From: Bryoerythrophyllum caledonicum
Lineage: Eukaryota > Streptophyta > Bryopsida > Pottiales > Pottiaceae
Direction: 5' to 3'
Assembly (NCBI GenBank): GCA_963971425.1
Contig: OZ020518.1
Coordinates: 17,550,990 to 17,614,989 of the forward strand
DNA length: 64,000 nt
Shown here piece by piece: positions 1-64,000 of this stretch. A program made the translations under genes and the position numbers. The first letter of the stretch is position 1; the number at the start of each line of letters is the position of its first letter. Under the pieces are notes generated by a model that saw only the letters and a list, made by a program, of their open reading frames with translations, was not told the origin of the DNA and searched no databases.

Positions 1-360
1 GAGTTGTCCTCCCCTCCCCGCACCCGGGGCCAGGGTGCGGCCGACACCAATTTTTTAATTTTTTTTTTCCAGTGTCTTTTTTTGGTTTTCAAAAAAAAAT
101 AAAAAATTCCAACCGGGCCACTCACGGCATGCCACACGGCATGCTGTGAGTGGGTGGCCAGCTGCCGGCATTAAAACGGGGCCCCGGGGAACTGCCGCAA
201 TTCCCAGTCGACGGGGCCCTGTCCCGGGGAAACCCCACCCCGCTCCCCCGTTCTGGGGCAGGCGGTGGGGGTTCCCCTCCACCGCGCCACAACAATTCCA
301 CCCCATATGACGGGATGTTGTGGCGGGGTGGAGATTACAAGCCACCATCCTAGCTTCACC
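1..360. other. GC-rich non-coding segment, no gene recognised
   Basis: This stretch is GC-rich and has short open frames on both strands. None has recognisable protein character, splice context or a repeated domain. A T-run followed by an A-run (about 51-106) separates two GC-rich blocks. I see no supportable gene. Confidence 0.3.
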
Positions 361-628
361 ACAAGCTTGTGCTTCCTCCTAAAGCCACCAAGTGGCTAAA
401 TTATTCTCGCTGCATTGTGTCCTGTCCTGAGGTCCAAATGACTCAGCAAGGATTTCCGTCAGTACCATGGTATATTCAACAACATTACCTACTTGTTCCA
501 ACCTATTCCAAATTATTCCAACTTCGACACATGGAAAACACCAGTTTACATGTCAGAAGTTTACAGATTCCGTGGGGCCACTGCAGCAAAGAGAGAGAAG
601 TCACGTTCCAATTGCTCCAAAACACTCC

Positions 629-700
629 AAACTTCTAAACTTCCAAACTTCCAAACTTCCAAACTTCTAAACTTCTAAACTTCTAAACTTCTTACCTTCC
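629..700. repeat. 8-bp microsatellite, AAACTTCY
   Basis: Eight consecutive copies of an 8-base unit AAACTTC(T/C) run from 629 to 692, followed by one diverged copy. The open frames across it are products of the repeat. Confidence 0.9.
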
Positions 701-1429
701 AAACTAAATTCATTGCAGAAACACCGAATTGGACATGCAGTATGTTTGACATGTGGTGACCATGTTCATCCAACTCTTTTCTCTTATCCTTCGGTATTTC
801 ATCCAAACTTCTTTTGTTGCTGAGAATTACCAGAACATGTTGTCCGCCATTTCCATGATTGAGAGCAAAGTTCTTCCTCATAGTGCAGAACATATCAGTT
901 CTTCTGCAAGATAATTTCAAAGTGATAAATCTAATATATTATTCCTTTATTTTGTTATTTATCTCTCAATATAACCTTGGTTAAGATCATACCAATTTCA
1001 TCTTTTTCATGATGTATATCATTTTCTTTAAAGATTGAATTGTTGACAAACCAAACACAATTTATTGACAAACCAAATTTTTGGTCTAAGTCATGGATTT
1101 TCTATTGATTTAAATTATACATAAATATGTAGTATGTTCTTTAAAATTTTAAAAACACTATATACAAAAATCATTCGTTAATTTTAGATTTTAGCCAAAG
1201 GTAATTAATTTTTTTGGATAGTTTTTCTTCATTCAAAATATAATCTAATTCATTGGAGTTTGATTTGAAATTCTTAATTGTAAATATCAACTTGTTACAT
1301 AATCCTCTTTTGTTGGTCCATTTATTCTCATGTGAATAATTGAGGTGAATTTCATTTAATAAATCACGATATTCTTTCATAAATCAGTGATGTAAACCAA
1401 ACATTGGTGATTTCTAGGGTTTAGGGTGT

Positions 1430-1665
1430 GAATGGAGCTTTGGGCACATGCAGGGGTACGATGTTGCAAGAACGGGCAACGGAAACATGGAGGGGTCCAT
1501 TGGCACATGCAAGGGTCCCGGTGTTGCAACTCCGTGCCCCTTGTTGTACTCCCTTGCCTGTTCTTGTCCGTCCCTTGTTGTCCTCCCTTGTTGTACGGTG
1601 TTGCAAAAACGGGCATGAATCCATGGGCACATGCAAGGGTCCCTTGTTGTCCTCGTTATTTCATG
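1430..1665. repeat. Degenerate GC-rich repeat, about three partial copies
   Basis: The phrase GGCACATGCARGGGT recurs near 1441, 1501 and 1627. It is associated with GTTGCAA and ACGGGCA words at 1463-1480, 1523-1530 and 1597-1615. Open frames on both strands of this block are low-complexity and are not convincing genes. The flanks (760-1430 and 1670-2249) are AT-rich, and I see nothing else in them. Confidence 0.5.
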
Positions 1666-2249
1666 GCTATAGATGCCATAGAAAGGGGCTTTTTTTGTTG
1701 GTTTTTTTAATTTTGGAAGTCCAAAGATTTTTTTGAGTTTTTTTGTTAAATTTGAGGCATGTGGCCCCAAATTACCCTCAATGCCTCCACATTGATAAAA
1801 ATAGGATCCAAACATAAAAATAGAGGGAATTTTTTTTCCACACCCCCTCTTCATGGAATCCGTAGCCATAGTTTAGACACAACTAGCATCAAGGGATCAT
1901 TTCACCCTGGTAGTGTTTTCAATATCATGAAAGTATGAGGGGTGACTTCTAGGTGAAAGTAAAAGAAGTTTTCCTGAAAAATTTTAAGGTAGTTCCACCC
2001 ATCACTACCACCGTCCTATCACCGCCGCTCTGTGTATGGTCCAAATTCCACCCCATATTCACCCCATTACCACCCATAACTCTCTATCACCTCCAAATTA
2101 GGACTTATTATTGGTCAAAATCCTAACTTTTGGTCACCGGTAATGGAGAGTATGTAGTAGCAAAAATAGGCTAAACATGGCAGCACACTTTGAAAATCCA
2201 GCACACTTTGAATCTTGTTAATGTTATGAGCAACAATTTCTAAATTGGT

Positions 2250-2440
2250 TTAATTCCTAAAGGACCATGACAATTTCACACCAATAACACTTCAAAAATT
2301 TTGATTCTAGTAGAATGAGCAAGGAAGGAAACAAAACCTTATACATATAATTTTGGCTATAGGATCTTAATTAAGACTTACTAAGTAACATACTCACAAA
2401 ATTATGACCGCGCATATTGAAAGATTATAAACACGCAATT
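2250..2440 (+). mobile_element. Left-end fragment of the TTAA-bounded short element
   Basis: Begins TTAA followed by TTCCTAAAGGACCATGACA, which matches the left end of the full copy at 8235. Similarity continues through the 'GGATCTTAATTAAGACTTA' region and the 'GACCGCGCATATTGAAAGATTATA' region, then breaks off near 2440. The rest of the element is absent. The following 2440-2760 is AT-rich with nothing recognisable. Confidence 0.6.
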
Positions 2441-2764
2441 ATGCACTTAGCCAAGTGCATGGAACGGCGCAAAAAAAAACAATAAGATTTTCCTAATTTT
2501 TTTTTTAAAATTAAAAATTAAATAAAATTAGTATCGCTTGTGTACTAAATTTACATGACTGTAGCGTTAAATATTGGCTTCTACATGTGCATGTAAGAGA
2601 TATACATTCTCTATTTGCTTGAACTTATAAAGAACACATGATCATTGATCCAATTTTTGTTGCTTTTAAGATTTTAAGAATGATGTACGTACATTTAGTA
2701 GATACACATTTGTATGATTACACAATTTTAGAGTATCTCAGTACAAATACATCTTAAAAGAGAT

Positions 2765-5700
2765 TCAATAATAAAAGATGCAATTCAGAGAGAAAATGTG
2801 AGGTACCTCCATTGCCACCGAGCTATCATCCACTACACCAATATCTTCCATCTTCTCTTTAGGTGTCCCAAACATCTCCCCTAAAATGTCTCCCACCATT
2901 GGCTGCGTTGATGGAATCATCTCCTTTGCAGGAGACTTATCCACTTTTTCTTGTTCAGTGCTTGAGTCCTCATCACTCGAGCTTTTGCCAGACAAATAAT
3001 ATTCCGATCTAGGTGAACGTGGCAATCTCTCATTCAAAGTTCTATCCTCGCCTTCGTCGTTCTCTTGCCCCTCTCCACTAATCGCCTCTTTGGTCTCCTA
3101 TACGATGTTAGGAGCTATGTTTGTTCCTCTTGTTGTCTTAGTGATCAACATCTGTCATTGGAAACTGTTGCACAACTCATTGTCTAGGAATCTAGCCCTC
3201 TCCGTGGAATCGTCAATGACAATGATCTCAGATCTTTGGAAGTCCCCTTGAAGGATCGTAGGAATGACCATGGAAATACCACATCGCACTAAATCCCAAC
3301 CATGCGGCAAGTACAGACCCACCAGCCCTGACAGCTCTAATGGAGATCTCTTAAGATGATCAACTTCAGAAGGCTGGCGTGCATCACTCTACAAATCCTG
3401 AAATATAAGTAAAAGTGGACGGTCTCCAGAAACATAATTGAGGCCAGGAGGAGTACCAATAAGGTGCTGCATGCAAATGACAACAACTCCAACTGATTGT
3501 ACCATTTGTTGCAAGCCCCTACTCTCTGTAAAATCAAGAGAATTAAGATCAACCGAGTTGGGATCAAATGCCCAAATTCCATGTCGCATAGAACAACCCT
3601 TAGAAAGCTTCAGCTTCGCGAACAACTCTTCATTGGCGTATACGACCGGTGGTAATAAAAAGATGGCGTTCCATCATTCAATGTTTGTCATCCATAACAC
3701 CAGTTGTACAAAGGCTCTGGAAAATTGCTCATCACCCCATGGACCATCTCCATGCCTCCCACCGCCACGCCAACAATCAATCATCCATAAGCATGGTATT
3801 CCCAATTGTACATGATCTGAATGAAACATCCCCCTTTTAAACCGAACCATAAGAGAGTTTTGTGGGTCATCTTGACCTGGCTTTAGAACTTGCATCTGCC
3901 ATTCCCACTAGCAGTGCTCAAACCTCCTATATAAACAAATAAACCATTGTATCCACGTCCTCCTGCTACAACATTATGATAATGACATTTGATGGAAGGG
4001 GGGATGAAATAGACTATGTCTTCCAGCTTAGACACCTTCTCTCGTACAGGAGCAATCCATGATGTTTTTGTAAGAGCATCCATGCACGGAATAAAACTAC
4101 AAGGTATAAAGCTGTCCCTTACTCCTTGGAAAATACTTCACTACAGATACACAAAAGAACTCCTCCATAGAACTCGGTGCACATTCTTTGTTGTCCACCA
4201 TCAACCAACGAATGATATTCATCACCACTTCTCCTCTGTGAAACCGATCAATTGCAAAAACAATGATACGACCTTGCCAAGGTTTACTTTCGGCCAAGGT
4301 TTACGCTCGTTTGTCCCCAACGGCTTAGACGTACAAGGTTGTATTAGCTGTAGATAATATGAATCTAGAATCCAGCTGAGTGGCCTCAATCAATTCTCAG
4401 TCATCACCTTTCGCTTTGGTTGCACATCCACATTGGAATCCAACTCCTTCTTCCGTGCATACTGCTTTCCCTTTGTCTCTTCTTTCTTGTTGTAAAATAA
4501 GAAGTCTATCTTTGTAGTCCTTACAGACGTAAATGATAGCACCAAAACAATCATCGTTCGGATTCTAGGCATGACGTGTCAGGTCCTGTATGTTCTTCGC
4601 CACCTTCTTATTTGTAATTTCAATACTGTCTGCCATCTTTAGCAACTTATGTACTGTACTTGCGGCACTCACCAAAGCAATGCCTGTGCATGCATTATAT
4701 GCACAGACTAAGCTATTGGGCCTCCCAAATAGAACCTTAATCTAGCAGAGCTTCCTCAAATCCTCTTTTACGGTGGAATATGATGTTCTCCCCCACTTTG
4801 CTAGGTTGATGTGTACCGACTTATCAATGTAAATACGGTGATCATCATACACCTCAAAGGTTTCCTCCCGCCGCTCAAAAAACTTGAGGTACTCAGTTGT
4901 CGGGATCATAATGTTCCTCCATTGTTCCTGTGCAAATTTACAAGCTACCAAAATATGTTGCCCATCCATTGGCTCCTAAATAATATGGTCTTCAAGCCAA
5001 GCAAATTGAGATTCTACACCACCATTTACTCCCGTGTCTAAGGAACACGCGCTTAAACTCTCGTGTTGCTCCTTCATTCGGAAACGACACCTCTTCTTGC
5101 GAAACTGTACCGTCGTCGGTAGTAGTATGCAAAATGTATTTGATCGGTCGAAGTACTAATCTGCTTATCCGGGTCCCAAACACTGGATCTCTTAAGCGGC
5201 TACACACGTCTCTAGCCCTCTTCTGTCATAAAACTCGATGGTCGTTTCTGGATTCTTCACTGAGACAATGCGATCTACATGTGCGTTAAATACAATATTC
5301 CTCCACAACGATCCTTTCAAAATCTCCTCCACTGTAGGCACTGGAACTATGTACGTGTGTGAAGTTGGAACGTTCAAGGGCATCTCTCCTTCCTCCTTTG
5401 AATCCTCTAGGAGGTAATTTTCTAGATTGCAAAACTCATCTTCCTCCTGCGTCATGGACGACAAATTTACAGTACCACGTGGGGTAGATGCAGGGACCCT
5501 ACGATGAGATGTAGACAATTTGAGTTTTGATCTAGGAGCCCAACCATCCGATCCTAAAGCTCTCCCTATCAACCTTGTACCGCTTGCATCCAAACGTAAA
5601 GAGCCTCCATCAGAACCTGAAGGTACATCCCTCTAATCCTGTCGTGGCCGCTTTGAAGGACATTCACCTTATATTGGAAGATGAGGTATTGTAGGTATAT

Positions 5701-6345
5701 CAATGGATGCAGTAGAATATTGGTCCTCACGCCTCTGCTTCTCCCCTGGAGGTTGCCAATGCAATTGTCGCCGACGTACAAGAACACGATAAACCGGTTC
5801 CGCCTCTTTTGGTTTAGCTGGTAGAGCTTAAGCTGCTGCACTTGGTGGATTCGTTGCCCGTAATGCTTCATATCTAATATGCCCATTGATAATCCTCTTA
5901 TCCTATAGCACCATCTCTGGCAATAACGTTAGAATAGCCAAAATGTTATTATGCCTAGCAGTACGTACCGTAGGATGTATGCTCACTCAAAACGTCTGTA
6001 GCGATTTGAGTAATTTCACTTGCTCTGGATTCTGGATGAGATTTGTTGGAATAGGTGCTAGAAGCAATTTCTTATAAAAAGAAAAAATTTCACATGTCTT
6101 GTATCAGGATCTCATATCAACATCACATGTACCATATCATCAAATCGGCTAGAGATTGTTTGGATTTTGCCACGACGTCTCCCCAATCTTGATGAATGCT
6201 TCGTTAGCTGAAAGGAATAAATTGTCACGTACAAGAATGACTTAAACGGCTCCACTTCCGCAATCCACCAGTCGTGACTCTCCCAGTCCTTGTCAATATT
6301 AGGTGCCATAACGCCACACTCAAAAAACCTGAATGTCATTACCAT
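2765..6345 (-). pseudogene. Broken coding remnant of unknown family
   Basis: A chain of minus-strand open segments in changing frames covers this region, roughly 6345-6112, 5886-5569, 5593-5192, 5207-4992, 4969-4742, 4297-4097, 4083-3883, 3625-3389 and 3037-2765. The longest (5593-5192) is acidic in its middle and contains the run EFYDRRGLETC. Others have ordinary globular composition, such as 'WQGRIIVFAIDRFHRG' near 4265 and 'HNVVAGGRGYNGLFVYIGG' near 3970. The 3' part has a Ser/Glu/Asp-rich stretch (SSSDEDSSTEQ). Frames change and stop too often for an intact gene, so this is either a decayed gene or transposon ORF, or one with many introns. I do not recognise the family. The absence of comparable plus-strand frames supports minus-strand coding. 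Confidence 0.4.
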
Positions 6346-6470
6346 ACAATAGTAATTGTTAAAATGGTGTAAAATTTATTCTTGCCTATATATTTTATTA
6401 ATCTAAGAGATAATCAAGAAATATCAAAGATAGTTCTTTGACACTAGAATACCATGTGTATGGTTTCTGA

Positions 6471-7160
6471 TTAACCCCTAAATTACCAAGAGTCCCCTTG
6501 GAGGACTCTTGAAAATTTAGGCAAGTTCCTTTTATGTCAATTTTAACATTATTGTTTGAAATTTTAACTATAGGTGGACATTACTAAAAGCTTTGTGTGA
6601 TCTCAATTATTTCTTAAATCCAACATTTAATGAAAAAGTTATAGGGTTTTGAAGTTGAAATGGGGAGAGCGGGCACATTAGGCAACTCCAATTTTTTTGC
6701 TAGGACACTCTATTGAATGTGAGATTTTCAATAATAGCAAATAATATTATTTCCTTTCATACTGTCAAAAATATCTCTTGTCTAAGTTGTCTTGTAAAGA
6801 ATAGCATATTAATCCAAGTCAATCAATTTGACCCATTGTTGCACATTGTCGGGCAAGGTACCAAAAATTCTTCTTCCTTTCTACATAAATTTTTGAGATC
6901 TTCATATTTTTAACTTTTTATTTTCCCGCACGGCATTATGTGGTGTAAACCTTCTTATTGACCATTTGGATTATCATTCTAAAACATATTATGTTCAAAA
7001 AAATAAAATGTGAGTTTACAATTTTTGAACCTCGACTCCTTGCACAATTTTTTGAATACGCTACACCCTTTTATAACCTCTAAAAATTGGTTTAAAAGAA
7101 ACTCACATCATGCTTAACATGGTGTCAATGACTTTAGACTTTGTGTAGTGCAAAAATTGT
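6471..7160 (-). mobile_element. Truncated TTAA-bounded short element, inverted orientation
   Basis: Starts TTAACCCCTAAATTACC at 6471 and contains a subterminal hairpin (AAGAGTCC ... GGACTCTT, 6488-6512). It then continues with the reverse complement of the right half of the 8235-9183 copy, including the 'ACACTCTATTGAATGTGAGAT' block and the 'GCAAGGTACCAAAAA' block. It stops near 7160, at the reverse complement of the 'TTTTTGCACTACACA' block, so the left third of the element is missing. Confidence 0.65.
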
Positions 7161-7379
7161 ATTTGAACATGAAAAGGTTCACATGTTGAAAATTATGACC
7201 TCCACGACTGCGATCCACGACCCAGATGGCCTCCACAAGGAGCTTCCCCATCCGCACACCCTAAACGCACATCCGCACAGAAACCAAACCCGAAGTGAGC
7301 AACTCGTGGAGCAACCCGTAATGAGCAGTGTGGTGCGTTGTGCTTGGGTTGCTGTGAGCGGAGTGCTTGGGTTGTTGTG

Positions 7380-7710
7380 TACGGAGTACTGTGCTGCTTG
7401 TCTACCTTGAGTTCGAAGCAACTCTAGGTCTCCTTGCGAACGTTGAGTTCGGAGCAACGTCTGAACCTGTGAACTTTCAGTTTGGAGCAACTACCTTGAG
7501 TCTGAATCGTCTGAACCTCGTCTGAACCTCGAAGCAACTTGTCTGAACACATCTGAGTTCAACCTTGTCTGAACCTTGTTCAAGGACGATTCTGAACCTT
7601 GAACACGAGTGTGAACCTTGTCGATGTCCGGGCACATTCGAGGATACAAGTCTGAACCTTGAAATCTGAACACGTCTGAACCTGGAGCGACTCCACCTAG
7701 AGTGTGCGGC
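7380..7710. repeat. Degenerate short repeat based on GTCTGAACCTTG
   Basis: The word TCTGAACCT or close variants occurs about ten times in roughly 300 bases, mixed with TTGGAGCAAC and TCGAAGCAAC words. It is GC-richer than its surroundings. Open frames on the minus strand here are Arg/Ser-rich by-products. Confidence 0.6.
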
Positions 7711-7854
7711 GCAAGTGTGTTTGGCGCAGTGTTCGGCGCAGTGTTCGGCCCAACTTCCAAGTGTGTTCGGCGGAGTGTTCTGAGGAAGATCTTTCAGCAC
7801 AGTTCGGCGCAGTGTGTCTGGATCCGCTGTTGGTCTAGTTCTGCTGTAACCAAG

Positions 7855-8075
7855 TTCTGCTGCGTCTAGAGGTCGCCGTGTCTGGAGGTCGCCGTGTGTC
7901 TGGATCTGCTTTGGCACCGTCTGTATAGATCTGCTGCTGCGGCGCCGTGTGTATGGATCTGCTACTGCTGCTGCAGCGCCGTGTGTCTGGATCTGCTACT
8001 GCTGGTGCTGGTCGCCGTGTGTCTGGAGGTCGTAGTGTGTCTGGTTCCGCTGCTGCTGATCTAGTTCGATGTGGA
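7855..8075. repeat. Degenerate GC-rich repeat, CCGTGTGTCTGGATCTGCT type
   Basis: At least six related copies of a roughly 27-45 base motif combine CCGTGTGTCTGG with a GATCTGCTGCTGCTG-type tract, ending near 8075. No gene is supported here. The short plus-strand frame 7947-8201 is a product of the repeat. Confidence 0.6.
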
Positions 8076-8234
8076 GCAGATGTTCACCATGCTGAAACTG
8101 GGGTGCTGTGGATCCGAGGAAGATCCAAGGAAGATCTGAGGTGTCACACGGTTCTTGGAGTGGTGATGTCATGGGGTGTGCGGCCGCACACTTCTGTATG
8201 AGCTAGGGGTCCATAGCCTCGTCACCAGCCAGCC

Positions 8235-9183
8235 TTAACCCCTAAGGGACCATGACAGTTTTACACCAAAAACACCTCAAAATTCTTGGATTCTAGTGCA
8301 TTGAACAAAGAAGGAAACAATCACTTTGATATCTAGTTTCGACCGTAGGATCTCAATTAAGACTTATTAAGCAATACATAACCAAATTTTCATAAACTTT
8401 GACCGTACGGATTGAAAGATTATAGTGTTTGAAGTCAAGCAAATGGTTCATTCTTCCCTGCGTTGAGTGGATCAGCAGACTTTGACTTCACTTGGTGTCA
8501 AATTTTTGCACTACACATGGTTTAAATCCATTACCATCTTGTTAAGCATGATGTTAGTTCCTTACACACCAATTTTTAGAAGTAGAGGATGGGTGTAGCA
8601 TGTTCAAAACAACTGTGCAAGGAGTGGAGGTTCGAAATTTGCCAATTCACACTTTAATTTTTTGTGAACTTAATATGTTTTAGATTGATAATCCGAATGG
8701 TCGATAAGAAGGTTTACACCACATGTTGTTGTGGAAAAAATAAAAAGTGAAAAATATAAAGATATCTAGGTTTAATGTGGAAAAGAAGAAGTTTTTTTGG
8801 TACCTTGCCCGACAATGAGTGACAATGTGTGAAAATGTTTGACTTGAGTTGGTATGCTATTTTTCACTAAAGACAAGAATTTTTTTTGACATTAAGAAGG
8901 GGAACAATATTACTTGGGAGTATTGAAATCTCACATTCAATAGAGTGTCCTAGCAAAAGTTTTTAGAGGTGCCCGAGGTGCCCGCTCTCCCAATTTGAAA
9001 TTCAAAACCCTATAACTTTTTCATCAAATGTCCAATTTAGGGAAAAATTGTTTTCCCATTGAGGTCTTGGTAATGCCTTTCTACGGTAAGAATTTCAAAG
9101 AGGAATGTTGGAAATTGACAGCATAGGAACCTGACCAAACTTTCAAAAAGCCCATTTTTGACACTTGGTCCTTTAGGGGTTAA
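8235..9183 (+). mobile_element. Full-length 949-bp TTAA-bounded non-autonomous element
   Basis: Both ends are TTAA plus CCCCTAA, and the inverted repeats match for about 18 bases (left TTAACCCCTAAGGGACCA, right end in reverse complement TTAACCCCTAAAGGACCA). It has no open frame of note. The TTAA at each edge with CCCC/GGGG termini is the arrangement of piggyBac-type elements, where TTAA is the target duplication. That assignment is inference, because no transposase is present. Partial or diverged copies lie at 2250, 6471, 9940, 12700-13230, 18917 and 37850 in this window, so the family is abundant and old. Confidence 0.75.
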
Positions 9184-9939
9184 AGTCGAGGACTGGTTGT
9201 GGCCAATCATTGCCGTCGATCTCATTTGAGATGATCCTTGCCCTCAAATTTGAACATCAGGGTATACGCGATATATCCAAAGAATATGAGTGAACCCATA
9301 TCAGAGTAGGAGACCATTAAGGTAAGCCCCCCTAAAACCGACAAGTTAAGGAATGTGCATATATGGAGAGAGGAGATAATTATACTATCATTTTTCAGTG
9401 ATAGCCAATAGAATTACAATTCCAACCCAAGTGATTTCATATTTTTTCGATGAAAACTGAATTAGTTGTGAATTTTCAAACTGTGCAGCCATGTTTAGTG
9501 GGTGGCTAGCAGTAGATACCTCCATAACCAGCGACTTAAAGTAAGGGTCTTGACTAATAGCAAACCTCCATTTGGAGCTGAGTTGGTGGTAATGGGATGG
9601 AAGAGGGTTGGATATACCCCAATTTTATAGGCGTTGGCTGTGGGTTTTTATTGATTATCAAAAGGCTCGTTTTAGACAATTGATTCATCAACCCTAAGAG
9701 CCGTGGGGGCGCAGTGGCTATTTGGCCTACCGGCCAAGGGGCAAAACCTCGGCACCCAGATCAACAGCCGACAATTGGTACAGATGATCAACGGTCGCGA
9801 TTGGCCTTAGTCAGTCCTCGATTTCAAGGTTGGCTAGTAATCATAAGAAGGTACCACCTTATCAATCAGTATTACTAGAAGCTGGTGAGGTATACGGGAC
9901 GCTAATATCACCAGCAGCTGGAACTGCAGTTCATGGCTC
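9184..9939. other. Non-coding spacer
   Basis: I see no gene here. A short GC-rich block near 9690-9760 faintly resembles a tRNA A-box but has no B-box. Confidence 0.3.
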
Positions 9940-10787
9940 TTACCCCCCAAAAGGCCCAAGGCATTTTCACATAAAAAACACTTCATAACTGCTCGTTCTA
10001 ATGCAATGAGTAATGAGGTAATTAAAATGTTTTATTTTCTACATCTAACCATAGGATCTAAATTAAGACTTGTTGATTAACGTCCTCACAAAATTTCATA
10101 AACCTTGACCGCAAACATTAAAAGAGTATAGTGTTTGAAGTAGATAAAACCGTTATTTTTCTTCCCTGCGTAGAGCGGATCAACAGACTTTGACTTCACT
10201 TGGTGTCAAATTTTTGCACTACACAAGGACTAAAAACATTACCATCATGTCAATCATGATGTTGTTTCTTTGTTCACCATTTTTTAGAATGATAATCCAA
10301 ATGGTCAATATGAAGGGTTAGCACATCTTGTAGTAGAAAAAATAAATTGTAAGAAATATGAAGATCTCATAGTTTTATGTGGAAAAGAAGAAGTTTTTTT
10401 GGTACCTTGCCCAACAAAGTGTGACACTGTGTGAGAATGTTTGACTTAGATTATTATGCTATGTTCCACTTAAGACCAGAGATTTTTCTTGACAATATGA
10501 AAGGAAACAATATTATTTGCTCGTATTGAACATCTCACATATAATAGAGTGTCCTAGCAAAAGTTTTTGAAGGTACCCAACGTGCCCGTTCTCCTCGTTT
10601 GAAATTCAAAAACCTATAACTCTTGTATAGAATGTTGGATTTAGGAAAAAACAGGACTTACACAAAGTTTTTAGCAATGTTCACCTACATTAGAAATTTC
10701 AAATAAGAATGTTACAAATTGACATCATAGGAACATGTCCAACCTTCAAGAGTCCTTTGAGGGGACTCTTGGGCCTTTAGGGGTTAA
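9940..10787 (+). mobile_element. Second near-complete TTAA-bounded element, about 848 bp
   Basis: The left end is TTACCCCCCAAAAGGCCCAAG and the right end in reverse complement is TTAACCCCTAAAGGCCCAAG, so the inverted repeats correspond. The interior aligns in order with the 8235-9183 copy (the CCCTGCG...GAGCGGATCAACAGACTTTGACTTCACTTGGTGTC region, the GGTACCTTGCCCAACAAAG block and the TAGAGTGTCCTAGC block). A subterminal hairpin AAGAGTCC...GGACTCTT lies at 10749-10771. The left TTAA has changed to TTAC. Confidence 0.7.
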
Positions 10788-13700
10788 TATAGTCTTCAGA
10801 GTGATCAAAAGCCCGCCCTTTTAGATCGAACAACCACTTGGACAACCATCCACAAGTTTGACTTTGATGGGCACTAAATGTTGAAGTACTTTCAACATGT
10901 ATTTGCATGTAATTCAATTTTGATAAGTATAGTACAAACTTTGCACCATTTGGAAAGAATTTTTTCAATCAATGTCTTTGGCTAAGCTCCAATTGAATTT
11001 TTTGCAATCTGTGCATGTTTTTTTTGCGGAAGCTGAAGTATATGACCACTAGTAGTGCCCACACACGCATCGAGCGTTCAACGCCATCCAAATCTAGTGA
11101 TTACCCAACAAAAAGCTGTAACATACCTTAAGTGAGAAATATATCAAAATTGTTTTCAAAAGTAGTACTTTAGACTTCAATAATGATTCTTTTGAGATGG
11201 GGAGAAACTAAAGATTTTATTCAACTTCAAAATATATTTTTATCCTACTAAAAGCAAGAATCATGATTCTATCCACCGTTTGGACAAGGCAAACTACTAT
11301 GGATTTTTTGTTATTAAATTTAATTGTTTTCCTAACGAAATGGGTAATTTCTTTAGACCCTGTCATTGCAATTCTACTTCTGTTATCTTGAACACCTATA
11401 TTACTTGTGACTTTTTTGCTTGCAATGACCAAATACAAGTTAGAATATACATGCATAAAATTTAGGCATTGATTATTGAAAAAAAATGAAGTCATTATTT
11501 TTATTTAAAATTTCTTGACATATCCATGCATGGAGTAGTAAAACCAAAATGCACTATTCAAAGCATATAACTTATGATATGTGCAATTTAATTTTAATAA
11601 TTTATATGAGTGTCTTCATGTAGTAGTTAACTTAATTTCCCTATGATTGAAAATTGTAGGAAAAAGTTGTTGAATCAATCATCGAACATCTCATCTAAAA
11701 GAGACATTTTTTGGTACATTGGTTTAATAAGCTACTGAGAATTTGGGGTTATTGTATTTTTCTAAATTATTAAAAGGAGGCTAATGATTATCATCATACA
11801 ATGTATGAAGGGTAGGCATAGAACTACAAAGTAAACCAGGACTACTAAGACATATCACAAAAGAGACAAAGGTCCACCAATTAGCTATTGTGGATTTGGC
11901 CAAGGTGAAGGTGGGGCAAACTTATAACAATCTATCATAGTTAATTTTGGGCACAATGAAGGAATATTCGCCTCTTATTCATGCCGGCCTCCCCCTAAGG
12001 AACCGGAGTTTTTCTTCCTCTTTTTGTTTTTGGAGAAAATAGTTATTGATTTTCTAGTCTTTTAGTCAATACAATGGCTTTGCCTACCTAATCTCTATAA
12101 GGCATATTAAGCAATTCTATAAATCCACCACTACTTTATACTCAACATTCCAAAGAATTCAATCATACTATATTTGAAGAATTTTCAATGTTATATTTTA
12201 TCCCCCATGTAAAGTTGATTTTGACTTCATTTTTGTCTTCTGATATAGTCTACAATGATTTGCGTTCCTACATGTAATAGAAATGTGTCTTCTTTATTCC
12301 TTAAAATTTCACTCAATGAATAAATCAAGCTCTACACTTCATTTCCTCTCAATCTCCTTTAATGGTTGATAACTTCCATATTGTCCATATTTCAAAAAAA
12401 TTCAAAAAATTAATTTTTTAAAGCCACTTTTATCCAATTTCATTTTCTTGTTACCTTCTAACTTTTTCGTCATGCACATCTTCTTCCTCAACATGTTCTT
12501 GAAGTTGATGATGTTCTTTGTTCTCTTCATAAAAATCTGTTACTTTCTTTGACTTTACTACCTCAAATGTTTAATATCATTCCTACCATGTATCTCATGT
12601 GCTTTAAAATTTGACTCTATAATATCAATAATACGTAAAAAATATTAATAAATCCACAATATATTTTTTTTGTTTTAGAGAGGGTCTAAGTTTATTACAA
12701 TCATAGTTTAAGTAATGATATATCCTCCTACATAAATTTTTAGACGTAGCGGATAGGAGTAATATTTAAAAGAAAATCATGCAAGGAACAACATTTTATT
12801 TGTGAATACGTCACACTTGCATGTGATGTTTTTAAAAATATGGTATTAAACGTATGAGCCCTCATTATGTCCCCCAATTCAAGTGCATAGGCGATTTTCA
12901 AGTTGGCAATATAATATTTTCAAAAAGAATCATTTATGACATTTTCATACATAATATGATTTTTTGCAAATACCGTGTTTGAACAACAAAATTAATGAAA
13001 TGTTGCAAATGCAACGTGGGCACAAAAATTGTCGTTATACAATTTGAGATTTCGTAATGCGATCCCCAATAAAATTTAAATTCAAATAACAATAAAATCT
13101 ATCCCAAACCTTGAAGTAGATAGATATTCAAAATCTATTATTCTTATGTAGAACTTTGATAGAAGTTTTTGTACCTTGCTATTTAATGCCTAAAGTAATT
13201 GACTTTTTTTTAGAAAGAAAGGTTTATGTTTAAAAAAAATTATTTTACAACATCATAGACTCTTTTTATTTGTATAAGATATCCTAATATTAGTAGATGT
13301 TTGTTACAAAGATTGTTAAGTTACCGGTTTAAAAAAGAAATTGTCTTAAAATAAATTGACTTCTATAAGTCTAGTGTAAAAAAACAATATCTTATTGTAA
13401 AGCTTTCACCATGTTGCATTTTCATCATAAAGTTCAAAAATTTGTGATCATAGTTGTTAATCCTTAAAGGTATGAGAAGCCACATTTGGGTTGCAACATG
13501 ATGTTTTCTATGTATTTGATATACAAGGTGTAAGAATTGATGTATACAATAGTTACAAAAGTTTGTATTTGTGTTGAACCGGATCCAACGACACGTGACA
13601 ATTTTCATTTAGATCATTATTGCACCTACTACATACATGAGAAGTTGCAAAATGGTCATGTATTCTACATGTATGGTGTTGTATTTGAGCATGATAAGGT

Positions 13701-13797
13701 TAAGATATTGAAATGACCTCCAAGTGAATGATGATAGTTGTAGAATCTTCAATCCAAAGGTGCATGTCTTGCTAAATTCAAGTACATTTTTTGTATG
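10788..13797. other. AT-rich non-coding DNA with a faint TTAA-element relic
   Basis: About 3 kb of strongly AT-rich sequence with only short, low-complexity open frames. Diverged pieces of the TTAA element can be seen near 12720-12800 and 13150-13200. A stretch at 13671-13722 (GTATTTGAGCATGATAAGGTT...) resembles 7159-7203. I see no gene. Confidence 0.4.
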
Positions 13798-14472
13798 TTA
13801 AGAGTAAAAATACGTGACCGCATATAAGATCCTCCATTGACCTTTAAAGGTCAATAAAGCAATGTGTCCAAAATATAAAATGTCCCTAAAGTCAGCCAAC
13901 CCAATGTTTTTTTTTTGGGTGCGTACAGAGGTGCAAGTTGAACGATTACGTTGTGCCGAATGGTGTGCCGCAGGCGGAAAATTTTTTGGCCACTTTTTCC
14001 AAACATTGGTAGCCTGAGAATTGCAGCTAAAACTACAATTTTGTATTAAAAAAAATTTACTCAATGGGGAGTTTCAAGGTAGCTACAGCACGCTACTTTG
14101 CATAATCTTTCCATTGTATCAGGCTATCAAACGACTAATTACTGTATTGAATTTTGCTAAGTACTTTACTTTTGGAATGAAGACTTTGCTTATTCTTTAG
14201 CTCACACTCCACAATCCTCAATAACCTGCAAACGACAAACACACACTCCGACGCCTTAGTCAATACGTGATCAAAACATACATAAACAAGAGTCTACAAA
14301 ACAAACAATTTAGATTCATCGCCATGAATATAACATACTGCTGGCTCTTATCCATATCAGGAGACACAAAATTAATTGCCAATATGGAAACAAGGGCGAG
14401 TTCAGGCCCAGCGGCAGTGAACTTCACTGATGTCGGAGAAACACCAGGCCCGAGTCAAAACCAGCCTGAAAC

Positions 14473-17384
14473 TTACTGCCCATCTACAACGTATCTTGGC
14501 TTGATAGCCATCCACTCTGCTATAGCTTCATTGAAGGGAAAACTTTCCAAGCTCCAAAACTTCTGCGTGTACATTTGTACACACAAAGCCATGTGGTCTG
14601 TTAGTTTATTTCGAACTTTACTTTTCACAAAGCCAAATGTAGAAAACGTTCGCTCATCTTCGACGCTACCAAGAATAAGCACAGTGGCAATCTCAACAAG
14701 TTTGAAGTACTCGGGAAAGCCTGCTACCAAGATGTTATTTGCCCCAAGCTGCTGCCATGTTCTTGTCAAAGAATTGATGGTGATAGGCCGAGCCATGGCA
14801 GTGGACTAATTTGCCTTTATCGCCAAGCGAAACATGGCGCTTTGAGCATCAAGGGCGTGGGCAGATAGGAGCCCTGCGGTACTAATATCACTTTGGTCAG
14901 GCCATCCCGTAATGCTCTTTGCCTGGCAGAAATGCTGCTTCAGCACCGCAAGGTGCTTGAAAAAAGACTCGTCAGCATACTCATCCTTCCAAAACTAAGG
15001 GAACACTACTCCCAGGGCATCCATGATCGGCTGCGAAGGGAATCGGAAATGCAGCTCCGCAGCAATGGAGCGGGCAACACCTACACAATACACACAACCA
15101 CTGAAGTTAGGACGAGTGAGAACAATGCAACCAGGCTCCAAAACGAACAATGCAACGACGTGACAAGGAGTGAGAACAATGCAATGACAACCAAAACGAG
15201 TGAAAACAATGCAACGACGACCAAAAGGACTGAGAACAAGGCCTGAGAGCAGTGCAGCTCAGGAAGAGGGACAACAACGAAAGAGAACAATACAGCTCCG
15301 ACGACCTTCAAAAACATGGAATGCAATTTGTAAGAGGGGCTTGATCTTACCCGTGACTGCGTCCTTCATCTTCGCAATGGCAACGGCCCATACCTGTCGA
15401 GTAACCATTGTTTTGGCACGAGTTACAAAGTTAGTTTCGTAAAGCCAAACGTTGTTTGAGACCTCTGAGCCTGTGAAGGCAAGGTGCTCTACATCGTTCT
15501 GGTTTAGGTCACTGACCCACTTCACACAAATGGCTGGAGAGCATGTCTCCTCCAGCCCGTGCAACAAGTCAAAATGATCTGACTTGAAGGCCGATTTAGG
15601 ATCCAAGAACATTGTGCCAATTTGCAATTGGCACTCCCTAAGGGCGGCTACAAAATCACACACATATACACTCACTTGCACAAATTGCATCATGCAGTCA
15701 ATGACGTCCATGAGCGGAATCAGGCATATAAGCCCGAGCAGGGTCTCAATGTCCGTGAGAGAAGCCAACAAATTCTTCCAGTTAGTATCCTTCGAATCAT
15801 CTAACTCCATCTTCATAACTAGGGTGCGGTACTCACTAAGTACACGCTGAGAGGGTAGAAGCAATCAACCAACGGGTTTTGACATGCTTCAAGATCTTCC
15901 TCTCCTTTGTTTCCATAATGTCAGCTAGTTTCGTGAACTCCAAATGCCTCTTAGAACTCTTCGAGAAATACTCATAGAGATTTTGTATGAGGACTTCGGT
16001 ACGGGCTACAAGGTAAATACCGGACATGGCCTGGACAACCAAGTTCGTCCGATGAGCTATGCAATGAACACCTATCAGGTGCGGGGCATATTTATCTCTA
16101 ATCTGAACTGTAACGCCATTTCTACAGCCTTGGAACACACTGTGTCCGTCAGCGCGAAACGAGACCAACCTCTCCATGACTTGCTCGTGCGTAAGACCAC
16201 CAGACCCTAAAAGGGCTGCTATGACGACCTTTGTAATGTCGTTGCTTCCAACCCTGCTAGTGGCAACAACTCTCCAATGCCAATTGTAAGGGCACTCTCA
16301 CATTGTCCACAACTACATACGCATGAATAGAGATCCAGGAAGCATTATCAACAGAAGTAACCTCATCGGCTGACATTGCAATGAAATGAGCAGAAAGTAA
16401 GAGGGACTTCACTTTCATGCGGAAGACATAATGCAGCGCCTCTACCATGCCCCACGCCGATGATAAACACCAGTGCTTCTTGGAACAAGAAACATTGAGG
16501 AAATTGAAGAGCTCCAGAGCAACAGGATAGTCCCTCAACGGTCGGCCATTACTCAAGAGCCAAAAAATCAGCGCGAATTGCTCAATTTTCTTGTGCCCGG
16601 TTGTTGGATTGTCTTTCTGGAAGATGTCCAGAACAGTGTCATGCCCCAAGGCCGCAAACAACCTCTCTTTCTTGAAGTGCTTGTTCTGGCGGTCACGGTG
16701 CCACTCTCCTTTCATGACTCCCTCCTTCGGCATACTTCGGGTTGCATACTTCTAGCCAACATATTTGTTGAGATTGTCCTTCTTCATGCAAATGGTTGTC
16801 ACGCGCTTCTCAATCCGTGTACAGATTGTACACTTCACCATGTGCGCAACTCCAGCATCGTCGTAGACAGGCTCGGCCCAAGGAAAGGAGGCTGTCCAAG
16901 AGGGTTGGAACTTTCGAACATAGCCTCTGGAGTTCCCTTGGGAGGAGCTCTCACCCTTAACCTCCGAATCAGAGGACAACAAAACCAAGTCAGAAAATAG
17001 GGGACAACAAGCAACCTTCTTCCCAACCTCGGACCTCATCGGCATTGGCTCTGAGTCTGAGAGGTGGACCACCTCGCACTACTTGAAGGAAGTGCTTCCG
17101 TCACTCCCTTCCTGTCTCAAATCTCCCGAAACACCCTCAGACAAAACAATCTCAGCAAGGACCATCAGGCTATCAGACTCAAGAGACAAACTAGGCAACG
17201 ACTCTTTTGTGCCAGACTGAATTGGCCTCGTTGAAGCAAATACCCCCCTCCCAAATTCAAAAACCTTCCCACGGTACGACGTGGGGAGCGTGCCCTCCAC
17301 ATGTTTCTTCCCTTGAAACTTGACTTGAGAAGCCATCGCTCCTACCTCGGCAAGCAATGGAGACACCGAATTACTCCTAGACAC
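14473..17384 (-). pseudogene. hAT-type transposase (ZNF862/KIAA1586-like), decayed
   Basis: Read 17384 down to 14473. A Ser-rich N-terminus is followed by a zinc-finger-like segment with CTIC and KKDNLNKYVG (about 16840-16750). Next comes the hAT catalytic-domain start 'MSADEVTSVDNASW' (about 16380), then 'RADGHSVFQG' and 'HCIAHRTNLVVQAMSG' (about 16150-16020). The C-terminal dimerisation-type region is at 14796-14473, with 'VEDERTFSTFGFVKSKVRNKL'. hAT transposases cut DNA in the nucleus through an RNase-H-like core. This copy has in-frame stops at about 17076, 16750 and 15000 and frame changes near 16250-16180 and 15860-15836, so it is not functional. One probable intron (15081-15350) interrupts it. 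I could not find terminal inverted repeats or a target duplication. Confidence 0.75.
15081..15350 (-). other. Probable intron of the hAT pseudogene with an internal minisatellite
   Basis: On the minus strand the donor is GTAAGATC at 15350 and the acceptor is TGTGTAG at 15083-15081. Joining them gives AKMKDAVTG followed by VARSIAAELHFRFPSQP, a continuous hAT-like frame. The intron contains four to five degenerate copies of a roughly 28-33 base unit around GAGAACAATGCAA (15118-15240). Confidence 0.5.
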
Positions 17385-18240
17385 CGGACTATGAATTCAC
17401 GAAAAAACCCTAAACCCAAAGCAAAGAAGTGAATGGCAAAGACGAGGATTCATGGTGAATTTAAAGGCGAGTCGCGACCCACGTACCTCTTCCAATTTCT
17501 TGCAGACTACGAGTCTGCGCCGACTCATCGTTGATTCGTTGAACGAACACCATGCCGCAAGCAAAGTTGCGGAGTGCATTGTGCATCACGCAGAGTCGTA
17601 GACGCTCGCGGCTCCGCCGCTCCAGAACCCAAAAACAACTCTGTCGATTCTCAAACCTGACCGAGCCGAGGTTGAAGGTCTTGCACAAATCACTACACGC
17701 CGAATCCCGATCAAACTCACTGACAAGGCCTGGGCGGCTCGGCCCTAGAGGACCGAGGTGCACCGTGCGACTCGTGCGAGCAACGAGAAGAAGCACTCCG
17801 CTCGGAGCAATGCGAGGAACATGCGGAACACAAAGCAAAAACAACCGTGATGGTGAATTTGGGGGGGCAACTTCTGTGACAACCCTATGAGTTGCCAATC
17901 TGGAAGTGGACAACCTGTGGCGCTGTAGGTGCTCCACTCCGCGCCACTCTGTCTCCCTCAGGACTCCTCTCAATCAGATCATGCTCAGTCAATACACTTC
18001 ACTTCGCATCACTGGCTAAAGGCACGTCTTTTTGCGCTGGTTGAGGCTCAGGTCCTATTTGTACCCGCGGATATGAGGCGATCTTGATGTTTAATTTTTT
18101 CAATCCCTGAGTTTCAATTTGCAGGGGTGTCGTCCATGTAGGAAAAAAACAAAAATTCACACAAAACAACTTCGTTGAGCCAATCCCCTGAAGGTTTATT
18201 AAAACATGTAGAGGAAGAAGGACGATAAAAGCATCAACAA
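17385..18240. other. No supportable gene
   Basis: Contains mixed open frames on both strands at moderate GC (for example minus 17973-17461) without recognisable motifs. It may be the 5' flank of the hAT element. Confidence 0.3.
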
Positions 18241-18279
18241 TTACAGTTTCAGATAATAGTATTCGATTCATGAATATAA

Positions 18280-18545
18280 GAATTAAAATGAATTGTTACA
18301 GTTTTAAAATATATAAATGCAAATAAAACGAATTTAAATGAACCAAAATAAACAAGAATAAACTAAACAAAACTGAAATAAAATAAAATGAAGTAAAACG
18401 AAATATAAAATAAAAAGCAAAGAAAAGAAATGAAAAGGTAAGAAAAGAAAAGAAAAGTTACGAAAATAGAATAAAATAAAACAAAGTAAAAGGAAAGTCA
18501 AGAAAATAAAATGAAATTCAATAAAATAAAATTATAAAGTAGAAT
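18280..18545. repeat. A-rich low-complexity tract
   Basis: Runs of AAATAAAA, AAGAAAAG and AAATGAA words with almost no C or T clusters. It is a simple-sequence expansion with no coding content. A T-rich strand bias is expected on the complement. Confidence 0.7.
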
Positions 18546-18916
18546 TCTATAAGCCTAGTGTAAAAATGATTGCAAGAATGATTGCAAACTATGTGCCAGT
18601 GGCCATTATGCTCCGGCCAGGGTGAAAAGCTGTAAAGTATGTGCCAAAGCATCACATAGGAGAGTTTGTGGTGCAGAATGCACTGCCCGGTGGAAAACAA
18701 ACCTAGTGGTTGAGAATGAACTGCATGCTTTATGGAAAGATCTTGAGGAGGAACTGCATTGGTGCAAGAATGATTGCAAACAGAAGTTGCAACTTTGTGC
18801 TAGTGGCCATGATGCTGCGGCCAGGGTGGAATATGACCCCTCGTTGCACGCGGCATGTTTCCACAGCCCTGTTCCCTCCCCTGTTCCCTTGTCCGATCCC
18901 ACATTCCACGTCACAA

Positions 18917-19860
18917 TTAACCGCTAAATTTCCTTGACAATTTTATACCAGAAACACTTCAAAACTGATAATTCTAGTGCAATGAGAAAGGAAGGAAAGA
19001 AAATAAATTATTCCTAATTCTAACCGTAGTATCTCATTAAACTCTTGATAAATAATATACTCACGAAATTTCATCAACTATGACCACATGGATTGAAAGA
19101 GTATAGTGTTGGAAGCAAAAAAAATGATTCATTTTCATCCCTAGGTTGAGTGGATCAACAGATTTTGACTTTACTTGGTGTCACGTTTTGCACTACATAA
19201 GGTCTAAATTTTATATCATCATGTTGTCCATAAACACCAATATTTAGGAATAGAGAAGGGCCAGGGCGAATTGACCCCATTATTGGAAGGTTAGTGGATG
19301 GACGGAGGTGGACAAGGACCATTCCCCTCCTTCATCCCCCTTTAACCTAGTTTTAGAGTTTAAAGAACCCTCGGGAGGGTTCTAGGGTTCAGGGTTTAGG
19401 ATTTAGGGATCACCCTTTAGAGTTTAGGGATAACAGGTGGTGCTTAGGGTTTAGAGTTTGAATGAAGCTAGGGGAATGGGTAGGAGAACGGGGCTGTGGG
19501 AACGGGCAAAGGAATAGGGAGGGGATGACCTTGTACACCTCCGTCCATCCACTGAATCTCTATGAGGGTGTCAATTCACATTGGCTATAGAGAAGGGGAG
19601 CTGCATATATAAAAAATTATGCAAGGAGTGGAGGTTCAAAAAGCGACAATTCAAGTTTTAATTTTTTGGGAACACTACAACATACTATTGAATGTGAGAT
19701 TTTCAATACTATGCAAGAAATATTTTTTCCATTCAAAATGTCAAAAAAGTTTCTGTGTTTCGTGAAAAATAGCACATTAACCAAAGTCAAACATTTTCAC
19801 ACATTGTGTGGGCAGGGTACCAGAAAAACGTCTTCCTTTCAAACCAGTGGTTCATTCTGT
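18917..19860 (+). mobile_element. Rearranged TTAA-bounded element with internal insertion
   Basis: The left end at 18917 (TTAACCGCTAAATTTCCTTGACAA) and the following 320 bases align with the left third of 8235-9183. From about 19255 an unrelated GC-richer insert follows (19255-19610) with telomere-like GGGTTTAGG words. After it, 19660-19850 carries the right part of the element in inverted orientation (TATTGAATGTGAGATTTTCAA). The copy is therefore scrambled. No right terminus is seen. Confidence 0.55.
19372..19460. repeat. Interstitial telomere-like TTTAGGG tract (degenerate)
   Basis: Repeated GGGTTTAGG, AGGATTTAGGG and GAGTTTAGGG words match the plant telomere unit TTTAGGG with frequent errors. 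The tract lies inside the insert of the rearranged TTAA element. Confidence 0.55.
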
Positions 19861-20059
19861 CCCCTTACACCTGATGCCACCACACATCTTACGTGGCGCC
19901 ATGGAAAGTCCACAGGGTGACTGTTCCATACTTTCTAATAAAGCGAAGGGATGATAGTATGAAAGAGACATGGCCAGACTTCGTTTGAGCACACATGTAT
20001 TCTGACATATTCTTGTGATGCAGCAACATCGTGGGGACACCAACACATGACATATATAC

Positions 20060-20065
20060 TTTATT
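20060..20065 (-). promoter_or_regulatory. Poly(A) signal AATAAA
   Basis: AATAAA on the minus strand lies just after the proposed stop at 20080. This supports the gene end but is a weak signal alone in AT-rich DNA. Confidence 0.4.
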
Positions 20066-20079
20066 TAGAAACATGGGGC

Positions 20080-21450
20080 CTAGCATCTTTTTCGACCACA
20101 AGCTGCAAAAGTAGCCGAATGCCACGTGATCAATTTGCCGTCTGCAATGGACCGCTTTTCAAGAATAATATCTGCCATTCAAAGAGAGTTCCCGCTACCC
20201 ACATTACTGGCACCGAGAATCAATGATAAAACGAGACAAAAAGCTAAGCAGACGTATGCCGACAAAGCCAGGGGGATGCAAGAAATATCTTGGTAGTGGT
20301 ATGAATAGATGGAAGCAAGTTTTGATTTCCGCTTTGCCAAAGAGAAGGAAAAAGAAACCACTGCTCTTACCTGCTTCGACCTTCTCGTCAAAACCATAGA
20401 GGCCGGTGCCATTGGATGCCTCCCGGCTTTCATAACCGTCTCCCTGACCTAAGCTGCTGAACCTTTCCAGAGGCAAATCTGCGTGCTGCATGGCAGCAGG
20501 GACGTCCCCAATTCCCCCCACAGCGATCTGCACAGCGGACGCGTCTTTTGCCGCTACTCGTGCGGCAGGCAGCTTGCTCACCTCCGCAGTGCTGGCCTCC
20601 TCCACATACTGCTCACTATGACAGCGTCCTGCGACTTGGTGATATTCACGTCGCCGTAGGGACCATCCTGCATGAATCGGATATGCTACCGTCAAGGGCT
20701 GCAGAAGAAACTTACACTACAACAAGAACCAAAACCCGAAGTAGCATTATAGATAAAAGCAACATCAGGGCATTGGTGCGCGGAACTAATCTCCTGGATC
20801 GCAACTGATTTCCTGTGTCACCACTGACGATAAACCCTACCGACCAGCAAAATCCTACGAACATGCTAACACACTCGGAATGTTGCTCATCACATTATAC
20901 AAGTGTTACCAGTCACATTTTTCATGGAAGACAATGCACAGTCACTGTTGCGACCCAACTGAAAACCCTAATCCTGTGATAGCCAAAACAACTCCGGATA
21001 TCTGTCGAAAATCCGACCCTCTAAAGACCCCCATCGACACATGTAAGATGCGAACCTACTAAGAACGAGTAGAACCCTCATACCCATCGATTTTTAGGTT
21101 ATCCACTGTAGTACAAATAACGGTCACATCGCCTCACAAAAACCCTAAGAACTCACCGTCATAATTCCAACATCCGTGAAACCCTAAACGCTCCAACACT
21201 ACAAACACACACACCGCAACGCAACCACCATCGCCCATTACCCATCCGCCAAATGCTCGGAAGAACCTCATCCCACATCCTCAACGCGAAACCCTAAACT
21301 CCATCTCCAAAATCTCGTGTGCAGCTCCTCCCAATGCCGACATTACCCTAACCCCAGAAACCGCCGCGAGGCTCATCATCCACCCCAAACCGGAAAAAGG
21401 AAGAAAACAACCAGAGAAGTAAGTACCTGAGCGGCACCGGAACCGTCCAT
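20080..21450 (-). CDS. Small three-exon gene, function unknown (147 aa model)
   Basis: I do not recognise the product. The proposed coding exons, read on the minus strand, are 21450-21427 (MDGSGAAQ), 20698-20371 and 20171-20080 (ending CGRKRC-stop). All junctions are phase-consistent. Donors are CAG|GTACTT and CAG|GTAAGA, and acceptors are TTCTGCAG and AATGGCAG. The start is the first ATG downstream of a CCAAT/TATA pair at 21825-21801, with no earlier ATG in the presumed leader. Exon 2 encodes a soluble Ala/Glu/Ser-rich segment (about residues 9-117). Exon 3 encodes DIILEKRSIADGKLITWHSA and a short basic tail. An AATAAA lies at 20065-20060, 15 bases beyond the stop. The gene is divergent from the bZIP gene and shares its GC-rich upstream region. 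No signal peptide or membrane segment is visible. The exon model is inference and could be wrong in intron choice. Confidence 0.42.
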
Positions 21451-21800
21451 AGCTGATGCCGCGGCGAGGTGGCGAGGCGGGATTTATGGAAACTGGGGGA
21501 GGTGGGAGGCGCAACCCCAGGTGAAGGTGGGAGGGGAGGGGAGGCGGGGGGGGAGTGGTGGGAATCCGACCTGGAGGCTGAGATGGCGCGTGGGGGTTGG
21601 CCGCGACTCGGGGAAAAGCCAGCGTGGTGGGGTGCCTGGGTCGTTGCGACGTTTTATCCAATGCCGCGGCGGCGGCCCCAGGCGTGACGTGGATTGAAGG
21701 AGAGCCACAAGCCTCCGATCTCAGCTGACCAGCGCTGCAGAGCCGCAAGCTGCGTGACAGTCGAACTCCTGGCTGAGTTTTTTTGCGAATTTCCGGGGGC

Positions 21801-21825
21801 CTTTATATGCAGAAATGCTGATTGG
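21801..21825 (-). promoter_or_regulatory. CCAAT box and TATA box for the minus-strand gene
   Basis: On the minus strand, CCAAT (21825-21821) is followed 13 bases later by TATAAAG (21807-21801). Transcription would start near 21770. The next ATG is the proposed start codon at 21450. Confidence 0.5.
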
Positions 21826-22189
21826 CTCAGTGCGGGAGTTCCAGCACCACTAGTAGATTGATTGCATCCGATTCAATTTGGGTTTCTTATTTGCAGGGAA
21901 CTGGAGGCTAGGAAGCGGCAGGAAGACGACGACGTCTATGCCCGGCGGAGATGCGATCACGGAGAGCTAGCTTGCTCAAACTTCCTGATGAGGCAGCAAC
22001 AATCTTTTACTCTCTGCTGCGCCCTATTACTCATCTCGCCGCGTGCAGCTGGTGGCCATATTACGTGTTGTCGCCTCCGCAGCACTTTGTGCACTGTGCC
22101 CCGCTCGGAGCTGCTTCTTGTCAAATCTGGCTGAGGACGACGTGAATGAAGAGTGATAGTCGATTCAGCTATGGCGGTGCGCCTGCATG

Positions 22190-22663
22190 GTAAGCCCTTT
22201 CTTTCGGAAGAAGTGGTGTTGGGAGGTGGATGCACATTTTGGGTTTCTACAGCAGCGCGCGGCGCCTTCTTTGCGAGGCGCCAGCGGGAGAGGTTTTAGA
22301 GAGAGGTGTAGTTGTGGGTACGGGAGGGAATTTTCAGAGAGAGTCGAGATAGCGCGGTGTTTCTGTGCTTCTGACACTGACCGTGAGTGTGCGGGCACGG
22401 AGAGAGCTTCTGGTTTCCGAGTGGAGGCTGTGATGTGACAATTTTGAGCTACATACAGTTGCAGTCGGTGGCAGGGTGGTGTAGTGGTTGTGATGCATTC
22501 GGTTGTTTGGCCGAGGGTCTGACGCTCTGGGGCCGGACGGACAGCGACAGGGCAACCCTGAAGGTCGGAGAGAAGTGGAGGGAAGAGGTGGCCACAATTT
22601 TGATAGTTTGCGTGCGTGCTCTTCAGATCGTGTGCTTTGCTAATGCGCTCTCTACCTTTTCAG
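22190..22663 (+). other. Probable 5'-UTR intron of the bZIP gene
   Basis: A donor GTAAGC at 22190 and an acceptor CTACCTTTTCAG ending at 22663 enclose 474 bases. The bZIP start codon lies 1 base into the next exon (22665). The upstream exon has an ATG at 22171 that, if transcribed, would give a 16-codon upstream frame overlapping the main start out of frame. Confidence 0.45.
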
Positions 22664-22664
22664 G

Positions 22665-24520
22665 ATGGACAGGCCGCAGCGGGATCAGTTCGTGATGACG
22701 CCCGTGGTGCATTCGACTCTGGCGTACCCTCGAACTGGGTTGGCGACGACGGCGACGACGGCCGGCGTGAGCCCGCTCGACCTAACGGCCGCCATTGCGC
22801 ACGAGCTTCGCCGCGCCAACGGCCAACCCGGGTGGCAGGCGTGGGACGAGGCGACGCCAGGGTCGCAATATGAGGCTGAGACGATCCCTTACGGCGCGTT
22901 CCTGTCGCCGGCAACGGCCCGGCAGCAGCTGCAGCAGCAGCAGCCGCAGCTCATCCCGCAGTACATCCCCCGTTTCGACGAAGGCTTGCAAGGACCACCT
23001 GCGATGTTGCAGCGGTTCGATCACAGCTATGTAAATGCTTCCGAGTCGGAGTCTTACGCCAGCGCGGAGCAGGAGTTCTATTCTCGCTCAAGCAATGGGC
23101 TCCCGTCTCTCCAGCCGACACATCAGGTAGGAATCTACATATTCTCTTGCTAGCTCCTCGTGCTGTGATCGAACGATGTTGCTAAGAAGACGTTGCACAG
23201 GCTTTTCAGGGTGCAACGAGAGGCGAGTCGGGGCGGTCGTGCTCGCCGTGGATCGAGCGGATGCTGCAGTCCGACGTGACGCCGACGCCGTGCCCGAGCG
23301 GGCCGAGTCTCGGGGAGCCGGCGGGGACGACGAGCTGCTTGCAAACTCGCGAGCAGACCGGCGTGAGCTGCGTGGTGAGCCAGAGCGTGGACCTGCAGCC
23401 GTGCCACAGCAATGACATGCAGCAGCACAGCAGCGGGAAGTCCATGCGCAGCGCCTTCAGCTCCGACGGTCCGCACGCGCATGAGTCCTCCGCGCTCGAG
23501 TCGTTCTCCGCGGACTTGTGCTCCGATGACGACGATCTGGAGACACGCCCAATGGACGTGAAGCGCAAGAAAAGGCAAGCCTCGCTGCTCCTCATTTACT
23601 CATACATGTTAGCTTCTTCTTCAAAAGTAGTAGGTGGTTGACTTCACAAGTGCTAACTGGTTATCATGGCGTGCTGCAGGATGTTGTCGAACAGGGCATC
23701 GGCGCAACGGTCCCGTCAGAGGCGCCAGGAACGTCTCGACCAGTTAGAAGTTCTGGTACACATCTGAAACCGCGTCCGATTACCGACAGTTGCGAGTTGA
23801 AAGCAAATTCTAACATGACCGTTCTGTCTCCGCTCCAGACAGCGCAGTTACGAGTCGAGAACTCCACACTGCAGAAGAAGCTGAGCGCCGCCAATCAACT
23901 CGCCAAGAAAAACGAGGATCTGAACAAGAATCTGGCGAAGCAAGTCGAACGGCTGAGCAAGGAGCTCCAGGAGGGCGACGTGAAGACGTCGGCACGCGAG
24001 TGCGCCAGCAGCCAGCAGACAACCTCCGCAAGCTCGTGCGAAATGGTACGGATTCGCAACTCAGAAGCTCCCTGCAGTTACCCCCATTCCAGACGTGGTT
24101 GTAACGATCTGGCTCTTTTTACAGGTGGGCGAGCAGGTGTCAATCAACGACGGCGCGTCCTCACCACCGCGACCAGCAGCAGTGAGTCCGGCGCGCAAGT
24201 CTTCCTCAGCGTGGCCGAAGAAGCGCTCACACGACCAGTTGGAGTCTAGCGTCGCGTTCGGAGGTGGCTCCCACACGAGCACATCCAGATCGTTGGGATG
24301 CATGGCGTCGCGACCAATGCGGCCGACGAGTCCCTCGAGTCCCACGAGTCATGGCTTCGCAACGTCGACGACCACCGCGTTCCTGGAGTCTGCGATTCGA
24401 TCCTTCTCGCACATTGTCAACGAGCCTGCAGCATCGGACCCGGGTTTGAAGGTCGACGATTCCAACTTAGATTGCTTGGACTCGGACCGCTGGTTCGAGT
24501 TCGCCGATTGCTTCATGTGA
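22665..24520 (+). CDS. bZIP transcription factor (504 aa, five coding exons)
   Basis: Nuclear DNA-binding regulator that dimerises through a leucine zipper. The coding exons are 22665-23126, 23201-23574, 23680-23755, 23839-24045 and 24125-24520. All junctions are in phase, and intron 2 uses a GC donor. The basic region reads KRKKR-MLSNRASAQRSRQRR with the diagnostic N-x7-R (Asn283, Arg291) and a Leu ten residues later (Leu301). Heptad leucines follow at 308 and 315, and the coiled coil runs to about residue 355. The N-terminus (1-154) is Pro/Gln-rich with a Gln tract at about 87-99, which suits an activation domain. Residues 225-270 are Ser/Asp-rich. The C-terminal 131 residues are Ser/Pro-rich and end WFEFADCFM. 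The acceptor before exon 2 could also be used 9 bases downstream in phase. GC content is much higher than in the flanking transposons. I do not assign a bZIP subgroup. Confidence 0.88.
23575..23679 (+). other. GC-AG intron splitting the bZIP basic region
   Basis: The exon ends AAAAG and the intron begins GCAAGC, with acceptor GTGCTGCAG at 23679. Joining restores KKR-MLSN, the conserved basic region, with the split codon AG|G for Arg279. No GT donor nearby gives a conserved join. Confidence 0.8.
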
Positions 24521-25300
24521 TCAATCTCTGTACACAGTCTCCTTAATGTAAAGTAGCCCAGTATCCCACTTATTTTTGCCAACCAATCCAAATGCAATCA
24601 ATTTGCGCAGAGAAGAAGAGCGAGTTTCTACACTTCACACTGCTGAAACAATTATCCACAAGTCTACAACATGCAATCCTTTCTTCCTCCGATAACTCAT
24701 AATGCTTACTACTTGTAACCACCGATCTCCCTGTCAATCTTACCGCTTCTATAAAGTAGAACTACAGGAGAATATGATGGCTGCGCCTCTAAATGGTGGA
24801 ATGGGGCTGAAGTTACCAAGCCCACTACTAAACCCACTATCAGCTTTTAATCTCTGCTATGTTCTTTCCACCTCCATCTACCGGCGCCATATTTGGCTGT
24901 GCTGGAAATGACAGAAGTTGGTGACCTGAGGAATTCATTGCAGTAACACATCTGTGGGAGTCTAAAACTCCCACTTGGTCGCCCCTACCAAAAAAATTAG
25001 TTAAAATAGGGTTTTTAGTATTAGTCAACTAGAAAAATAGTTAGTATTGTGTGAAATTAGATTAGATAGCGAATAGAGAAAATAGGGAAATGCTTAAGTA
25101 GTTAATTAGGTTTATAGTGGTGATAAAACCAGGTCTTAAAATCACTAATTTATGTCCCGGGAAACAATTTCAAAAGAGTCCCGGGAGATATCCTGGGATG
25201 TAAGTCTAAAATCACCACTTAAATCTAAATTAACTAGTTGAGTTTAGAAGGTAGTTAGAAGTAGTTGAGTTCTTCTAGATGCTAATTCTTGTTTGAATTA
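24521..25300. other. bZIP 3' flank and non-coding spacer
   Basis: Just after the stop lies CTTAATGTAAAG (24541-24552), a possible cleavage/polyadenylation element. The rest is AT-rich with no supportable gene. Confidence 0.35.
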
Positions 25301-25307
25301 CTGTAGT

Positions 25308-25498
25308 GGTAGAGAAAAGAAAAGAAAAGACAAAAAAGAAAAAGATAAAAGAAAAAGAAAAAGAAAAGGAAAAGACTCCCAAAAAAAATAAAAAAATAAA
25401 ATAAAATACATACCCGGGTATGAACTAGCCCGGGTACCAACCCGGGTATGGGCTGAGACCCGGGTGCCCGGGTATCACCCGGGCAGCAGCTCGGGTAT
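25308..25498. repeat. GAAAA-rich tract followed by a CCCGGGTA cluster
   Basis: An A/G-only tract (25308-25407) passes directly into a block where CCCGGG or CCCGGGT occurs about seven times in 90 bases (25411-25498). No coding content is supported here. The CT-rich frame at 25510-25749 is also low complexity. Confidence 0.7.
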
Positions 25499-25799
25499 CT
25501 CCAGCCATCTTGGCCGACCTTCTCTCTCCCCGAAATTTTTCCTTCTCTCCAGAAATTGTTTTCTCTTCCAGGAACTCTCCTCTCTCTCCCTCCTACTCTA
25601 AAATCTTGTCATCCCCCCCTCAAATTTTCTCCTTTATCTCTCTATCTAGTTCTCTCTCTCATAGGTTCTCTCTCTCTCTCTATTTTGTCTTTTTGGAGTT
25701 GGGGTTTGAAGAAGTAGTTGAAGAAAATGAAAGAATGAGATGCAACTAGGGTTTCAAGAAGAGGAGGTTTCAAGAGGAAGTAGCACAAGAGGTTTGAAG

Positions 25800-26079
25800 A
25801 AGAGGTGCGCGGGCTAGGCTTTGGTGTAAGAGGTGCGCGGACTAGGGTTTGGTGGAAGAGGTGCGCGGGTTAGGCTTTGGTGGAAGAGGTGCGCGGACTA
25901 GGGTTTGGTGGAAGAGGTGCGCGAGCTAGGGTTTGGTAGAAGAGGTGCGCGAGCTAAGGTTTGGTGGAAGAGGTGCGCGGACTAGGGTTTGGCGGAAGAG
26001 GTGCGCGAGCTAAGGTTTGGTGGAAGAGGTGCGCGAGCTAAGGTTTGGTGAAAGAGGTGCGCGAGCTAGGATTTGGTGG
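25800..26079 (+). repeat. 28-bp minisatellite, ten tandem copies
   Basis: Ten contiguous 28-base units start AAGAGGTGCGCG, then a variable GACTAGGG, AGCTAAGG or GGTTAGGC core, then TTTGGTGG. The period is exact from 25800 to 26079. Two or three core variants alternate, suggesting higher-order duplication. Confidence 0.93.
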
Positions 26080-26549
26080 AGATTTTAGGGTTTGTGGAGG
26101 TGGAGGAGATTTGTGGCCGAAGCGAGAAGATAAAAGAGACAAAGGAAGGAGGTTGCGGGTGCAACAACAAAAGTGACTCTTGCCCATGTTGGGTTTCTTT
26201 TGTTTATGAGAATTTCTTGTTTAAGAGAATTTCTTGTTTGTGAGTCTTTTCCTCTCTTGTCTACCAGGGTAACTCCCCGGTAATATCCTCCCCGGTCTAG
26301 AGAAAAAAAAGTCCCCCCCCCGTGGACTTCATCTAGACCTCATTGTGTTGTTTACATGTGTAGTTGTTGTCGATTGTCCTAGCCCTGTGGAAAGTTGTTA
26401 TTTTAAATTGTCTCCCTCCTCCTATCATTTTAAGTCTTGCCCCCAATTCCTATCTTTTTCCCGGTCAACCGGGAAAAACCTCTTTCTAAGTCCTTGTCTC
26501 TAAAGTCTTCTCCTCGTTATCATTATATGTGACCTTGTGTTGTTAGTAT

Positions 26550-28450
26550 GTTGCTAGATGTGTGAGACACCCATATCCACATACTCTAGTAAAGTGTTCC
26601 GGAGTTGTCTACCGGCTGACCGGTAGACTTGTGTTTCCGGGCCGGACCGGAGTTTGTGACAAGTTAATAGGGAGATTGGTGGAAGTACAGGCATTTTGAG
26701 GATTTTGTCTACCCGAGACAACATGGCTCTCCGGTGAGTTAGGTGGATTCTCCATCCTCTAAGGGTGGGGCTTGAAGGTCTATGAGAGAAAAAGAAGCCT
26801 CCGGTAACTTCTACCGGGAAGGAACCGGTAGACCTCCATTCCTCAACCCCGGAGTCCTTGGTGGAGTCCTCTGCGGCCACACTAATCGAATTTAAAGAGA
26901 CTCCGCATGTATCTATAGATACACCCAACCTTCCGGTGGATACCGCCACTCCACCGGTTGACCTCCCGGTGGATATTCCCAATCCACCGGTAGACCTCCC
27001 GGTTGAGACATCCGACCTCCTGGGGGATTCTCTTGACCATGTTGGTACTTCCAGGCGTGGTGACAATCTCTATACGTCTCAACCGGAAGAGTCTTCCGGT
27101 TGAGTCTTTGTTATATGTTATGTGTTGATTTACCTCACCGGTTGGTGATATGTCGTTTTAAGTTGCTAGAATTACACACTAGGGTGAGAGTAGTGATGTC
27201 GATGGGGCCCCATTGCGCACCCGGTCACTACCACTTGAATGGTTTCTCCGGCTACTTATTTTTGTTAAGAAAAGGTTCACCGGTCCCGGGACCGCCGGAC
27301 CGGGAGTCTTCCAGTTTACCGGTCTACCGGTAATCCGCCGGTGACTAGGCTATCCTTGATTTTAGGATCTAGATGTCGTTTTGTCTTTTAGTGGAACTAT
27401 TTTTGGAGGGTAGCTATTGACTTTAGTGCACCTCCTAGATGCCGTTTCGTCCTTTTGCGGTCTAGTTTTGAAGCGTAGCTATTGACTTTAGTGCACTCTT
27501 TAGATGCCATTTCCACCTTTTGGGGATCTAGTTTTGGAGGGTAGCTAGTAGCCTTTGTGTACTTAAGGGCCTTGGGCTCTTGTGTTATGTACTCTTCTGT
27601 TTGTTGATCTCCTCGTGTCTTGCCTTCATTGCTTGTGTCTAGACTCTTTGTTGAGCTTGCGTGAGTAGACCGGGAGAGGGTTGAGTCCTCCTAGTGTGTC
27701 TTTGCTAGGTGTGCAAGGTTGTGACTTGTTGTGTGTTAAGTGATTGAGTGTGAGTAGAGACATCCCGAGGGGCTAGGATATCCGGGTTAGATAGGTAGAG
27801 TGAGGTTCGGGACTTGTGCTCTAGACTTTTTACCGGTGGAACCGGGAAGAGTTGCTTTATCGGATGGGATCCGGGAAGCCCACGGCTATTTATGATAGCC
27901 TCCTCTAAGTGGGAAATGTTCGGATTGGTGGGGAGTAGGGGGTGACATCCCCCTTCTCTCGGTACACCGGGAGACATCCCGACTAAGCCTGAGTCTGGAG
28001 AATACCGGGATTATTACCCTTGCAGTGGATGAATTCCGACGATCCCAGTGGAAGGTTGTTTTGCTCATATGATTTGCTTAGTACTACCTTGTTGTGAGTC
28101 TTGTATCTTCTTGGTTTGATTCATTGGGTGTGATTGTAGTTGGAACCCGGGCTTGCGTGACCGGTTTACCGGGACAAGTTCCCGGTAGATTGTGAAGACC
28201 GGTGAACCGGCTGCGACCTTTATAACTCTTTCAAGGTGTAGGGTTAGATTGTGGATATTGTGGCCTCTGGACTGCGAGAACGGAGGGCAGTGACTTTCCG
28301 GGCACTGTAAAAACTTACCGGAAATCTACTCTGACGCTCAACAGAGTTTAACTGAAACACATATGGTTACTTGTTACCGGTTACTAAGGTACCGGGGAAG
28401 CCATCCTCCGGGATGTGCCGAGGTATTATGTGTGATTTGTTGTTAAGATT
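26550..28450. repeat. CCGG/ACCGGT-dense non-coding region
   Basis: About 1.9 kb packed with CCGG, ACCGGT and CCCGG words, often in inverted pairs. It gives short open frames with PVDLPVD-type repeats (26858-27103 plus) that are mirrored on the other strand. No conserved protein is visible. It may be a decayed LTR-element leader or an independent satellite-like expansion. Confidence 0.45.
27363..27556 (+). repeat. 65-66-bp tandem repeat, about three copies
   Basis: Three successive copies share CTAGATGCCGTTTCGTCCTTTT-like starts (27369, 27435, 27500) and GGAGGGTAGCTATTGACTTTA-like middles. Confidence 0.75.
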
Positions 28451-29748
28451 TAAAGAGTTTGATGCACGATAAAAATCCCTGGAAACGATCTGGTAAGGTG
28501 GGTTTGCTTAAGATTAATTTCCGTTAATTTTGAGAATAACGAACCACTAGACTACGACAACATCCGAATTGGACATTCAATATGTTTGACATGTGGTGAC
28601 CTCTGATTGCATCAGGGAGCTTTAGCCGTGGCATTTTTTAGGCACTACGTCATTGAATTGGGTGTGAGTATATTTAACATTATCAATGAATCCACACTAT
28701 GTTCAGTGTTTGGTAGGAGATACCATCTAGGTCAATTTCATCTGGAACAATTAGTTGCTTTGAAAGGCCTTTGAAGACCAAGAGTAGGATTAAAGTGGAT
28801 CTAGGTTGTTCAAATAGAGAAGACGGACGGGACGTTCGTCCAATAGCTCTCCAGGATGTTTGTAACTTAGAGGTTTTTTTTAAAAACTTTTTTTACCTCT
28901 TTTACTATCGTACTCCTAGTCCCGGCCCGGTTGCCGCCTTGTCGATGCGCGGTCGCCCAATTTACTCAGTTCTGGACTTCGGGACAAACGCGTCTAGATG
29001 GACGGGACATCCGAGACGGGACATTAGCTAGATGCCAGTCCAACTGGTCAATTTCATTTGGAACATATTGGTTTCACCGAAAGTAGACAAAATTTGCTAC
29101 CACCTCAAAAATTCACATTTCCCCAATTAACAGTATCCCCTATTTATTTACATTTTCTTTTAGATGTTTTTATTTATTTTTGGTTTTTTTTGTTGAAAAA
29201 AATTAATATTGTTTTTTTCCATAAGTTCCTAAAACCATGTTATAGTGTAAATAACAGAAAGAGACTTTGCCATCTTCCGGCCTTGGATATTACACTCGAC
29301 TTATCTGATAGCCATCCGGTTTTCTTTCTCTTCAACTTTGTAGAAGTTAACATGTATCGGCCTGACACACTACTAGTCCACGGAAAGTCTTCTTTGCCCT
29401 CGAATCTTGCTGTCACTCTTGATCCAGGTCATCATCCACATTCCGGTCTTGGTCTTGGTCTCGATCTCTATCCTCGTCCTCATCCATCTCTCCTTCCCAG
29501 CTTGTTCCCCGGACATTCAAGCTAGCTCTATGCTTGTCTCTAGAGATGAAAACCTCCTCCTGGCATATATCTAGGTCCAACTTGTTGAACTTGAATTATT
29601 GCCAAACCGGGTCTTTCTCCTGGTGTTATTTAGAGATTCTTAACTGGTCCGCTTTTGGGAGTAGGTTCACTATCCCCATAGCTAAAATGTCCGGCTCCAC
29701 CTCCAACAACCTTGCTTCTTCCTTGTTCATTTTTTTTTGTTGCTTCAG
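28451..29748. other. Non-coding spacer
   Basis: Contains a 38-base block (28564-28601) nearly identical to 724-761 and a low-complexity plus frame (29058-29525, His/Pro/Leu-rich at its end). I see no conserved gene. Confidence 0.3.
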
Positions 29749-29999
29749 GTCCTACCTATGGTGCCTTGGATCCTCCCTCCGGTGTTTGTGGTCCTCCATC
29801 CAGTGTCTCCGGTCCTCCATCCGGTGTCTCCGGTCCTCCCTCCGATGTTTCCGATCCTCTCTCCAGTGTTTTCAGTCATCTCACCTGTATTTTTGGTCCT
29901 CTCTCCGGCGTTTTTGGTCTTTCCTCCGGTACGTCTGGTCCCCCTTTTTTTTTTTTTGGTCCTTCCTTTGTTGTTTTGAGTCCTCCTTCCGTTGTTTCT
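29749..29999 (+). repeat. 21-bp minisatellite, about twelve copies, in-frame on both strands
   Basis: The unit GGTCCTCCNTCCGGTGTYTCC repeats about twelve times with drift, including a poly-T run at 29944-29957. Because 21 is divisible by three it gives heptad repeats (GPPSGVS on plus, RTGDTGW on minus). No flanking domain suggests a real protein. Confidence 0.85.
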
Positions 30000-30029
30000 A
30001 ATGAAGTTCAAAAAAAGTAGAGAAATGAT

Positions 30030-30178
30030 TGCACAAGCAAATGAAACACACACGGTATTACAAACAATGCTTGGAGTGAGATATCGCCTTCTTACAAAGG
30101 CCTTCACTTATAGTACCAATTGGTAACAACCTTTGCCAATTCATATGGAACTACTTTAAATTTGTATCACCTTTCTCC
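30030..30178 (-). mobile_element. Possible 3' LTR segment of the Copia fragment
   Basis: On the minus strand a purine-rich tract (AAGGGAAAATAAGGGGGAG, near 30205-30187) lies after the RNase H end. It is followed by TGATACAAATTT, as expected for a polypurine tract and LTR start. The LTR end is not identified. Confidence 0.35.
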
Positions 30179-30250
30179 ATTTTCTCCCCCTTATTTTCCC
30201 TTTAAAATCTACCTCAACTATTTATGATATCATATTAACTACGAGCAGCT

Positions 30251-31690
30251 CTAATCTCGAACACTCCCACTTTGTGAGTAGTTACCTTCACGCAATCCCA
30301 TTGCCTTTGCTAACCTTTGATGCCGCTCTTTTGCAAGCGCTTTCGTTAGCACATCCGCCACCATGTCTTCCGTTAAGCAATACTTCGAACTTATCTCGCC
30401 ACTCTCCAACTTCTCGCAAATGAAATAATGTTGCACATCAATGTGCTTCGTGTATGAGTGGTGTGTAGGATTCTTGCATGAGTCCATACAATGACTTTTT
30501 GAGCTTGCACACAAGAAAAATAAAATTTTCTAGTATAAAACCTTGCAATTGGTCCATATAAATGTCCTCCTTCAACTCATCATTCAAGAATGCGGTCTTC
30601 ACATCTATTTGGTGGATCTCCAAGTCCGAGGCCGCTCCAAGTGCAAGAATGCACCGGATGGTCGTGAACTTGGCAATGGAAGCAAACGTCTCAAGAAAGG
30701 CCACTCTCACAACTTGAAAGTATTCCCTGGAAATTAATCTTGCCTTGTGGCCCACCACTCAAACCGAAGCATCATTCTTCGTACAAAACACCCACTTGTA
30801 CCCAATGCTCTTGCAATCTCTAGGAAGAGGAGCCAACTTCCACGTGCCATTTGCCATGAGCAAGTGGTACTCCTCTTGCATAGCCGACCCCCATTTGTTC
30901 GCATCCTCCAATCGCATAGCCTCGCACATGTTTAAAGGATCCTCCAATGACGCCACATTAGCACACTCTATCTCATGTTGAGGCAAAGCGTGGCTCTTCC
31001 ACCATTCACCAAGCGGGCGACGCTTTCTTCTTGGATACCGTGGCTCTTGTAAGTTTTCCAAGTCCTCATCCCTTGGTGAAAGTGTTGATGAAAATGTTAC
31101 ACCTCCTTATTCGGCATCCAATCTCTCTTCTTTCTTGGTATCACCATTGCAATCCTTCAAAGGTGGTGGTTTGGAAGATTCGTCTACCAAGGTAGGAGTC
31201 TCACTTCTCTCACTTGGACTCATCTCCAAATTATCACCAATACTAGTAGTATCTTCAACAAATACCACATCACGATTCTTAATGATCTTCTTTGTTTCAA
31301 TGCACATGAACCGATATGCCTTAGTGCCTTCACAATAGCTAGGAAACAAACACTTTGTGCCTTTTGCATTAAGCTTACCCCTCTTTGTATCGGGCACCAT
31401 GGCGTATGCAATGCATCCAAACACACGCATATGCGCAATGCATGGCTTGCGGTCAGTCCAAACTTTTTGCCGTGTGATGGTAACGAAAGCCCTCGTTGGA
31501 CATCCATTGCGGATGTAGACCGAATTGACCACCGCTTCCACCCAAAATTCAAGCTTTAGGCATTGTGCATGGATCATGCTCCTCGCCATTTCCACTCTGG
31601 TACAATTTGCACGCTACACGATTCCATTTTGCTCCGGCGTGAAAGGTGTTGATGTGTGCATCTCAATGCCATACCACCATATTCGTTATA
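30251..31690 (-). pseudogene. Ty1/Copia pol fragment, internally deleted
   Basis: Read from 31690 down: the integrase end with 'HTSTPFTPEQNGIV', broken by a TAG, then 'VEMARSMIHAQCLKLEFWVEAV' and the GKLNAKGTKCLF region. Next is the RT start (EDANKWGSAMQEEYHLLMANGTWKL, VYKWVF; about 30930-30770), then 'IHQIDVKTAFLNDEL' (RT motif A, about 30600). The sequence then jumps from KLKKSLYGL directly to the RNase H end 'TKHIDVQHYFICEKLESGEI' and 'TEDMVADVLTKAL' (30450-30330). The catalytic YVDD part of RT and most of RNase H are deleted. Several frameshifts are present. The upstream gag, protease and 5' LTR are missing. In intact elements this polyprotein performs reverse transcription and integration. 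Confidence 0.85.
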
Positions 31691-32168
31691 TTGGGAGATT
31701 TTGAGACTCCCAAATTAACACATGTAGATCATAAGAGCTAAAGTGCACATCTAAACTCTACAATATGGAGGGATACGAGTTTCCATTAAATTGGGAGGTA
31801 ATGTTCACTACAAAAATCCCTAGAAAAATAAGTACTACGGATAATATTACATTACGAGTCTAACTATAATATTGAAAAGAAGAACACATTAGTCGATACT
31901 TCTTTTATACCACATGTGTTCATTGAATATGAATAGCTAAATATTCACACTCGATCCTACTAACTTGGATTAACACCATGCTCCAAGTTAGCTAAAAGTG
32001 AGCTGAATGATGGACAAATATCCACTTGTAAGAGAATTAGCTAAACACATTTTGATGAGCCTTTTTTTAATTTAAAAGAATTTCAGTTTACCGTGTGGAA
32101 TATACATTGGCTAAAAAAATATGTAACAAGTTTCAAATGATGGTGTTCAGAAGTGGAAAAAAAGTTGC

Positions 32169-32346
32169 ACATACAATAGCTCTCTATGAACTAAAGTGTC
32201 CCCATCACTTAGAGGTGCAATATACTCAAAACAACAATTCCACACACTTTAGCTCTCCTTGACCTAAAGTGCGCACCATTACTAAGTGCAGTAAACTAAA
32301 CAAGAAGATTTGCTCACACTTTAGCTCCACTAGAGCTAAAGTGTGA
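32169..32346. repeat. Left palindrome array, three units about 72 bp apart
   Basis: Three imperfect palindromes of about 33 bases start at 32169, 32241 and 32314. Each is centred on TTTAGCTC-N5-GAGCTAAA or a decayed form, flanked by CACAC/GTGTG arms. The third is nearly perfect. Additional half-sites (GAGCTAAAGTG near 31734, AGCTAAA near 31995 and 32040) extend the array leftwards. Confidence 0.75.
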
Positions 32347-32663
32347 ACCAACATTTACTTTCTATCATACACCATGAAGGCAATTACTGGTATTAATGGT
32401 ATTATTGGTTTCAAGATTAGAAGCAATTTATCACATTGTTATTTTAAAAAGAAAATAAACATACTGCAAATTATCACCGATACGCAAAAACAATGGAGAG
32501 AATATTTCATAGCAATCATTGGCATCACATATAGTCATACAGAGAGTAATCAAATACAAATATTATCTATAATCTCAGCACCAATGGATCTAACCATACA
32601 CATGAAGTATTACGCATCATAATCCAAAATCTAGGAAAAGGAAAGTCCATTGATCTAAGTCTA

Positions 32664-35505
32664 TTACAATTCGGATCTGGCAAGTGCTTCCAAGGAGGCC
32701 TTAATAATCGCTACTTGCCCCTTCGGAATTTTTGTAGTTGAATCTTGCACATGATCTCCATCCCTCTTTGAAGACCTAGGTTTCCATGCTGTCAAGATTG
32801 AATCGGTACTCTCCCACGTTATGGCTATCCTTTTTTCAATTGTCCAGCGAAGGTTGCAATCTGTATCCAATCTATAGAGAACTTCAGAACATCCCGATCG
32901 CGCGATATAGGACGGAAGAATTGGATATGGACGGTGTTTGGCATATCCGGGTTAGAGTTAGGATCTGAAATTGCTTGACCAATCCAAAATGGGCGCTCGT
33001 CTCCATCACAAGGGCGCAATGCAACAAAGTAGCCAAAAAAAAAATCACGACCAACTCTAAAAGAAGGAGGTGGACGATCGCGTCTCTGGCCAACAAAATG
33101 TTCATCTTCACGGTACTCCTCGCAAACCTCACCCTCCGCTGAGAACTCATCTTCAATGGCATGGGCAATTCGCGTCGTTGGCCAAAAGCCGTCTTCCAAT
33201 GATATCGACGTATCCATTGGAAGTGTCAGAGCATCTCTAACATCGCGCCAATAGTACGATAGCGGCTCAAAATGCGAACGGGCTTCAACAGACTCCCGCG
33301 ATGATTGCTCCCAGTGATCGATGAATCCTGAAAGTCCCTTCACCACCTCATGGAGATGCCGCATCGTAGAAGGCTTCAATGCATCAGGTTCTCCGCAAGG
33401 CCATAAAGACCTTCCTTTAGAATCCTCCTTCCACAATTTGATGCGACTACCTTCTCCTCCCTTAGGAAGCCAATCCTCATCGTGACAAAGGATTTTATAC
33501 TTCATTACCGGACAACCACTTGAGTCCACATAAAACTTGAACTGATGAGCCTTTGTATGACCCTGCAAAGCTTCATCACCGTCCGCAATCATATCCCTAA
33601 TGAACTTCTTAAAGTCAGGAACCTCTTGGATGAGATGCGGGATTGTGGGAACACTCTCATTTCTCATGAACGACCTCATGAGCAAAGGAATGGTTGGAAA
33701 ACTCTCCTTCCTGAGTGTAATACTCCAACGTCCAAATAATGTATCTATATCATCATGTGTATGACCAACTAGCATGAAATTGACATAAACCTCACGGAAG
33801 ATGCGTTTGGCAACAAGTAGAGACCAAAAACAGAAAACAAATCTATTTTTTTTATCACCAACAGCATTGTCCATTTGCACGTTCAATATTGGTGGCAAAG
33901 GTCTCCCAGGAACTGGGATATCTGGAATCGGCCCTAATGGATCCAAACACATCTCTGCACCCCGAAACACCGCCGTATACAATGGATGAGAGCAAGATTC
34001 TGGAAAGAGTTGCCGGGACGATGACTTCGGAGGCGCCTCCAGGTCACGCAATAGTTTTGCGAACGACCCGACCGTGTAATTGACATCATGGGAGTATAAA
34101 TCAAGGCCATAATGGGTGTAACGCTCGTCCACATGTCCATGGACAAGCATGCCTGTGACTGCAAGAGGCAACTTCATAAGCCCATCTAAGTGCTTTGTTT
34201 TATGTGAAAAAACCGGGGAGGCGGTCTTTGACTGATCCATCTTATCATGCATGATGGTTAGAACCTCCTGAGGCGACGACTTTGATCGAAATCGGTTCAG
34301 GTAGTACAAGTCCCGATGTGCGAAAGCAGACTCGATGTGAGCCTGTATCTTCTTTTGCCATAGCAGAGATGCTTGAGTTCCTGGTTGAGTAAGTTTCTTC
34401 TGATCGTGGTATTTGTCACACGTAGAACAATGGGCAAAGTTGTCTCCACCTTTCTTGGCATAGTACTCAGGGAAGCTCACTCGCCGAATCTTACTCAAGC
34501 TTGAGGTTGAAATAGGCGGCAATCCACAATCAGCGAGATGATCATCAAGAAGCGGTATCTGATTCTTCCACTTAAAACTTGCAGGTAAGACCTTTGCCAC
34601 AGCCTTCTCCCCAGATGGGAGAACACGAGACTTGTGAGGCATGTGGTCCGCATGTCTATCAAGGATGGCTCCAAGAGCGGCAGTAGCCACAACCGTATGA
34701 CCTCTAGGCTTACGCAAACTGGTATGGCATGGTGTTGAGCCCTATGACCACCGGCAACGTCCTTTGCATTCCGATAGAAAGTACTCGAACTTACACCCAT
34801 GATTTTCATCCAGGCATGGGCACAAACGTCCACACCCTCTAGGGTCACAACCTTCCTACCCGCAGAGTTTCTATGAAACTTTCGATGAACGACGAGTTTG
34901 ATATGATTTCTGAACTGCACGATGGTCTCATTGTACAAGCGCCTCCGGAGGGTTTTTATTTTATCTCTAGGGTAGTGTTGAACATAGTTTTGAATGCAAC
35001 AACTATTGCTCGCAACTGTGTTAATGGAATGAGGGGTCATGAGGAATTCAACATTCCTGGACACTGTTGGACGTGTATTCTTTGAGGAATTGTCGTATGA
35101 ACGGGAGCTCCGACCTAGAGGTCTGTTATGCTCAACCAACCAGACATTGTAAACGTCCCTAAGGCAATGATGGAAGAGACTCACACCGTTTAGGAAGACT
35201 TGTTGAATTGGCTAGGACTTAAACGAGTACCTCCATTCATCAGGAGCTTCCTCCAGAACAAAAGTACTGGACACCTGTACTACAACATTTGCATCCCCAA
35301 GAGGACCAGAGGAACCTAAAACTGCACTCGACCGGACATTGCAAACCAACCCCTCCGCAACGCGAACACCCGAACCATTGTGAAGCGAAACAGTCATCCC
35401 GACCCAGAGACGGCGCGGAATAACATCAAACTCAAGAAGGTTTGGGTTCACGGGAGCATCAACATGAACATCGTCGTCCTCCGAAGACGACATCCTGCAT
35501 TCCAA
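32664..35505 (-). pseudogene. DUF7869-like transposase-type gene, disrupted
   Basis: Probably the transposase of a DNA transposon, but the function is inferred. Read from 35505: an N-terminal domain (about 100 aa, 'RRLWVGMTVSLHNGS'), then a conserved segment 'VCAHAWMKIMGVSSSTFYRNAKD' (about 34830-34770). The long section 34717-32825 (630 codons) carries 'CSTCDKYHDQKK', 'IMHDKMDQSK' (about residues 155-164), 'VQMDNAVGDKKNRF' (about 280-293) and 'LVGHTHDDIDTLFGRW' (about 316-331). These three acidic clusters resemble an RNase-H-fold catalytic triad. Breaks are an in-frame TAG at 35209-35211, a frameshift near 34735 and another near 32840. The true C-terminus probably ends at 32664 (ALARSEL). 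An intron could explain the first frameshift. Palindrome arrays flank both ends, supporting a mobile-element identity. Confidence 0.7.
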
Positions 35506-35775
35506 TAAGATAAGTATTAGATAATCCTTCCAATAAGTATGGGAGAATAACTTGTAGGAATGGACATCAATGAAGAAGCATATGAAGTGGGTATTTTAGC
35601 TCGAATCGAGGTAAGTTCAGGCGTTTGAAAATAACTTGCATTCAACTGAATCGACATTGTAGAACAGGAAAATTTAGCTCAATTCGAGGTAAACACATAT
35701 GGTATTATATAACAAGAATGTAATTTTGTGGGACCAGATTTAATGCGAAAATGAAATAATTACAGCCTTGATAAT

Positions 35776-36182
35776 GATATTTTAGCCCGACCCGACCTGA
35801 AATATTGACTATTAGACAGTATGACAAATTAGCTCGACTCGAGGTAAACTAACGTGGTAAATAAGTTTCGACAGTTTAGCTCGACTCGAGGTAAATTGTC
35901 GTAATAATATGATATGACGGTTTAGCTCGAGACGAGCTAAAATGTCGTTTATAATACAATACGACAGTTTACCTCGAGTCGAGCTAAACTGTCTTACCTT
36001 ATTTCCAACGACAGTTTTCCTCGAGTCGAGCTAAACTGTCGTGGACAAGTTCGTCTGACAGTTTAGCTCGAGTCGAGCTAAACTGTCGTTATTAAGTTAG
36101 GCTGACACTTTAGCTCGACTCGAGCTAAACTGTCGTTAGTGTTATGGAATGATAGCTTAGCTCGATTCGAGCTAAAATGTCC
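35776..36182. repeat. Right palindrome array, nine units at 47-bp period
   Basis: Units begin at 35776, 35823, 35870, 35916, 35963, 36010, 36057, 36104 and 36151, spaced 47 bases (one interval is 46). Each unit holds a near-perfect palindrome of about 31 bases (GACAG arm, TTTAGCTC-N5-GAGCTAAA core, CTGTC arm) and a variable linker of about 16 bases. Units 36010-36135 are the most regular. Older half-units are seen at 35594 and 35672. The array lies directly upstream of the DUF7869-like gene. Confidence 0.92.
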
Positions 36183-38276
36183 TTCCGTGATTCTCGGCGT
36201 CATTTTCGGGCTTCATACAGACATACTCTTCAGCCAATGGATCTGGCTTTCTGTATACTAGAGCCCAAATCTTTGCGTTAGTCATCGAGATAGTCGCACT
36301 GACGCTTCAAAATCACAGTAGCTACAGGAAGTAGAGCAATAAGCATTTCTCTCACATCCTAAATGCTAGAGTGCAAGGATAATGCAAGAAGTATACATTG
36401 TGTACCTTCTGAAGTAGACAACCGGTGCGTGGCCGCCTCGCGCAAGCGCCCTGCTCAACTGTACGCAACCAATAGATGTTGAACTCCTCAACCTCCCACA
36501 ATTGTACCACCTCCAAGCCTCCCACCCACCAGCCTTGCACATCAACGAAACTGAGAATGAAAAAATGAGAAAACTGGTCGAGGTTCGGCGAGGTCACTCA
36601 CGGTAACACGACCGTTTCCATTCCGGGCTACGACTTTAGAATTGGCGGGAAGAAACTTTTCCACAGCCCCATAAAAAGTGCAAATTTTAAATCTCGGCGG
36701 GAAATTGAATCTATTATTTCCCGGTCGACTAAAATAAGGAAGAGTACAAACCTTGAATATATTCGCACATGCGAGTAATATACACATAACTATGGGATTC
36801 AGGGTTAGGGTAACGCGCAGGGTTTAGGGTTAGGTTTAGAATTTAGGGTTAGGGTTAGAGTTTAGGGTTTGGAATTTAGGATTTAGGGTATAGGGTCCTT
36901 GGTTTAGGTATTATCCTTGTGATGATATTTCATTTCAATTTACTAATAGTTTGAATATTCCGGATGTTGACAATTCAACTAAGGTATAGGGAAATGTAGA
37001 GAAGATATTGAGATGAATAGAAAGAATTTGTATTACAATCCAAATAGGACTTATCTATAAAGTTGAAAGCAAAGACCTTAACAAACGAGTCACATTAAAG
37101 AAAACAAAAAAACATATTGTATGTGCACGTGTATTTTGAGCAAAAAAGTATGTATTCAAAAATGCTTTGGACATCATTTCTTTGGGGTTTTTAAAAAGTG
37201 CATAATGTTACTATTTTGTAATCAATTTATAATGTTTATTCTTTTGCAAGAATCCCAAGTGTCCCCAAGTCTGGATTTGGAATCGAAATTGGTTACTATC
37301 CACTAAGTACTCAAAGACCGAAAATGTGCGCAAACTAATAGTTGGATTAAAATATCTTATTCTTTAGTTCAAATTGTATTATCATGAGTTTAGGGTGTGA
37401 CAATCTAACATGACATTAAAGATGGAGAAATTCTTGACCATACACAATTTATTTCATGTTTTGACGTGAAATTTAAGACTTTGTCATTTGTAAAACATAG
37501 AGAGTGGAACAATATTAAAAGATTTAAACAAGAAATGGAATGACCTCCTCATGAGAAAAAAAGGATAATCAAAATATAAAATACAACTAGTACAAAGTGT
37601 ATCACTTAGTGCATCAAGCATAATTTAATGATCACAATGTAAGTAATTTTAAATTTTATACATGCAAAAATTAATAAATAGTTTATGAGCACGTTCATGT
37701 GGTCGCAAATTATATTTCAAATTCTCAAAATTTTGTAAAAGGATGATAGAAGTCATGAGGCATATTTCTAAGTAATTTATTTTCTCATTGAACGTCTTCA
37801 ATAAAAGTTAGGCTAGCCAGAAGAGGAACTTCTTGATTGTCGACACGTCGACCAACTTAAAAAACCTTTTGCTATGACACACTGTGGAATGTGATATTTT
37901 AAATACATAGAAGTAATATTAGAACGTTTGATATTGTGGAAAAACATGTTATTTTTCTAGTGAAAAATAAGATTATATCCCAATTCATACATTTTCACAC
38001 ATTGTCAAATATTATGGATTTATGGTACGAGAAATACTTAGATTTCATATCCATTGAAGACTAGGAGATCGTCATATTTTTTTGCTTTTTAATATTACTA
38101 TTGGAGGTTTAGGTCTACATAATTTGAAAATCCTTTTAAAATTCAAAAGATTTTTATTTCACCTTGTGAAATACTTAACCATAAAGAGAAGTATGGAGTT
38201 CAAAATGATTGTTTGAAGAAATGGAAATACACATTGCACATACATCAACTTGGTTTGTAGCAGAGGTGTGCTCCAA
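36183..38276. other. AT-rich non-coding DNA
   Basis: Contains a minus frame of 81 codons (36597-36352) without recognised motifs, the telomere-like tract at 36801-36905, and a diverged inverted relic of the TTAA element (about 37870-38060, with GTGGAATGTGATATTTT and CACACATTGTC blocks). I see no gene. Confidence 0.35.
36801..36905. repeat. Interstitial telomere-like TTTAGGG tract
   Basis: About twelve degenerate copies of GGGTTTAG or GGGTTAG words. This is the plant telomere type, imperfect, and consistent with an old interstitial tract or a minisatellite derived from it. Confidence 0.7.
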
Positions 38277-38288
38277 GAAGAAGAAGAA

Positions 38289-38313
38289 CGCCGGTCTCCG
38301 AAGGAGGCCGGCG
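38289..38313 (-). other. 3'-UTR hairpin of LINE A
   Basis: On the minus strand CGCCGGCCTCC-TTC-GGAGACCGGCG forms a stem of eleven positions with one mismatch and a three-base loop. It is followed by TTCTTCTTCTT. A terminal stem-loop plus short tandem tail is a plausible RT recognition signal for LINE target-primed reverse transcription. That role is inference. Confidence 0.6.
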
Positions 38314-38560
38314 TGAATAAAAAGTTTGTTCGTTCCACTACTAAGACCATGCCCACTGGACAAGGAATTAGTAAGCTGGAACTACTTCCCTCTCTCGAGG
38401 GTAGACACTATGTAACAAGAAGCCAAGGAGCCACAAAACAATCAACCGACCAACAAATCACAACCCAAGCGACTAGCCAACGAACCAACCATAAACCAAG
38501 CAAGAAGTCAAAAAACCTCAAAACAAGCAAGTCATGATAAATCAAGGTTGGGGAGGAATT

Positions 38561-40513
38561 TTAAGGGGGGTCCTGTGTATCTGGGAGGACTTGATTGTTT
38601 TCGATTTTGCGTTTATGCAGGAGAATGGACATGGCATATTGAATAGCTATGGTGTTAATGTTTTTAAAGGAGGTTTTAATTGTTTCAATGGGTATCTTGA
38701 AGTTATCTTCAAGAGATTTCATAGATGGGGTAAAGGTGGTGGCACGAGCGCCGGAAGTGATTACAATAAGGGGGTCGACATTCCATCCGAGGGCGATGAT
38801 GTCGTCAATAAGGGGTTGGTATTTATCTATTTTATTTTGGATTGTTTCCGGGGAAAATCTGTCATTGCAATATGTGAACTCAATGAATTGAATGGTGTAT
38901 TCTTGGTTGATGTTATCGGGTGGTGGGTCATTATATGGTAAACCTTTAACGCAAAGGATGTCCGGTTTGAGCCGAGCGTTACACTGACATCTTTGGGTCA
39001 TACATGAGCATGGGAGTAGCCAAGGGGGGACCGTATTTTCTTGTGGATTATTATTAAAAGTGTCGGCGTTCATTAATATGAAACATCTCGATTTATTGTA
39101 GGATGTAATTAGTTTTCGGACTTCCCATACCGCTTTATTGTGTCTTTTAACAATTAAAGAGTGAATGTGGTGGTTTTGGCATTTGAGTAGAACATGGAGC
39201 CATGTGTCGGGGTCCGTTGAGGGGCATATGGGACATGTTATGGATGGGAATCTTTCTGTTCCAAAGAAGAGTTGTTTGCGAGCGTTTCCCATATACTGGC
39301 CAGTATGGAATTTGATGAGGCATGTTATTTGTGAGTCTGAGATGTTGGGGTTTTTCCAAAAGTTTGTAGAGAGTTCATTGTCTATGTCGTTATTGTTAGT
39401 CCATTTTTCTATGTTAGGAATATTTTCTGAGATTGTATCCAGGTTGTTGTAGAGGTCTTGTTTTTTGAGATATTTGCCCAAAAATCTAATTGGGCCTTTG
39501 TCGGGGGTATCTTCTTTGGAAGGCCAATCTTCTTTTTGAAAGTAATATGGGGTGGCATGGGCGTGTTCGTGCGGGTCTTTGGCATTTTTGTGTGTTTTTT
39601 CTCGGCCTTCTTTTGCAAGTTTGTCTGCTTGTTCGTTGCCATCAATGTTGGCATGGGCTCTAACTTTGTGAAGGGTTGTGATTTGTATGCGGTTTTGTAA
39701 CATTTGTACCATTGATGTTAATATGGTTTGGTCGGGGTGACTGTTGTGAAGGGTTGGGTGTGTTATTTGAGTGTTTAGCAGGTAGAGTGCATTTATACAA
39801 TCGGTGAATATATGTGCAGGTTCATTTTTGTATTTTGTTGTGATGATTTGTAGTGTTTTGTGAATGGCCATAAGTTCTGCTCTGAGGATATTTTGTAGTC
39901 CATGGAGTCTTTTGGCTAGTTTAATTTCTTTGGTAGAATTATATATGCCATATCCAGCTTTTTCTCTGCGCCAAGAGCCCGGGCTAATTTGTTCCGGTGG
40001 TTTAAAGGAGCCGTCGGTGTAATAACTGTGTGCGGGGTTAAATTTTGGTGTGGTATGAGTTGGGTAGTCTGGGAGAGGGGGAGGTATGACGGAGTAGTTT
40101 AATGTGTTGTGGATATAGTTTAATTTTGACCAATTTTTACTTTTGTTTACGGAGGTTTGTATGGGTGTTGGTTGGGCCGGTTTTGTGTATGGTCTTTGTA
40201 TATCTAGATTGTCTGTTATGGAGGTAAGTTCCGCAAGTTGTTCTAGAGAGCCAATGGTTTGATTTTGTTGATGGACGCATAGTATTTGTAATGTAGATGG
40301 CTCAGTTCGGGGTTTTTTTAGCTCGGGTGGAATATTAGGTTCTACGTATGTTATTGTGTCTTCGAATACTGCAATGATGTGGGAATCTGGGAATGGATTT
40401 GAATGTTGGTTGTTGTTTTGGTACCAATTGTTGTTCGGTGTGACGATGATTGTTTTTGTGTTATTTGGATCGTGTTTGGCGGCAAGTCTAGCCCAATGTA
40501 TGGCTTGTTCCAT
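38561..40513 (-). CDS. LINE A ORF2 C-terminal part: RNase H, CCHC finger, RLE-like domain
   Basis: A 650-codon frame that is the C-terminus of the ORF2 polyprotein. Its upstream continuation runs through about 41050 in shifted frame. RNase H is at about residues 160-305 with 'YTDGS' (Asp167), 'RAELMAI' (Glu213), 'FTDCINAL' (Asp238) and 'VRAHANIDGNEQADKLA' (His287, Asp297), so all catalytic acids are present. A zinc finger C-x2-C-x9-H-x4-C lies at residues 427-445. After it 'RLKPDIL' (Pro517-Asp518), 'IQFIEFTYCND' (Glu545) and 'KIDKYQPL' (561-568) follow the order of a PD-(D/E)XK restriction-like endonuclease such as that of R2 or Dualen. However, the PD-to-acid spacing (27) is longer than usual. 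RNase H would remove RNA from the cDNA hybrid, and the RLE would nick target DNA. The stop codon is at 38561-38563. Confidence 0.8.
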   Translation of the reverse strand: MEQAIHWARLAAKHDPNNTKTIIVTPNNNWYQNNNQHSNPFPDSHIIAVFEDTITYVEPNIPPELKKPRTEPSTLQILCVHQQNQTIGSLEQLAELTSITDNLDIQRPYTKPAQPTPIQTSVNKSKNWSKLNYIHNTLNYSVIPPPLPDYPTHTTPKFNPAHSYYTDGSFKPPEQISPGSWRREKAGYGIYNSTKEIKLAKRLHGLQNILRAELMAIHKTLQIITTKYKNEPAHIFTDCINALYLLNTQITHPTLHNSHPDQTILTSMVQMLQNRIQITTLHKVRAHANIDGNEQADKLAKEGREKTHKNAKDPHEHAHATPYYFQKEDWPSKEDTPDKGPIRFLGKYLKKQDLYNNLDTISENIPNIEKWTNNNDIDNELSTNFWKNPNISDSQITCLIKFHTGQYMGNARKQLFFGTERFPSITCPICPSTDPDTWLHVLLKCQNHHIHSLIVKRHNKAVWEVRKLITSYNKSRCFILMNADTFNNNPQENTVPPWLLPCSCMTQRCQCNARLKPDILCVKGLPYNDPPPDNINQEYTIQFIEFTYCNDRFSPETIQNKIDKYQPLIDDIIALGWNVDPLIVITSGARATTFTPSMKSLEDNFKIPIETIKTSFKNINTIAIQYAMSILLHKRKIENNQVLPDTQDPP

Positions 40514-41070
40514 GTCTTTCTCGTTGTGGGGGTGAGCTATGCCATTTCCGATCCATTTGTGGTCAAAGGCCTTGCCTAGGGATCCAAATAATTTATCTCT
40601 TTCGTAAGGTGAGTAGAATTTATTTAGTTTGGTAGGACATGTGATCGGGGAGGAAAAGTATGAGTGCTCGATGTTAAAGGATGAGATTAGTGATTCTAAG
40701 ATGGGGGTGGGTATTGTGTATTGTGCATTTTTGAGGGGGTCAGCTTTTGGTATTCGATATTTATACCTTTGGTAAAGCCATATTAGTTCGGTTTCAAAGG
40801 GTTGGGTTGTTGGTTCAATGTTTGTAGGGGTTTGGAATTTTGTATGATATTGTTTCCATAACCATTGGAGCCTGGTAATGGGTATGGTGTGTAAATGTCG
40901 GCCGTTTTCTTCGTATAGATGTGCTTGATTGTTATCTATTTGAATTGTGTTTGAGGATGTAAGGATATCATTTTCGGGGTTGCATTCTGTTGTGTAGATG
41001 TTTAAGAGTGGGATAATTATGGGTGGTGTTACGGATCTTGAGTCTGGGAGTTGTTCTTGGGGGTGATGGG

Positions 41071-43908
41071 CTAAGATGATATCCGCGTATGTTTTGTTTT
41101 GAATTTTTGGTAGTATTGTTTCAATTTTTCGGTGTTATGTGTGGAGGTATTGGTATCGTGTCGTGGAAAAAGGTCTCTTTGGGGGAGCCATTTATTATAT
41201 GTATTATCATTGTGTTGCCATTGACATAGATATTTTGTGTAGGTATTTTGTATGTTGTTTGTGTTTGTGTGTTGGATATGTTTATGGTGTATGATGTTAT
41301 TAATGGGATATGTGGTAGGGTTTTTGGGGATGTATGTTGGGGGGTGGGGGCGGGGGTGATATGTATGTGGAGGGTTAGCGGGATTGATTGGTGTGGGGAT
41401 ATTTCTTGGGTTGATGTTATTGTTGAGGGTGATGAATGAATCTTTAAGTATATGAGAGTATAAATGTATGTTACAAGGAATACGACATATATTGGGGCAT
41501 GTTTGGTGGCAAAATAGTTGTTTAGCAATATTTAAGGCACTTTTTAATAGTTTGGATGGGGTGAAGTGGTAGGTTTTGAAGTCCTCGTTGTTCATGATAT
41601 GTGTGCCGTTGGGTAACGTAATTTGGGCTAATTCAAAAATATTTTTTGAGAGGAGTTTTTGTAGAAGCTTTTGGAAGAGTTGGGCATTTAGTGTGTTGTG
41701 GTTTAGTGTTTCTTGTCGCCATAGTGTTTCAAGTGTTGTAGGATTAATGAGGAAGTTTGGGAGTGTGCTTTTAAGGTAGACTTTGGCTATATGTTTTAAT
41801 AAGAAGAATGTCCGTGTTATTGGTGATCTTAAACAGTCGCTTTTTTTAATTCTGGGTATGTTTTCGGCGCCCCCGTATTGGGCGAGGATGTAATGAGTTA
41901 ATCCATTATAAATTTTCCCAAGTCTACCTTTATCGTTTAAAGCATTTTGTAGTTGTTCTCCTATACATCGGAGATATGCGTTTTTGAGGGAGAAAGCTTC
42001 AAGACCAAATAGGTTATGTGGTAGTTGTGTTATTACGTTTGACATACATTTTGGTAGTCCACATATGGTTTTTTGTATGGCGATTATTTTTTGATCAAGT
42101 TTTTTGATGGCTGGCATAGAGTATGGTACCCCATAAAAACTGTATGCCACACCTGGGCGTAGTACGGTATCAACCATTTTTATTTTTTGTTTCATGGTGG
42201 CCGGACATGTTGTTAGTTCTTTGCATTGTTTGATGAGCTTTGTGGTTGTAGTGTGGATTTGGATTTTCCATTTTAGTGAGGGAACAAGATTTGTACCTAG
42301 GTATATGTATGGTTCGTTTTGGTGTAGTATAGGAATTGGTTGGTTGCGGTAGTTGATGTTAGAGGCTTGCATTAGGGCTTTGAAAGTGGTAGGGTTCAAT
42401 TTAGATTTATTTGGACATCCGGTAGCGGCACATTTTGGAACTCCCACATCCATGCCAGCCCATTTACAATATCTATCAATTTTATTGAGTTGTATTTGGA
42501 TTGATTTGATTTTGTTAGTTATGGTGGCTAGGTCATCCGCGTATGCGGCGGAGTTTATTGTGACTTGTGATGTGCCGAAAGTATATCCATTATTGCCTCT
42601 TTCTAGCCATCTAAGTAGTGGTTCTAAAAATATAATAAATAGATATGGACTGAGGGTGTCCCCTTGTATAGTTCCTCTTTGGATGAGTATAGGTTTTGTT
42701 TTCCCAAAGTGTTCGCCGATATAGCAAGTAGATGATTGGGAATAGATGTTTCCAACAAGTGTAGTTGCCTCTTTTGGGTAGCCAAGGTCTGACATTATTG
42801 CTAGAAGTCTGGCATGATCAATTGAGCCAAAGGCATTTTTGAAGTCCACGTATAGTATGTATATATCTTGGTTAGTAAATTTTGCGTCTTCTAATGCGGC
42901 TATTATAGTTTGTATTTGCCGTGCGGTACTTCTCTCCGCTCTAAATCCTTCTTCACTATCATGTAGGATTTTGAATTTTTTTCCGTATGAGGATAGTATG
43001 TGGGTGAGTGTACTGGTAAAAAGCTTATATATTGTGTTAGCTAGTGCAATTGGTCTATGATTGGGTAGCATGGATGGATCGCCTTTTTTGTATAGTAGAA
43101 TTGTTGCACTTGTTTTCCATGAATTTGGTATTTGTTTTTGTTTATAGCAGTGAGAAAAGAATAGGAATAGTAGTTTATGAAATCTTGGAGGCATGTTTTT
43201 GAGTATTGAGTTTGGTATGCGGTCTGGGCCTGGGGCTTTATTATTTCCAAGATTTTGGAGGCATGTGTCGTATGTGGCTCTGTTGAGGTATTTATGTAGT
43301 GGAATTTATGGTTCGCCCCGTTTGTCAAGGGTATATCCGTCCAGGTCGTGCCAAGGGTATTGGCGTATTGCACATGTGCATTCTATTGTATGTTGTGGCT
43401 GGTAATTACATGTTGGTACTGTTGGTCTATTGGTTTTTGTTTGTTGGTTGAATATTTCATTCGCAATGTCTTCGGGGCTAGTTAGAATATTATTATATTG
43501 ATCTTTGATACAATCCATTGGTGGGGATTCAAGGTTTTTAAAGACTTTTTTGTTAATTTTTTTGGGGCTGATTTCGTATAGTTGTCTGTATTTTAAGATG
43601 GCTTTTTTAATGTTTTCTTTTGTGTATTTTGTGATTATTTTTCGGGCTTGTATGTTGGCATTTTTTGCAATTATCGCGATATCTTTTATCCATGTATCGT
43701 GGGGAAGGTCCGGAGGCGGCGGGATAGGGATTTGGATGTGTTGTATAGTTAGTAGTTCGTTGTGTATGGGGTGGTTACGCCATTGAGGGTTGTTTTTTAC
43801 AATTCTAATGGTTTTACGTATGGTATGGTATGTGGTTAAGTGTTGTTTCCACGTTTTAGAAAGTTTGCGGGGTAGATACCCGCCTTGTTGAGAGGTTCTG
43901 TTTGTCAT
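41071..43908 (-). pseudogene. LINE A ORF2 reverse transcriptase section
   Basis: One frame from 43908 to 41071, interrupted by a TAA at 43306-43308 (copy B has GAA there). It contains 'NNKAPGPDRIPN' at the RT start, 'NHRPIALANTIYKLF' (motif 2a-like), 'LYVDFKNAFGSIDHARLL' (motif A, catalytic Asp), 'GTIQGDTLSPYLFIIFLEPLLR' (motif B), YADD at 42543-42532 (motif C) and 'PYIYLGTNLVPSLKW' (motif E region). A thumb-like region and a Pro/Thr/His-rich stretch follow. A frameshift at about 41120 moves translation to the next frame. Family: LINE RT, which makes cDNA at the nicked target. Confidence 0.9.
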
Positions 43909-44173
43909 TTGGGGTATTGAGTGTGCTCTACAAGTTTGTTCTAGTGTATCAGAGATTTTATTGATGAGTTTGTCTAGAGAGTGGCATGCTTCTTGCCATT
44001 GTGCTTGTGTTAATTGACTATTGATTTCAAGAGTGTTTATGAGGGAGTCTATTTGTATGGTGTTTTCTTCGAAGAATTTTGTGTTGAATTTTTCTATGTT
44101 GGTTTTTGGGATGGGGTTGAGTATGCGTATAGTGTCTTTGTTTGGGATTGTAGGAGTTCTACTAATTAGTGTG

Positions 44174-46024
44174 TTATTTGGGATGTGTAGTTGTACGAGT
44201 GAGTGGTCCGAATTGAGTAATATCTTTGTTTGTTGTGGAGGTGTATTGTGTGTTGTTGTTTGTATTTATATAGAAACCATCTATTAGACTCCAATCACTA
44301 TAATTGTAGCCACCTTGTCTAGAGAATTGTGTATCGGTATTGATGTAAGTGAAGTTTAAGTTTTCTGTGAAGCGGCGCCATTGGTAATCAATGTTTTGAG
44401 GGGGGGTGTGATGGTTTCCATTTTGGCGGCCAATTAGCGCTATGTCTCTATTGAAGTCTCCACATAATAGGTATGTATGATTGGGATGATTATTAATATG
44501 GGTTGTAATAGTGTTTTGTATATCTAAGAGAAATCTAGTATCTTCGGGATGGGATGGCATATACATGTGAAAGATTAACCACGATTGTAGTGGGTGATTA
44601 GTGATTTTAATTATTTGAATGTATGGTGATATGTGCATTGGGGTAGGGATTTTGTTGATGTTGCCGGGGAATGTATATTTTCTGTGTATTAATGTAAGGA
44701 GGCCACGGCGGCCCGGTGTGTATGGTCTCCTTTGTTGCATGCATCTTGTAAGTGCATGTGTATTGTTAAAGATGAGTTTATAGTCTTGAAATATATTTTG
44801 TATATATTTTGTAGATTTTGTGGCGGTTAGTTTTGTTTCTTGTATAACTATAAGAGCCGGTGGTGTGTCTGTGTTTGCGACTAGAGTTTGTAAGCTAGGA
44901 AGGGCAGTGTTTAGTGAGGAGGCATTCCATGTGATTATGTATGTATTTTCTTGGTTTGGTCTAATGTTTTGATTTTGGTTTTGAGGAGGGATGTAGGGAA
45001 GAGGTGGGGGTGGGTGGGTGTATTCTGGTATAGGGTCTAGACATTTTAGTGATTCACTTATGAGGTTGTTAGGGAGGTAAGGGAATTTTAGCTTTATTAT
45101 ATCATTTGAGGGTGGTATGTCTTGACTATGTAAGAAGTCGTATAGTCTTTTATGTAATGAGTTCTCATGGTTTATAATATTTTGGTTGTCTACTAGGAAT
45201 TCAGTATAGGGGTGTGGAGTGTAAATGTGTCGTTCTGGTGGGTTTTGTAAGGTTAGTAAGGTTTGTAGGAGTGTATTAGTCCATGTAATTGTGTTCCAAT
45301 TTTGTGGATTTAGAAGTTGGTTACATTCATCTATGTTTGGATGAGTAGTGATTATTAGTGCATATAAGATGTGGGGTGGTGGATGTGTATTTTTTTGTTG
45401 TATGTATTGGGCAATGTTTGGGTGGGAAGTGTTGTGTATGTGGTGTAATGTATGTGTGTTTTTTAGAAATGGTGCGAAGGGTTTTGCAATGTGTTCATAT
45501 TCTGGTTGGAGTTTTATGGTATTAGGTATAAAGTAGATTTTGGCATTTTTCTTATGTGATGTAGGATGTCTTTTTAGTATATTGGGCATGGGTCCCGGGT
45601 TGGTTTCAATGTCTCCTCCTAGAAGTAGTAGAAGTTTGTGGTATATATGTTTAGTGGTGTATTTTAAAGGCTTTGTTGTGTTATTAGTGACTTGTTGGTT
45701 TGGGGGTAGGTGGATGTTTGTATTTTGTGCGTGAGTTGTGGGTTTATTTATTTTTATAGTAGGTGTAGTTGTTTTTGTCTTTAATTTATTTTTTGTCCAT
45801 GTGTTTTTTGTGGTTGTTTTTGTTTTAGTAGTGTATGGATGTATGTATGATTGGTTGTATTTTATCTTGGTTGTTTTTGTCCATGTGCATATGTAGCTAT
45901 TATGTTTAAGACTATTTGTATGTGGTGGTGGGGGTGGATGAGTGTATTTAGGGAGGGGATTTAGGCATTTTAGTGCCTCGTGTATGATAGTGTTAGGGAG
46001 GTAAGGAAGTCTTTGTTTTAACAT
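44174..46024 (-). pseudogene. LINE A ORF2: second 2A, unknown domain, APE endonuclease
   Basis: A 616-codon frame starting ATG at 46024, inside module 1. It finishes the first unknown domain and has a Thr/Lys-rich linker (45900-45680). It then has 'LLLLLGGDIETNPGP' (45634-45590), the second unknown domain (about 230 aa, HYTHPPPP-like end near 45000), and an APE-type endonuclease. The endonuclease motifs are 'ITWNASSLN' (about 44940), 'VIQETKL', 'LLCGDFNRDI' (about 44460) and 'WSLIDGFYIN' (about 44285). The last motif (SDHS-V) lies after a 2-base frameshift near 44225. The endonuclease would make the first-strand nick. Confidence 0.82.
45590..45634 (-). other. 2A-like ribosome-skipping motif, LINE A site 2 (intact)
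   Basis: Encodes LLLLLGGDIETNPGP followed by M. It has the full D-x-E-x-N-P-G-P signature with an upstream Leu run. In known 2A peptides the ribosome fails to join Gly to the final Pro and continues, giving two proteins. Confidence 0.85.
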
Positions 46025-46506
46025 GTCATTTGTTGGGGGTGTATTTTGGTTGTGTATAAAGTCATATAGTTCCTTGTTTATCGATGTGTTGTGGTTTATG
46101 ATGTTTAAATAAGAAATGTTGTGTGAGGATGTGGGGTGCTAATGTGTCTTTCGGGGGGGTTTTGTAGATTATGTAGCATGTGAACGAGTGTGATGGTCCA
46201 TTGGGTTATGGTTTGATTTTGTGTGTTTAGGAGTTGATTGCAGAGGTCTTTGTTGAGGTGTATAGTGATGGCTAGGGCATATAGAATGTGTAATGGGTGG
46301 TGTGCATTATGTTGGTTTATATATAAGGCGATGTGTGGGTATGCGTTGTTATGTTGTTGATGTGATATATGTGTGGTTTTGAAAAGAGGGGCAAATTTTT
46401 GGGCTATGTGTTCGTATTCGGGTTGTAATTTTATGGTGCTTGGTATGAAGTATGGTTTGGCATTCATTTTGTGCAAAGCGGGGTGTCTTTTTAATATGTT
46501 CGGCAT

Positions 46507-46551
46507 GGGTCCTGGGTTAGTCTCTATGTCTCCTCCTTTTAATATTAGTAG
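46507..46551 (-). other. 2A-like ribosome-skipping motif, LINE A site 1 (intact)
   Basis: Encodes LLILKGGDIETNPGP followed by M, the same signature as site 2 and about 920 bases upstream of it. Flanking protein on both sides is homologous to that around site 2, so the two sites are a tandem duplication. Confidence 0.85.
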
Positions 46552-46959
46552 TTTATAGTAGATGGGTTTTTTGTTATGTTTTAGAGTTTTTTGTTTTTGT
46601 ATGTGTTTGTGGTATTCTGTTCCATCCCTTATTTTTGATTTTTTTTGGGAGCATATTTGATTTTTAGTACTGTTGTTTGTTGCTACGATCTTATTATTTG
46701 TATTCTTATGACAATGGTTTTCTACCTTGCCCTTTATTTTCTCCTTACATATCCTCTCTGATTTTGTTCTTTTATGTTTAATATTTCTTGCTCTATTTGG
46801 AACCTTTGAAATTTTATAAATATCTATCTTCTTCCTATTTAATTTATTATATCTCTCTTTATTCTCCTTGATTTTCCTATTTTTTGCCATTTTAATATCC
46901 CTTGTCTTTTGAGGATATGTAGTTATAAATGTGTGTGTAGTTGTTTTTGGTTTAAAGTT

Positions 46960-47130
46960 TGTACATATGTTAGTATGTATCCCGGTTTTTGTCTTAGTAT
47001 TTGTAACAGTATTCGTATTAGTATTTTTGTCAGTATTCGTGTTAATGTTCGTATTGATATCAGTATAAGTATTCGTATTTGTATCTGTATTTGTAATAAT
47101 ATATATACTAGTATGTGTACCAGTATTTGT
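46960..47130 (-). repeat. Coding minisatellite TNTNTYTD in LINE A
   Basis: Six- and twelve-base units of the type AATAC(N)AATAC(N) encode alternating Thr with Asn, Asp, Tyr or Lys. Equivalent tracts occur in copy B at different positions. Confidence 0.75.
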
Positions 47131-49104
47131 TTGTTCTTTGTAATTTTTGGTGGGGTATTTGTGTTTGTTAGTATATTGTATGTTGTGTGTCATATAGTAT
47201 ATTGTCGACTCAAGCATTTTATATAATTTTTGGGGGATATGTATGTTTTTTTGTATTTTAGTGAGGGGTTTTTTGTAGGGTAGTATATATTCTATTTTGG
47301 GTATTTTTGTGGGCGTAGTATTATGTATGTTTGTATACCTTTGTAGACATAAATGTATATGTTTGTATTTATACTTGCGAGGAATACAGTAGGTGTAGGT
47401 CATGTGTAGAATGTAGTCTAATTTGTCGTCCTTATCACATAGTATGAGAGAATTACTAGTTACCTTGTAGTCTTTGGACGCTACATGTTTGACGGGTTGC
47501 CCTCCAAGCTTGGCTTGCCAATTGAGCTTGTGATGGCTTGCATTGTTGCATATGCGGCTCCCATGGACTCTTGGATACTTAGCATTTGGACCCTTAGTTC
47601 TTCGTTCTTTGCATCCACATACTCCTTCACTTCCAATCTCATCTTCTTGTTGATTTCCTCCACAATTTCCACTATGTCCTCCTATGTCCTCCAATCTCAT
47701 CTTGTATGTTGCCGCCGTGTTGACCATGGCGGAGTTGATGTTGTCAAAGCCAAATTGTTGGATTTGTTCTTGTGAGGGTGGCTCTTCTCCTTCCAAACTC
47801 CTTCGATGTGGTGCAAAGTCCACATAATTTCCTTCAATGTTGTATGTTTTTCCCACAAACTCACGGTACACAATGGGGTTAGCACAATGTATATTGACAC
47901 TACCATTGTGTCTAGTTCCAACCACTTTATGGAACCAAGTCTCTTTAATGTTACTTGCACCTATAATTTTATGGATTATGTTGGTAGTGTCAATGACACT
48001 TATGCGTAGAGGTAGAGGAGAGAGGGTTAAGGTTAGAGCGTCTTTCTTAGCTTTGGAAGTTTGCGTGGCTCGTCCTCCGGAGATGTGTTTGACATGGAGT
48101 ACTTCGTGTTGAGTTGTGATTTGGTGGAGGTTGATCCTTTTGGCTTGCTCCGGGGTTGTAGCCATGATGAAAGCATGAGAGTCCTCCTTAGACTTGTGTA
48201 CTCCCGTGACTTCGATTTCTTGCCCTCTTGTGAAGCTATTGTGTAGAATGTCCTTGAAGAGTGCTTGTGCTGAAATTCCTACAATGGAGTCACTTTTCAC
48301 TTTCACGGATAGGTTAGAACTTGCAATGTGATGGAAGCTCTTGCAAACCTTACCTATGGTGTTGTGGCCATCAATTTTGAGTATAAAAGGTCTAATGCCT
48401 TTGAGCATCATAAGACCATCAATTTCTGGTTTTAATAGGTGCAATTTAACAATACCCGCCCATACTCCTTTTTTCCCCCCTTTTTTAACACTAAAGCATT
48501 GTATGGAGATAGGATCAATGAGGTCCTCACCAAGTTCAATTTCCATAAGTTCTAGTCTTTTAACAACCATGTTTTTAACTTCATCATGCATCATCGGGGA
48601 GGTAGGAGGCTCAAAATGAATAGCAACTTGGAAGTCCAATGTCAAACCTGAGGTATTATTGACAATAATATCACAAGGAACCTGGGTTATGTTGAAATGT
48701 TGGCCCTCCACGCCATTTCTTGTGCTTGGGTATAATTGTTGGGGAATCCTTGGAAACGCAACTTTGGCAATGCTTGCTTCCTCTGCCTCCTCCTTCTTGA
48801 GGCCCCTAACCATTAGATCTTGAGCTGTCTCTTTTCTAGGGAGCTCCTCCATGCCCTCCTCTTGTGCAAGAGTCTCCATCACTTCAAATCCGAACCAAAA
48901 GTTAAAACCCATGTTCAAGGGTTCGAGTGTGAAGGACTTACCTCTTCCTTCTGCGGTGTTCTTGTATTTCTTGGAGCTGCTGGTCACTTCTTCTGGTTTT
49001 CTTGCAAACTTCTCCTTTATGGATGTGGTGGAGATTGTCGCAGGGGACTCTATTTCCATGGCTTCCTCGAGGAATAAGTTTCTTTTGGGGTCCCCACTGG
49101 ACAT

Positions 49105-51765
49105 TTTTGAAAGGGAGGGGTTGCAAGTGGAAGTTGGAGGGTCGCTGGGAGGGTTTGGGGGGTCTCTAGGGGGAGCTAGTAGGTCGTTGAGGGAGGCTAC
49201 AGGGTCGCTATGCCGAATTGGGGGGTCGCAGCCTTGGTTGGGGGGTTGCAGCCATAGGATTTCGGGTCGCTGTTGGGGTTTTACAGGTCGCAACGGGGTT
49301 TTACAGGTCGCTACTGGTTTTGTTTTGGTAGCTACGGGGTTTTCTGGGTTGTTGCGGGGGGTACCAATACTCCGCGTTCTTCTGTGCAGGTCCCTTGTGT
49401 GCGGGGGAGGGAGTTCGGGGTTGAGAGGGGGAGGTTTTTCCAGGGGGTTGTGAGGGAGGGTTGAGAGGAGAGGTAGGGAGAGTTGAGGTTCGGGGGAGGG
49501 CGGGGAGGGGTAATCGGGGAGGTACGATGCTAAGCTGGGGAGGAGGTTGGGGATCGGCAGATGGGGGTGGGGTTGAGAGGATGGGGAGTGAGGGTAGGGT
49601 TAGGGGAGGTCGGGTGGGGGAGGGAAGTATCAAGAGTGGCAGGGGTAGAGGGAGGTTCAGTGGGGTCGAGAGGGAGGAGAGTGAGGGGAGGGTCAGGGAG
49701 GGTCGGGTGGGGAGGGAGAGTGGGGATGGGGGGGGTTTTAGCAAGGGTGTGGGGAGGTGCGTATGGGGGGGGTGAGAGGAGATCAGCTGTAGAAGGGGGA
49801 AGGGGACGAGATGGGAGAGTGAGGTTGTGGGGAGGGAGAGTGAGATCTGGGGGTGGAGTTTAGGAGAGATGGGGTTGGTGGTTTGGGAAGAACCTGAGAT
49901 GTTCTGTTTTGCCCTCGCGTTCGCTGTTGCTTGGCCCCGTGCCTGCTGCCGCTCGTCCCGGTGTCTTCTGCCGCGCCTGCTGTTGATCGTCGACCTTGTC
50001 TCCGCGTCCTCTGTCCGCGAACTCGTCTCCACGTCTACTGTACGCGAGCTCGTCTTCACATCCACTGTCTGCGAACTCGTCTCCACGTCCACTGTCTGTG
50101 GGAACTCGTCTCCCCGTCCTCGCGTTCAATTTCGTCCTCATTGCTCGCCCTTGTGTTCGCTACAACGCTTTAATCGTTTCCTCAGGTACTGTCCTCGAGA
50201 TCTCCCCTTTGTATTTCCTTCATGGTTCGCATGTGTTGTCCACGAGCTCACTGATTCGCAGGAGCTGTCCGCGAGCTTGCCCCTGGAGCTGTTGGGAATG
50301 GATTGGGTCTAGGAAGAGTTTCTGTGGTTGAGGGAGGGGCTAGGGTGGGAGTTTGGTTGAGGTCGGGATTTGGGATTGTATGCTGGCAGGGATCTAAATG
50401 TATCTGTGCCTTGGGTTTCGAAATGGCAGGTAGGTGGGGGAACCGTGGAGTTCCGGGGGGCCCAGACGCTAAGTTTGTCTATGTCGCGTATTCCGAGAGG
50501 GCAGAGAGGGAGCAGGTCTGTAAGTAGGTTGAGGGGGGGGGTTGAGGTGGGGTAGGCAGTCTTGGGGAAGGGGAGGGCTTTGGAATGTATGGGCGTGAGG
50601 GAGGGAGGGGGAGTCAGTGTGAGGGGTAGGGTTTATGTTAGGAGGGAGGTGTTGAGCACTGGTGGGGTGGAGGGGGAGTGATCTGCAGTCGGAGAGGGGG
50701 ATGTCTCTGTGGATCCGGGGTTTTTTTTGTTCTAGTTGTTGCTTGCTCAAGGCTTCTACTTGGTGATAATTATGTGGTTTTTCTATCTTACAGGGAATTC
50801 GGCAGCGCTTCCGCGTGGGGAGGATAGATCTGGGCCATGGGATGAGGTAATTGGTGTGTAAGTAGGAGGTGGATCTGCTACTTGGTGTGTTGTGTCTATC
50901 TATTGGTGTGTGTGGAGAAGGGGAGGGATATTCCGGGTTTTGTGTAGGCAGTGTTTTCTGTCTAGATGTAGTGTTGCTAGTGTTGTGCCTGAATGTGTGA
51001 AACATGATGTTCCATGTGAGAGAGGTGAGGGTTTGTGATCTGGAGGTGGCTCTTCTATTACAACAAAAACGAGGATGGTAATGAGACTTACCTAGATCCG
51101 GTAGGGCTGATCCGTTGGTGTGCTCGTGCAAGTCAGATATGTGGGGCGCGGTCAGGATCGCTGGTGTTGTGCTTCTCGTCGTTCCCAGATTTGTTGCTCC
51201 GTTGTTGATGTTGATGGCAGCTCTACTGCTGCAGCTGGTCCGCTGAATAAAGCAAACAATTTTGTATACGTTTCTACACACTACGTTAGTAGAACAACAA
51301 GATAATAACAAATACTTGCACGAAATGGGTGGGTGAGGGATAGCCTTATAGAGTGCGCAAGATCTCCTGAACTCGTGTTTGCTAGTCCTTCCTCCAATGT
51401 TGTATGTTGTGGCGCTGGTTTGGAGAGTGTGGGACTTGTGGGCGGCTTGCAGGTCTAGTAACTCTCTCAGATTAAGGCAATAAGGTATGTGGGTACTTTG
51501 AAGAACAGATCAGTGTCCAACATAAGTCCCCAAGCTTTCAGATCTAACTCTCCACACATCCTACATCAAAGCACCTCGATCACCTCACTAATCCTCAGAT
51601 CTGGAGTTTATGAGCCCTTCCAACACCGCCTGCTTCCTAGGCCTAACCCTAAAACCAAATTAGATGCAAAATAGGGGCTCTCGACAAGGTCCAACACTCC
51701 TTGTGGCCTATAGTGTATGATTTGAGACTAAGTCCCACACTCTCCCTCACCAGAAACTACGGAGC
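49105..51765 (-). other. LINE A 5' leader
   Basis: About 2.7 kb of leader upstream of ORF1. It is C-rich on the minus strand with Pro/Ser/Leu-rich open frames lacking ATG starts (for example 50092-49301). It includes a short decayed GGGTCGC-type repeat (49330-49135), a 27-bp tandem array at 50016-50110, and a consensus splice donor CTAG|GTAAGT at 51091-51090. The first 290 bases (51765-51480) are similar to the start of copy B. Confidence 0.55.
50016..50110 (-). repeat. 27-bp tandem repeat in the LINE A leader
   Basis: Three complete 27-base units (50016, 50043, 50070) and partial copies on each side, built on GCGAACTCGTCTCCACGTC. It encodes a nine-residue repeat on either strand. It has no equivalent in the copy B leader. 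Confidence 0.85.
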
Positions 51766-52054
51766 TCACTCAGCCATCCAAAAACGGTGGTGGGCGTAGA
51801 TCTCTTAAATTCTACTAGAGCTAAATTGTGCACCATCACTAAATGGAGTAAATTAGAAAGCAAAATTGCACTATGTAGCTCGAGTACACAGAAGATGGCT
51901 TCTAGTGTAGTGGACACTGAATAGGAAACCATACACTAATTGTAAAATTTTCAATAAGTGTGGTGACAAAACTATATTACACTAAATGTCAACTACTACA
52001 GTAAATGTCAATCCTAGTAAATAGTGGAATATAAAGGAGAATGACGAAAGAGGG
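51766..52054. other. Spacer between the two head-to-head LINEs
   Basis: About 290 AT-rich bases with no gene. The part 51815-51860 (AGAGCTAAATTGTGCACC ... AAATTAG) resembles the palindrome-array region left of the DUF7869-like gene (32258-32300), so it may be a fragment or target of that transposon family. Confidence 0.5.
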
Positions 52055-54314
52055 TGCTCCGTAAACTCTGGTGAGGAGGGCGCAGGGACTTAGTCTCAAA
52101 AACAAGTGCTATAGGCCACAAGGAGTGCTGGACCATGTGGACGAGCCCCTGTTTTGCACTAAGTTTTTGAAAGAAGGAGTGAGCTCAAGAAGCAGAAAAG
52201 TGTGTTGGAATGGCTCAAACTTTTCAGATCTGAGGTTAGCACCACCGATCTAGATGTTTTTGAAGAGAGATTTGTAGTGGGTTGTTCTGAAAGCTTGGGA
52301 AACGCGTGTTGGACACTTAGATCTATCTTCTCCCGCATCTGAGAGTGCTAGTGAAACCAAGGATCTGAGAATCAGTCCCGATCTGTGGAGCCCTCCAGCT
52401 AAGTCCCGTGCGTCCCCCCAACCCAGGCATCGCAACATCCAGCATTGATCCACGAACCAGCCCCCCCGAGCTCACGGACGATTTCAACACGCACATTCAG
52501 GTTACATTTCACGCAATTAGTGGTATTACATACTTTGTTTTATTTGCTTCATGCATCACATTTGCCTCAGCTATTCTCATACACATTATAGCTTCAGATC
52601 TCACCAATACTAATCACAACACCTTAGATCTCACACACACTAGTCACAATACTACTCATTAGCACCATGGCACTAACCCTCTAACCCCTAAGCACATAAG
52701 TAGGTTGTATATATTTGCACGCCACACGCGGAAGCGCTGGCAAAATCTCTACAGATCTACACGAGCACAAGGAGCAGGAAAAAACGTCAACCCGCATAGA
52801 AGGAAGCAGATCCAATACGAGGACACACGCCCCAGCAACAGAGATGGCAAGAACAAAGCTGACCTGAATCAAAACGAAGACAATACAGGTAAGTCCGCTC
52901 TCCTAAACCCTAGCTTTCTTTACATTCCTCCTCAGCTCCCCTCCTCCTGCAACAGGTTCCCCATCCCTCCCGCTCTATCTCTCCCCTCCTTCCCTCCTCT
53001 CCCCCTCCCCTACATTGACCATAGATCCCCCCCCTCCCACGGATCCCAGTCCTCCCAACCTCCCCAGATCCCCCCCGCAATATTCCCCTCTCCAGATCCA
53101 TCGTAGACGTCGTAGGTAGAGCACCAGAAGAAGCCATTATACACAAGGAAAAAAAGAGAGCCGCAGGTACTCCACGCGCGACAGAAGTGGTAGGCGCAGT
53201 AGGCGCTTCACGCGTAAGAAGCGAAGCAAGATATCGTCATGAAGTAGGCGCTACAGGAGATCCACACTCAGCAGTGCACACACAAACCGGAGAAGCAGAT
53301 TGGCCACGCGAAGCCGCAAAGAAGCATACACAAACCAACGCAGGCGAGAAGACCAAAGTCAACCTCTCCACAGGACGATCAGACGCAGCAGGCTACCCAT
53401 GCGCCGAAGGACAGAAGTTCACACGAACCTGCAGCACAAACAAGAAGAGAATCAGCATCACAAAAGACAGTCAACACGTACTCCAGAGTACGCACACCGA
53501 AGCAGGCAAGGAAATCTTGAGCACTCATCGACCTCATCCCTCCCGGATCACCCCACAACCAGACCACTCCCTGATCACTCCTCCCCGAACCCTCCCTGGT
53601 CACTCACCAATATCACACCCCAAAGCCACCCCTCACCCACTGATTTCTCCACCCACCATACTGATCCTCTCATCGAGTCAGGTCCCCCCCACACACCTCC
53701 CCGAACCCTCCCTCGCACAGAAATTCTCGAAGAATTCTAGAAACCCCCGGCCTCCTATCAGCGCCCTCTCCCCTCTTACTGATAGCGACCCTCCAACTAC
53801 TGGTAGCAACCCCCAGCAGGCGAGCAACGACCCTACTCTTGTAAACAGAGACTCCCCAACGACTGGTAGCGACCCCCAGCTGGCCCGTAGCGACCCTACT
53901 CTCTTGAACAGCGACCCACCTTTTCTAACCTGCGACCCTACATTTTTGACCTGCAACCCTCCTCTCCCCGTTAGCGACCCTCTAATTCTGTTCAGCGTCC
54001 CCCCCTACCAAACTAGCGACCCTCCCAACCTTGCTAACAACTCCCCTCTATGCATTAACGACCTACCAATAACGGCTAGTGACCCCCCTCTGTGCAATAG
54101 AGACCCACCCAGAACGACGAGCGACCCCCCCTTGTGCACTAACGACCCCCCCCTTTCCAACAGTTACCCCCTTTTCTGTACTAGCGACCTTCCCAGCTTC
54201 ATTAGAGACCCTCCCCTGTTTAAAAGCGACCTTCCTAGTGTAGTTCGTGACTCCCCCTTCCTTGACAGTGACCCTCCCAACAACATTAACGGCCTCCCCT
54301 ATCTTACTAACGAA
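52055..54314 (+). other. LINE B 5' leader
   Basis: Starts with sequence matching the inverted start of copy A (GACTTAGTCTCAAA, CTATAGGCCACAAGGAGTG). It contains a consensus splice donor CAATACAG|GTAAGT (52888/52889) and a possible acceptor CTCCTGCAACAG (about 52951). Frame 3 is open without any ATG from 53187 to the ORF1 start. Its last 530 bases hold a repeat of about 13 codons. Confidence 0.55.
53784..54310 (+). repeat. AGCGACCC-type degenerate minisatellite upstream of ORF1
   Basis: About fourteen diverged units of roughly 36-45 bases, each containing AGCGACCCNCC and in frame with ORF1 (reading SDPPL-type repeats). Copy A has a shorter relic at 49135-49330. Confidence 0.7.
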
Positions 54315-55937
54315 ATGGGTAGTAGCAAGAGACTTCTCAACTTCAAGGAAACGGTAGACGAGGACACAATGGTGATTGAAAAAATACCATGGCAAACCGA
54401 AGAAACCCATATCACAAGCAAGAAAATGAAGAATGCCATGATTGAAGAAAACTCGCCACACATCTCTCAACCGGTAAGTGCAAATTTCAAATTTTGGTTG
54501 GGATATCCCACCATGGAGGCTATTGCACTTGAAGAAGGACTTCAAGAGCTTTATAGTGGTGAAACCGCCGAAGACATGATAACAAGAGGATTCAAGGTGG
54601 AAGAGGCGGAAGAGGCAAGCGTGGCAAAGGTGGCATTTCCCCGCATCCCGCAACTACTTTATCCAAGCACAAGAAATGGAGTGGAGGGACAACACTACAA
54701 CATCACCCAACTACCGTTCGATATCACCATCAACACCTCCACAGGTTTGGCTCTAGACTTTCACATTGCAATTCACTTTGACCCCCCTTCCTCTCAACTC
54801 ATGCATGATGAAATCAAGATAATGGTCACTAAAAGATTAGAGACAATGAGCATAGAACTTGGTAAGGATCTCATAGACCCTATCTCAATCCAATGCATGA
54901 GTATGAAGAGTGCGGGTAAAAAAGGTGTATGGGCGGGGATAATCAAACTACACTTGTTAAAACCCGAAATTGATGGTATCATGATGCTTAAGGGGCTTAG
55001 ACCCTTCATTCTTAAGCTAGATGGTCATAACACCATTGGAAAAGTTTGTAAGAGTTATCAAAATATTGCTAGACACTCTAACCTCTCTGTCAAAGTGAAG
55101 AGTGACAATTTGAAGGGTATTTCGGCCAACACCCTCTTCAAGGATGTTCTTGTGAATAGCTTTCGAAGAGGGCAAGAGTTTGAGATTACCGGAGTCCAAA
55201 AAGGTATCGATGACACTCATGCATTCATCATGACCACCACACCACAACAAGCGAAGAAGATCCAACTACATCATATCACTACACACCATGAGGTCATACA
55301 AGCCAAGCACATCACCGGAGGGAAGGTAACACAAGAGTCTAAGGCAAAAAAGGATGCCTTAACTCTAACTCTATCTCCCCTACCTATCCTTATGAGTGTT
55401 AATGATACAAGTGATGCCATTCGCAAAATCATTGGTGATGCTAACACTAGGTCTATTTGGTTCCATAAGGAATGTGGAACTAGGCACAATGGTAGTGCTA
55501 ACGTACATTGTGCTAACCCAATTGTTTACAAACAATTTGTGAACAAAAACTTTACCATGGGAGGATACCTTGTAGAGTTTGCACCACACAGGAGAAGTCT
55601 AGAAGGAACGGAACCCCCCTCCGAAGCACAAGTGAAGACATTCGGGTTCGATGACATTAACACCGCCATGATCAACACGGTGGAGACCTTCATGATCCAA
55701 GAACCCCCATCCAACATTACCAAGCAAGAAGTGTTGGAGATAGTGGAGTCGGTTATGGAGGAAAGCAACAAGAAGATGAGGAAGGAGACACGAGAGTATG
55801 CCGATCACAAACACGAAGAATTGAAGACTCAAATGTTGAGCATCCAACAAGCAATGAGCGCCGCACTTGCCTCAATGCAAGCCATCACGGGATGCTTGGC
55901 TACACCCATGATAGAAGACAAGCCGCCAAACTTGTAG
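54315..55937 (+). CDS. LINE B ORF1 protein (540 aa)
   Basis: Intact. The start is the first ATG of the frame (MGSSKRLLNF), although the frame is open upstream without ATG. The N-terminal 50 residues are acidic/basic mixed. The body from about residue 55 (FKFWLGYPTMEAIALEEGL) to about 440 is the family-specific domain, with 'ASVAKVAFPRIPQLLYPSTRNGVEGQH', 'LLKPEIDGIMMLKGLRPFILKLDGHN' and 'TRHNGSANVHCANPIVY'. Residues about 465-515 form a charged coiled coil (EVLEIVESVMEESNKKMRKE). By analogy with other LINE ORF1s it should bind element RNA and multimerise through the coil. I recognise no RRM or CCHC motif. The stop overlaps a second frame that begins at 55892. Confidence 0.8.
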   Translation: MGSSKRLLNFKETVDEDTMVIEKIPWQTEETHITSKKMKNAMIEENSPHISQPVSANFKFWLGYPTMEAIALEEGLQELYSGETAEDMITRGFKVEEAEEASVAKVAFPRIPQLLYPSTRNGVEGQHYNITQLPFDITINTSTGLALDFHIAIHFDPPSSQLMHDEIKIMVTKRLETMSIELGKDLIDPISIQCMSMKSAGKKGVWAGIIKLHLLKPEIDGIMMLKGLRPFILKLDGHNTIGKVCKSYQNIARHSNLSVKVKSDNLKGISANTLFKDVLVNSFRRGQEFEITGVQKGIDDTHAFIMTTTPQQAKKIQLHHITTHHEVIQAKHITGGKVTQESKAKKDALTLTLSPLPILMSVNDTSDAIRKIIGDANTRSIWFHKECGTRHNGSANVHCANPIVYKQFVNKNFTMGGYLVEFAPHRRSLEGTEPPSEAQVKTFGFDDINTAMINTVETFMIQEPPSNITKQEVLEIVESVMEESNKKMRKETREYADHKHEELKTQMLSIQQAMSAALASMQAITGCLATPMIEDKPPNL

Positions 55938-56896
55938 AGTCCAAGGACTACAAGGTAACTACCATTAACCATACACTATACAAAATACATACAAAGTATA
56001 GTATAGACTATAGATACCATACTAGTACATCATATGTAGTAGCATACAACCATACATCCATACATGGGATGTATAAAAATTGTATTAGATCCCACATTCA
56101 ATACAAATACACCATTTTATACAAAAGGGAATACATATACACATACTCAAATACATATACTAATACAACTACCAAAATACATACAAATACAAACTCTCAA
56201 AACATACATACAAAAACATATACGAACAAAAATACTACCTACAATGTACATACACACATAAAATCCACCACATACGCAAAAAGATGCAAAAACATAAACC
56301 AATATTTACATATTAAGACTAACACAAACCAAGATACAAAAATGAACACCAAACCAAGTAACAAGAACAACATACAAAACAATAAACCAAAACAAAACAA
56401 CAAACTAAATAAAATCACTACAACTACCACTACATACATCACAAACACAAACAAAAAAACCACAAATACGAGAAACAATAGAACATATACAACCATAAAG
56501 AAAAACACAATAAAAATAAATAATAAAAACAAAGAACCAATCCATCCAAAAAATATATTCAAACCAAAAAATCAAAGAAAACAACAAACTAAAACACTAC
56601 ACTACAAAAACAACATAAATAAATATTTCCATCTCACTAGTAATATACAAAAAGTAGTTCTCACACACTTTACAATAATACACAATACGGTCTATACCAA
56701 ATATATCTTACAACATAAATACATGCACAAAATACCCAATCATTATACCAACTACCAAACATGTATTAAAAGATACTTCCTCTATATAAAATATAAATAC
56801 TATACCCAATACTACTCTAACTATTATACCAAGAATCAAACACCAAACACAAAAATTTATACACACACATACACACACACATGTACACAACTATAA
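55892..56896 (+). CDS. Low-complexity Thr/Asn/Lys/Tyr frame overlapping the ORF1 end
   Basis: A 334-codon frame beginning ATG at 55892 inside the ORF1 3' end (MLGYTHDRRQAAKL). The run ESKDYKVT is shared with copy A, where it is in the ORF2 frame, so this is probably the start of ORF2. The rest is simple TNT/KN-rich sequence from ACA/AAC/AAA codons. It stops at 56896. The frame that carries the 2A motifs is one step away, so either a frameshift has occurred in this copy or this AT-rich section is not translated as one piece. Confidence 0.4.
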   Translation: MLGYTHDRRQAAKLVESKDYKVTTINHTLYKIHTKYSIDYRYHTSTSYVVAYNHTSIHGMYKNCIRSHIQYKYTILYKREYIYTYSNTYTNTTTKIHTNTNSQNIHTKTYTNKNTTYNVHTHIKSTTYAKRCKNINQYLHIKTNTNQDTKMNTKPSNKNNIQNNKPKQNNKLNKITTTTTTYITNTNKKTTNTRNNRTYTTIKKNTIKINNKNKEPIHPKNIFKPKNQRKQQTKTLHYKNNINKYFHLTSNIQKVVLTHFTIIHNTVYTKYILQHKYMHKIPNHYTNYQTCIKRYFLYIKYKYYTQYYSNYYTKNQTPNTKIYTHTYTHTCTQL

Positions 56897-57170
56897 AATA
56901 CACACACATACACCAAAAAACATACACAAAATTACACAAAAAAATAAGAAAACAGACAACAAACAAACATACAAAAAAATACAAAACAAATCACATACAC
57001 ACAAACACCCATACATACACACAAATGTACACACAAAGAAAAAGAAGAGCGCCGGTTCCCAAACTAGAACTAAACAAAAACATAGAGCGAAACACACACA
57101 AACTAATACACACAAACCCACCCTAAACACAAAAGAACTAACAACCATATGTGAAAAAAACACAACGTCC

Positions 57171-57200
57171 CTCTTATTATTAAGTGGTGACATCGAAATC
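57171..57200 (+). other. Degenerate 2A-like motif, LINE B site 1
   Basis: Encodes LLLLSGDIEI in the ORF2 frame, followed by KIT in place of TNPGP. The Leu run and SGDIE are typical of 2A motifs, but the essential NPGP is lost, so no skipping is expected. Confidence 0.55.
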
Positions 57201-57266
57201 AAAATTACAAATACACATACGGATATTGGTCAAAATACGTTTAAAAGAATACACACAAATACGAGT

Positions 57267-60200
57267 ATGAATAATATTCAAAAAATCAAAGAAAATAAAA
57301 TAAAAATATATGATCAAAAATGGCAAAAAATAATACACAAAATAGAAAAGATATTAAAAAACAACTCCCCACAAAAACCAAGTAAAACAAAGGATAAATT
57401 TAATCAAAGGAATAGACTAAATATACAAACAGAAAATGAAAGTATCAAAACGAAAATAAAAAATAAAAGGAATAAGAAAAGAGATGGAATCAAAATAAAT
57501 AATAAAAGGAAAGAGGAAATAAGTATCATAACTACATATAACAAGAAAGGAAACAATAATAATGAAAACAAGAATGGAAATTTTGTAATAAAGATAAATA
57601 AGGGTAGAAGGGAATCTAAACCCGAAAACCATCAGAAGATAAGGAATATAAAAATGGCTAAAAATAGTAAAATCAAGGAGAGTAAAAAGAGGTATTATAA
57701 ATTAAATAGGAAGAAGATAGACATTTATAAAATTTCAAAAGTTTCAAATAGAGCAAGTAATATTAAAAATAAAACAATAAAATTGGAGAGGATATGTAAG
57801 AAGGAAATAAAGGGTAAGGTAGAAAACCATTATCATAAGAATACAAATAATAAGAACATAGCAACAAAGAACAGTACTAAAAATAGAATATGCTTCCTAA
57901 GAAAATCAAAAAGAAGGGATGAAAAATTAACCAAATTAGTAATGTGGAACACAAAGTCCAGAATAAAAAGAAGGAGAACAGATCATAAGAACAAAACATT
58001 ACATACTAAAAATAGAAGTTGGAATACAAATTATAGGGATAAAAGGAAAGTTAATAGTAAAATTAAACTTGATATTTATAAAGATGAGAAGAGTTTGCGA
58101 TTAAAGAGAAGAAATTTGTTGAGAATGTGTAGAAGAGAAATTGAAGCGGGGTTGGTTGGTAGGCGGACCGTTGCCGCGCCGGGCGCGCCAAAAATAGACT
58201 TACTAAAAATAGAAAGTCTAATGAAAGTAAGAATATATATGAATCTTTTTGAATTAAATATCAATCTGTTTTTAGAAATTATATTTTTAGACAAAAAAAT
58301 TTTAGAAACAAATCTTTTAGAAAACTCATTCTTTCAAAATACGGGTAGATATACTGATACGTATACTGATACATACACCGATGTGTATACTTATAAATAT
58401 AGTGATACAAATACTGGTACGTATACTGATACACATACTGGTACGTATATAAATATAAATACTTATACTTATACTAATGCAAATACCAATACAAATGTTG
58501 GCACGTGTACTCATATGAATATTAACACAAATACTAACAGAGATACTGATACAAATATCAAGACAAAAATCGTGACATACACTAGTACAAACATACAAAA
58601 GAATACTAATATAAAACCACATAAAACTACAAACACACACACAAAGACAACCACACACCATCAACGAAACACATACATATACATACACACATACAAAGAC
58701 AAACACATACAATCAAAAAAACACAAATACCAAAGCCACATTCAAAAACAAAAAATTCTAAAACAAAACAAAAAACCCATCTACTACAAACTACTAATAT
58801 TAATTGGAGGAGACATGGAGACTAACCCAAGACCCATTCCGAACATATTAAAAAGACACCCCGCTTCGCATAAAAAGAATGCCAAAACATATTTCATACC
58901 AAATACTAATACAAACACCAAAACAAACAATTGTACAAACCACAAAGTATATAATAACACCGCATATGAAAAAAAGGACTTAAAAGCCACTTTAAAAACC
59001 AACATAAACCCACATACAAATAGTCTTAAACATGATAGTTACATATGCACACGGACAAAAACAACCAAGATAAAATACAACCAATCATACATACATCCAT
59101 ACACCACTAAAACAAAAACAACCACAAAAAACATATGGACAAAAAATAAACTAAAGACAAAAACAACTACACCTACTATAAAAATAAATAAACCCACAAC
59201 TCACACACAAAATACAAACATCCACCTACCCCCAAACCAACAAGTCACTAATAACACAACAAAGCCTTTAAAATACACCACTAAACATATATACCACAAA
59301 CTTCTACTACTTCTAGGAGGAGACATTGAAACCAACCCGGGACCCATGCCCAATATACTAAAAAGACATCCTACATCACATAAGAAAAATGCCAAAATCT
59401 ACTTTATACCTAATACCATAAAACTCCAACCAGAATATGAACACATTGCAAAACCCTTCGCACCATTTCTAAAAAACACACATACATTACACCACATACA
59501 CAACACTTCCCACCCAAACATTGCCCAATACATACAACAAAAAAATACGCATCCACCGCCCCACATCTTATATGCACTAATAATCACTACTCATCCAAAC
59601 ATAGATGAATGTAACCAACTTCTAAATCCACAAAATTTGAACACAATTATATGGACTAATACACTCCTACAAACGTTATCAACCTTACAAAACCCACCAG
59701 AACGACACATTTACACTCCACACCCCTATACTGAATTCCTAGTAGACAACCAAAATATTATAAACCATGAGAACTCAATACATAAAAGACTATACGACTT
59801 CTTACATAGTCAAGACATACCACCCTCAAATGATATAATAAAACTAAAATTCCCTTACCTCCCTAACAACCTAATAAATGAAACACTAAAATGCCTAGAC
59901 CCTATACCAGAATACACCCACCCACCCCCACCTCTTCCCTACATCCCTCCTCAAAATCAAAACATTAGACTAAATCAAGAAAATACATACATAATCACAT
60001 GGAATGCCTCCTCACTAAACACTGCCCTTCCTAGCTTACAAACTCTAGTCGCAAACACAGACACACCACCGGCTCTTATAGTTATACAAGAAACAAAACT
60101 AACCGCCACAAAATCTACAAAATATATACAAAATATATTTCAAGACTATAAACTCATCTTTAACAATACACATGCACTTACAAGATGCATGCAACAAAGG

Positions 60201-63200
60201 AGACCATACACACCGGGCCGCCGTGGCCTCCTTACATTAATACACAGAAAATATACATTCCCCGGCAACATCAACAAAATCCCTACCCCAATGCACATAT
60301 CACCATACATTCAAATAATTAAAATCACTAATCACCCACTACAATCGTGGTTAATCTTTCACATGTATATGCCATCCCATCCCGAAGATACTAGATTTCT
60401 CTTAGATATACAAAATACTATTACAACCCATATTAATAATCATCCCAATCATACATACCTATTATGTGGAGACTTCAATAGAGACATAGCGCTAATTGGC
60501 CGCCAAAATGGAAACCATCACACCCCCCCTCAAAACATTGATTACCAATGGCGCCGCTTCACAGAAAACTTAAACTTCACTTACATCAATACCGACACAC
60601 AATTCTCTAGACAAGGTGGCTACAATTATAGTGATTGGAGTCTAATAGATGGTTTCTACATAAATACAAACAACAACACACAATACACCTCCACAACAAA
60701 CAAAGATATTATTCTCAATTCGGACCACTCACCCGTACAACTGCACATCCCAAATAACACACTAATTAGTAGAACTCCTACAATCCCAAACAAAGACACT
60801 ATACGCATACTCAACCCCATCCCAAAAACCAACATAGAAAAATTCAACACAAAATTCTTCGAAGAAAACTCCATACAAATAGACTCCCTCATAACCACTC
60901 TTGAAAACAATAACCAATTAACACAAGCTCAATGGCAAGAAACATGCCACTCTCTAGACAAACTCATCAATAAAATCTCTGATACACTAGAACAAACTTG
61001 TAGAGCACACCCAATACCCCAAATGACAAACAGAACCTCTCAACAAGGCGGATATCTACCCCGCAAACTTTCTAAAACGTGGAAACAACACTTAACCACA
61101 TACCATACCATACGTAAAACCATTAGAATTGTAAACAACAACCCTCAATGGCGTAACCACCCCATACACAACGAACTACTAACTATACAACACATCCAAA
61201 TCCCTACCCCGCCGCCTCCGGACCTTCCCCACGATACATGGATAAAAGATATCGCGATAATTGCAAAAAATGCCAACATACAAGCCCGAAAAATAATCAC
61301 AAAATACACAAAAGAAAACATTAAAAAATCCATCTCAAAATACAGACAACTGTACGAAATCAGCCCCAAAAAAATTAACAAAGAAGTCTTTAAAAACCTT
61401 GAATCCCCACCAATGGATTGTATCAAAGATCAATATAATAATATTCTAACTAGCCCCGAAGACATTGCGAATGAAATATTCAACCAACAAACAAAAACCA
61501 ATAGACCAACGGTACTAACATGTAATTACCAGCCACAACATACAATAGAATGCACATGTGCAATACGTCAATACCCTTGGCACGACCTGGACGGATATAC
61601 CCTTGATAAACGGGGCGAACCAGAAATTCCACTTCATAAATACCTCAACAGAGCCACATACGACACATGCCTTCAAAATCTTGGAAATAATAAAGCCCCA
61701 GGCCCAGACCGCATACCAAACTCAATACTAAAAAACATGCCTCCAAGATTTCACAAGCTATTATTTCTGTTCTTCTCCCACTGCTACAAACAAAAACAAA
61801 TACCAAACTCATGGAAATTAAGTACAACAATTCTACTATACAAAAAAGGCGACCCGTCCATACTACCCAACCATAGACCAATTGCACTAGCCAACACAAT
61901 ATACAAACTCTTTACCAGTACACTCACCTCCATACTATCCTCATACGGCGAAAAATTCAAAATCCTACATGATAGTCAAGAAGGATTTAGAGCAGAGAGA
62001 AGTACCGCACGACAAATACAAACTATAATAGCCGCACTAGAAGACGCAAAGTTTACTAACCAAGATATATACATACTATACGTGGACTTCAAAAATGCCT
62101 TTGGCTCAATTGACCATGCCCGACTTCTAGCAATAATGATGGACCTTGGTTACCCAAAAGATGCAACTACACTTGTTGGAAACATCTATTCTAACTCATC
62201 TACATGTTATACCGGTGAACACTTTGGGAAAACAAAACCTATACCCATCCAAAGAGGAACTATACAAGGGGATACCCTCAGCCCATACCTATTCATTATA
62301 TTTCTAGAACCACTACTCAGGTGGCTAGAAAGAGGAAATTACGGATATACTTTTGGCACATCACAGGTCATAATAAACTCTGCTGCATACGCGGATGACC
62401 TAGCCACCATAACTAACAAAATCAAATCAATCCAAATACAATTAAACAAAATTGATAGATATTGTAAATGGGCCGGTATGGACGTAGGTGTCCCAAAATG
62501 TGCCGCTACCGGTTGCCCAAACAAATCCAAATTGAACCCTACCACTTTCAAAGCCCTAATGCAAGCCTCGAACATCAATTACCGCAATCAACCGATCCCC
62601 ATACTACACCAAAATGAACCATATATATACTTAGGCACAAACCTTGTTCCCTCACTAAAATGGAAAATCCAAATCCACACCACAACGACAAAACTCATCA
62701 AACAATGCAAAGAACTAACAACATGCCCAGCCACCATGAAACAAAAAATAAAAATGGTTGATACCGTACTACGCCCAGGTGTGGCATATAGTTTCTACGG
62801 TGTACCATACTCTATGCCAGCTATCAAAAAACTTGATAAAAAAATAATAGCCATACAAAAAACCATATGTGGATTACCAAAATGTATGTCAAATGCAATA
62901 ACCCAACTACCACATAACCTATTTGGACTTGAAGCTTTCTCCCTCAAAAACGCATACCTCCGATGTATAGGCGAACAACTGCAAAATGCTCTAAACGATA
63001 AAAGAAGACTTGGGAAAATATATAATGGATTAACTCACTATGTCCTTGCCCAATATGGTGGCGCTGAAAACATACCGAGAATTAAAAAAAGTGACTGCAT
63101 AAGATCACCAATAACACGAACATTCTTCTTATTAAAACATATAGCTAAAGCCCACCTTAAAAGTACGCTCCCGAACTTCCTCACTAATCCTACAACACTA

Positions 63201-64000
63201 GAAATACTATGGCGCCAAGAAACATTAAATCATAACACACTCAATGCCCAATTCTCCCAAAAGCTTCTACAAAAACTCCTCTCAAAAAATATTTTTGAAC
63301 TAAACCAAATTACCTTACCTAACGGTACACACATCATGAACAATGAGGACTTCAAAACCTACCACTTCACCCCATCCAAACTAATAAAGAGTGCCCTAAG
63401 TGTTGCTAAACAACTATTTTGCCACATAACATGGCCCACAATATGTCATTCTCCTTGCAACACACACCCATACTCTCATACAATTAAAGATTCATTCATC
63501 ACCCTCAACAATAACATCATCCCAAGAAATATTCCCACACCAACCAATCCCCCTAACCCTCCACATACATACCACCCCCGCCCCCCAACATACATCCCCA
63601 AAAACCCTACCACATACCCCATTAATAATATCATAAACCATAGACATATCCAACACACAGACACAAATAACATACAAAATACCTACACAAAATATCTATG
63701 CCAATGGCAATACAATGATAATACATACAATAAATGGCTCCCCCAAAGAGACCTTTTTCCACGGCATGACACCAATACCTCCACACATAACATTGAAAAA
63801 TTAAAACAATACTACCAAAAGATCCAAAACAAAATATACTCAGATATCATCTTGGCCCACCATCCACAAGAACAATCCTCAGACTCAAGGTCCGTAACGC
63901 CACCCATAATTATCCCACTCTTAAACATCTACACAATAGAATGCAATCCCGAAAATGATATCCTTACATCCTCAAACACAATTCAAATAGATAACAATCA
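57267..64000 (+). CDS. LINE B ORF2 polyprotein, open through the window end (at least 2244 codons)
   Basis: The frame is open from 56790. The first ATG is 57267 and no stop is seen to 64000, so the protein is partial at its C-terminus. In order: a Lys/Arg-rich leader ('KKIDIYKISKV' near 57715), a TDTYTD repeat (58341-58560), 2A-like site 2 (mutated), a shortened linker, 2A site 3 (59301-59345, intact), the unknown domain (59346 to about 59940), and an APE endonuclease ('ITWNASSLN' about 59990, 'VIQETKL', 'LLCGDFNRDI' about 60470, 'NSDHSPVQL' about 60720). RT follows from about 61630 with 'VDFKNAFGSIDH' and YADD at 62388-62399, then a thumb region and a Pro/Thr/His-rich segment. All catalytic motifs seen are intact. 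By comparison with copy A another roughly 900 codons should follow. Intactness suggests recent or current activity, but that is inference. Confidence 0.88.
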   Translation, partial: MNNIQKIKENKIKIYDQKWQKIIHKIEKILKNNSPQKPSKTKDKFNQRNRLNIQTENESIKTKIKNKRNKKRDGIKINNKRKEEISIITTYNKKGNNNNENKNGNFVIKINKGRRESKPENHQKIRNIKMAKNSKIKESKKRYYKLNRKKIDIYKISKVSNRASNIKNKTIKLERICKKEIKGKVENHYHKNTNNKNIATKNSTKNRICFLRKSKRRDEKLTKLVMWNTKSRIKRRRTDHKNKTLHTKNRSWNTNYRDKRKVNSKIKLDIYKDEKSLRLKRRNLLRMCRREIEAGLVGRRTVAAPGAPKIDLLKIESLMKVRIYMNLFELNINLFLEIIFLDKKILETNLLENSFFQNTGRYTDTYTDTYTDVYTYKYSDTNTGTYTDTHTGTYININTYTYTNANTNTNVGTCTHMNINTNTNRDTDTNIKTKIVTYTSTNIQKNTNIKPHKTTNTHTKTTTHHQRNTYIYIHTYKDKHIQSKKHKYQSHIQKQKILKQNKKPIYYKLLILIGGDMETNPRPIPNILKRHPASHKKNAKTYFIPNTNTNTKTNNCTNHKVYNNTAYEKKDLKATLKTNINPHTNSLKHDSYICTRTKTTKIKYNQSYIHPYTTKTKTTTKNIWTKNKLKTKTTTPTIKINKPTTHTQNTNIHLPPNQQVTNNTTKPLKYTTKHIYHKLLLLLGGDIETNPGPMPNILKRHPTSHKKNAKIYFIPNTIKLQPEYEHIAKPFAPFLKNTHTLHHIHNTSHPNIAQYIQQKNTHPPPHILYALIITTHPNIDECNQLLNPQNLNTIIWTNTLLQTLSTLQNPPERHIYTPHPYTEFLVDNQNIINHENSIHKRLYDFLHSQDIPPSNDIIKLKFPYLPNNLINETLKCLDPIPEYTHPPPPLPYIPPQNQNIRLNQENTYIITWNASSLNTALPSLQTLVANTDTPPALIVIQETKLTATKSTKYIQNIFQDYKLIFNNTHALTRCMQQRRPYTPGRRGLLTLIHRKYTFPGNINKIPTPMHISPYIQIIKITNHPLQSWLIFHMYMPSHPEDTRFLLDIQNTITTHINNHPNHTYLLCGDFNRDIALIGRQNGNHHTPPQNIDYQWRRFTENLNFTYINTDTQFSRQGGYNYSDWSLIDGFYINTNNNTQYTSTTNKDIILNSDHSPVQLHIPNNTLISRTPTIPNKDTIRILNPIPKTNIEKFNTKFFEENSIQIDSLITTLENNNQLTQAQWQETCHSLDKLINKISDTLEQTCRAHPIPQMTNRTSQQGGYLPRKLSKTWKQHLTTYHTIRKTIRIVNNNPQWRNHPIHNELLTIQHIQIPTPPPPDLPHDTWIKDIAIIAKNANIQARKIITKYTKENIKKSISKYRQLYEISPKKINKEVFKNLESPPMDCIKDQYNNILTSPEDIANEIFNQQTKTNRPTVLTCNYQPQHTIECTCAIRQYPWHDLDGYTLDKRGEPEIPLHKYLNRATYDTCLQNLGNNKAPGPDRIPNSILKNMPPRFHKLLFLFFSHCYKQKQIPNSWKLSTTILLYKKGDPSILPNHRPIALANTIYKLFTSTLTSILSSYGEKFKILHDSQEGFRAERSTARQIQTIIAALEDAKFTNQDIYILYVDFKNAFGSIDHARLLAIMMDLGYPKDATTLVGNIYSNSSTCYTGEHFGKTKPIPIQRGTIQGDTLSPYLFIIFLEPLLRWLERGNYGYTFGTSQVIINSAAYADDLATITNKIKSIQIQLNKIDRYCKWAGMDVGVPKCAATGCPNKSKLNPTTFKALMQASNINYRNQPIPILHQNEPYIYLGTNLVPSLKWKIQIHTTTTKLIKQCKELTTCPATMKQKIKMVDTVLRPGVAYSFYGVPYSMPAIKKLDKKIIAIQKTICGLPKCMSNAITQLPHNLFGLEAFSLKNAYLRCIGEQLQNALNDKRRLGKIYNGLTHYVLAQYGGAENIPRIKKSDCIRSPITRTFFLLKHIAKAHLKSTLPNFLTNPTTLEILWRQETLNHNTLNAQFSQKLLQKLLSKNIFELNQITLPNGTHIMNNEDFKTYHFTPSKLIKSALSVAKQLFCHITWPTICHSPCNTHPYSHTIKDSFITLNNNIIPRNIPTPTNPPNPPHTYHPRPPTYIPKNPTTYPINNIINHRHIQHTDTNNIQNTYTKYLCQWQYNDNTYNKWLPQRDLFPRHDTNTSTHNIEKLKQYYQKIQNKIYSDIILAHHPQEQSSDSRSVTPPIIIPLLNIYTIECNPENDILTSSNTIQIDNN
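58341..58560 (+). repeat. Coding 12-bp minisatellite (ACTGATACNTAT) in LINE B ORF2
   Basis: About eighteen diverged 12-base units encode Thr-Asp-Thr-Tyr and variants, later TNTN. The unit length keeps the frame open. Confidence 0.8.
58791..58835 (+). other. Mutated 2A-like motif, LINE B site 2
   Basis: Encodes LLILIGGDMETNPRP. The Gly of NPGP is Arg, so ribosome skipping should be abolished. The downstream domain is truncated after 'YFIPNT' relative to copy A. Confidence 0.75.
59301..59345 (+). other. 2A-like ribosome-skipping motif, LINE B site 3 (intact)
   Basis: Encodes LLLLLGGDIETNPGP followed by M, identical in protein to copy A site 2. It would release the endonuclease-RT part from the leader. 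Confidence 0.87.

Follow-up and report, generated by a model that had tools for sequence, protein, structure and literature searches.

Serial 2A–X modules in ORF2 of two LINE copies and their relatives, and a possible origin by joining of 5′ parts

How does a LINE come to carry two 2A motifs in series, each followed by a copy of the same domain, and is the upstream module of any use to the element? Both questions are raised by the window, the whole stretch of 64,000 nucleotides that was analysed. Among its contents are two long LINE copies that run in opposite directions; copy A is read from the minus strand, copy B from the plus strand.

Layout of the two LINE copies and their 2A sites

The Pfam domain order in copy A, an APE endonuclease followed by a reverse transcriptase (RT) and an RNase H, is that of an APE-type LINE, with PF03372 at 24.8 bits (barely over its cut-off of 24.5), PF00078 at 91.6 bits and PF00075 at 49.5 bits. 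The features are given below by their positions in the window, with the domain between 2A and endonuclease denoted X.

Inside the frame 46105–49599, minus: ORF1 of copy A, from the ORF list
46888–46890, minus: candidate ORF2 start codon of copy A (MAKNRKIK), common to copy B at 57654–57656
46507–46536, minus: upstream 2A of copy A (2A-1), GGDIETNPGP after KPIYYKLLILK, from the motif search
45920–46506, minus: X1 domain of copy A, about 200 aa, with a frameshift near 46105–46138
45881–45898, minus: SYICTW, a stretch following X1 that may be left over from an endonuclease start (compare TYIITW after X2), a weak likeness seen by eye
45590–45619, minus: downstream 2A of copy A (2A-2), GGDIETNPGP after HIYHKLLLLL, from the motif search
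44970–45589, minus: X2 domain of copy A
44414–44935, minus: APE-type endonuclease of copy A, Pfam Exo_endo_phos
42295–43080, minus: reverse transcriptase of copy A, Pfam RVT_1
40430–40834, minus: PCIF1_WW-like domain of copy A, between RT and RNase H, Pfam 43.4 bits (cut-off 31.1)
39602–40027, minus: RNase H of copy A
38289–38313, minus: likely 3′ end of copy A, a stem-loop and then a (TTC)n tail
53025–55937, plus: ORF1 frame of copy B, 970 codons open from stop to stop
56790–63998, plus: ORF2 frame of copy B, 2,403 codons open, running off the window end
57165–57212, plus: possible third 2A of copy B, eroded (TSLLLLSGDIEIKITN), scoring 8.8 against a maximum of 4.7 among 336,310 shuffled positions, on a matrix derived from the same relatives that it scores
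58806–58835, plus: upstream 2A position of copy B, degenerate, GGDMETNPRP
59316–59345, plus: 2A-2 of copy B, intact, GGDIETNPGP
59346–59981, plus: X2 domain of copy B

The 3′ stem-loop of copy A is strong (−19.0 kcal/mol for the folded 43-base stretch), and the tail behind it is (TTC)n, not poly-A. PCIF1_WW, a domain that belongs to an RNA cap methyltransferase, is reported in LINEs by no paper among the literature matches listed. The ORF2 spacers hold 12-base tandem repeats at 47048–47130 (minus) and 58336–58587 (plus), coding for Thr/Asn/Tyr-rich runs, and the order of these repeats and the MAKN segment differs between copies A and B. The window also has a DUF7869 domain (141 bits) in a 638-codon ORF at 32825–34741 (minus), and tandem arrays with 28-base and 47-base periods at 25732–26123 and 35775–36228.

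When the 64 kb was searched for D.E.NPGP in all six frames, three sites came up, at 45590–45613 and 46507–46530 (minus) in copy A and at 59322–59345 (plus) in copy B; a fourth site, a bare NPGP at 24435–24446, lies outside the LINEs. The two GGDIETNPGP decamers of copy A are exact and 917 bases apart, a spacing that the sequence-only reading had put at about 920. A Leu/Ile-rich run (YKLLILK and YHKLLLLL) comes before each of them, and MPNILKRHP comes after. In an excerpt of PMC12846837, the 2A core is given as (D/G/C/N)(V/I)ExNPGP, and a Leu-rich stretch just before the core defines one 2A motif class. DIETNPGP fits this core at both copy A sites, whose canonical signature had rightly been recognised from the sequence, as well as at 2A-2 of copy B, and the Leu-rich stretch is present in copy A as KLLILKGG and KLLLLLGG. 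DMETNPRP, at the upstream position of copy B, does not fit. Gly18 of NPGP has a structural role and is required (PMC12846837, same excerpt), and the NPRP of copy B is for this reason probably inactive.

The proposal of a single polyprotein with two intact 2A sites holds only in part. In copy A, 2A-1 is located in the frame 46105–49599 and 2A-2 in the frame 44174–46138; since 917 is not divisible by 3, the frames differ and the two sites do not belong to one polyprotein now. The ORF2 of copy A is broken again farther downstream. In copy B, both 2A positions do share one frame, 510 bases (170 codons) apart, with most of X1 deleted and a short remnant left, but only one core is intact, and copy B, with its long open ORF2 the more alive-looking of the two, has a single canonical 2A. 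The sharing of both positions by copy B also means that the double module is not peculiar to one dead copy; a single module in other copies would have told against the sequence-only reading, and copy B does not show this.

Constraint on the X copies and uneven divergence between copies A and B

The AlphaFold2 model of X2 (44970–45586, 36 sequences) is all-helical, with a mean pLDDT of 87.8 and a pTM of 0.62, and has no confident match to any known fold. The homology of the domains of about 200 aa behind the two 2A sites of copy A, described from the sequence at first, is borne out by an alignment of the 2A-1/X1 and 2A-2/X2 segments over 681 columns with 69% DNA identity (E 1e-78). The aligned part begins at 46597, some 30 codons ahead of where 2A-1 ends, and stops at 45927, where X1 ends. 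Differences are distributed 31/29/66 over the three codon positions in 133 codons, with pN of 0.196 and pS of 0.734, the silent sites being near saturation. By the Nei–Gojobori method, with bootstraps of pS ≥0.74 discarded, omega between X1 and X2 is 0.078 (bootstrap 0.064–0.225) for the 133-codon N-terminal piece and 0.21 (0.11–0.50) for the 86-codon C-terminal piece. Had either copy evolved without selection after they separated, an omega near 0.5 or more would be expected. Because the values are well under 0.5, X1 and X2 have both been constrained, whether side by side as a tandem pair or in two lineages that came together afterwards. The N-terminal piece of copy A X1 retains 25 of 27 conserved columns, these being drawn from 65 rows that include X2 of both copies and leave out P0115–P0125 of the relatives below.

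Between copies A and B, divergence and selection are both unequal along the element. The region 40926–45925 of A is 94.7% identical overall to 59010–64000 of B, and a near-identical stretch that starts near 45893, between X1 and 2A-2, and ends near 43195 reaches 98.2% (48 mismatches in 2,692 sites), compared with 91.2% past it (198 mismatches in 2,243). Silent divergence is 0.036 in X2 and the endonuclease, and dS is 0.18 in the MAKN segment, 0.13 at 2A-1 and 0.32 in the RT. The near-identical stretch points to a recent exchange or conversion. Omega is 0.12 (0.08–0.16) for the RT and 0.8 (0.3–3.6) for the 59 codons of the 2A-1/X1 start; within this wide error, selection on the upstream module seems to have relaxed between the two copies.

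The simplest answer to the first question is a plain tandem duplication of 2A–X inside the element, after which X1 was long kept as a functional separate protein and later relaxed. It would give the omega far under 0.5 and the retention of 25 columns in X1, and in a tree of 74 X rows X1 of copy A is sister of the X2 of A and B (100/92), a placement that counts against joining of lineages in so far as it fits plain duplication too. However, late joining of two constrained single-module lineages gives the same low omega. Moreover, the ORF1 of A and B has diverged about as far (pN 0.18; pS 0.75, saturated, with only 93 of 200 bootstraps kept) as X1 has from X2, both comparisons being near saturation, and the upstream module seems relaxed between A and B. 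We regard plain duplication as a rather unlikely account.

Serial sites and mosaicism among the relatives

The copy A frame 44174–46138, used as query, gave 114 related proteins, and residues 295–900 of the relative P0022 gave 45 proteins, of which 11 were new (the best 7,984 candidates by shared words were scored). In the resulting set of 125, X was found by HMM search; 19 proteins were without X by HMM and 22 without the X start, which left 84. A 2A motif stands right before X in 68 of these, with NPGP in 60. A second, upstream 2A-like site was seen in seven of the 84, at least 100 residues before X being available in only 45 of the 68, as many relatives end short upstream. Both NPGP are intact in four, P0022, P0027, P0049 and P0122, each with two intact cores in one open frame. 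The upstream site is eroded in P0092 (NPSP), P0095 (NQDP) and P0118 (NLGP); the last scores 1.4, under the shuffled maximum of 4.7, and was counted because it aligns with the P0122 site. A second X copy was found by HMM in copies A and B (in B as the short remnant), P0092, P0095 and P0114. This count, the 2A scoring that included the shuffled positions and the tree cover the set without P0115–P0125.

The X-proximal 2A of P0022, P0027, P0049, P0118 and P0122 has His in place of Glu, and Gln takes the E14 position in P0090 and P0097, as it also does at the upstream site of P0122. A 2A variant with His at position 14 is more than 95% active and the E14Q variant 26–56% active, as stated in an excerpt of PMC12846837. 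The two NPGP are separated by 44 residues in P0122 and P0049. P0118 and P0122 were assigned to the group of P0022 and P0049 from pairwise identities only. Going by their sequences, the four proteins with both cores intact could each give three products.

By eye, P0092 has behind its first X a stretch, YIYITTWNAPTLNT, whose likeness to the endonuclease start TYIITWNASSLNT is clearer than that of SYICTW in copy A. Spacer peptides upstream of 2A, also picked out by eye, are RARPTGLA-like in P0092, P0095, P0102, P0108, P0114 and P0115, and ASAYRPRH-like in P0001–P0004 and P0113; both kinds could be translated GC-rich palindromic inserts.

With respect to the second question, serial 2A may be adaptive, by setting product ratios or by freeing a useful middle peptide. 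All five proteins of the P0022 group with upstream sequence (P0022, P0027, P0049, P0118 and P0122) have an upstream 2A-type site, and NPGP is kept in four of them, though X1 of P0022 and that of P0027 are only 27% alike; this retention hints at a use in the group, for which five sequences are too few to go further. Against this reading, the sequence around the site is conserved as well between P0049 and P0122 (65% over 60 aa), the upstream core is eroded in copy B, P0092, P0095 and P0118, and a second site is absent in 77 of the 84 relatives, though many end short upstream. Taken together, adaptation seems unlikely to us. For the stoichiometry control suggested by the sequence-only reading we found no evidence in the two copies: in the one with the long ORF2 the upstream 2A is not canonical, and selection on the upstream module seems relaxed between them.

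The contrary answer is that upstream modules are decaying debris of recombination or of adjacent insertions, with no role. X1 is degenerate in P0022, P0027, P0092, P0095 and P0114, which retain 7–19 of 27–34 conserved columns, 2A-1 is degenerate in copy B, and the omega of 0.8 at the start of the upstream module, with its wide interval, points the same way. On the other hand, X1 of copy A is well preserved save for the frameshift and was constrained, the upstream NPGP is kept in four relatives, and the frame of copy B is open across the whole region. Debris is a real possibility, though we would sooner doubt it than accept it.

The X tree shows that the arrangement has recurred. X1 of P0092 and X1 of P0114 fall inside the clade of P0092, P0108 and P0114, and X1 of P0095 joins X2 of the same protein (100/91); P0049 X1 and the X1 remnant of copy B were too short for the tree. 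With X1 of copy A, these placements indicate that modules were duplicated independently three times or more. A fourth event may be recorded in P0022 and P0027, of which we are unsure given that their X1 branches are very long, a feature that also weighs against joining of lineages.

Mosaicism is seen when segments of the same proteins are compared. P0022 and P0090 are 62% identical over 122 aa of the N-terminus, 44% in the endonuclease and 28% between P0022 X2 and P0090 X, and P0022 and P0027 are 82% identical in the endonuclease and 29% over 172 aa of the N-terminus. Against P0090 X, the first 70 residues of P0027 X1 match at 48% over 65 aa (52.8 bits) and those of P0027 X2 at 31% over 68 (33.9 bits); P0022 X1 matches at 34% over 50 aa (24.6 bits) and P0022 X2 at 47% over 32 aa (36.2 bits). 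The N-termini of P0027 and P0090 gave no match. From these comparisons P0022 looks chimeric, with the evidence split over two relatives: the like-for-like comparison supports a P0090-like X1 in P0027 and not in P0022, whose X1 is not closer to P0090 X than its X2 is, and the P0027 N-terminus is unlike that of P0090. Such discordances between segments are what joining of 5′ parts between lineages would give. The mosaicism could instead come from gene conversion at the DNA level, and individual relatives, being protein predictions from contigs, may include assembly chimeras.

Proposed joining of 5′ parts and comparison with known systems

We favour lineage joining over simple tandem duplication as the better fit, since the silent sites of X1 and X2 are near saturation with both copies constrained, A and B have diverged unevenly along their length, and P0022 is apparently chimeric. 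What stands of the tandem duplication first proposed is that the double module was inherited and that serial sites occur in relatives.

The account to which we lean, by a modest measure, is that modules accrete at the 5′ end by recombination or template switching, and are tolerated since 2A unlinks the upstream sequence. ORF2 runs from a variable spacer through 2A, the conserved helical X, endonuclease and RT to RNase H. Judging from the motif, 2A most likely frees the spacer, and the ribosome would continue from the proline with X, endonuclease, RT and RNase H. Foreign 5′ sequence could then be added in frame without burden on the enzyme; such additions would be cheap, which would explain the variable region before 2A. 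Recombination between LINE lineages, perhaps by template switching of the RT at insertion, would have happened repeatedly, so that spacer, 2A and X from the 5′ end of one element came to stand before the 2A, X, endonuclease and RT of another, with a serial 2A–X–2A–X as the product. The layout, its recurrence, the mosaic divergence and the unequal selection are observed; skipping, template switching and the tolerance of added sequence are proposed. For same-orientation LINE-1 chimeras, an excerpt of PMC13174262 gives template switching, RNA ligation and trans-splicing as routes. In the family of the window, the upstream module would have been long constrained and is now seemingly relaxed, its 2A being canonical in A and degenerate in B. 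An active second 2A, in an in-frame ancestor resembling copy A, would have yielded a middle product of about 306 residues.

A broader proposal is that 2A serves as an evolutionary joint for in-frame capture of 5′ ends, that serial modules record such captures, and that at least one lineage keeps working three-product polyproteins; this we put forward tentatively and hold to be somewhat doubtful as a whole. If it were true, 2A would be a reason why LINE 5′ ends are exchangeable, beyond its part in expressing ORF2, and the relatives would offer a natural set of 2A variants outside viruses, some with His or Gln where Glu is usual.

The 2A of LINEs and the serial 2A of picornaviruses are each already known. 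The L1Tc element of trypanosomes is a 2A-bearing APE-type non-LTR retrotransposon, and 2A is reportedly found in LINEs of multicellular organisms (Odon et al., 2013). These 2A-bearing APE-type LINEs likewise combine a canonical 2A with an APE-type endonuclease and an RT; the LINE of the window is unlike them in its two serial 2A–X modules, the long spacers before 2A and a distinct X. Among the matches listed from open-licence PubMed Central, none described serial 2A in LINEs, most subscription literature, including Odon et al. (2013), lying outside that collection.

The nearest parallel is found in the picornaviruses of the Paavivirinae, which have multiple 2A-NPGP sites according to an excerpt of PMC11512398. 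There, as here, serial 2A varies in number between two functional blocks and differs among close relatives. The tracts between sites are about 50–150 aa in these viruses (PMC11512398, same excerpt) and belong to the polyprotein of an RNA virus, whereas in the LINEs the tract is an X copy, its remnant or about 44 aa. The 2A-like signal sequences of sea urchin, as described in part of PMC4981915, are likewise non-viral and release an upstream product, but they are N-terminal and double as signal sequences, whereas the 2A of the LINEs follows long spacers. In the LINE-1 chimeric insertions covered by the excerpt of PMC13174262, a second sequence likewise lies upstream of the LINE in the same orientation; those are mostly a non-LINE RNA joined to L1, whereas here two LINE lineages are apparently joined in frame within ORF2.
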